A stretch of DNA of 32,065 nt from Acidobacteriota bacterium (GTDB lineage Bacteria; Acidobacteriota; Terriglobia; Acidiferrales; UBA7541), in assembly GCA_003225295.1 (NCBI GenBank), contig QHYZ01000029.1, positions 1 to 32,065 of the forward strand, written 5' to 3'. Position numbers and translations under genes: made by a program. Positions 1 through 32,065 of this stretch are shown piece after piece. The stretch's first letter is position 1. Every line of letters begins with the position of its first letter. The notes beneath the pieces were generated by a model. The model saw only the letters and a program-made list of their open reading frames with translations, searched no databases and was not told the DNA's origin.

Positions 1-1
1 C

Positions 2-1138
2 TATGCCGGCACCGAAACGGGCGCGTGGGTTTCCTTTGATGACGGCTCGCACTGGCAGGCGCTGCAGCTTAATCTGCCGACAACTCCGGTCCACGACCTC
101 ATCATTCACGGTGACGATCTGGTCGTTGCCACTCATGGCCGCTCCTTCTGGGTGCTTGATGACATCAGCCCGCTGCGCCAGGCGAATCCCTCCGTCGCCG
201 GCGAGGAGGCGCACCTGTTCACGTCTCGTATCGCCATTCGCGCGCGCCTGGGACATACCAGGCGCCGCCGCTATGCCATCGGAGAAAATCCTCCCGACGG
301 CGCGGCGCTGTACTACTACTTGAAAGAAGAGCCCAAGGATCCCATCAAGCTGGAGTTACTGGATGCTCGGGGCCAGGTCATTCGCGCCTTCACCAGTGAA
401 GAGAAGAAAAAAGACGGCGGCTCCGAGGAGTGGGAAAGAGATGAAACAGAGGAACACCTCCCTGCCAAGGCCGGATTGAATCAATTCACTTGGGACTTGC
501 GACACGAATCTCCCAAGAAAATTCCTGCCGCCATCTATGACGAAGGTGAACCGAGTGGCCCGCTGGTCCTTCCGGGCACCTATCACGTGCGATTGACCGC
601 CGGAGCGAAGAGCGTTATTGCCCCTCTCGAAGTGACCATGGATCCCCGCGTTAAAACCGCCACCGAGGACCTGCAGAAACAGTTCGATCTGCTGCTAAGA
701 ATGCGCGACCGCCAGGACGAAATGAACAAAGCCATCCTGGCCATCCGCGACCTCCGCGGCCAGCTACAAGCGCTCGAAAAGCGCCTCGGTTCGAGTGCCC
801 CCGCAAAGCCGGTAGTCGCCGCTGCCGCCGATCTAGGCAAGAAAATCAGCGCGATCGAGGAAGAACTCATTCAGGTGAACTCCAAAGCCAGCGAAGACGA
901 ACTCAACTACCCCACAAAATTAAACAGCAAACTTGGCTACCTGCAGAACGCCGTCGATAGCGCCGACGCTAAGCCCACCGAAGCCGAGGTGGCAGTCTAC
1001 GCCGAACTGGACCGGCAACTCGAAGCGCAGCTAGCCAAGTGGCGCGAGGTCCTTCGGAAAGATGTTCCCGAGCTCAACGACACCATGCAGAAGAACAACG
1101 TCCCGCTCATCGCTCCCTCCTCCGCCAAACCGAACTAG
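2..1138 (+). CDS. C-terminal part of a BNR-repeat / sortilin-like glycosyl-hydrolase family protein (5' end outside window)
   Basis: The frame is open from the first complete codon (base 2) to the TAG at 1136-1138, so this is the last 378 residues of a longer protein. The opening residues carry a typical BNR/Asp-box blade: YAGTETGAWVSFDDGSHWQ, followed by the HDL-IIHGDDLVVATHGRSFWVLDDI motif that ends the propeller of Acidobacteria-type 'WD40/YVTN/BNR-like' proteins. After the propeller come a beta-sandwich-like stretch (about residues 100-215, with FTWDLRHESPKK) and a long charged helical tail likely to form a coiled coil (about 220-330). Such proteins are usually secreted. The substrate is unknown, and the glycosyl-hydrolase label comes from family naming rather than from a catalytic residue I can point to. 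The GTG at 152 is an internal codon, not a start. Confidence 0.85.
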   Translation, partial: YAGTETGAWVSFDDGSHWQALQLNLPTTPVHDLIIHGDDLVVATHGRSFWVLDDISPLRQANPSVAGEEAHLFTSRIAIRARLGHTRRRRYAIGENPPDGAALYYYLKEEPKDPIKLELLDARGQVIRAFTSEEKKKDGGSEEWERDETEEHLPAKAGLNQFTWDLRHESPKKIPAAIYDEGEPSGPLVLPGTYHVRLTAGAKSVIAPLEVTMDPRVKTATEDLQKQFDLLLRMRDRQDEMNKAILAIRDLRGQLQALEKRLGSSAPAKPVVAAAADLGKKISAIEEELIQVNSKASEDELNYPTKLNSKLGYLQNAVDSADAKPTEAEVAVYAELDRQLEAQLAKWREVLRKDVPELNDTMQKNNVPLIAPSSAKPN

Positions 1139-1232
1139 CGGCGTCGGTCGTCGTGGTTGTTGGCAGCCGGGCACGACTCTATCGATTTGCTATCTTCAGC
1201 TTGCGGGGCCACACCATCGCTCGCGAAGTGAT

Positions 1233-1994
1233 TCAACGAGCAAACGCCGCTGCTATCGGTGCGGCCCAGTGCGAGAGATGATTGAGCGATTCTGCATGCG
1301 TGGGATCGAGGTGCAACGGCGTGATGGAAACGGTTCCGGAGAAAATCGCCGCGTAATCCGTGTCCGGCTCCACGTCCTTATCGATGCGCTGCTCGAACAG
1401 CCAAAAGTAACTGCGTCCGCGCGGGTCTTTTCCTTCGCTGAGCTGGTTACGGGTGATCTTCTGTGATTGCCGCGTGAATTTCACGCCCCCATTCCACGGT
1501 TCCGGCACATTCACATTGAGCAAAACTTGATCCGGCAATCCTTCTTGCAAGATCAATTCCGCGACGGCACGCGCCACCCGCGCCGAATCTTCAAATTGCA
1601 CTTCCGTCTTTTTCGAGCACAAGGACATGGCCACCGACGGAATGTGGTGCAACGCGCCTTCGCGTGCCGCTCCCACGGTCCCTGAATAGTAAACGTTTTC
1701 TCCCAGGTTAGCTCCGTGGTTGATTCCGGAAATCACTATGTCCGGCTTTTCCGGCAACAGTTTGTGCAGCGCGACGATCACGCAGTCCGCCGGCGTCCCG
1801 TCGATGGCCCATTCGCGCTCACCGATGCGGTTCGAAACGATCGGCTGCCGCAGCGTCAGCGACTGCGCCGCCCCGCTGCGCTCCAAGCTCGGCGCGACAA
1901 TACTAACCACGGCAAATCCTTCGAGAGTTGTAGCCAGCGCGCGCAGTCCTTCCGCTTGATATCCATCGTCGTTGGTCAGAAGAATGTGCGGCAT
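1233..1994 (-). CDS. surE: 5'/3'-nucleotidase SurE
   Basis: A 253-residue protein, the normal SurE length. SurE is a metal-dependent phosphatase that removes phosphate from nucleoside monophosphates and short polyphosphates and is linked to stress and stationary-phase survival. The N-terminus PHILLTNDDGYQAEGL gives the metal-binding Asp pair (D9, D10). APSLERSGAAQSLT supplies the active-site Ser (S40), and GINHGANLGENVYYSGTVGAAREG is the conserved Asn/Gly loop. The ATG at 1994 is the only good start next to the conserved N-terminus, though no strong ribosome site precedes it. It lies downstream of tRNA-Pro and the MerR-type gene on the same strand. Its 3' end faces the BNR protein across 94 bases. 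Confidence 0.95.
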   Translation of the reverse strand: MPHILLTNDDGYQAEGLRALATTLEGFAVVSIVAPSLERSGAAQSLTLRQPIVSNRIGEREWAIDGTPADCVIVALHKLLPEKPDIVISGINHGANLGENVYYSGTVGAAREGALHHIPSVAMSLCSKKTEVQFEDSARVARAVAELILQEGLPDQVLLNVNVPEPWNGGVKFTRQSQKITRNQLSEGKDPRGRSYFWLFEQRIDKDVEPDTDYAAIFSGTVSITPLHLDPTHAESLNHLSHWAAPIAAAFAR

Positions 1995-2088
1995 GGGCGA
2001 AGGTCTTCGATGCTGGGCTTTCTCCGAATAACCACAGTCGGCGGTCTACCGACTGTCAAAGGCAGATGTTCGGTATCCGAAGAAGAAA

Positions 2089-2165
2089 TGGTCGGGACGA
2101 CTGGATTTGAACCAGCGACCTCACGCACCCCAAGCGTGCGCGCTACCAGGCTGCGCTACGTCCCG
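2089..2165 (-). tRNA. tRNA-Pro (anticodon GGG)
   Basis: On the minus strand a 77-base cloverleaf folds completely. The acceptor stem is CGGGACG/CGTCCCG with discriminator A and an encoded CCA end. The D stem is GCGC/GCGC around AGCCTGGTA. The anticodon stem is CACGC/GCGTG with loop TTGGGGT, giving anticodon GGG. The T arm is GCTGG-TTCAAAT-CCAGT. It reads CCC and, by wobble, CCU proline codons. It sits between the MerR-type gene and surE, 94 bases upstream of the surE start. Confidence 0.97.
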
Positions 2166-2238
2166 ACCGGTAAGCTGACCGCGACAGGCCAAAAAACCAG
2201 GGGGCCGAATCGGCGAAGCAATCAGCACCTCCAAGATA

Positions 2239-2643
2239 TCACCGCCGTTCGAGCAGCGTCAAGAAAGCGCGCAGAGCGTCGCGCATATCGAGCAGCATCT
2301 TGCGGCTCAGTAACTGCGCCTGCTCCTCGGGGTGCGAGCCGGAAGTTCCGCCCGCAGCGTTTTCGAGATCTGCCGATCCAGGTTTTTCGCGAAGGTGCCG
2401 GCGGGCGCCCGCGATGGTGAACCCTTCGTCGTAGAGGAGCCGCTTGATGCGGAAGACCATGTCCACGTCTTCCTGGCGGTAGAGGCGAAGGCCGCCGGGG
2501 CTTTTCATCGGCTGGAGCATGGGGAATTCGGTTTCCCAATAGCGCAGGACGAACGGTTTCAAATCCGCCAGGCGGCTCACGTCTCCGATGCGATAGAGGC
2601 GTTCTTCAGTAGCGGTTCGTGTGGCGGCGCCGTTGCTTGGCAT
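2239..2643 (-). CDS. MerR-family transcriptional regulator
   Basis: A 134-residue DNA-binding protein. Residues 16-84 form the MerR winged helix-turn-helix: RLYRIGDVSRLADLKPFVLRYWE, then the wing PGGLRLYRQEDVDMVFRIKRLL, then the second helical pair DEGFTIAGARRHL. The C-terminal part is a short dimerisation helix (about 110-134) with no recognisable ligand-binding domain and no metal-site cysteines. It therefore belongs to the small MlrA/HspR-like type of unknown effector rather than to the metal sensors. The ATG at 2643 is preceded by AGGA at a workable spacing. Neighbours on the same strand are der upstream and tRNA-Pro and surE downstream. The 213 bases between der and this gene show no other gene. 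Confidence 0.88.
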   Translation of the reverse strand: MPSNGAATRTATEERLYRIGDVSRLADLKPFVLRYWETEFPMLQPMKSPGGLRLYRQEDVDMVFRIKRLLYDEGFTIAGARRHLREKPGSADLENAAGGTSGSHPEEQAQLLSRKMLLDMRDALRAFLTLLERR

Positions 2644-2856
2644 TTTGCGATCCTGCCGGAAGGGGGACGCCGCTATCGTAGCAGTTTGCCGCGCATTCCT
2701 GTAGAGGGTCGTTGGCCATCTGCACCCGGCCTCCTTCGGCTCTTCCCATCGGACGAGGAGGCAGGAAGAAAGCTAGAGCGAGGGGTGGAACGGCCAATTT
2801 CAACTTGGGAGATGGTGCGGCGAACCCGAGCAGTGCACCTAGAATGACACGGAAAG

Positions 2857-4320
2857 TCATTCGTCGTCGCCGGAGGATCTCTTCTCGCGCTGGCGGAGGC
2901 GCTGGATGAAGCGAACCGGCGTGCCCACAAAGTCGAACTTGGCGCGAAGCTGGTTTTCCAGGAAGCGCAGGTAGCTGAAGTGCAGCGGGGCCTTCTGGTT
3001 GGTGAACATGAGGAACGTGGGCGGGGCTATTTTCGCCTGGGTGATGTAGTAGATGCGCACCGGGCGGGCCTTCGGCGTGGTGCCGCGCTGCAGGTCGACT
3101 TCTTCCTTGAGCCAATTGTTCAGGGCCGGCGTGGCGATGCGCCGGCGGCGCGCGTCCCAGCATTGATTGATCAGCGGATAAAGATTGTCGGCACGCTCGC
3201 CGGTTTTTGCGGAGAGAAAAACGATCGGTGCGTAACTCAGGAATTTCAATTTGGCGCGGATCATTTTTTCGTACTCCAACATCAACCGGCCGGAATCGAA
3301 GTTTTCGGGTTTGTGGGGTTCGCCGGGAGCGCGCTTGGACTTGCCTTTCGCCGTGGCAGCATCGCGGGCCGCGGCATCGCGCGCCCGAACGACGGCCAGA
3401 TCCCACTTATTGATGACGATAACCACGGAGCGGCCGGACTGTTCGGCGTAGCTGGCGATTTGCGCGTCGCCCTGGGTCACGCCTTCCTGGCCGTCGACGA
3501 CCAGGAGCGCCACATCGCAGCGCTCCAGGCCGCGGCGGGCCATGACCACGCTCAGTTTTTCGGCGATCAGCGTGGTTTTGCCTTTGCGGCGAATTCCCGC
3601 GGTATCCACGAAGCGATAGTCGCGGCCATCGCGCGTGATCTCCGTATCCACGTTGTCCATGGTGGTCCCGGGAATGGGCGAGACGATGGAACGTTCCTCG
3701 CCGGCCAGGCGGTTCAGCAGCGTGGACTTGCCGACGTTGGGTCTGCCGATGATGGCCACCTCGATCGGGGCAGGAAGATCGGGCGGGGCCAGCCCAGCCC
3801 CTACCTGGGCTTCCGCGGACGGATAGAATTTCGCGAGGGCGGCATCGAGGAGATCGTCCACCCCGGTGCCGTGTTCGGCGGCGATGGGGAAAACCGGAGC
3901 ACCAATGCGATGGAAAACCGCGGCGTTTGATTCCTGCGACCTGGCGTCGACTTTGTTGACGGCGATCACAAACGGTTTGCCGGTGGTTCGCAGGAGCCGC
4001 GCCAATTCTTCGTCGAGGGGCGTCAGTCCCGCCTGACTATCCACCACCAGAACAAGCAGCGCCGCCGTCTTGATGGCCACATGCGCTTGGCGCAGGACTT
4101 GCTGAGGGACCAGGGCCTTGTCGTCTGGGACGATGCCCCCGGTATCAACGATTTCCAGCTCCCGGCCGCGCCATTCGGCCTTGCCGTAGATGCGGTCGCG
4201 CGTGATGCCTGGTTCGTCGGTGACGATGGAGCGGCGCGTGCCGGTCAAGCGATTGAAGAGCGTGGACTTACCCACGTTGGGGCGGCCGACGATCACGAGA
4301 GATGGGAGAAGTCCGGCCAC
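2857..4320 (-). CDS. der: Ribosome biogenesis GTPase Der (EngA), two tandem G domains
   Basis: Der is an essential GTPase that helps mature the 50S subunit. Two Era-like G domains are visible. The first has GRPNVGKST (near residue 12), DTGG and NKVD. The second has GRPNVGKSTLLNRL, DTAG and NKWD. A KH-like domain follows at the C-terminus, with KAPLHFSYLRFLENQLR. Domain 2 carries a basic, Ala-rich insertion (AAARDAATAKGKSKRAPGEP) just after NKWD. The frame is open up to an ATG at 4464, but the extra 48 residues have no family similarity. GTG 4320 gives the normal N-terminus (VAGLLPSLVIVGRPNVGKS) and is preceded by AGGA four bases upstream, so I chose it; the product is 487 residues. The arsR gene is divergent. 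Confidence 0.93.
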   Translation of the reverse strand: MAGLLPSLVIVGRPNVGKSTLFNRLTGTRRSIVTDEPGITRDRIYGKAEWRGRELEIVDTGGIVPDDKALVPQQVLRQAHVAIKTAALLVLVVDSQAGLTPLDEELARLLRTTGKPFVIAVNKVDARSQESNAAVFHRIGAPVFPIAAEHGTGVDDLLDAALAKFYPSAEAQVGAGLAPPDLPAPIEVAIIGRPNVGKSTLLNRLAGEERSIVSPIPGTTMDNVDTEITRDGRDYRFVDTAGIRRKGKTTLIAEKLSVVMARRGLERCDVALLVVDGQEGVTQGDAQIASYAEQSGRSVVIVINKWDLAVVRARDAAARDAATAKGKSKRAPGEPHKPENFDSGRLMLEYEKMIRAKLKFLSYAPIVFLSAKTGERADNLYPLINQCWDARRRRIATPALNNWLKEEVDLQRGTTPKARPVRIYYITQAKIAPPTFLMFTNQKAPLHFSYLRFLENQLRAKFDFVGTPVRFIQRLRQREKRSSGDDE

Positions 4321-4490
4321 AAATTCCTGGGCCGGGCGCACCCGGGCGCCGCGGCAATTTTCGGGACCTTCCAATGTAGCGCATTCCGCGTTGCCGCGGA
4401 AAGAAAGCTCGTGCGGGAGAGGAATGGTGCTGAGGTGAGCGGAAAGATGGCCAGTCCACACCATTATTTCGCGATGTTTCTACACTAGGC

Positions 4491-4525
4491 TTGACAAGCT
4501 TCTGTATTTCTGCAAATATCGAAAT
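4491..4525 (+). promoter_or_regulatory. arsR promoter with overlapping inverted repeats (putative ArsR operator)
   Basis: A perfect -35 box TTGACA lies at 4491-4496. A weak -10 (AAATAT, 4514-4519) follows after 17 bases, which places the predicted transcript start at or next to the arsR ATG (4526). Two inverted repeats overlap it: TATTT-CTGC-AAATA (4505-4518) and ATTTC(4506-4510)...GAAAT(4521-4525). A/T-rich dyads in this position fit autoregulation by ArsR, which would block polymerase until arsenite is bound. The box and dyads are seen in the sequence; ArsR binding is inferred. Confidence 0.6.
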
Positions 4526-4882
4526 ATGGACGGCGGCACAAGCCGGGAGCGCGCGGAGCGGGTGGCGAAGTATGCGGATATGTTCTCGGCCATGGGAACG
4601 GAACCGCGACTGCGGATCATGCAAATGCTTTTGTCGGCGCATCCCCAAGGGCTGGTGGTTGGTGAACTCCAGGGAGAACTGGAGATTCCAAACTCCACGC
4701 TCTCGCATCATCTGGACAAGCTTAAGAATGAGGATTTGGTGCACGTGCAGCGGGAGAGCACGTTCTTGCGTTACACCGCAAACACGGAAGCGCTGCAAGA
4801 ACTGCTGCAGTTTCTCTATTCGGAATGCTGCACGCGGAACAAAGCGCTCCAACCACAGGACATTGTGGAAATCTGCAAGTAG
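4526..4882 (+). CDS. arsR: ArsR/SmtB-family arsenic-responsive repressor
   Basis: A 118-residue winged-helix repressor. The recognition region is VGELQGELEIPNSTLSHHLDKLKNEDLV (about 45-72), and the wing is VHVQRESTFLRYTA. The classical ELCVCDL metal site is absent. A vicinal pair C101-C102 (SECCTRN) and C117 near the C-terminus resemble the three-cysteine arsenite site of the Acidithiobacillus-type ArsR proteins, so trivalent arsenic is the likely inducer. The ATG at 4526 has no ribosome site. Geometry from the -35 box predicts a leaderless message. The next internal ATG (4580) would cut helix 1, so 4526 is preferred. arsM follows after 9 bases, with its ribosome site overlapping the arsR stop, so the two are probably co-transcribed. 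Confidence 0.93.
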   Translation: MDGGTSRERAERVAKYADMFSAMGTEPRLRIMQMLLSAHPQGLVVGELQGELEIPNSTLSHHLDKLKNEDLVHVQRESTFLRYTANTEALQELLQFLYSECCTRNKALQPQDIVEICK

Positions 4883-4891
4883 GAGGACGGC

Positions 4892-5749
4892 ATGGACGGC
4901 ACCGACATCAAGGAAATCGTTAAGGAAAAATACGGGCAGGCGGCCTTGCGAGGTAAGAGCGGCAGTTGTTGCGGAACGGCGGACACGAGCGGTTCAGCTT
5001 GTGATCCGATCACTTCCAATCTCTACGATGCCCGAGAAGTGCAACAAGTTCCAGGAGAAGCGTTCAAAGCTTCGCTCGGTTGCGGAAACCCCACGGCCCT
5101 CGCCAAATTGAACCCTGGAGAAGTTGTTCTCGATCTGGGCTCCGGCGGCGGTATTGATGTTCTACTTTCTGCCAAGCGTGTTGGGCCGACAGGCAAGGCC
5201 TACGGCCTGGATATGACGGATGAAATGCTGGCGCTGGCGAACGAGAACAAACGCAAGGCCGGAGCCGAAAATGCTGAGTTCTTAAAAGGGGAGATCGAGC
5301 ATATTCCGCTGCCAGATAGTTCCGTCGATGTCATCATCTCCAACTGTGTGATCAACCTTTCGGCTGACAAAGACCGCGTATTCCGAGAAGCCTTTCGCGT
5401 GCTCAGGCCGGGCGGACGTCTGGCTGTCTCCGACGTGGTGACACGCGGCGAAGTCGATCCACGAATCCGCCAAAACATCCTTCTCTGGGTAGGCTGCGTG
5501 GCGGGCGCCCTAGAGGAAAGCGAATATCGCGACAAGCTGGCGTCTGCGGGATTCGAACAGGTCGATGTCGAGCCGACCCGTGTCTACCGCGTCGCAGATG
5601 CGCGCGAATTTCTCACTGACAAAGGCCTGGATGTGGACGCGCTTCTGCCGCAAGTCGACGGCAAATTCATGAGCGCCTTCGTGAGGGCCACCAAATCAAA
5701 ATCCGCAAAGACCACGGAAGCCTGTTGCGCTCCATCCTGTCTTGGCTAA
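4892..5749 (+). CDS. arsM: Arsenite S-adenosylmethionine methyltransferase ArsM
   Basis: A 285-residue cytoplasmic enzyme that methylates As(III) to methylated, partly volatile arsenicals. The SAM-binding motif is [17 protein letters not shown] (78-94), followed by GLDMTDEML. The three cysteines that bind arsenite are present in their family contexts: C64 (SLGCGNPTA), C152 (ISNCVINL) and C202 (WVGCVAGAL). Extra thiols flank the fold: C26-C27 and C37 near the N-terminus, and C278-C279 and C283 at the tail. The start is certain: AGGAGG (4881-4886) overlaps the arsR stop, five bases before the ATG. No ArsB/ACR3 pump or arsenate reductase is nearby, so this locus handles arsenite by methylation alone. 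Confidence 0.96.
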
Positions 5750-5813
5750 GGGCACACCGGAACAAATCGAACGTGCCTTTCCGGGTATCGTATACCTGCC
5801 ATAGGGGGTGACC

Positions 5814-6338
5814 ATGAACAGGTTAATGCAAGTGGCGGGTGCGATCGGAATGTTGCTTGCCGTGCGGCAAGGACCGGCGCGACTGGAAGTGCCGGAAAGC
5901 TTGAAGGCGCCGGCAGACGAAGAAGTGATCTTGGCGGCACACGCAACCGGAGTGCAAATCTATGTGTGTCAGGCCGGAGCAGACCAAGAGTTTCGGTGGG
6001 TGTTCCAGGCGCCAGAAGCGGATCTAACGGACGTGACAGGGAAGAAAATTGCGCATCACTTCGCGGGGCCAACCTGGAAGCACCGAGACGGAAGCGAAGT
6101 GCAAGATAAAGTGGTCGCCAAGCAAGACGCACCAAGGCCGGACGCGATTCCGTGGCTGCTGCTGACGGCGGCAAGTCACACCGGAGAAGGAATTCTCAGC
6201 CGGGTCACGAGCATCCAGCGGATGCATACCGGGGGTGGCCTGCCGCCGAATGCGAACACCTGCGCTGCGTCTCGGAACGGCAAAGAATCGCGGAGCGCGT
6301 ATTCGGCCGATTACTATTTTTACGCGTCAAAACACTGA
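5814..6338 (+). CDS. Secreted DUF3455-family protein
   Basis: A 174-residue exported protein of unknown function. The N-terminus MNRLMQVAGAIGMLLAV is a short signal peptide or anchor. The body follows the DUF3455 pattern: LAAHATGVQIYVCQAGADQEFRWVFQAPEADL, then GKKIAHHFAGPTWKHRDGSEV, then IPWLLLTAASHTGEGILSRVTSIQRMHTGGGLPP and a C-terminal YSADYYFY. In this family the GxGxxxxVxxIQRxxTxGG segment is the signature. ATG 5814 is favoured over GTG 5808 because the purine-rich AGGGGGTG (5803-5810) serves as its ribosome site. It lies 64 bases downstream of arsM on the same strand, so read-through is possible, but nothing in the protein suggests arsenic chemistry. Confidence 0.82.
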   Translation: MNRLMQVAGAIGMLLAVRQGPARLEVPESLKAPADEEVILAAHATGVQIYVCQAGADQEFRWVFQAPEADLTDVTGKKIAHHFAGPTWKHRDGSEVQDKVVAKQDAPRPDAIPWLLLTAASHTGEGILSRVTSIQRMHTGGGLPPNANTCAASRNGKESRSAYSADYYFYASKH

Positions 6339-6428
6339 ACGGTCGTTGCGGGGTGTTCACTTGAGGACAGGAGACCGCGTCGGGCGCCCAGGCCAAGCCG
6401 CAACCGCGCCACTCTCCAGCCATGAATG

Positions 6429-6770
6429 TTAGTTTTCCGGTCTGGCGGCTGGATCGAAGATCACCGAGATTTCCATGGCTGTTTCAGAGCTGCTCGGAGC
6501 AAACTTCCATTGACTGACTGATTTTTGGGCGCTTTCAGCCAGAATCGCGCTGCCGCCGAGGACTGCCGTATCCCTGACGGAGCCGTCCGGCTTGATGAAG
6601 ACCTTCAGGCGGACGGTTCCACCGATGCCTTTCATTTTGAGGACCAGGGGATATTGCACCGGCACTTTCTTGAGAATCTTACGGGCGGCATCCTGCGCGT
6701 AGCCCATGGACATGCAGGAGAGCATGACTAGGAGACAGCTGATCTTCCTATAAGCATCGAATCTAGTCAC
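6429..6770 (-). CDS. Small secreted TonB C-terminal-domain (energy transducer family) protein
   Basis: With GTG 6770 as start the product is 113 residues: a signal peptide (TRFDAYRKISCLLVMLSCMSMGYAQ) and a TonB_C-like domain. The domain reads VPVQYPLVLKMKGIGGTVRLKVFIKPDGSVRDTAVLGGSAILAESAQKSVSQWKFAPS. The pattern P-x-YP...G-x-V-x-L/K-V-x-I-x-x-DGxV...G...L...A...V..W.F is typical of the family. There is no N-terminal membrane anchor of the true TonB kind, no Pro-rich linker and no ExbB/ExbD nearby, so coupling to a receptor is unlikely. The frame stays open to 6980, but that extension has no signal peptide at its start and no similarity I recognise. The start codon is uncertain. Confidence 0.7.
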   Translation of the reverse strand: MTRFDAYRKISCLLVMLSCMSMGYAQDAARKILKKVPVQYPLVLKMKGIGGTVRLKVFIKPDGSVRDTAVLGGSAILAESAQKSVSQWKFAPSSSETAMEISVIFDPAARPEN

Positions 6771-7153
6771 GTTTTCACCATCACCTGAGCCGGCCAAAAC
6801 TTGAAATCCGTGCGCGCTCCTCTGCGGTAAGCAATTGCCCGTGTTTACGCTGCACTCGACGGCCCAAGGGACAAGCTGTTTAGACGGCCTGTTCGAGCTT
6901 GCTAACAGCCACTCAACTTCGTGCTTAACCCGTTGGATTCTTTGAACTTGTTCCGCGGCAGGAATACAAACCAAGAACATGGACCGGAGACCCGCCCGGT
7001 CGTGCCCGAGCGTGGTCTCACTGCTTTGTTTCAGATTGAGAATGTTCCTCTAGGAGATGAGCGACCAGGGCAAAGATGGAAAACCACGAAAGGGAAGTAG
7101 CGGTTTGCCTGGCGGGTCATCAGTCGGTGAAATCCGCAGGAGCAACATTTCTC
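6771..7153. other. Gene-free stretch between the TonB_C-like gene and the small ORF
   Basis: About 380 bases without a convincing coding region. The minus-strand frame that continues upstream from 6770 to 6980 is open but looks non-coding. I see no tRNA, no strong inverted repeat and no clear promoter in it. Confidence 0.4.
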
Positions 7154-7246
7154 TTACCGTTTGACCAGCAGTAGTGCGTTTGTTAAAAGTGCGCCGCCCA
7201 GCAAGAGGCCAAGTAGCATTAGTAGCATTTTTAGGCTGGATTTCAT
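7154..7246 (-). CDS. Possible 30-residue single-pass membrane peptide
   Basis: A short ORF begins at the ATG at 7246 and reads MKSSLKMLLMLLGLLLGG, continues ALLTNALLLVKR, and stops at TAA 7154-7156. It has a basic start, a long Leu-rich hydrophobic span and a basic end (VKR), which is the profile of a small single-span membrane protein. A GGGGAGG sequence lies about 12 bases upstream of the ATG, longer than ideal. No similarity is recognised. It could be chance, but the amphiphilic layout is striking in an otherwise gene-poor 800-base interval. Confidence 0.35.
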   Translation of the reverse strand: MKSSLKMLLMLLGLLLGGALLTNALLLVKR

Positions 7247-7274
7247 CTTTAGCTTTGCCCTCCCCGTATGAGGT

Positions 7275-7287
7275 CCGATGGCATCGG
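7275..7287. repeat. Perfect palindrome CCGATG-G-CATCGG
   Basis: A 6-1-6 inverted repeat 29 bases upstream of the small minus-strand ORF (7246). It is a possible operator or part of its leader. No U-run follows on either strand, so it is not a terminator. Confidence 0.4.
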
Positions 7288-7390
7288 AGATATGATACTT
7301 CAACCTGAACGGTTTATTTAGCCTGGCCCTTCATTTCTGATAGAGTGCTGCGCACAAGATGCGGCCCGTTCAGCCCGATCAAACAGTTCG

Positions 7391-7408
7391 CGGTCCGTGG
7401 CCGGACCG
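7391..7408. repeat. 7-bp hairpin CGGTCCG-tggc-CGGACCG
   Basis: A perfect seven-base inverted repeat with a four-base loop in the region upstream of the ECF sigma gene. It lacks a following T-run on both sides, so it is not a canonical terminator. Role unknown. Confidence 0.4.
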
Positions 7409-7432
7409 AGCCATGCGCCGCCTTAATCCTGT

Positions 7433-7444
7433 AGCAATATTGCT
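7433..7444. promoter_or_regulatory. 12-bp palindrome AGCAATATTGCT upstream of the ECF sigma gene
   Basis: A perfect AGCAAT/ATTGCT dyad about 165 bases before the sigma start. About 100 bases further on, ATTTGCA occurs twice with a 16-base period (7541-7547 and 7557-7563), and TGCAA/TTGCA also pair as an inverted repeat across a TAATAT box. These are candidate control sites for the sigma/anti-sigma operon; the binding protein is unknown. Confidence 0.3.
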
Positions 7445-7608
7445 GGAATGGGCTGCGGGGGCCTAGAGCGCAGCGCTTGTGGGTTGAGCTGTGGGTCTAA
7501 GGGCTGGAATACAAGTGGTTTAGGAGTGCGAGGGTGGGGGATTTGCAATGTGTAATATTTGCAGATTCCAGCGCGTACTAGTCTATGGGAACGCTGAGAC
7601 CAGGCCGG

Positions 7609-8193
7609 ATGAGCGCGCCGGGAATGACCAAACCGACGGAGGCGATTGCCCGTGCCAGGGCGGGTGACGCGGAGGCTTGGGGCCAGCTCTACCGGGATTA
7701 CGCACCCGCGATATTCCGGTTCTGCAGGCGTGCCTTGCCGACGCGTGAAGATGCCGAAGATGCCACCATGGAAATATTCATGAAACTGAAGGACAAGCTG
7801 GTGCAGTACGACGCGACGCGGTCGTTTTCTGCCTGGCTTTACAAGGTGGCGGCGAATCACTGCTGGGATACGCTGCGGCGGCGGAGAATTCGTCAAGACA
7901 AGGAAACGGACGATCTGGAAAACGTGCCACTGGAGCATCCGGACCCGAGCCAACTGGATCAGCTGATCGAGCAGCGCACCAGTGAAGAGGTGCGCAGGGC
8001 ACTGAACAAACTGGGCGGGCGAGCGCGCATGGCTCTGGTGATGCGCTATTACTCCGATATGAGCTACGACGAAATTGCAGATGCGCTGGGAGTGCGGCGC
8101 GCCTTTGTGGGCGTAGTGCTGCTGCGTGCCCGGCACGAACTGCGGCAAGCGCTGGAAGGCAACGCGGCGCTGGCGGCGGGAGGGGCTTCATGA
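7609..8193 (+). CDS. ECF-type RNA polymerase sigma factor
   Basis: A 194-residue sigma-70 family protein with only regions 2 and 4. Region 2 runs from IARARAGDAEAWGQLYRDYAPAIFRFCRR through DAEDATMEIFMKL to FSAWLYKVAANHCWDTLRRR. Region 4 is ALNKLGGRARMALVMRYYSDMSYDEIADALGVRRAFVGVVLLRARHELR, with the helix-turn-helix at DEIADALGVRRAFVG. It directs polymerase to a regulon that cannot be read from this window. Three in-frame ATGs compete (7585, 7609, 7624). 7609 has an AGG five bases upstream and fits the family N-terminus best. The stop overlaps the next start as ATGA, so the sigma factor and its membrane partner are translationally coupled. Confidence 0.9.
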   Translation: MSAPGMTKPTEAIARARAGDAEAWGQLYRDYAPAIFRFCRRALPTREDAEDATMEIFMKLKDKLVQYDATRSFSAWLYKVAANHCWDTLRRRRIRQDKETDDLENVPLEHPDPSQLDQLIEQRTSEEVRRALNKLGGRARMALVMRYYSDMSYDEIADALGVRRAFVGVVLLRARHELRQALEGNAALAAGGAS

Positions 8194-9875
8194 GCGAAAT
8201 GCCGAAAGAGACGAAGCATCTGGACGAAATGACACTCCTGCTGTACATCGAGCGGCAACTGGATCGCGCACGCGGGCTGGAAGTTTCCGCGCACACACAA
8301 GAGTGCGATGCGTGCCGCACACTGCTGCGGGTGCTGGAGAGCGAATCGCGGCTGCTGACACGAGCGATGCTGGAAGAAGACGAACCGCTACCCTCGCGGC
8401 TGGCGCAATTTCAGGAACGCGCCCGGAAATCCATGCAGTGGATTTGGGGAGTGATTTTCGGCCTGGCGGCAACGGGAGTCTACGCGCTTTATACGACTTA
8501 TATCCAGCCTTGGCAGCATCAGCTGGAACAAGCGGGATTCGGTGGTTCGAACCTGCTGGGCTTGCTGATTTTTCAGGGCGCAATGTGGAAAGGATGGCAA
8601 TCCATGATGACCCTCCTCGAAGTGCTGGCGATGGTGACGCTGGCGGGACTGGGAGCAATGTTGTTCCGGCGGCGGATCCGGCGCGGAGCGGCGCTGGCGC
8701 TGGTCTTCGCGGGGTTCTGCACCGTGCTGGCACTGCCTACGGCGGTTTCGGCGACGGAGCATCGCGGGGGACAGAGTCCAACGGTGAGCAAGGAGGAAAC
8801 CATCAAAGGGGACATCTACCTCACCGGTGAGCGGGTGCGCGTGGAAGGCACGGTGAACGGCGATGTTATTGCGGCGGGCAAAGATATCGATATCGACGGG
8901 CACGTGACCGGAGACGTGATCAGCGCCGGCAGGTATTTGCGGATTCGCGGTACGGTCGACGGCAATATACGCTCTGCGGGGAATACCGCGGTCATCTCCG
9001 GGACGCTGGGGAAAAACATTACCTGGTTCGGCGATGCAGTGACGGTGGATGCCACGGGGAAAGTTGGGGGCGGCGTGACGATGTTTGGTGGCACGCTGGC
9101 GATGGACGGGCATCTGGGCCGCGACATACTTTTTTATGGCGATGAAGTGAACGTCACCGGCGGCGTGGGGGGCGGCATCCACCAAAAAGGGCATTCGCTG
9201 ATTATCGGATCGAGCGCGCAGGTGGACGGACCGATTCGCTTTGAAGGCGACCATCCGGCCAATGTTTCGCCGGGGGCCAAGCTGGCTTCGCCAGTGGAAT
9301 TCAGGCAGATGGAGAGGAGGGCAAGCTACCGGGAGGGCCACTACTACGTTTGGCAAGTGATCTGGGCGGCGGCGTTTATTTTGTTTGGGCTGGTGCTGTT
9401 TGCGTTGATGCCAAAGTTTTCGCAGGAGGCGGTGAAATCGGCGGAACAGTATGGCGCGACCGCGGGATTGGGCGTGCTGGTGCTGTTTGGCGTGCCGATC
9501 GCCGCGTGCATTGCATGTGTCACAGTGGTGGGCCTGTTCATCGGTGTTTCGACGCTGTTCCTCTGGTATGCGTCGCTTTATTTCGCGCAGATCATCGTGG
9601 GAGCAGTGATCGGGCAGTGGTTGATGGGCCGCACGAGCGAGCTTTGGCCGCTGATTGGGCGAATGACCGTGGGGCTTGTAATTGTGCGCTTGTGCACGAC
9701 GATTCCGCACGTGGGCGGCTGGGTGAAGTTTGCCGCGATACTCTGGGGTATCGGGGCAATTTCGCTGACGTTCTACCGCCGCTTCCAGCCGGTGATTGCC
9801 CCAAGTGTGCCGTCTGCGCCCTACGCACCGCCGATGCCACCGAATACGACCGTGGGTGGGGCTCTGCCCGCGTGA
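8190..9875 (+). CDS. Membrane anti-sigma factor fused to a bactofilin-like (polymer-forming) beta-helix domain
   Basis: 561 residues. Residues 1-80 form a zinc-finger anti-sigma domain with the H35-x3-C39-x2-C42 motif (AHTQECDACRTLL), expected to bind the sigma factor encoded just upstream. Membrane spans follow at about 84-101, 125-160 and 168-188, the last ending in an Ala-rich ALPTAVSA stretch. Residues about 205-365 are a run of short beta strands with hydrophobic/Gly turns (EGTVNGDVIAAGKDIDIDGH, GDVISAGRYLRIRGT, GNIRSAGNTAVISGT), matching bactofilin/polymer-forming right-handed beta-helices. Four more hydrophobic spans occupy about 385-510, before a Pro-rich tail. Bactofilins are usually small cytoplasmic scaffolds. 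Here the fold is tethered between membrane segments, so an envelope-sensing or scaffold role is inferred. Confidence 0.88.
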   Translation: MSEMPKETKHLDEMTLLLYIERQLDRARGLEVSAHTQECDACRTLLRVLESESRLLTRAMLEEDEPLPSRLAQFQERARKSMQWIWGVIFGLAATGVYALYTTYIQPWQHQLEQAGFGGSNLLGLLIFQGAMWKGWQSMMTLLEVLAMVTLAGLGAMLFRRRIRRGAALALVFAGFCTVLALPTAVSATEHRGGQSPTVSKEETIKGDIYLTGERVRVEGTVNGDVIAAGKDIDIDGHVTGDVISAGRYLRIRGTVDGNIRSAGNTAVISGTLGKNITWFGDAVTVDATGKVGGGVTMFGGTLAMDGHLGRDILFYGDEVNVTGGVGGGIHQKGHSLIIGSSAQVDGPIRFEGDHPANVSPGAKLASPVEFRQMERRASYREGHYYVWQVIWAAAFILFGLVLFALMPKFSQEAVKSAEQYGATAGLGVLVLFGVPIAACIACVTVVGLFIGVSTLFLWYASLYFAQIIVGAVIGQWLMGRTSELWPLIGRMTVGLVIVRLCTTIPHVGGWVKFAAILWGIGAISLTFYRRFQPVIAPSVPSAPYAPPMPPNTTVGGALPA

Positions 9876-9941
9876 GAAAGAGTGTTTAGTCATCCGTTTT
9901 CGCGGACGGGCATAAAGGAAATAAAAGTCTGAATAGAGTAA

Positions 9942-10019
9942 CTGCGCAGCCCGCGCAGGAAAGTTCGCAGGCGTTAAACAGATCTGTCCGCTGCGCCGAG
10001 GAAGTTGGCCTTCAACGCC
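9942..10019. other. Structured intergenic segment (candidate 3' UTR fold or small RNA)
   Basis: Several perfect pairings are nested here: CTGCGC-agccc-GCGCAG (9942-9958), an outer GGCGTT (9970-9975) with AACGCC (10014-10019), and the palindrome ACAGATCTGT (9978-9987) between them. The terminator hairpin follows directly. It matches no riboswitch or RNA family I know. It could be an extended 3' UTR of the bactofilin-fusion gene or an independent small RNA ending at 10070. Confidence 0.3.
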
Positions 10020-10031
10020 GGGAAAAATGGT

Positions 10032-10070
10032 GGGCCGGTCCGGGAGAACCTCGGACCGGCCCGTGCCTTT
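10032..10070 (+). terminator. Strong hairpin terminator, probably bidirectional
   Basis: A perfect 11-bp stem GGGCCGGTCCG / CGGACCGGCCC (10032-10042 and 10052-10062) with a 9-base loop. On the plus strand CCTTTT follows. On the minus strand the AAAAA at 10023-10027 gives a U-run. It lies between two convergent genes (bactofilin fusion and DUF4382 lipoprotein), so it can stop both. Confidence 0.85.
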
Positions 10071-10095
10071 TGCGGAGGCGGAGAAACAGTTCGGC

Positions 10096-11616
10096 TTAGT
10101 GCTGGCGAACTTTGGCGGCGGTGAACGCCGGATTTGCTGAATTAGTGGTGTTCTCGAGGAAAAGCGCGCGGAGGGCGACTGGCCTTCCGTTGCTTAGGCC
10201 GCTAGCATCGCTGACTCCGTCGAAACTCGTAACGCCTAGAGTGCCTGGCGTGCCGGTGGCAGTTTGCACCACGAACATGCTGCTTGGGGTAAAGCCAAAG
10301 TAGGAAGGGACGCCCACGATGTTGAAAGCTGGAGAAGACGGAGTTTGTGGCGTAGCAGTAAAACGGGACCAGCGAAGCGTGACGGTATCAGTGTTGTTGG
10401 CCGAAGCGCTGGTGCTCCCACTTGCTGCCGTGAAGGCCGCCACGTGAGCAGCTACGCTCTGGCCGAGGTGCATGGCGGTGGTATTGTTTTGCGTAGCAAA
10501 GTTGTTCAACACGCCCGGGAGTACTGACAGGCCCTTGGTGTCGACAAAGAACGCTGGATTGGCAGCTAGATTCACGACCAGGGCATCGCCGATCTTCAGG
10601 CTGCCGATGAGTGTATTCTGAGCTGCCGGAATCAAGTCGGTCACGATCATCATGAATTGGCTGGGAGTGCTGATGGAAACGACGCTGCCCTCGACAGTGT
10701 CCTGCACAGTAGCAAGAAGCGGCTCGATTTCCTGGATGGAGAGAGTGCCATCGGATTTGAGGATGACATCCATACTCGCGGCCTGATTGCTGCTTACGCA
10801 GGTGGCTACCTGCCCCGGAGTTGGATTTGCGCACAGAGTTCCAGACGGGTCAGCGTTCAAAATGGTGTTAGCAGTGGCAGTGGCTGTCAGGGAGCCGCGA
10901 GTCGTGGCAGTGGCGGAAGTAATGGTGACCGCTGAGTTGCTGATGCTGACGACGCCGGTGAAATCCTCGATGAGATCAAGCTGACCAGAGGACAGGTTGC
11001 TCCCCGCGCGGGGGAGCGTGAAGGCGCTGAGGACATTGGTGCTCGCGAAATTGACGACCAGGCTGGTTCCGGAGCTGGAGATCGATAAGAGGTTGCTGAG
11101 ATTGAGATCAATGCCGATGCCCGCCGCGGCGGTGGAGGAGACAGAGAACGTGACGTTCGCCTGTGACGTTCCGAAAGCGGCGAGGCCGACTTGTGGGCAA
11201 CCGTTGCTGGGTGGGCAGCCTTGCAGGGTGTTAGCGGTGTCGTTGAAAAAGGTGAGCACCGGGTTTGAAAAAGAGACAATGACGCCCGTGTACTGGCCAG
11301 CGGGAATGTTTCCGAACGTTCCGAGGAAAAGGGTGTCGGATTGCAATCGCATGAGGTCGACGACGGGCGAACCATTGAGCGAGAGAGCCTGTTGCGTGCC
11401 CCCGGACGTGACCAGCGCGATTCCCGTAATGGTGACCTTAAACGTCACTAGAGAAGGGTTGGCCGGAAGAGTGTCAGCAACCATGGTGAGGCTTAGGGTG
11501 CCGGTGCCGCCGCAATTGGAAATGCACAACCCGGTTTTGGGTCCGCTACAGGCAGTTAGCGACAAGGCGGCGAGCAGGAGAACAGGAAGAAGCGACAGAG
11601 CCTTACTGCGATTCAT
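10096..11616 (-). CDS. DUF4382-type lipoprotein
   Basis: A 506-residue exported lipoprotein. ATG 11616 gives MNRSKALSLLPVLLLAALSLTAC, a classic type II signal with lipobox LTA-C (C23). GGGGTG precedes the ATG at suitable spacing. Starting at 11751 would bury the signal peptide. Residues about 38-190 fit DUF4382: TLSLTMVADTLPANPSLVTFKVTITGIAL, then a loop with VVDLMRLQSDTLFLGTFGNIPAGQYTGVIVSF, which is the signature of the family. The rest is Ser/Thr/Asn-rich beta structure. A segment near 320-370 (VEGSVVSISTPSQFMMIV, then IGDALVVNLA) resembles DUF5666-like beta-barrels. It is likely anchored in the outer envelope; function is unknown. It stands alone and is divergent from the helicase. Confidence 0.85.
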   Translation of the reverse strand: MNRSKALSLLPVLLLAALSLTACSGPKTGLCISNCGGTGTLSLTMVADTLPANPSLVTFKVTITGIALVTSGGTQQALSLNGSPVVDLMRLQSDTLFLGTFGNIPAGQYTGVIVSFSNPVLTFFNDTANTLQGCPPSNGCPQVGLAAFGTSQANVTFSVSSTAAAGIGIDLNLSNLLSISSSGTSLVVNFASTNVLSAFTLPRAGSNLSSGQLDLIEDFTGVVSISNSAVTITSATATTRGSLTATATANTILNADPSGTLCANPTPGQVATCVSSNQAASMDVILKSDGTLSIQEIEPLLATVQDTVEGSVVSISTPSQFMMIVTDLIPAAQNTLIGSLKIGDALVVNLAANPAFFVDTKGLSVLPGVLNNFATQNNTTAMHLGQSVAAHVAAFTAASGSTSASANNTDTVTLRWSRFTATPQTPSSPAFNIVGVPSYFGFTPSSMFVVQTATGTPGTLGVTSFDGVSDASGLSNGRPVALRALFLENTTNSANPAFTAAKVRQH

Positions 11617-11977
11617 GTGGCACCCCATGACAGCATAGCCTGCGTTGGTCATCCCGGGAAAGGAAAACACTGCGATCCCTCCGATCCCCGCTGGCGAATG
11701 TAACGCGGCGGAAGAGCGCCAAGGTACAGCAAAAGCAGGCAGAGTGTTCAACTCTTAAATGTCCTGAATCAACCGAGATACAATCTCCGCCTCTGTGCGG
11801 GCGGGCCGCTGACGAAAGCGGAGCGAACGGATATGTTATCGTAACTGGTCTCTCCGGTTCGTCCTGTTCGTCCTGGGGAGTAAAGGCGGACTTCTGGCAA
11901 AGCGCGCATCCAATCCGGCAGGGGATTCCCCGGGGGCGAAGGTAAAGCGTGCGGCCAAGACCGCCGAGCGCGAGTAT
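11617..11977. other. Divergent intergenic region between the lipoprotein and the DinG-type helicase
   Basis: About 360 bases holding both 5' regions. Weak promoter-like elements exist: TTGAAC on the minus strand, and GATACAAT on the plus strand near 11780-11788. None is convincing. The plus-strand frame of the helicase stays open upstream of its chosen GTG but shows no better start. Confidence 0.3.
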
Positions 11978-14047
11978 GTGCAATTCGAGGATGACCCCAC
12001 GGGAGCCCTGATCGCGCGGCAAGGTGCCGCTGCTAGGCCCGCGAATGAATCGACGGAACCTTTGATGCAGGAGGTGTTTGGCCCAGGCGGATTTCTCGAA
12101 AAGTGCATGAAGGGCGGTTTTGACCCATCCGCAGTGAGCTCCGACTACGAGCATCGGCCTGGGCAACTGCTGATGGCGGAATTGGTGCACCAGGCCTTTG
12201 AATCGCATCAGCATGCCATCGTGGAGGCCGGCACCGGCACCGGCAAGACGCTGGCCTACCTGGTGCCGGCGATTTGCAGTGGACGGCGCGTGGTGATTTC
12301 CACGGCGACGAAGTCACTGCAAGAACAGCTCTACCAGAAAGACATTCCCTTTCTGCAGAAGCACTTTGCGCCCAACCTGAGAGTGGCGGTGATGAAGGGG
12401 CGATCGAACTTCCTGTGCCTTGCGAAGCTCCATCAGATAGCCGACCAGTCCATGCTGAAAGGGATGGAAGAAATCGACGCGCTCCAGCAAATCCGCGACT
12501 GGTCGAAACTCACGGAAACGGGCGACCGCAGTGAGTTGACGTTTCTCCCGGACGATTCTGATTTGTGGACGCGCATGGATGCGCGGCGCGACACCTGCAC
12601 CGGCAAGAAGTGCCCTGACTTCAATCAGTGTTTCCTGACCGCCATGCAGCAGCGGGCCAAAGAGGCCGATCTGATCATTGTGAATCACCATTTGTTCTTT
12701 GCCGACCTGGCGCTCAAGCAGGACGATTTCGGCAGCATTCTGCCGGAATATTCGGCAGTGGTGTTCGACGAAGCACACGAGATGGAAGACGTGGCCAGCG
12801 ATTATTTCGGACGGCAGATTTCGAATTTCCGATTCGAAGAACTGGCCCGCGATGCCGATCAAGCGTTGCGCTTGCTGCGTCTTGGCACCTCGTCGTTACT
12901 GCGAAGAACGCAGAGAATCAGGGAACGCAACCGTGTCTTTTTCGAGTTGTTTCCGCCGCGCGACGGACGGTTCTCGTTCCCCAGGAACGAGCGCGAAGCG
13001 TTTCTGGAGCAAAACCGCGAAGCTTACGATGCGCTGGTGGCAGCACTGAAAAGCATGGAGACGGAATTGGCGGCGCTCACCACCAAGCCGGAAGAGCTGA
13101 CGCGCATCGCCAGGCGGAGCTTCGAGCTGCGCCTGGAGTTGTCATTCCTGTTCGAATCGAACGAGCGCAATTTCGTCTACTGGTACGAGCGGAGGAGTAA
13201 AGGCGTATTCCTGACGGCCACGCCCATCGATGTCAGCCAGATCCTGCGCGAGCGGCTGTTTGAACAATTCGACACGGTGATCCTGACCTCCGCGACGCTC
13301 ACCGTCGGCGGGCGCTTCGACTACATTCGCCAGCGCCTGGGAATCGATCACACCAAGGATCGCGCGCTGCCGCCGGAATTCGATTATGCCAAGCAGGCGC
13401 TGCTGTACCTGCCGCGGAAGATGCCGGACGTCCGCGACGCCCGGTTTGCGGCCAAGGCCGCGGATGAAATCGTCGAATTGCTGGAACTAAGCCAGGGCCG
13501 CGCGTTTTGTCTGTTCACCAGTTATTCGCAGATGCATGATTTGTTCGAGCGGGTGCGCTCTCGCGTGTCATTTCCGTTGTGGTTGCAGGGTACAGCGCCG
13601 CGCTCCGTGCTGCTGGAACGATTCAAAAACACCGAGGCGGCGGTGCTCTTCGCGACGGCCAGCTTTTGGCAGGGTGTGGATGTGCCCGGTGAGCAGCTGT
13701 CCTGCGTCATCGTCGACCGGCTGCCGTTTGCCGTGCCGAGCGACCCCATCGTGGCGGCGCGAGTGCGCGCTCTTCAGGACGAGGGACGCAATCCGTTTGC
13801 GGAATTTCAGGTACCGCAGGCGGTCTTGGCGTTGAAACAAGGATTTGGGCGTCTGATTCGAACAAAGACAGACCGCGGCGTGCTTGCGCTGCTGGATACC
13901 CGCCTCCAACGCATGCCCTATGGTAAAATTTTCCTGGAGTCGCTGCCACCCTACGGGGTGACCCACGAACTGGCCGACGTCGCCCGGTTTCTCGATGCCC
14001 ATGGTGATTCCCAGCGGCTGGGGGCCAAATCCGCAAGTTCCTCCTGA
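11978..14047 (+). CDS. dinG: DinG/XPD-family ATP-dependent DNA helicase with iron-sulphur cluster
   Basis: A 689-residue superfamily 2 helicase that unwinds DNA 5'-3' and is used in repair and in resolving R-loops or replication blocks. Motif I is VEAGTGTGKTLAYLVP (82-97), motif II is VVFDEAHEMEDV with DEAH at 264-267, and motif VI is QGFGRLIRTKTDRGVLALLDTR. Four cysteines between motifs Ia and II (C147, then C207, C212 and C218 in DTCTGKKCPDFNQC) are placed as in the 4Fe-4S domain of DinG and XPD. No exonuclease domain is attached. The start is uncertain: GTG 11978 has only a weak upstream purine stretch. An ATG at 12065 lies before the conserved region, so the first 29 residues may be untranslated. 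Confidence 0.92.
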   Translation: MQFEDDPTGALIARQGAAARPANESTEPLMQEVFGPGGFLEKCMKGGFDPSAVSSDYEHRPGQLLMAELVHQAFESHQHAIVEAGTGTGKTLAYLVPAICSGRRVVISTATKSLQEQLYQKDIPFLQKHFAPNLRVAVMKGRSNFLCLAKLHQIADQSMLKGMEEIDALQQIRDWSKLTETGDRSELTFLPDDSDLWTRMDARRDTCTGKKCPDFNQCFLTAMQQRAKEADLIIVNHHLFFADLALKQDDFGSILPEYSAVVFDEAHEMEDVASDYFGRQISNFRFEELARDADQALRLLRLGTSSLLRRTQRIRERNRVFFELFPPRDGRFSFPRNEREAFLEQNREAYDALVAALKSMETELAALTTKPEELTRIARRSFELRLELSFLFESNERNFVYWYERRSKGVFLTATPIDVSQILRERLFEQFDTVILTSATLTVGGRFDYIRQRLGIDHTKDRALPPEFDYAKQALLYLPRKMPDVRDARFAAKAADEIVELLELSQGRAFCLFTSYSQMHDLFERVRSRVSFPLWLQGTAPRSVLLERFKNTEAAVLFATASFWQGVDVPGEQLSCVIVDRLPFAVPSDPIVAARVRALQDEGRNPFAEFQVPQAVLALKQGFGRLIRTKTDRGVLALLDTRLQRMPYGKIFLESLPPYGVTHELADVARFLDAHGDSQRLGAKSASSS

Positions 14048-14100
14048 AGGGCCACGAACCAGAGAGGCTCGGCGCCAGCGTAATGCGGGTTTGGAGAGAC

Positions 14101-14481
14101 ATGTTTCAAGTCAGCGTAGAAGAGAGTTTTTCGGCAGGGCACGCCCTGCGCGGTTACCAGGGCAAGTGCGAGAATGTGCATGGCCACAATTATCGCGTGC
14201 GCGTGACGCTCGAAGGGCCGCAGCTCGATTCCATCGGGCTGCTAGTGGACTTCACACAGCTCAAGCAGGTCATCCGCGAGATCATGGGCAGGCTCGACCA
14301 CCAGTTCATGAACGAAGTCGAACCCTTCAAGACCGTGAATCCTTCGGCGGAAAACGTGGCCAGGTATTTTTACGACGAGGTTACGCGGCAATTGAAGGAT
14401 CTGCCGCCGGGCGCGCGCGTTACCGACGTGATTTTGTGGGAGACGGATACCAGCCGGGCGCAGTACCGGCCCGGGGCCTAG
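14101..14481 (+). CDS. queD: 6-carboxy-5,6,7,8-tetrahydropterin synthase QueD
   Basis: A 126-residue T-fold enzyme that converts 7,8-dihydroneopterin triphosphate to 6-carboxytetrahydropterin, the second step towards preQ0 and queuosine. Zinc ligands are H14, H27 and H29 (SAGHALRGY, VHGHNY). The catalytic cysteine is C23 in KCENVHGHNY. LDHQFMN and NPSAENVA supply the other active-site residues, and VILWETDTSRAQY ends the fold. ATG 14101 is chosen over ATG 14083 because GGAGAG sits just before it and the family starts at this point. The presence of queE and queC downstream separates it from the eukaryotic-type pyruvoyl-tetrahydropterin synthase reading. Confidence 0.94.
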   Translation: MFQVSVEESFSAGHALRGYQGKCENVHGHNYRVRVTLEGPQLDSIGLLVDFTQLKQVIREIMGRLDHQFMNEVEPFKTVNPSAENVARYFYDEVTRQLKDLPPGARVTDVILWETDTSRAQYRPGA

Positions 14482-14499
14482 GTGAAGACGGGTGAGCCA

Positions 14500-14688
14500 A
14501 TGAATCGATCGTTCTTCATTATCATGATTCCTGCGCTGCTGGTGGCGGCTGGGTACATTGTTGTCCTGCGATACCTGGGAATAGCGCCGGGATATCCGCG
14601 ACTCATTGTGGCCATGATTCTTTTCTTCGGAACGATTTACTGGTTGTCGCGCCGGACAGGTCGCAAAGTGAATTCCAACCGGGCCTAG
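14500..14688 (+). CDS. Small two-span membrane protein inside the queuosine cluster
   Basis: A 62-residue protein, MNRSFFIIMIPALLVAAGYI, with a second hydrophobic span YPRLIVAMILFFGTIYWL and a basic tail (SRRTGRKVNSNRA). The topology predicted is two membrane helices with the charged tail in the cytoplasm. GGTGA (14491-14495) precedes the ATG at 14500. A GTG at 14482, directly after the queD stop, would add six residues. It lies between queD and queE with short spacing on both sides, so it is probably co-transcribed. No family is recognised, and there are too few helices for a YhhQ/QueT-type transporter on its own. Confidence 0.7.
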   Translation: MNRSFFIIMIPALLVAAGYIVVLRYLGIAPGYPRLIVAMILFFGTIYWLSRRTGRKVNSNRA

Positions 14689-14731
14689 ATCGCCAAGGCC
14701 GGGGCTGGGGCGCAGCAGGAAAAGCGGCGGC

Positions 14732-15442
14732 ATGCCGCCGCAGTCCAAAATGGTCATCACGGAAATCTTCAAGTCGATTCAGGGCGAAGGCACACGCGCG
14801 GGCCTGCCGTGCATATTCGTGCGTCTGACGGGGTGCAACCTGCGATGTACCTGGTGCGATACTGCGTACGCATTCCATGGCGGGAAGAAGATGAGCGTCG
14901 AGGAAGTTTTGGCGCGCGTGGATGAACTGGCGGGACGCCTGGAAATGTCCGGCTCCGAAGCGGCTGTTCCGCTGGTGGAATTGACTGGCGGGGAACCGTT
15001 GTTGCAGGAAGAAATTTATCCGCTCGCGGAGAAGCTACTGGCTGCCAACTACGTCGTCATGATGGAGACCAGCGGGGAGCGATTTATCGGAGAGTTGCCG
15101 CGAGAAGTCGTTAAGATTGTGGACGTGAAGTGTCCCGATTCGGGGGAGCCGGATACTTTCGAGATGCGCAATCTCCAGGCGCTGTCCGAGAACGATGAAG
15201 TGAAGTTTGTGCTGTCCACCCGGCGCGATTATGAGTTTGCGCGCGATTTTATGTTGCAACACAGCCTGGCGCGGCGCGTGCAACAGGTTTTATTCTCGCC
15301 AGTGTTCGAGGATCCGCAAGGGAAATGGCCCGGTCTTGAGCCGCGCCTGCTGGTGGAATGGATTCTGGCTGATAGTCTGCCCGTGCGGCTTGGACTACAA
15401 CTGCACAAGTTCATCTGGGACCCCGCGACCAAGGGTGTTTGA
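14732..15442 (+). CDS. queE: 7-carboxy-7-deazaguanine synthase QueE (radical SAM)
   Basis: A 236-residue radical SAM enzyme that rearranges 6-carboxytetrahydropterin to 7-carboxy-7-deazaguanine. The N-terminus ITEIFKSIQGEGTRAGLPCIFVRLTGCNLRCTWCDTAYA holds the cluster motif C35-x3-C39-x2-C42 and the SIQGEG start typical of QueE. ELTGGEPLLQEE is the SAM-contacting GGEP motif, and VKCPDSGE and the KFVLSTRRDYEFA strands complete the barrel. The C-terminal LGLQLHKFIWDP matches the family end. ATG 14732 has a distant AGGA; ATG 14750 is an alternative that would still keep all motifs. It acts between QueD and QueC. Confidence 0.95.
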   Translation: MPPQSKMVITEIFKSIQGEGTRAGLPCIFVRLTGCNLRCTWCDTAYAFHGGKKMSVEEVLARVDELAGRLEMSGSEAAVPLVELTGGEPLLQEEIYPLAEKLLAANYVVMMETSGERFIGELPREVVKIVDVKCPDSGEPDTFEMRNLQALSENDEVKFVLSTRRDYEFARDFMLQHSLARRVQQVLFSPVFEDPQGKWPGLEPRLLVEWILADSLPVRLGLQLHKFIWDPATKGV

Positions 15443-15536
15443 CCGGCCCGCGAAGAAGGTGAAGAAAAGATAGCGCGGAGACGCCGAGAGCGCAGGGAAT
15501 TTGCAAAGAAGAAGGCGGGAATTGACCAAGGAACTG

Positions 15537-16253
15537 ATGAACGATGCAGCCAAAGCGGTGGTGCTTTTGAGCGGCGGGATGGACTCCTGCGTGAGCACGG
15601 CGATTGCGCGGGAACGCCAGGGGGTGTCAAACATCGCGTTGCTCCACGCCAGCTACGGCCAGCTCACCGAGCAGCGCGAACGGCGCGCCTTCGACGACAT
15701 TGCGAATTTCTACGGCGTGGGCCAACGGCTGGCCGTCGAACTCGATCACTTTCGAGCGATTGGCGGATCCGCGCTCACGGACAAGAGCATTTCCGTTCCT
15801 GAAAATGAATGGGGTGCGCCGGGCCCCCGTGGCAGCGCGATTCCCGTGACCTACGTTCCCTTTCGGAATGCGCATTTTCTTTCCGTGGCGGTGAGCTGGG
15901 CAGAAGCGATCGGCGCAGGAGCAATTTACATCGGAGCGGTGGCGGAGGACAGTTCCGGCTATCCGGATTGCCGGCCAGAATATTACCGGGTCTTCCAGGA
16001 ATTGATCCGTGCTGGCACGCGGCCGGAAACGCAAATCGAAATCGTAACGCCAGTCATCACGTTGAAAAAGAGTGCCATCATCCGGCGGGGCATCGAACTG
16101 GGCGCGCCGCTGCATCTAACCTGGTCGTGCTACCAGAACGAAGATACTGCTTGCGGCGCTTGCGATAGCTGCCTGCTGCGCTTGCGCGCTTTTGCGGAAG
16201 CCGGCGTGCCGGACCCCCTACCTTATCGGCGAACGGTTTCTGCCGGGCTGTGA
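15537..16253 (+). CDS. queC: 7-cyano-7-deazaguanine (preQ0) synthase QueC
   Basis: A 238-residue ATP-dependent enzyme that turns 7-carboxy-7-deazaguanine and ammonia into preQ0. The N-terminal PP-loop is VVLLSGGMDSCVSTAIA. PVTYVPFRNAHFLSVAVSWAEAIGA and YIGAVAEDSSGYPDCRPEYY are the family core. The C-terminal zinc site is SCYQNEDTACGACDSC (C-x8-C-x2-C-x2-C). AAGGA sits five to six bases before ATG 15537. The frame is open to a TTG at 15501, but that adds only a basic, unconserved leader. No queF, folE or tgt is in the window, so the rest of the pathway must be encoded elsewhere. Confidence 0.95.
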   Translation: MNDAAKAVVLLSGGMDSCVSTAIARERQGVSNIALLHASYGQLTEQRERRAFDDIANFYGVGQRLAVELDHFRAIGGSALTDKSISVPENEWGAPGPRGSAIPVTYVPFRNAHFLSVAVSWAEAIGAGAIYIGAVAEDSSGYPDCRPEYYRVFQELIRAGTRPETQIEIVTPVITLKKSAIIRRGIELGAPLHLTWSCYQNEDTACGACDSCLLRLRAFAEAGVPDPLPYRRTVSAGL

Positions 16254-16255
16254 GC

Positions 16256-16284
16256 TTGGAATCGGCCCGCTTGAGAGTGATAAT
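16256..16284 (+). promoter_or_regulatory. Sigma-70-type promoter for the TPR protein gene
   Basis: TTGGAA (16256-16261) and GATAAT (16279-16284) are separated by 17 bases, in the short gap after queC. Transcription would start near 16291, about 50 bases before the TPR gene start. It is a plausible but unproven match (4/6 and 5/6). Confidence 0.4.
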
Positions 16285-16344
16285 GGGGCGCACACAGCCC
16301 GGATACTCCGGGCGGGTCTCGCCGCTGAAAAAGGAGAATGGAGT

Positions 16345-17496
16345 ATGAAGCGTTTTCATATGTCGTTGGCCCTTCTGGCCATCCTGATGGCCGGCCTGGC
16401 AGGCCTACTTGCACCGCGGGCTGCCGCCCAGACAGGATCGATTAGCGGCTCAATTATGGATGTAAATGGGAAGCCCTGGGCCGAGGTGGTCATTCGAACC
16501 CTAAGCGATCAGGGCGCCAAGCAGGAAACCAAGACGGATAGTGGGGGCAAATTTAGCGTGCCTAACTTGCGCTCAGGTATTTACACCGTGTTTGTGGTAT
16601 TCCCGCCGCCCAATGACAAACAAGCACCCTACGAGGCCAAGTGCAGAGTACAAGGCGGTGAAGACGCGAAAGTAGATCTCAACTTCAAAGACATCGTCTC
16701 CAAACAGGGAGCCGAGGCGCAAGAACAGGTGAAGAAGGCGGAAGAGGCGAAAAGCAAAATGGAAGGACTCAAAGCGCACTTCGCGGCGGGAAACGCTCTC
16801 ATCGATCAAGAGAAACAGGCGAAGATTGAGCTGCAGAAGGCACCTGCGGATCAGCGCGATGCGTTCAAACAGAAATTGACAGATCTTTCCGATCAGGCGG
16901 TCAAGGAATTCCAGGAGGCCGCGAAGAGCCTGGTGGAAAAAGATCCCAATGCCCACCTAGTGTGGTTCAAGCTGGGAGAAGCTTACGACACCGCGGGCCG
17001 CAACGACGATGCTGCTCAAGCCTACCAGCAGGCCATCGCCGCCAAGCCCGACGTGCCGGGGTATTACAACAACTTGGGCAACGTGCTGGCGCGTGCGGGA
17101 AAGATCGAGGAGGCCAAGGCTGCTTACACGAAGAGCGCGGGACTTGACCCGCCGAATGCCGCAACCGCGTGGCGCAACTTTGGAATCAGCCTGTACAACG
17201 CGAATCGCCTGGGTGACGCCGTCGAACCCTTGCAGAAAGCCGCCGAGCTCGATCCCAAGAATGCCCAGACCTGGTATCTCCTGGGGGCTTCGCTGGTTTA
17301 TAAGATGACCACCAAGAAAGTCGGCAACAAAGAAGAAGTGCAGTTTGCGCCGGGAACCATCGAAGCCTACGAAAAGGCGGTCGAACTCGACCCTAATGGA
17401 ACCTGGGGTCAGCAGGCCAAGCAGGGACTCGAACAACTCCAGTTGATGGCTCCGGGCATCGAAACCAAAGTCAATCTGAAGAAAAAGAAGTCTTGA
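16345..17496 (+). CDS. Secreted carboxypeptidase-regulatory-like / TPR-repeat protein
   Basis: 383 residues. ATG 16345 has AAGGAG eight bases upstream and begins a clear signal peptide (MKRFHMSLALLAILMAGLAG, cleavage after APRAAAQ). Residues about 32-115 are a carboxypeptidase-regulatory-like beta sandwich: GSISGSIMDVNGKPWAEVVIRTL, TDSGGKFSVPNLRSGIYTV. A charged helical linker rich in Lys/Glu/Gln spans about 120-200. Then come at least three TPR units: VWFKLGEAYDTAGRNDDAAQAYQQAIAAKP, YYNNLGNVLARAGKIEEAKAAYTKSAGLDP, and AWRNFGISLYNANRLGDAVEPLQKAAELDP, plus a last unit ending EKAVELDP. It is probably a periplasmic or surface-exposed scaffold with unknown partners. It is monocistronic with its own promoter and terminator. 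Confidence 0.88.
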   Translation: MKRFHMSLALLAILMAGLAGLLAPRAAAQTGSISGSIMDVNGKPWAEVVIRTLSDQGAKQETKTDSGGKFSVPNLRSGIYTVFVVFPPPNDKQAPYEAKCRVQGGEDAKVDLNFKDIVSKQGAEAQEQVKKAEEAKSKMEGLKAHFAAGNALIDQEKQAKIELQKAPADQRDAFKQKLTDLSDQAVKEFQEAAKSLVEKDPNAHLVWFKLGEAYDTAGRNDDAAQAYQQAIAAKPDVPGYYNNLGNVLARAGKIEEAKAAYTKSAGLDPPNAATAWRNFGISLYNANRLGDAVEPLQKAAELDPKNAQTWYLLGASLVYKMTTKKVGNKEEVQFAPGTIEAYEKAVELDPNGTWGQQAKQGLEQLQLMAPGIETKVNLKKKKS

Positions 17497-17521
17497 TCCC
17501 AGTCGAGACAGTCTGGTCCAC

Positions 17522-17560
17522 AAGGCCGGTACCGCTCGGCGGGGCCGGCCTTTTTATTTA
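17522..17560 (+). terminator. Rho-independent terminator after the TPR gene
   Basis: The stem AAGGCCGG (17522-17529) pairs with CCGGCCTT (17545-17552) around a 15-base loop, and TTTTTATTT follows. It lies 26 bases past the TPR stop and directly abuts the end of the convergent ABC permease gene. Confidence 0.85.
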
Positions 17561-18373
17561 GCCGTGCGTAAGCGTGCCGGTGATTTTGGTGCGGCGAAGC
17601 GACCAAGCAAAGACGCTCATCGAAAGCGGCAGTAGCGCGGCCGCGAACAGCAGCAGAACGGCGAGAGGGCGCCAAAGGGCCGCGATGCCTGCCCCTCCCA
17701 GTAGTGAGGCGCGCATGGCATCCAGCGCGTAGGTGACCGGATTGAGTCGCGCGACCAGCTGCAGCCAATCCGGCAAGATGCCGACCGGGAAAAGCATGCC
17801 GCCCGCGACGCTGGAAACTCCCAGGAAAAACCATTTGGCGGGATTGCCGCGCTTGAAAAGCAGAAGATAACCTGCTGAAAGAATCCCCAGCCCGGAAAAT
17901 GCGAGCAGCGTGGCCAGGAGGACGGCGAAGACCGCGAGCCAATTCGCGGCGCGCAGCGGAAAGCCAAAGAGCGTGGCTCCCCAGGCGACGTACACCACGA
18001 TTCGCAGCGTGGTGGCGGCGAAAGGATAGATGGCCGAACCGGCCACAAAGACGGGAAGCGAAGTTTGCGTGACCAGGAGTTGTTCGAGCGTGCCGTTGTC
18101 CCGCGCTTCCTCCAGGCTGCGATCGAAGGTGTCCAGGGCGGCGTTGAGATAGTCAAGAAACACGAAACCGACGAGTGAGAACGCAAAATAACTGCCGCCC
18201 TGCGGCAAGGCATGCCGTAGCGCGGGCGTGTCCACGAAACGCGCAACGTAATAAAACATGGCGGCGCCGAAGAGCGCCTGGATGGCTTCCAGCACGAATA
18301 TGGTGCGATAGGTGCGCGCAATGCTTAGGTCGCGCCAGAAGAAAAGCCACAACTCGCGGAGGATGCGGATCAT
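17558..18373 (-). CDS. ABC-2 type transporter permease
   Basis: 271 residues with about six hydrophobic spans, the normal ABC-2 permease size. The N-terminal segment LWLFFWRDLSIARTYRTIFVLEAIQALFGAAMFYYVARFV begins helix 1. EEARDNGTLEQLLVTQTSLPVFVAG is the conserved cytoplasmic coupling loop of this family (the 'E..GTLE.L..TP' pattern). GGMLFPVGILPDWLQLVARLNPVTYALDAMR is the ABC-2 signature near the fifth helix. It overlaps the ATPase gene by ATGA, so the two subunits are made together and should form a homodimeric exporter. The substrate is unknown; drug, polysaccharide or lipid exporters all share this fold. Confidence 0.92.
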   Translation of the reverse strand: MIRILRELWLFFWRDLSIARTYRTIFVLEAIQALFGAAMFYYVARFVDTPALRHALPQGGSYFAFSLVGFVFLDYLNAALDTFDRSLEEARDNGTLEQLLVTQTSLPVFVAGSAIYPFAATTLRIVVYVAWGATLFGFPLRAANWLAVFAVLLATLLAFSGLGILSAGYLLLFKRGNPAKWFFLGVSSVAGGMLFPVGILPDWLQLVARLNPVTYALDAMRASLLGGAGIAALWRPLAVLLLFAAALLPLSMSVFAWSLRRTKITGTLTHG

Positions 18374-19188
18374 GAGACGCGCTCTCGGCTGGATGTGGCC
18401 GCATGGTGACCCGTAAGGCGGAGAAAGACTTCTTCAAGCGAGGAAGCGCCGGTGCTCAGCTTAAGTGTGGAGGTTGTGTCGCAAGCCAGAAGGCGGCCAG
18501 CATGAATGACGGCCACGCGATCGGCGAGAAGCTCGACCTCGGGGAGAGTGTGGGAAGCGAACAGCAGTGAAGTTTGGCCGTGGCGCAGGATTTCCGATTT
18601 CAGGAAGCGGCGAAACTCCGCGGCGGCGATGGCGTCGAGGCTGCGCGTAGGCTCGTCGAGCAACAGGACGCTGGGCCGATGGAGAAGGGCGCGAGCGAGG
18701 CTGAGACGCTGGACCGTGCCGGTGGAGAGCGAGCGCACCTGGCGGTCGAGCGCCTGGCCCAGTTGAAATTGTTCGGCGAGCTGTGAGATTCGTTGAGCCG
18801 CCGCTGAACTCGACAGCAGGTTCAATTGGCAGAAGAAGAGCAGATTCTCGCGTGCAGTAAGCCGGGCATAGAAGCCGTGGTCCGTCCCCGCATGATAGCC
18901 CAGGCGCCGGCGAACCTCGCGCGACTGCTGGACGGTGTCGTGTCCCGCGACGCGCGCGTGGCCGCGAGTGGGGACAAGAAGCGTTGCAAGAATGCGGAGG
19001 AGTGTGGACTTGCCAGCGCCGTTGGCGCCGAGAATCGCCAGCGCCTCTCCTTCCTTAACTTCAAACGACACTCCGGCCAGTGCCACGGCCGTGGGCTTTT
19101 CAAATGGCTGGAAAAAAGTGCGCCAACCGCCGCGCGCGGGGGGGAACGATTTCGCGAGAGCTTCGACAGTGATCGCGGCTTCGGGCAC
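18370..19188 (-). CDS. ABC transporter ATP-binding protein (CcmA/DrrA type)
   Basis: 272 residues from GTG 19188, which has AAGG seven bases upstream and precedes the first conserved strand (ITVEALAKSFPPA). The Walker A motif is LGANGAGKSTLLRILATLL, Walker B is SVLLLDEPTRSLD, and the switch His is in LLFASHTLPEVELLADRVAVIHAGRL. The signature loop reads LSTGTVQRLSLARALLHRP, so LSTGT replaces the usual LSGGQ, as also seen in a subset of ABC-2 exporters. The frame is open to 19413, but the extension is Arg/Ser/Gly-rich and unlike an ABC N-terminus. It energises the permease encoded by the overlapping downstream gene. Confidence 0.92.
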   Translation of the reverse strand: MPEAAITVEALAKSFPPARGGWRTFFQPFEKPTAVALAGVSFEVKEGEALAILGANGAGKSTLLRILATLLVPTRGHARVAGHDTVQQSREVRRRLGYHAGTDHGFYARLTARENLLFFCQLNLLSSSAAAQRISQLAEQFQLGQALDRQVRSLSTGTVQRLSLARALLHRPSVLLLDEPTRSLDAIAAAEFRRFLKSEILRHGQTSLLFASHTLPEVELLADRVAVIHAGRLLACDTTSTLKLSTGASSLEEVFLRLTGHHAATSSRERVS

Positions 19189-19443
19189 CAGGAACCTTAT
19201 AGCCTGTCTGCGGTTCGAAGACAATCGGGACTCTGCTTCGGTGTGCGCCAGATAGAGGAAGTCTTTATGTCCTGAGGAGCGTAGTGAAGTGCTGCCCTCC
19301 TCCGGGCGGCGGAATTGCGAGCCCCGCCCTGTGGAACCCGGACGAGCACCACCATTACTGTTCCGCGTTCGATGAGGCGTTCTCTCTGCTGCTGCCGGAA
19401 GAGCCAGGTCCACAAAACGTGTGTAACCGTGAGCCCAGGTGAG

Positions 19444-19474
19444 AATAAAAAGGCCCCCACAAGTTCGGGGGCCT
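19444..19474 (-). terminator. Terminator of the five-gene sigma/DUF4097/PDZ operon
   Basis: On the minus strand AGGCCCCC pairs with GGGGGCCT (19451-19458 and 19467-19474) around an eight-base loop, and TTTTTATT follows. It starts 20 bases past the PDZ gene stop and ends the operon that begins at 25058. Confidence 0.88.
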
Positions 19475-19494
19475 GGGCGGCGGATCAGTTTCCG

Positions 19495-20562
19495 TTAGAT
19501 GCTGGTGCGACGCGAGACGAGGCGCTTGGGACGCGCGGCGGGAGCGGGCAACTCAACAGTAAGGGAGATGTCACTCTTGTTGCGCAGGACGCCCAACTTC
19601 ACCGTTCGATCCTTATCATCGCGCTTGGCCGAGAGCTTTTCGCGAAGGTCGCCGACGGTGCGAATGCGGTCGCCGTTCAGAGAGGTAATTACGTCGCCCG
19701 CTTTCACGCCGGCCTTTTCCGCGGGGGAACCGGAGTTGACATCGCGAACCAGTATTCCCTCGCCATCGGGAGCACCGAAGAATGCGCCCAGCTGTCCGCT
19801 GAGATCTTCGGCATCAATGCCGAGCCGGGGCTGGCCTCCGGCGAGCATGCCGCCGTTCCATTCCATGGGGGGAATTTCCGGGATCTCGGGCATGCGGAAA
19901 GCGAAGGTCCCGGGGGTCGGCGCCACCATCTTCATGGCGTGGTGACGCTCTTCGGATTTGCCGAGCGTTGCGCTAATAGCCTGGGTGCGTCCATCACGCC
20001 ACACGGTGAGCTGGATGCTGCGGCCCGCAGGAATCTCATGAATCATGCGGCGAAATTGCGCCGCGCCTTCGACGCGCTGTCCGTTGATTTCCGTCACCAC
20101 GTCATTTTCCTTGAGGCCTGCCTTGGCGGCGGGACTGTCCGGAACGATTCTTCCGAGGACCACGCCGCGCTCGGCAGCGAGCTTCAGTTCCTTGGCCTTG
20201 TCCGCCGTCACTTCATGAGTTTCGACCCCGAGCCAGCCGGAACCGTCGTCGCCGATCAGGATATTCAGATCGTCGGAGGCGACGCGCGGCAGGACTTCGA
20301 TCTGCCCGGGATCCTGATTTTCCTGGACGATAGCCTGCGCCGACTCCTTGAGCGCGTCCCGGACAGCGAGTTCTGCCTCTTGAACTTGCTGGCTCTCGAG
20401 CTGCGCCTGTAACTTGGCCTGCAGCTCATCGATCTTTTGCTGCAAGCGCGCGACCGTCGAGTCCTCCGGCTTTTGGGCCCTGGCGGGGCTGGCGGGCAGA
20501 GCGACCAAGGCCAGCCCGAAGGCGGCAGCCCCACCAATCATAAACAAATTTCGCTTGTTCAT
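19495..20562 (-). CDS. Secreted protein with coiled coil and two PDZ domains (no protease domain)
   Basis: 355 residues. The signal peptide MNKRNLFMIGGAAAFGLALV ends after ASPARAQ. Residues about 37-70 form a coiled coil (VARLQQKIDELQAKLQAQLESQQVQEAEL). PDZ 1 is at about 108-200: GWLGVETHEVTADKAKELKL, GVVLGRIVPDSPAAKAGLKENDVVTEINGQRV. PDZ 2 is at about 245-330: PRLGIDAEDLSGQLGAFFG, GILVRDVNSGSPAEKAGVKAGDVITSLNGDRI. The layout resembles HtrA/DegP with the trypsin-like domain removed; no His/Asp/Ser catalytic set is visible. AGGAGG lies 11 bases before the ATG. As the last gene of a sigma/anti-sigma operon, it could bind C-termini of envelope proteins and modulate a protease or assembly factor. 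That role is inferred. Confidence 0.88.
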   Translation of the reverse strand: MNKRNLFMIGGAAAFGLALVALPASPARAQKPEDSTVARLQQKIDELQAKLQAQLESQQVQEAELAVRDALKESAQAIVQENQDPGQIEVLPRVASDDLNILIGDDGSGWLGVETHEVTADKAKELKLAAERGVVLGRIVPDSPAAKAGLKENDVVTEINGQRVEGAAQFRRMIHEIPAGRSIQLTVWRDGRTQAISATLGKSEERHHAMKMVAPTPGTFAFRMPEIPEIPPMEWNGGMLAGGQPRLGIDAEDLSGQLGAFFGAPDGEGILVRDVNSGSPAEKAGVKAGDVITSLNGDRIRTVGDLREKLSAKRDDKDRTVKLGVLRNKSDISLTVELPAPAARPKRLVSRRTSI

Positions 20563-20610
20563 TTTCGTCCCATCCTCCTAGAGCGGTTAGACGCGGCAAA
20601 CGGAAAATCG

Positions 20611-21375
20611 TCAGACGGTCGACCGCAGAATGACCACGCGAATCCCGCCATTCACGGTGCGCAAATGAATCGGAGCGCCGCCGCGACCCAATTTGCCATG
20701 CATCTCCCGGGGACGCTGATTACTCTCCATGGTGATGGGGAGTTCGGAAGAGAAGTTTCCATTCAGGCAGCGAGCTTCGACATCCGCCTGCATGTCGGAC
20801 GGTACGGCGAGCACAAGAGAACCGTTCGTGGTTTCCGCGGTGGCGCCGGTTTTGTCCGGGAGGTGCGCCAACTCCAGGTGCACATTGCCATTCGTTGTGT
20901 GTGCATGAACGTTCCCGCCGGCTTCGAACACTTCGATATTGCCGTTCACGGTATGCAGGTCTTCCACGCTTACGACGCCGGCAACGCGCAGGGTGCCGTT
21001 CACCGTGCCGATATGCTCCACGCGCGCGCCGTGCGGAACGTGGATGGTGTATTCCACGGCCACTTCCACGCCCTCATTTTGCGGATAGCGAGTGGCGATG
21101 GAGATGGCGTCCGGCCGGGCGTCAACTTCAATGGAAACACGCTCCAGATCGGACTCCTTGTGTTTGGCGGTCTTCACCGCGTGCACCTCAATCTCGTTGC
21201 GATCCCAGCCTTGCACGTCGACAGTTCCGTTGACGTTTTGCAACTCCAAGGAACCGCCGGGCTGAAGCGGATAGGATTGATTGAACTCCTTGCTGATGGC
21301 GAAACCGGGGACGGCTCCAACAATGGCCAGAAGCAATACATACAGAGCAGTCGCGCGGAGAGCTGGACGAGGCAT
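20611..21375 (-). CDS. Secreted DUF4097-family beta-repeat protein
   Basis: 254 residues with a signal peptide (MPRPALRATALYVLLLAIVG, cleaved after GFA). The body is a beta-solenoid-like DUF4097 ('putative adhesin') fold, marked by regularly spaced Asn-Gly turns: LQNVNGTVDVQGWDRNEIEV, IGTVNGTLRVAGV, LHTVNGNIEVFEAGGNV, HTTNGNVHLEL, ETTNGSLVLAVP, RCLNGNFSSELP, and a terminal VNGGIRVVIL. It is exported and probably surface- or periplasm-associated; no enzymatic residues are seen. GGGGGT lies before the ATG at a good distance. It follows the DUF4097-TonB_C fusion gene by 74 bases and precedes the PDZ gene by 48, in one transcription unit. Confidence 0.88.
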   Translation of the reverse strand: MPRPALRATALYVLLLAIVGAVPGFAISKEFNQSYPLQPGGSLELQNVNGTVDVQGWDRNEIEVHAVKTAKHKESDLERVSIEVDARPDAISIATRYPQNEGVEVAVEYTIHVPHGARVEHIGTVNGTLRVAGVVSVEDLHTVNGNIEVFEAGGNVHAHTTNGNVHLELAHLPDKTGATAETTNGSLVLAVPSDMQADVEARCLNGNFSSELPITMESNQRPREMHGKLGRGGAPIHLRTVNGGIRVVILRSTV

Positions 21376-21449
21376 AACGTTTTACCCCCTTCGAGTAAGT
21401 GCTACCAACCAGAACCCAACAAAACTCGTTTGCGCCGAGACCACGCCGC

Positions 21450-23279
21450 TCAGTGCAACTGAAAATTAAACGTCACCGTCGAAATCACTTCGACCGGTTT
21501 GCCGTTAATCGAGGCCGGTCTTGCCCGCCACTGCTTCACCGCAGCGATGGCGGCATCGGAGAGCGCCGGCTCGCCTTCCAGCAGTTTCTGCACCTCGACG
21601 CTGCCGTCTTTCTTCAGCCGTACCTGGAGCCTCACGATGCCTTGTAGGCCAGCGCGTTGGGCGAGCGCCGGATAGGAAGGCTTTGGAAAATTGACCAGCC
21701 GCTTCTGGAAATCGTCAGGATCCTCGGTGATGCCACCCCTGAAAGTGATTTCCAAATTCACCAGCCAGCTTTCGAGCCAGTCGGTCTTAGTTTCGGAGGG
21801 AGCCGGCATTTCTGTGGGGATCGATGAGCCCGATCCCGGTCCCTTGGAGAAGGACACCGCCTCAAAACCATTTTCCGTCAATCTCTTATTGAGGCGGTCC
21901 ATCTGTTCGCGGATGAGCGATTCGTGAAGAGCAACCTCCGAATCCAGGAACTGGAGACGAATCTTTCCAGCCGTGGTTTTCAATTTGAGCGGGGCGCCGC
22001 CCCCGTTCAAGACCGCCATGGCGTGTACCGGTCCGGAACCATTGGTAGGCACCTGCATCGTCAAGTGCAGCGCGGGATCCGCTTCGATGCGGCGCTCGCC
22101 CCCGTTGGCCACGGTGGCGTCGATATTCGCGGCGAGATTCCGCGGCAGAAACACGACAATGTCGCCGTTGCCGGAATTGAGCTGCGATGCGCCCGCGAGC
22201 CGCACGTTTCCGCCTCCGGAAGGCGAATCTGGATTAATCCAGGCTGTAATGGTGCCGCCGGAGGTGGCCGCCTGCAGGGCACCGGCTACGCGAGTCAGGC
22301 AAATGCTGCCGCTACTCGATTCCAATTCCATCGGACCGGAAACGTACATGACGCGAATCCCGCCTCCGCCGGTCTGGGCGTGCACCGAGCCGCGCACTTC
22401 TCCGAAATCGATCTGCCCGCCACCGGTGCGTACGCTGACGAAATTCCCAGCACGAGCAACGGTGATGTTGCCGCCAACCGTTTCCAGTTCGGCACGCCCG
22501 CCGATTTGGCCGGCGCGGATGTGTCCGCCCCCGGTGCGCAGCGAAGCATCTCCCGCGATGTTGCCCACGTTAATGTGGCCGCCTCCGGTGAAGGCCGTAA
22601 GGTCACCAGCGACATCGAGAACCTGGATGTGTCCGCCTTCCGTCTCCAGTTTGGCGGCGGAGCGCCCCAAGGAAGCGTCGTGGAGTCCCGAACCAGCGAT
22701 GCGTCCCATCTTGATGTTTCCGCCCTGAGTGTGAAGTGCGGCCGTCCCACCGATGTCCCCGGTCGTGATGTCGCCCCCCTCGGTGTTCACGTCGATGCTA
22801 TAGCCGCGCGGCACGGCAACCTCAAACTGCACCCAGAACTGGGCATCGGCGGAGCGCACCGCTTGTGGCGGAAGCATGCCGGTGATTTCCACGCCCGAGG
22901 AGATCGCCTTGAACTTGAGAGAGTAAGCATCAAGGAGTTGTTGAGCGGCTGCACCGCGGGCGTCAGTTTCGATGTGCACGGTGTAGCGCACGACGGGCGC
23001 GGCACCCGCTTCGAGTTGAATAATGTTTACAGACCCTAGATCCGTCGTCAGCCGCAGCGTAAGACCATCTTTGGTACCCAGCGTGCCGCTGCGAACAATG
23101 GACGCATGCTGCGAACCCGGGTCAGGGGGTTGGGTAGGCGCGGTCCCTGGTGGTTCTTTGGCTTCGGCCGGCCAGGCCGGCGGCGTGAGCGGTGCTAAGA
23201 AAAAGAGCATGGCCAGAACGGGGAACGGCGCCACACGGCGCGCCACGGAAAAAGGCCTTTGTTGGAAAAGTGCGTTCAT
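21450..23279 (-). CDS. Secreted DUF4097 beta-repeat protein fused to a TonB C-terminal-like domain
   Basis: 609 residues from ATG 23279. The N-terminus MNALFQQRPFSVARRVAPFP followed by VLAMLFFLAPLTPPAWPAEA is a long signal peptide. The central part (about 170-430) is a DUF4097 solenoid whose turns repeat Gly-Gly: TEGGDITTGDI, TQGGNIKMGRI, TEGGHIQVLDV, TGGGHINVGNI, TGGGHIRAGQI, TVGGNITVARA, TGGGQIDFGEV, TGGGGIRVMYV. Residues about 520-609 form a TonB_C domain: FPKPSYPALAQRAGLQGIVRLQVRLKKDGSVEVQKLLEG, ending AAVKQWRARPASINGKPVEV. The frame stays open to 23588, but that part only overlaps the upstream gene. The start has no clear ribosome site; it lies 22 bases after the anti-sigma stop, so coupling is possible. 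Confidence 0.87.
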   Translation of the reverse strand: MNALFQQRPFSVARRVAPFPVLAMLFFLAPLTPPAWPAEAKEPPGTAPTQPPDPGSQHASIVRSGTLGTKDGLTLRLTTDLGSVNIIQLEAGAAPVVRYTVHIETDARGAAAQQLLDAYSLKFKAISSGVEITGMLPPQAVRSADAQFWVQFEVAVPRGYSIDVNTEGGDITTGDIGGTAALHTQGGNIKMGRIAGSGLHDASLGRSAAKLETEGGHIQVLDVAGDLTAFTGGGHINVGNIAGDASLRTGGGHIRAGQIGGRAELETVGGNITVARAGNFVSVRTGGGQIDFGEVRGSVHAQTGGGGIRVMYVSGPMELESSSGSICLTRVAGALQAATSGGTITAWINPDSPSGGGNVRLAGASQLNSGNGDIVVFLPRNLAANIDATVANGGERRIEADPALHLTMQVPTNGSGPVHAMAVLNGGGAPLKLKTTAGKIRLQFLDSEVALHESLIREQMDRLNKRLTENGFEAVSFSKGPGSGSSIPTEMPAPSETKTDWLESWLVNLEITFRGGITEDPDDFQKRLVNFPKPSYPALAQRAGLQGIVRLQVRLKKDGSVEVQKLLEGEPALSDAAIAAVKQWRARPASINGKPVEVISTVTFNFQLH

Positions 23280-23301
23280 CGTCGAAACAATTTCTGGCCG
23301 G

Positions 23302-24384
23302 CTACTGCACTTCACGAGGGCCAATTTGCCGTAAGGCAGCGGCGCTGCGCAGCCGCACGTAACGGCTGGGATCCCGGTGCTGCAACTGTTCGAGAGCGCG
23401 AACCACGCGTTCCACCGACTGAGCCTCTTCCGGACGGTCTGCCTGCACTGCCGTCGTGGCGTCGGCCGCCATCTCTTCCGATTGGCCGTGCTGCAAAGAT
23501 CCGACAAGAACATTGACGGCTTCAACGCGCACGCCCGGATTGGAGTCATGCTCCAGCGCATCGAGCAGGGCCTGTCGTACATCATCATCCGAGGCCGCCT
23601 CGCGGAGCGACTCCAGGGCCTTCATGCGCACGGCGGGATTCTGATCCTTGCGAGCCGCAGCGATCAGCGCCTGGCGCACTTGCTGATCCCGCGAAACCGC
23701 CTTCAGCGCTTCGAGGCAATCCAGGCGGACACCGGCGTCGAAGCGCTCGCCATTTTCAACGACGTAGGTAAGAACACGGCGCATATCGCTGTCCTGGACA
23801 TTGCCGTAGAGAACCAAGGGCTGCTCTGCACTGAGCTGCAGTTGCACATCGGGAGAGCCAGAACTCGAAGAGGGCGGAAAATTGATGCCCCCGACAACCA
23901 TCTTCGAAAGCTGGTCTTCCGTAAGCGGAGGCTTGGCCATGATGTTCATGGCCTGACCGTTGGCGTTGCCATTATTGCTGTTCTGCAGCCACGGAACTAC
24001 CTGCGTTCCAACCAGGATCCCGAAGAGGACCAGGAGCGCGCCGCTCCAGGCGGGGCGCAGCGCCATCCAGCGACGCAGCCAGCCAAAGGGACGCCAGTGT
24101 TCCTGAATCGGCGGCGCGGAAAGATCGTCGAGCGTCTCGGCCAGCTCGCTACGGCATTGCGAGAGCAGGATACCGGAAGAATCGAGTTCATCGGCGGGCT
24201 GCCGACGAGCGACCATGGCTTCCTGAAGATCGTTCTCTTCGGCAAGCTGGGCGGCGCACGCTCGGCAATTCGCCACATGCGCCTCAATCTCTTTGCGTTC
24301 CCTGTCGCTGACCTCGTCGCAGGTGTAGAAAACCAAGAGCGGCGCGATATCTTTGCAGTTCACGCTCTTTTCAAAAGCGCTCAT
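23302..24384 (-). CDS. Membrane anti-sigma factor with C-terminal HEAT repeats
   Basis: 360 residues. The N-terminal zinc-finger anti-sigma domain has H36-x3-C40-x2-C43 (AHVANCRACAAQLAEEND). A single membrane span sits at about 113-130 (WSGALLVLFGILVGTQVV), so the rest is outside the cytoplasm. A disordered Asn/Gly/Ser linker is followed by HEAT-like helical repeats at about 205-360: VRLDCLEALKAVSRDQQVRQALIAAARKDQNPAVRMKALESLREAASDDDVRQALLDALEHDSNPGVRVEAVNVL, and a last one, RDPSRYVRLRSAAALRQIG. The HEAT array is the likely sensor or docking surface, with the zinc finger holding the sigma factor. ATGA overlap with the upstream sigma gene shows translational coupling. Confidence 0.9.
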   Translation of the reverse strand: MSAFEKSVNCKDIAPLLVFYTCDEVSDRERKEIEAHVANCRACAAQLAEENDLQEAMVARRQPADELDSSGILLSQCRSELAETLDDLSAPPIQEHWRPFGWLRRWMALRPAWSGALLVLFGILVGTQVVPWLQNSNNGNANGQAMNIMAKPPLTEDQLSKMVVGGINFPPSSSSGSPDVQLQLSAEQPLVLYGNVQDSDMRRVLTYVVENGERFDAGVRLDCLEALKAVSRDQQVRQALIAAARKDQNPAVRMKALESLREAASDDDVRQALLDALEHDSNPGVRVEAVNVLVGSLQHGQSEEMAADATTAVQADRPEEAQSVERVVRALEQLQHRDPSRYVRLRSAAALRQIGPREVQ

Positions 24385-25058
24385 CGCAGGCCTCCCAATT
24401 CATGGCGGAGTTTGCGCGTTGCGCGGAACAGTGAATTCTTCACGGTTTCCTCGGTCGTGCCGAGCGCGTCACCAATGGCTCGCAGCTTCAGGCCCTGATA
24501 GTGCTTCATCTCGAAAACGATGCGTTCGCGCGGCGAAAGACGCTCCATGGCAGTGGCGATGCGCGCCTTGATTTCCTTGCCGATGAACGTGCGCTCGGGG
24601 TCCAGCGTCGGGCGCTGCTCACGCTGGCGTTCGAAAAAGTCGGTGATGCCCTCCTCGTGAAGGCCGGAATTCAGTTCCGGAGCCTGATCTTCAGGGCGCG
24701 CCTGGCGGCGGCGCAAATGGTCCAAGCAAACGTTGGTGACGATGCGGTAGAGCCAGGTGTAAAAGCTGCACTCGAAGCGGAAACGATGGAGATTGCGGTA
24801 GACCTTTAGGAATGCTTCTTGGTAGACGTCTCGGGCATCCTCGGGGCGCTTCATGAGATTCAAGGCCAGCCGCAGGACGTCCCGATCATAGCGGCGCACC
24901 AGTTCCTCGAAAGCCGCACGGCTGCCGGTTTGCGCTTCCGCAACCAAGACCCGCTCGTCAAGGTGGGGCAAAGAGATCACCGAGGCCAGGGCGGCATCTG
25001 TGCTACCCGAGCGACCGTTGTCATCAGCCAAAGCTAAAGCCCATCTGGGGAGCGGCAT
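24381..25058 (-). CDS. ECF-type RNA polymerase sigma factor (SigE-like)
   Basis: 225 residues with sigma regions 2 and 4. Region 2 runs from AEAQTGSRAAFEELVRRYDRDVLRLALNLMKRPEDARDVYQEAFLKVYRNL to FECSFYTWLYRIVTNVCLDHLRRR. Region 4 is AMERLSPRERIVFEMKHYQGLKLRAIGDALGTTEETVKNSLFRATRKLRHEL. An unconserved 30-residue N-terminus precedes region 2, and a linker rich in Glu/Arg (DFFERQREQRPTLDPERTF) joins the two. It heads the five-gene operon and probably activates it among other targets. The ATG at 25058 has only a weak GAGA upstream. It is most like RpoE-type envelope stress sigma factors. The regulon beyond this operon cannot be read here. Confidence 0.92.
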   Translation of the reverse strand: MPLPRWALALADDNGRSGSTDAALASVISLPHLDERVLVAEAQTGSRAAFEELVRRYDRDVLRLALNLMKRPEDARDVYQEAFLKVYRNLHRFRFECSFYTWLYRIVTNVCLDHLRRRQARPEDQAPELNSGLHEEGITDFFERQREQRPTLDPERTFIGKEIKARIATAMERLSPRERIVFEMKHYQGLKLRAIGDALGTTEETVKNSLFRATRKLRHELGGLR

Positions 25059-25083
25059 ATTTCGCTTTCTCTTCGCGTGCGCT

Positions 25084-25137
25084 GGTGTTGCCGGTTGTAA
25101 AACAACACCTTAGCTCAAATTCCAGCCCCTGGGCTGG
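25084..25137 (-). promoter_or_regulatory. Inverted repeats in the leader of the sigma operon
   Basis: Two perfect dyads lie just upstream of the sigma gene: GGTGTTG (25084-25090) with CAACACC (25103-25109), and CCAGCCC (25122-25128) with GGGCTGG (25131-25137). In RNA both would form hairpins in the 5' leader. No U-run follows, so attenuation is not shown. They may be operators or translation-control hairpins. Confidence 0.4.
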
Positions 25138-25203
25138 ATACCGCACACAACGCGACCACCCAATTTGGACGCACTACTACGCCCATAGGTGAGCACCGCT
25201 TCT

Positions 25204-25223
25204 CACTATAACCCCACTATAAC
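25204..25223. repeat. Direct repeat CACTATAAC x2 (11-base period)
   Basis: CACTATAAC occurs at 25204-25212 and 25215-25223. Read on the minus strand it is GTTATAGTG twice, one helical turn apart, with TATAGT boxes inside. It lies about 150 bases before the sigma start and 80-100 bases from the end of the upstream protease gene. It is a good candidate for a tandem regulator site or promoter of the operon. Confidence 0.45.
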
Positions 25224-25304
25224 AACGGTCCATCTGTGGATTTTGTTTCAGGAATCCATCAGATCGAGGCTCGCCAGGTCATGTTGGAGTGCTCCATGCC
25301 ATCC

Positions 25305-28300
25305 CTAGAGGGGGGAACCGGCGGCTGAAGCGGCACTCTTTCGATCGCCCATGCGCCAGGCCATCAACGGCCAGGCGAAGAACAGAACCACGGCCAGCAG
25401 AACGGCATAACCATTCGCCCGATAGAACGAATCCGGCTGAGCGAGCAGTTCGGCGGCGCCCCCCAGCAAGGATGTGCCGGAAACGATGAGGAAGCAGCCG
25501 AGGATGTTAAAGCGCATGACGTAGCGCACGCCGAGAGCGAGAACGCTGAGCAGAATGACGTGCCTCAGGAATTGTTGCGCAAGGTCGGCGGCGCCCCCCC
25601 AACTTCCGCCCGTGAAAGCCATCGCGCCCAGCAGGAAAAGCAATACGCGAAGCGCAGTTTGTCGAACATGGGCCGCAAGGAAGGACGCGACCGCAGCGAC
25701 TAGACCGGTGTAAAGCAAACTGCGCAACACGGTTCCACCCAGAATGGCACCAAAGGGGAGGATGGCGTCGAAGTCTTGGCCGAAGGAAGCTCCGAGCGTG
25801 CGATGCACCGTCGGCCAGTGTTCCGAAGCAGCCGCGAGCAGATGTTCGAGGCCGAACAACCCCGCGGCCCCTCCCACCCCGATCCACAGCGCGTCGCGAT
25901 AGAAAGCCGCTGGCATGCCGGACCAGCCCGGCAGACGCTCTTCACCCCATGCGCGGCTGCCGAAATACCACGCCATGCCAAAGAGCAGCGCGATTCCGCC
26001 GACGTAGAGAGGAGCGCCGAGCAGGGCGATGATGGCAACCCCGGCATACGTCAACTTGAGTGGATTGCCCGAATCGTAAGCATTCAACGCTCCGGGGAAG
26101 ACATTCCCAAGAGCGAAAACGGCAACATATCCGGCCAGGGCCCAAATCGACCAGAAGGTGATTCTTCTCCACGGAATCGAGCGCGCAAATTGTGACCGCA
26201 GGTTTTTCAAAAACACCATCAGGGCTGTCAGGCCTAGCCCGGCATAAAACAGGAAAGGAATCACAATCGAGACAATGATCCGGGTAAGGCCGCGCTCCTC
26301 TTGTTGGCGCTCCCAGCTTTCCGGGATATTGACGTAGGTCCGATAATTGGTGACCTCGTCTCCCAATACTTTCAACTCCACGCGTGCGTGCGCATGATCC
26401 TGGGAGTTCGCCGCCGGTGCTGGCCGGGAGTCGAGCGATGGGGCTTGCTCCCAGGTCAGGGTGTGATCAATGCGGCGCGGCCGCTTCTTTGATTCGTCTC
26501 CAACTAGAGACCAACCCTGCAGGTCGAGTTTTTTTTCCCGGCGCAGAAACTCTTCCGCGCGGGCCACGGCCTGGTCCTTGTCGAGCGATGCGCCGGGCGC
26601 TTCTTCGGCGAGTTTATGCCACACCGAATGAAGTGACCCGTCGGGCTTCAGAATGACCGCGAATTCTTCCGGTTGGCTGTCACGGAAATAGCGCACGCGC
26701 CAGAGTGCAGCGGGGACTCGTTCGGAGTAGATAGCGTTGACTTCCGCAATGCCGATGCGCTCCCGCAGATATTCGTTGGCATGCGGATCGGCATTGTTGA
26801 CGAACACGACGGCATGGTAGTAGGTATTCGGATCGACGCCGCGCTGGCGCATAACTTGATCGGCGTGCGCCCGAGCCGTTCGCGCGTCGATCGACAGCTT
26901 CAGGTAATCACCAATCGACGGCGGCTTCAGCCGCCATGCCAACGCGCCGCCGGCCAGCAGGCAGACGGCAAGAAAAGCAACCATGCCAGGTGAGAGGGCG
27001 TCGTAGCCGCTTGATTGGACTTCAGAAGTTGCCGCCGCAGGTTCGCTGGTAAGATCGATTTCCGGCGCGGGCGCCGCGCGATTGAGAAGGTCTTCAGCAG
27101 TTTCGAACCCGCCGCGAGTCAAGTAGGAAATACAGGCCAGGGCCAGAGGGGCAAGCGCGGCGGCTCCCACCACCACGCCCGATATCTTGAAATAAAGACT
27201 GTTCGAACGGATCAGCAGCATGCCAACCAGCGAGGCGTCCACGGTGTAGTGCCAAATGAGGGTTGCCAGGATGCCCCAGCGCAACATCACCATCCCGGCA
27301 ACAACGCCGATGATGCCCACCTCAATCCCACGAATGTAACCAGGCTCCTGCGGATAGGCGCTGTGCAGAAAACTCCAGGAAAACGCCGGCAAGATGACCG
27401 CCAGGACTCGGGACTTGGTCACCCGCTCCACAAAGGGGATGGCAAAAAGGCGGAAGAGAAATTCCTCGCTGGTGGAGGCCATGAGACCGATGGCCACGCC
27501 CGCGATCCAGGGAAACGTCGTGTTCACCGCATCGGAGTAGTTCAGATCCTGGGGTGCCCAAACTCCAAAGCGGCTGCCCACCAGGTAGAAGGCGACAATG
27601 AAGCCGATGTGACCCGCTGCCAAGGCCAGCCCGACAACGGCTGACGAGAAGAATTCTCTCGAACGAAGCCCACGCATGGTGAAAGCCTTGGAAAGCTGCA
27701 TCCGATTCGGCTGGTAGGAGCGATAGAGCGGCTCCCCGCCAGGGAGCACCAGGGTCACCATTAACGCCGTACCGAGGGCGGAAAGGAGAGCTATCCCCAG
27801 CCGAAGCACGACGAAACTGGCATAGGAATCGTGCGTATCGTAACCGGCGCGCTCGAATTGCCACTGATTCAGCTCCATGAGGAAAAAGAGCGCCGCGACG
27901 ATCATGCCCAACTTGATGGCCCCACTCCAACTTGTTTGCCCGTGCTTTGTGAGCGTGATGCCCACCCACAGCGCGCTGCCGAGCAACACAACGTACGGAA
28001 TGATGGCGATCTGGTTGTAAAAAAGATTCGAAGAGCGCAGTTGCTGGTAGCTGCGCCGCCACGCTTCGGGAACGTGCAGGAACTCTTCGCTGCCACCGAT
28101 TCGTTCGCCTTGGACAGTGACCTGCAGACGGTAGGGCGCGTCTTTCGCGCGGAAGCCGTGCTTTTCCCATGTAAAATCCCAATCCAGACGGTTCGGCCGC
28201 TTGTTCGAATTGGCTTCTTCCGGGAGAACGTCCCAGGCGTTCAAATGGAGTCCGAGTTTCGTGCTGAGATAGTCTTGCGCTGCGGATTGGGCGGCGGCGC

Positions 28301-28763
28301 GGTCGAGCGATGCCCCGGCGCGCGATTCCTCGATATGGTGATCGTAGCCGACGATTTGTCCCGCCGGGCTCACGCGAACGCGGAATTCTTCTTCCTGTTG
28401 CGGCTTGAAGAAACGCACGTCCCAGAACCAGATATTCAGCTCGCTGGACATGAGTTTGTTGGCCTGCTGTAATCCGAGCTGGCGCTCGAGATAGACCTTG
28501 GCGTTGTCGTCCACCGCGAAGACAATTGTCGATTGGTAGCCGCTGACGTCTTCACGAAGTCCGCTGACGAATTTCTGTGCGCGCGCCAGCGCTTCCTCGC
28601 GGGAGACCTGAAAATTAACGGAGGCTTCGGGGAAAGCGCGGAAAAAATACTTGTAGGCGAACAGCGCGCCCAGGATTCCCACCACCACCCAGAGGAGTAG
28701 TGTGCGCTTGTCGGAACCTGTTAGACGGTCTCCCGCCACGTGAAGCCTCCCCGTTTGGGACAT
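25305..28763 (-). CDS. Large CPBP-family intramembrane protease homologue with duplicated ectodomain
   Basis: 1152 residues, several times the usual 200-300 of the CPBP (Abi/Rce1-like) family. After one membrane span (about 21-40) come an extracytoplasmic module A (about 50-245), a membrane block (about 250-545) and a linker. A further span (about 593-611), module B (about 622-825) and a second membrane block (about 828-1140) follow. The first membrane block carries the CPBP catalytic set: EEFLFR with E433 and E434, H467 in FSWSFLHSAY, and H505 in LIWHYTVDA. Modules A and B resemble each other: KRPNRLDWDFTWEK/KRPRRIDHTLTWEQ and VPEAWRR/IPESWER. The second membrane block lacks the EExxxR set. 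The start ATG has GAGGG five bases upstream. Confidence 0.85.
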   Translation of the reverse strand: MSQTGRLHVAGDRLTGSDKRTLLLWVVVGILGALFAYKYFFRAFPEASVNFQVSREEALARAQKFVSGLREDVSGYQSTIVFAVDDNAKVYLERQLGLQQANKLMSSELNIWFWDVRFFKPQQEEEFRVRVSPAGQIVGYDHHIEESRAGASLDRAAAQSAAQDYLSTKLGLHLNAWDVLPEEANSNKRPNRLDWDFTWEKHGFRAKDAPYRLQVTVQGERIGGSEEFLHVPEAWRRSYQQLRSSNLFYNQIAIIPYVVLLGSALWVGITLTKHGQTSWSGAIKLGMIVAALFFLMELNQWQFERAGYDTHDSYASFVVLRLGIALLSALGTALMVTLVLPGGEPLYRSYQPNRMQLSKAFTMRGLRSREFFSSAVVGLALAAGHIGFIVAFYLVGSRFGVWAPQDLNYSDAVNTTFPWIAGVAIGLMASTSEEFLFRLFAIPFVERVTKSRVLAVILPAFSWSFLHSAYPQEPGYIRGIEVGIIGVVAGMVMLRWGILATLIWHYTVDASLVGMLLIRSNSLYFKISGVVVGAAALAPLALACISYLTRGGFETAEDLLNRAAPAPEIDLTSEPAAATSEVQSSGYDALSPGMVAFLAVCLLAGGALAWRLKPPSIGDYLKLSIDARTARAHADQVMRQRGVDPNTYYHAVVFVNNADPHANEYLRERIGIAEVNAIYSERVPAALWRVRYFRDSQPEEFAVILKPDGSLHSVWHKLAEEAPGASLDKDQAVARAEEFLRREKKLDLQGWSLVGDESKKRPRRIDHTLTWEQAPSLDSRPAPAANSQDHAHARVELKVLGDEVTNYRTYVNIPESWERQQEERGLTRIIVSIVIPFLFYAGLGLTALMVFLKNLRSQFARSIPWRRITFWSIWALAGYVAVFALGNVFPGALNAYDSGNPLKLTYAGVAIIALLGAPLYVGGIALLFGMAWYFGSRAWGEERLPGWSGMPAAFYRDALWIGVGGAAGLFGLEHLLAAASEHWPTVHRTLGASFGQDFDAILPFGAILGGTVLRSLLYTGLVAAVASFLAAHVRQTALRVLLFLLGAMAFTGGSWGGAADLAQQFLRHVILLSVLALGVRYVMRFNILGCFLIVSGTSLLGGAAELLAQPDSFYRANGYAVLLAVVLFFAWPLMAWRMGDRKSAASAAGSPL

Positions 28764-28819
28764 GCAACCCTCACTCTATCGATACGACTGGCAGACAAGC
28801 AAGTTTCGCTGCTGCCGCT

Positions 28820-28836
28820 CGGCCGCTTTGCGGCCG
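28820..28836. repeat. 7-bp hairpin CGGCCGC-ttt-GCGGCCG
   Basis: A perfect inverted repeat with a three-base loop in the gap between the CPBP gene and recG. It has the same short stem and three-base loop design as the two hairpins before recG, but its sequence differs. Confidence 0.45.
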
Positions 28837-28861
28837 CATCTAAAAATGTTTGCGGCGGGAA

Positions 28862-28870
28862 TGATATAAG
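28862..28870 (+). promoter_or_regulatory. Extended -10 promoter for recG
   Basis: TGA-TATAAG at 28862-28870 matches the extended -10 consensus (TGn-TATAAT) in all but the last base. No clear -35 box is present, as is common with extended -10 elements. Transcription would start near 28877, giving a roughly 57-base leader made almost entirely of the two tandem hairpins. Confidence 0.55.
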
Positions 28871-28881
28871 GAGAATGCGTC

Positions 28882-28935
28882 GACCGTCGTACGGTCGCAC
28901 TTGCCATTGACCGCTTGGCGGTCGCCTTTGCCAAT
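28882..28935 (+). repeat. Tandem 27-base hairpin repeat in the recG leader
   Basis: Two units (28882-28908 and 28909-28935) match at 19 of 27 bases. Each begins with a perfect 6-3-6 hairpin: GACCGT-cgt-ACGGTC and GACCGC-ttg-GCGGTC. The closing loop pair changes T:A to C:G, which keeps pairing. Each is followed by a related GC(A/C)(C/T)TTGCCA(T/A)T tail. The second unit runs into the recG ATG at 28934. Confidence 0.6.
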
Positions 28936-31051
28936 GACCACGAACCTTGGCACAGCAGTACGCATGATCAAAGGCGTTGGCCCGCAGCGCGCCGAACTGC
29001 TCGCGCAGCGCGGGATCTACACGCTTGAGGACTTGCTCGGGTACCTCCCGTTCCGTTACGAAAACCGCATCCATTTCTCCAAGGTGAAAGACATTCAACC
29101 GAACGGCACGTACACCATTCGTGCACGGGTGATGAGCGGCCAGGCGGTGCGCAGTATGCGCGGCCGCGACGCCATTTATCACCTGCTGGTGCAGGACGAC
29201 GCGGGCGGTTCGCTGCCTTGCAAGTTTTTTCACGGTGGATACCTTGAAGGGCGCTTGAAGCCCGGGCAACTGCTCATTCTTCATGGCAAGGCGGAGGTCG
29301 ATAAGCTGAGACCCGCACGGCTGGAGATGATCAATCCCCAAATCGAAGTGCTGAGCGGCGAGGAAATAGATTCCACCGAGGTCGGCAGGATCGTACCGAT
29401 CTACGAAGCGATTGGCACGTTTGGCTCCCGGCAAATTCGCCGCGCGATGTACGCCGCCGTGCAGCTCATCGATCAGACGATGCCGGATGTCTTGCCGGAG
29501 GGATTGCGAGCTCGGCTGGGCTATCCCTCGCGTGGCGAAGCTCTGATTCACACGCACTTCCCGGAACCCAGCGAATCCCTCGAGGCCTTGAACACGTTTC
29601 GTTCACCTTCCCAGCAGCGGCTCATCTTCGAGGAATTTTTCTTGTATCAGCTCAGCCTGGCACTGGACCGCAAGGCCACTCGCAAGGAGAACGCCATGGC
29701 CTTCCGCGTGCGGGAAGACGCCGTGCGCGAAGCGCTCAAGCGCATCCTGCCGTTCAAGCCCACGGCGGCGCAGAAGCGGGTTCTCGCCGAAATCGCCGCG
29801 GACTTGGAAAAGACCGCTCCGATGAACCGGCTCCTGCAAGGTGACGTCGGCAGTGGCAAGACGATCATTGCGCTCCAGGCCGTCGTGATCGCCATGGAAA
29901 ACGGTGCGCAAGCGGCGCTGATGGCCCCAACGGAAATTCTCGCGGTGCAACATTTTCTTTCCGCGCGCCGCCTTCTCGCCAAAGCCGGCTATCGCGTCGA
30001 GTTGCTCATCAGCGGCCTGAAAGGCGCAGAGAAAACCGTTGCCCTCAAACGCATTCGCTCCGGCGAAGCGCAATTTGTCATCGGCACGCACGCGCTGATT
30101 GAAGACAGCGTCGAATTCACCCGCCTGGGCTTCGTCGCCATTGACGAGCAGCACCGCTTCGGCGTTCTGCAGCGCAAGCGGCTGATGGATAAAGCAGCGG
30201 CGCAGGGTCACGCCCCGCATGTCCTCGTCCTGACTGCTACGCCCATCCCGCGCACCCTGTCGCTCACCCTGTATGGCGACCTCGACGTTTCCGTCCTCGA
30301 CGAGCTCCCGCCCGGCCGCACGCCCATCGCCACGCGCATGACCACCGAACAGCATCTCGCCGGCGTCTGGGAATTTCTCCGCCGCGAAGTCACCGCCGGC
30401 CATCAGGGCTACGTCGTTTATCCGGTCATCGAAGAATCGAAGCTCGAGCTAAAAGCCGCCATGGAAGAATACGAGCGCCTGTCACGCGAAGTTTTTCCGA
30501 AGCTCAAGCTGGGCCTGCTGCACGGCCGCCTCTCCAGCGAAGAAAAAGAAGAAGTCATGCAGCGCTTCCGCAAAAACGAAGCGCAAATCCTCGTTGCCAC
30601 AACTGTCGTGGAAGTCGGCGTCGACGTTCCGAACGCCACCGTGATGGTCATCGAACACGCCGAGCGCTTTGGACTATCTCAGCTCCACCAGCTTCGCGGG
30701 CGCATCGGCCGCGGCGCGCAGAAATCACACTGCATCCTCGTCGCACCGGCACGCATGACCGACGAAGCCCGCGCCCGCCTCGCGACCATGGTCCGCACCT
30801 CCAACGGTTTCGAAATCGCCGAAACTGATTTGCAACTTCGCGGTCCGGGCGAATTCTTCGGCACCCGCCAGTCCGGCGACCTGGGCTTCCACATCGCCAA
30901 TCCCCTGCGCGATCGCGAATTCCTCGAACTGGCCCGCCGCGAAGCCTTCGTCCTGGCCGACGATGCCGGCCAGCAAGAGACGCTGCAGCGCCTCCTGCGC
31001 ATGCTCCCCCCCGAATGGCAGCGCCGCTATCATCTCGCCCACATCGGTTGA
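28934..31051 (+). CDS. recG: ATP-dependent DNA helicase RecG
   Basis: A 705-residue helicase that reverses stalled replication forks and branch-migrates Holliday junctions. The N-terminal wedge region includes IKGVGPQRAELLAQRGIYTLEDLLGYLPFRYENR and an OB fold (about 60-170). Helicase motifs follow: Walker A LLQGDVGSGKTIIALQA, TATPIPRTLSLTLYGDLDVSVLDELPPGRTPI, the DEQH box VAIDEQHRFGVLQR, LLHGRLSSEEKEEVM, and the C-terminal FGLSQLHQLRGRIGRGAQKSHC with the TRG motif region LQLRGPGEFFGTRQSG. ATG 28934 is chosen over TTG 28901, whose 11 extra residues come from the repeat. No ribosome site is evident before 28934, so initiation may depend on the leader hairpins or use ATG 28964. It is divergent from the CPBP gene. 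Confidence 0.94.
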   Translation: MTTNLGTAVRMIKGVGPQRAELLAQRGIYTLEDLLGYLPFRYENRIHFSKVKDIQPNGTYTIRARVMSGQAVRSMRGRDAIYHLLVQDDAGGSLPCKFFHGGYLEGRLKPGQLLILHGKAEVDKLRPARLEMINPQIEVLSGEEIDSTEVGRIVPIYEAIGTFGSRQIRRAMYAAVQLIDQTMPDVLPEGLRARLGYPSRGEALIHTHFPEPSESLEALNTFRSPSQQRLIFEEFFLYQLSLALDRKATRKENAMAFRVREDAVREALKRILPFKPTAAQKRVLAEIAADLEKTAPMNRLLQGDVGSGKTIIALQAVVIAMENGAQAALMAPTEILAVQHFLSARRLLAKAGYRVELLISGLKGAEKTVALKRIRSGEAQFVIGTHALIEDSVEFTRLGFVAIDEQHRFGVLQRKRLMDKAAAQGHAPHVLVLTATPIPRTLSLTLYGDLDVSVLDELPPGRTPIATRMTTEQHLAGVWEFLRREVTAGHQGYVVYPVIEESKLELKAAMEEYERLSREVFPKLKLGLLHGRLSSEEKEEVMQRFRKNEAQILVATTVVEVGVDVPNATVMVIEHAERFGLSQLHQLRGRIGRGAQKSHCILVAPARMTDEARARLATMVRTSNGFEIAETDLQLRGPGEFFGTRQSGDLGFHIANPLRDREFLELARREAFVLADDAGQQETLQRLLRMLPPEWQRRYHLAHIG

Positions 31052-31238
31052 GGAAGCACTCCTGGATGGGGCTCCACCGGGTAATTACGTGAGGGAGGGT
31101 GACGTGGGGCCAACGGGCTGTAGGTCGCGACGTTGGCAACCCCGACTGCCATGGGTTTCTTTTTGTCGTGGACTCACACGGGCGGAAGTCCTCACGGTGG
31201 GACTCCGCCCCGGACTCGGGCTAATCAGTCGAGACGAA

Positions 31239-31856
31239 TCAGGGCTTGCGCTTTTGTTGTTTTTCAGCCTCTTCGATGATCTTTCGGAATTCCGCCACAG
31301 CAGGCACATTGGGCGAGCGCAGCGCATCCTTGTTCACATAGCGCCAGACAGGAGCCCGATCCAGGGGTCCGTCGAGGCGGCCTTCATACACCATAAACAT
31401 ATCTTCTGCAGGCCCAACTTCCGTTTGTGGATGAGGTTTTGTGTCCTGCGTTGAGGTTTGCGGCGCATCTGTTGGATGGCCCTGCTGCACACCAATTCGG
31501 ATGCCCGTGTCGGTGGGCTGAACGATGACCGGGCGATCATTGGTAGGCAGGCCCCCTATCGTGGGCTGCACCATTTTGCCGGAGCCCTTGCGAACCGTTA
31601 TCACCAAATCGGCCGTTGGCGTGTCCAGCACAGGGGTGAACCGCCCCCACTTAATCAATGCCTTCTCCACGTCCTCTTGAGCCGTCTTGTTCGCCATCGG
31701 GGCGGTAGTGGAAGTGCCTGCGCTCGGATCGATAAGTACCAAGACAGTGCGGGCTTGAAGAACATAAGCCGGCAGCAAAATCTTTTTCTTGTCCCCGGCG
31801 ATTGCCAGCGAACTAAATGCCACAAACAAGATCACCACACGCATGCGTAAGGGCAT
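31239..31856 (-). CDS. Secreted protein of unknown function
   Basis: 205 residues. ATG 31856 has GGAGGTG directly upstream at ideal spacing. The product starts with a signal peptide (MPLRMRVVILFVAFSSLAIA, cleaved before GDKKK). The mature part has a beta/alpha segment YVLQARTVLVLIDPSAG, then EDVEKALIKWGRFTPVLDTPTADLVITVRKGSGK, then a Pro/Thr/Gln-rich low-complexity stretch (about 115-155). It ends with EDMFMVYEGRLDGPLDRAPVWRYVNKDALRSP and a charged helix (FRKIIEEAEKQQKRKP). The DLVITVRKG pattern followed by a bulk-polar linker is reminiscent of small periplasmic proteins of Acidobacteria, but I cannot name a family. The longer frame to 32024 adds only an Arg-rich non-coding-looking stretch. 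Confidence 0.75.
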   Translation of the reverse strand: MPLRMRVVILFVAFSSLAIAGDKKKILLPAYVLQARTVLVLIDPSAGTSTTAPMANKTAQEDVEKALIKWGRFTPVLDTPTADLVITVRKGSGKMVQPTIGGLPTNDRPVIVQPTDTGIRIGVQQGHPTDAPQTSTQDTKPHPQTEVGPAEDMFMVYEGRLDGPLDRAPVWRYVNKDALRSPNVPAVAEFRKIIEEAEKQQKRKP

Positions 31857-32035
31857 CACCACCTCCATGCGCCAAACACACCTGAGCATTGTAGTCCGCG
31901 GTGCCGAAGATAGACAGGGACCTCCTCGCCTATCAGGAGTTCCGCTTCTAGCACGGGCCGAGTTCGGCGAGGCGTTGGCCGATCCACGGGGAAATGCCCG
32001 AAGCGCACGAGGCCGCCAGCGCAACGGGCAGTTAG

Positions 32036-32065
32036 TTATCGAGAGTAAATCTCCTTGATGGCAAA
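32036..32065 (-). CDS. Possible 3' end of a gene continuing beyond the window
   Basis: On the minus strand the last 30 bases read FAIKEIYSR followed by TAA at 32036-32038. Only nine residues are visible, so this is a suggestion only. If real, the gene would run on the same strand towards the secreted protein at 31239-31856, with about 180 bases between them. Confidence 0.2.
   Translation of the reverse strand, partial: FAIKEIYSR

Follow-up and report, generated by a model that had tools for sequence, protein, structure and literature searches.

What does an ECF sigma factor control when it is followed by an anti-sigma factor with HEAT repeats and by three genes for export-type proteins? The question is raised by a five-gene cluster in a window of 32,065 nucleotides (the whole stretch of DNA analysed here) from an Acidobacteriota bacterium. 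PMC7074687 places the Acidobacteria among the most abundant soil phyla and describes, in Granulicella sp. WH15, a sigma factor annotated SigW that increases in high sugar. Our literature search turned up little about the sensing of envelope damage in Acidobacteria, and in the open-licence literature no paper treats the operon by title or abstract. We propose that the cluster is an autoregulated ECF sigma/membrane anti-sigma operon for the acidobacterial cell envelope, a reading that we hold to be fairly likely.

Five genes form a predicted transcription unit

All five genes lie on the minus strand (Table 1), and re-measurement of the gaps gave -4, 22, 74 and 48 bases, as an earlier note on this DNA had stated. 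Its domain calls also hold: each product has Pfam matches over cut-off, namely Sigma70_r2 (1.7e-20) and r4_2 (1.1e-12) in the sigma factor, zf-HC2 and HEAT_2 in the anti-sigma factor, DUF4097 and a C-terminal TonB_C in the large exported protein (a TolA match stays below cut-off), DUF4097 in the small one, and two stretches of PDZ in the last, where DUF6288 is also over cut-off and overlaps a PDZ. The strong terminator of the earlier note is credible because of its place, 20 bases beyond the last stop; the scan, which found 4 terminator-like sites in the region where shuffles would give 7.2, is not significant by itself. A Pfam scan of 10 window proteins found no dedicated protease in the operon. 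The sequence thus far supports one predicted transcription unit, made of a regulator pair and three export-type products.

Table 1. Features of the predicted operon (window coordinates).
Feature	Position	Strand	Description
Promoter, predicted ECF	25168..25194	-	GCTCAC 25194-25189, 17-base spacer, CGTC 25171-25168, then CAAATTGG
Leader	25059..25167	-	109 bases, predicted -10 box to sigma start codon
ECF sigma factor gene	24381..25058	-	225 aa, sigma2 + sigma4
Anti-sigma factor gene	23302..24384	-	360 aa; zinc-type domain, membrane-span-length helix, HEAT
DUF4097 (Toastrack) + TonB_C gene	21450..23279	-	609 aa, export-type N-terminus
Small DUF4097 gene	20611..21375	-	254 aa, export-type N-terminus, C-terminus -STV
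Double-PDZ gene	19495..20562	-	355 aa, export-type N-terminus, C-terminus -TSI
Intrinsic terminator, predicted	19451..19474	-	9 pairs, 7 G-C, T-rich tail

The gene order is conserved beyond the genus

We compared 71 loci: the window, 50 good-match genomes of a 61-genome set, and 20 chosen for spread from 68. All were selected for having the anti-sigma gene, and the gene-order counts are conditional on it. In the 61-genome set, 56 genomes match the anti-sigma factor, partially and weakly in G047, G048, G049, G055 and G057. No match was found in G015, G020, G029, G045 and G056; of these, G015 has both promoter and sigma gene, and G029 the promoter, where a contig ends. In the wider set 68 of 297 genomes match, and 209 non-matching ones may include members of the same class; relatives occur in 35 further near-complete genomes of that class.

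The gene-order check proposed in the earlier note was run, and the order is conserved beyond the genus, so that the absence of a shared order, which the note named as refuting its view, did not come about. All 33 genus loci carrying the anti-sigma gene have the five-gene order (6 are cut by contig ends). The sigma gene precedes the anti-sigma gene in 70/71 loci, the remaining one starting at a contig end, and in 70/71 the gene matched next, at most 600 bases away, encodes a protein of the exported set, the remaining one being cut by a contig end. Sigma and anti-sigma genes overlap by 4 bases in the window and in 29/33 genus loci; in the other four the ORF start is over-extended, the contig is cut or, in L065, the frame is split. 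The sigma-antisigma-DUF4097 core extends to other classes of the phylum. Since related genomes share the same order, the arrangement is not a matter of chance.

The sigma pair and the exported genes could still be neighbours by descent, sharing a place and not a function. We regard this as hardly credible: the order is kept over classes while the flanks change, and the operon shares a promoter motif with an unlinked gene (see below). The changing flank is an upstream gene for a CPBP-type membrane protease (25305-28763), which adjoins the operon in those genus loci that have upstream room, whereas no CPBP match was seen beside it in L066 or in order- or class-level loci. As this gene adjoins the operon in the genus only, we do not claim its product as a site-1 protease.

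A promoter motif points to autoregulation and to a second target

The sigma factor fits the ECF family (group IV), sigma2 and sigma4 being its only domains and the anti-sigma gene lying in the same operon, a trait of that group. The pattern GCTYAC-N15-18-CGTC matches the window a single time, where the operon starts. This conserved ECF-type promoter motif, at 25194-25168 (-), was absent from the earlier note. With at most one mismatch in GCTYAC, the motif precedes the sigma gene in 47 of 67 loci and turns up in 51 of 1340 mononucleotide shuffles, indicating that the sigma factor is predicted to autoregulate its own operon. By rank, the motif was found in 30/31 genus, 0/1 family, 5/5 order, 10/17 class and 2/13 other-class loci; because 11 of the 13 other-class loci, 7 of the 17 at class level and, for the family, L066 gave no match, the promoter is either not phylum-wide or has drifted. 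PMC8103513 gives AAC at -35 as a hallmark of ECF promoters, and CGT is expected at -10; the predicted -10 box, CGTC, matches, whereas GCTYAC stands in place of AAC at -35.

Ahead of the sigma ATG, AGAAAGCGAA is conserved (alignment A1, 21 loci), and an inverted repeat, GGTGTTG...CAACACC, occurs in the leader of the window and of some relatives. We rejected a conserved leader RNA structure: across 21 leaders RNAalifold predicted no more than 6 pairs, located around the promoter, and none of these shows changes on both sides.

In 10 of the 12 genus homologues of an unlinked small membrane-protein gene, the strict motif also starts 68-72 bp ahead of the gene (11 of 12 have the relaxed motif), the gene start being taken from the protein match. 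This gene is a predicted second target of the sigma factor, so that the "self-contained" circuit of the earlier note was not quite right.

A wider regulon was rejected. In the 8.1 Mb genome of the host, GCTYACN{16,17}CGTCYA has 7 matches against 24 in the reversed control. GCTYACN{16,17}CGTCYAA has 71 matches in 36 genus genomes against 51 in the control; these comprise 26 sigma promoters (one of which, G029:C712, lies at the end of a contig that does not show the gene), 10 sites at the small membrane-protein gene and 35 others, and both the own-genome matches and these 35 fall below control level. The commonest of the 35, present in 11 genomes, sits within a long frame in both examples that we looked at. 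In 2 genomes a strict site belongs to a tail-specific protease gene (S41), and a relaxed search upstream of 30 S41 homologues gave 12 matches (shuffled, 37/600), nine of which are a different motif, GCTYAAC...CGTCTA, belonging perhaps to another ECF factor; we keep S41 as a lead. One own-genome site is followed, 75 bases on, by an exported gene whose product presumably resembles DUF2911, a single case that we do not claim as a target.

The anti-sigma factor combines a zinc-type domain with a HEAT domain

The zinc motif of the anti-sigma factor (C10, H36, C40, C43) is invariant among 23 sequences (alignment A2). In the AlphaFold2 model (mean pLDDT 79.4, pTM 0.57), helix 111-137 has the length of a membrane span, and a three-strand meander precedes the HEAT domain, about 199-354. 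A hydrophobic segment occupies the expected place in 60/71 anti-sigma factors, as judged by simple hydropathy and with some ORF starts over-extended. By its C-H-C-C motif and predicted transmembrane helix the protein would belong to the class I zinc anti-sigma factors (zf-HC2/ZAS), which likewise have a C...HxxxCxxC motif, a helix of membrane-span length and an overlap with the sigma gene; unlike them, it carries a small beta meander and a HEAT repeat domain past the membrane span. Its Foldseek matches were to alpha-solenoids of a generic kind, and none of them reached E <= 0.001.

The earlier note had the HEAT domain sense the state of the solenoid proteins. Such a closed loop, in which a periplasmic HEAT domain would directly bind the PDZ protein or the solenoids, much as RseA binds RseB, and the state of these proteins would set sigma activity, is possible but on the unlikely side. 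It gains from gene order: DUF4097 is the next matched gene past the HEAT anti-sigma gene in 66/71 loci across the phylum, the place that rseB and mucB hold in their operons as laid out in PMC3815931, and a paralogous cassette (G000:C64, L077, excluded from our tallies) again joins a HEAT anti-sigma gene to two DUF4097 genes. However, 4 of 17 uncut class-level loci keep the HEAT anti-sigma gene without an adjacent DUF4097, their genomes having weaker DUF4097 matches elsewhere. Moreover, evolutionary distances in 24 of the 33 genus loci (L064, L065, L085 and cut loci were dropped), corrected by the average over the remaining parts, lent direct sensing no support: by this weak method, which gives no significance values, the correlations of the HEAT domain were 0.05 (solenoid), -0.26 (TonB_C), 0.05 (small DUF4097 protein) and -0.09 (PDZ protein). 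The two domains of the anti-sigma factor itself gave 0.40, and different exported proteins 0.21-0.57 with each other (solenoid with PDZ, only 0.21); distances taken over 24 related loci may stem from rates held in common and not from contact. Uncorrected, the HEAT correlations with exported parts were 0.52-0.75. Of the circuit drawn in the earlier note, the regulator pair with its export unit is upheld by gene order and promoter, while HEAT sensing and self-containment are not.

The exported proteins carry Toastrack-type solenoids, PDZ domains and conserved tails

That three products are exported, as claimed before, agrees with the predicted export-type N-termini of all three. An N-terminal hydrophobic segment was counted in 62/66 large DUF4097, 33/33 small DUF4097 and 49/49 PDZ proteins (simple hydropathy, some ORF starts being over-extended). 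In the window the frame of the large protein is open back to ATG 23588, and the start codon that a signal-peptide-like sequence follows is ATG 23279. The AlphaFold2 model of the protein (mean pLDDT 80.1, pTM 0.63) is a beta-solenoid whose rungs each take up about 18 residues. Foldseek matched it best to 4qrk (E 7.8e-6, at low TM-scores) and to C-terminal domains of TonB, one of them transporter-bound. Neither Pfam nor the 50 Foldseek matches listed gave any RseB/MucB homology for this third gene.

With a DUF4097 domain and a single-stranded beta-helix, the protein has the features of a Toastrack (DUF4097/DUF2154/DUF2807), the best structural match being to a Toastrack, at low TM-scores. The domain is shared with Lia/PSP systems, and the operon could accordingly be read as a Lia/PSP-like response to membrane damage in which near-membrane Toastrack scaffolds recruit other stress proteins. 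Toastrack is a recurrent PSP partner, and PMC11237479 mentions Toastrack neighbourhoods that contain regulators, among them an operonically linked sigma factor. We nevertheless find this quite unlikely: no PspA, PspC, LiaI-LiaF-TM or two-component partner was found among the 10 window proteins scanned, a HEAT anti-sigma factor and a PDZ partner standing there instead, and both DUF4097 proteins start with export-type sequences, whereas Toastrack is predicted to be intracellular in the systems that PMC11237479 describes.

The TonB_C domain, over cut-off and with its transporter-bound structural match, recalls a FecI-FecR-like surface-signalling or uptake cassette, in which it would couple a TonB-dependent transporter to the sigma factor. 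This is very improbable, as the Pfam scan found neither FecR nor a receptor gene in the operon. TonB_C is seen by Pfam in the window and L066 and by full-length similarity in the genus, but was not found in L070 and L080, and the terminal sequence of five further order-level homologues is charged.

The description of the last product as HtrA without its protease was right: NCBIfam HtrA models match it in their PDZ part, and neither Pfam nor NCBIfam found a trypsin-type catalytic domain. Compared with HtrA/Deg proteases, its domains thus match the PDZ part of DegP while the trypsin-type domain is missing. The small DUF4097 protein ends in [STA][ST][VI] in 28/28 complete genus proteins and the PDZ protein in [TSA][NS]I in 26/27; both motifs are absent from most homologues beyond the genus. 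These conserved, PDZ-ligand-like tails suggest that the exported proteins form a complex. The correlation of the exported proteins with each other in corrected distances, weak as the method is, also speaks for our reading of the operon.

Proposed mechanism and relation to known systems

While genes, order, domains, promoter motif, second site and tails are read directly, autoregulation in the cell, topology, proteolysis, signal, complex and role are what we infer. At rest, the zinc-type domain of the anti-sigma factor would hold the sigma factor at the inner membrane face, with the HEAT domain in the periplasm, where it would receive, or be shielded from, an envelope signal. The anti-sigma factor would then be inactivated, most likely by stepwise proteolysis, since the host genome encodes M50 (RseP-type; 210.8 bits) and HtrA (448.4 bits, over cut-off) proteases. 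The freed sigma factor would transcribe its own operon from the GCTYAC/CGTC promoter, together with the unlinked small membrane-protein gene. The output would be two exported DUF4097 beta-solenoids and a protease-free double-PDZ protein, probably acting jointly as a scaffold or adaptor complex in which the PDZ domains may hold the C-terminal tail of the small DUF4097 protein and/or of the PDZ protein itself. The role of the operon may be quality control.

A more elaborate version, which we consider rather unlikely, makes the double-PDZ protein a tail receptor: it would assemble the solenoids into a periplasmic chaperone-like lattice via -STV/-TNI, exposed tails of unfolded outer-membrane proteins would compete, and a non-enzymatic adaptor would replace DegS sensing, the HEAT anti-sigma factor reading a separate second signal.

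In the rpoE-rseA-rseB-rseC operon of E. coli and the algU-mucA-mucB-mucC-mucD operon of Pseudomonas, as presented in PMC3815931 and PMC8103513, an ECF sigma factor, a membrane anti-sigma factor and exported protein(s) make up one self-regulated operon, as here, and the algU operon includes an HtrA-like protein whose counterpart would be the double-PDZ protein. The parts differ: here the anti-sigma factor has HEAT repeats, DUF4097 solenoids occupy the positions of RseB/MucB and MucC, the protease domain that MucD has is missing from the PDZ protein, and the -35 box is also not that of rpoE/algU. Our best reading is that the operon serves envelope stress and works like rpoE-rseA-rseB or algU-mucABCD, with exported parts that are not homologous. 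The locus is a testable system: its promoter motif is conserved, two targets are predicted and the anti-sigma factor is named. In it the layout of sigma factor, anti-sigma factor and exported effector would recur with different building blocks, and Toastrack proteins would be placed outside the cytoplasm.

Conservation of the five-gene operon

A check of the open reading frames placed the five genes collinearly on the minus strand exactly as the earlier note had described, with the same intergenic gaps of -4, 22, 74 and 48 bases. The single terminator that it assigned to the end of the operon corresponds to a terminator-like site 20 bases 3' of the last stop codon, and the domains that it named were borne out by a Pfam search. 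Elsewhere in the window, a further sigma-like ORF overlaps a 561-aa ORF by 4 bases.

We followed the gene order over 71 loci, each selected for carrying the anti-sigma gene, and found it again in other genomes. Within the genus, 27/33 loci hold all five genes in order and the remaining six are cut by contig ends but consistent; the one family-level locus is complete. At the order level, four of six loci are complete, one is cut and one, L067, which is also cut ahead of the sigma gene, is without the small DUF4097 gene. Ten of the 18 class-level loci consist of sigma, anti-sigma, DUF4097 and PDZ genes, with three loci without PDZ, four without DUF4097 and one cut, and among 13 loci from other classes of the phylum, two have the PDZ gene, 10 carry sigma, anti-sigma and DUF4097, and one is cut. 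Because of these counts, we regard the sigma factor, the HEAT anti-sigma and DUF4097 as the core cassette. The PDZ protein, the second DUF4097 protein and TonB_C occur in narrower clades and are most simply read as later additions. TonB_C was detected in the window and at L066 by Pfam, and across the genus by full-length similarity; it was not found at L070 and L080. The order-level homologues have a charged C-terminal sequence, coiled-coil-like in appearance.

The PDZ protein was also sought in ten genomes from other classes in which the cassette is without it, and four gave a strong match elsewhere (220-241 bits). All four unlinked double-PDZ genes (L239, L240, L241 and L242) are protease-free and lie 0.2-1.2 kb from another, divergent ECF sigma gene; no ECF sigma gene was seen beside the weaker match at the fifth locus fetched, L243.

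Related cassettes were also observed. The window's own genome (8.1-Mb assembly) contains a second one, L077, with an ECF sigma factor, a zf-HC2 and HEAT anti-sigma and two DUF4097 genes. Six loci of relatives at the family and order levels have a second DUF4097 gene on the opposite strand, 1.2-3.7 kb downstream; in five of them an ECF sigma gene comes next, and L067 shows a weak anti-sigma match as well.

Coordinates of features discussed in the text
Feature	Location	Strand
Sigma-like ORF	window 7585-8193	+
561-aa ORF	window 8190-9875	+
Rce1/CPBP membrane protein	window 25305-28763	-
Second cassette	L077 (G000:C64) 5063-8293	+
Small-protein gene, own genome	G000:C75:78830-79225	
Split anti-sigma gene	L065 (G030:C62) 5767-6805	
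Downstream opposite-strand DUF4097 region	L066 12260-14535	
Same	L067 4863-7032	
Same	L069 9609-10454	
Same	L070 11508-13887	
Same	L071 11026-13276	
Same	L076 8976-11207	

The anti-sigma factor and the exported proteins

Cys10, His36, Cys40 and Cys43 of the anti-sigma are invariant in an alignment of 23 sequences (down to 25% identity), so its N-terminal part is a zinc-type anti-sigma domain. In the AlphaFold2 model (23 sequences, mean pLDDT 79.4, pTM 0.57), this helical domain leads into a helix at 111-137 that would fit a membrane span; a meander of three strands comes next, and HEAT helices occupy 199-354. Since the anti-sigma domain is cytoplasmic and the span single, the HEAT domain is predicted to lie outside the membrane. 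At L065, the gene is split across two frames, through either a frameshift or a sequencing error. In the genus, the gene next upstream of the operon codes for a large membrane protein (1152 aa in the window) that has an Rce1/CPBP protease domain and what look like repeated halves; it is a possible candidate protease for the anti-sigma.

For the large DUF4097 protein, the predicted structure is a regular beta-solenoid, each rung taking up about 18 residues, and then a TonB C-terminal fold. Its best Foldseek match was 4qrk, a Toastrack entry, at E 7.8e-6 but with TM-scores of 0.13 and 0.31; the other best matches were a putative pectinase, putative adhesins and TonB domains. By simple hydropathy, an export-type N-terminal hydrophobic segment is present in 62/66 large DUF4097, 33/33 small DUF4097 and 49/49 PDZ proteins. 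These N-termini misfit the intracellular location predicted for Toastrack in the PSP survey that defined it (PMC11237479).

Among genus proteins, 28/28 small DUF4097 proteins terminate in [STA][ST][VI] and 26/27 PDZ proteins in [TSA][NS]I; the remaining PDZ protein has MSI. Class I PDZ ligands have the form [ST]-x-hydrophobic. No [STA]-x-[VILF] ending occurs in the genus sigma (0/33), anti-sigma (0/33) or large DUF4097 proteins (0/28). In order-level homologues with a complete end, the last residue is still hydrophobic and the genus motif is not kept.

The earlier note had proposed that the HEAT domain senses the state of the solenoid proteins. We compared evolutionary distances over 24 complete genus loci, corrected for the mean of the other parts, as weak evidence to which no significance values attach. 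Uncorrected, every pair correlates (0.52-0.93). After correction, the two halves of the anti-sigma correlate at 0.40 and the solenoid and TonB_C of the large DUF4097 protein at 0.46; the small DUF4097 protein correlates with solenoid (0.57), TonB_C (0.40) and PDZ (0.44), and PDZ with TonB_C (0.33) and solenoid (0.21). The values for HEAT are 0.05 with solenoid, -0.26 with TonB_C, 0.05 with small DUF4097 and -0.09 with PDZ, and those of the zinc domain with exported parts range from -0.21 to 0.05. Weakly, then, the corrected distances favour a unit formed by the exported proteins and disfavour HEAT as their direct reader.

A conserved promoter motif and a predicted regulon

Alignment of upstream regions revealed GCTYAC and CGTC, 15-18 bases apart, 5' of the sigma gene. 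This strict pattern is present at 37/49 loci, upstream of the longest sigma ORF or, in one (L074), just inside it; two of the 12 loci missing it have fewer than 85 bases upstream. Its single match in the window lies ahead of the operon, and it has none at the second cassette, L077. When the first box could carry one mismatch, the pattern was found at 47/67 loci versus 51/1340 mononucleotide-shuffled controls (genus 30/31, family 0/1, order 5/5, class 10/17, other classes 2/13). Within the limits of these counts, this is the distribution that an autoregulated ECF operon should show.

Over 36 genus genomes, GCTYACN{16,17}CGTCYAA gave 71 matches versus 51 in a reversed control: 26 are the sigma promoter, 10 precede a single family of small-protein genes, and the other 35 are no excess over the control. 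These proteins (about 140 residues, a hydrophobic span, no Pfam match) have homologues in 12/36 genomes; the strict motif starts 68-72 bases 5' of the start in 10/12, with a one-mismatch form in one more, and the spacers between the boxes vary in sequence. Judged by this motif, we take the gene as a predicted regulon member. Upstream of an S41 tail-specific protease gene (genus homologues L198-L227), GCTYAAC...CGTCTA occurs in 9/30 and the strict motif in two; the former is perhaps the promoter of another ECF factor.

Relation to known envelope-stress operons

The layout resembles that of the self-regulated algU-mucABCD and rpoE-rseABC operons. In those systems, misfolded outer-membrane proteins are read by a PDZ protease, and the third protein, which is periplasmic, shields the anti-sigma against proteolytic attack (PMC3815931, PMC8103513). 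Strong HtrA and M50 matches in the window's own genome are candidates for proteolysis of the anti-sigma. No RseB/MucB match was seen by Pfam or among the Foldseek matches listed and, unlike the PDZ protease of those systems, the PDZ protein of the operon is without a protease domain. We therefore place it among the ECF envelope-stress operons as a novel form, outside the RpoE/AlgU family.
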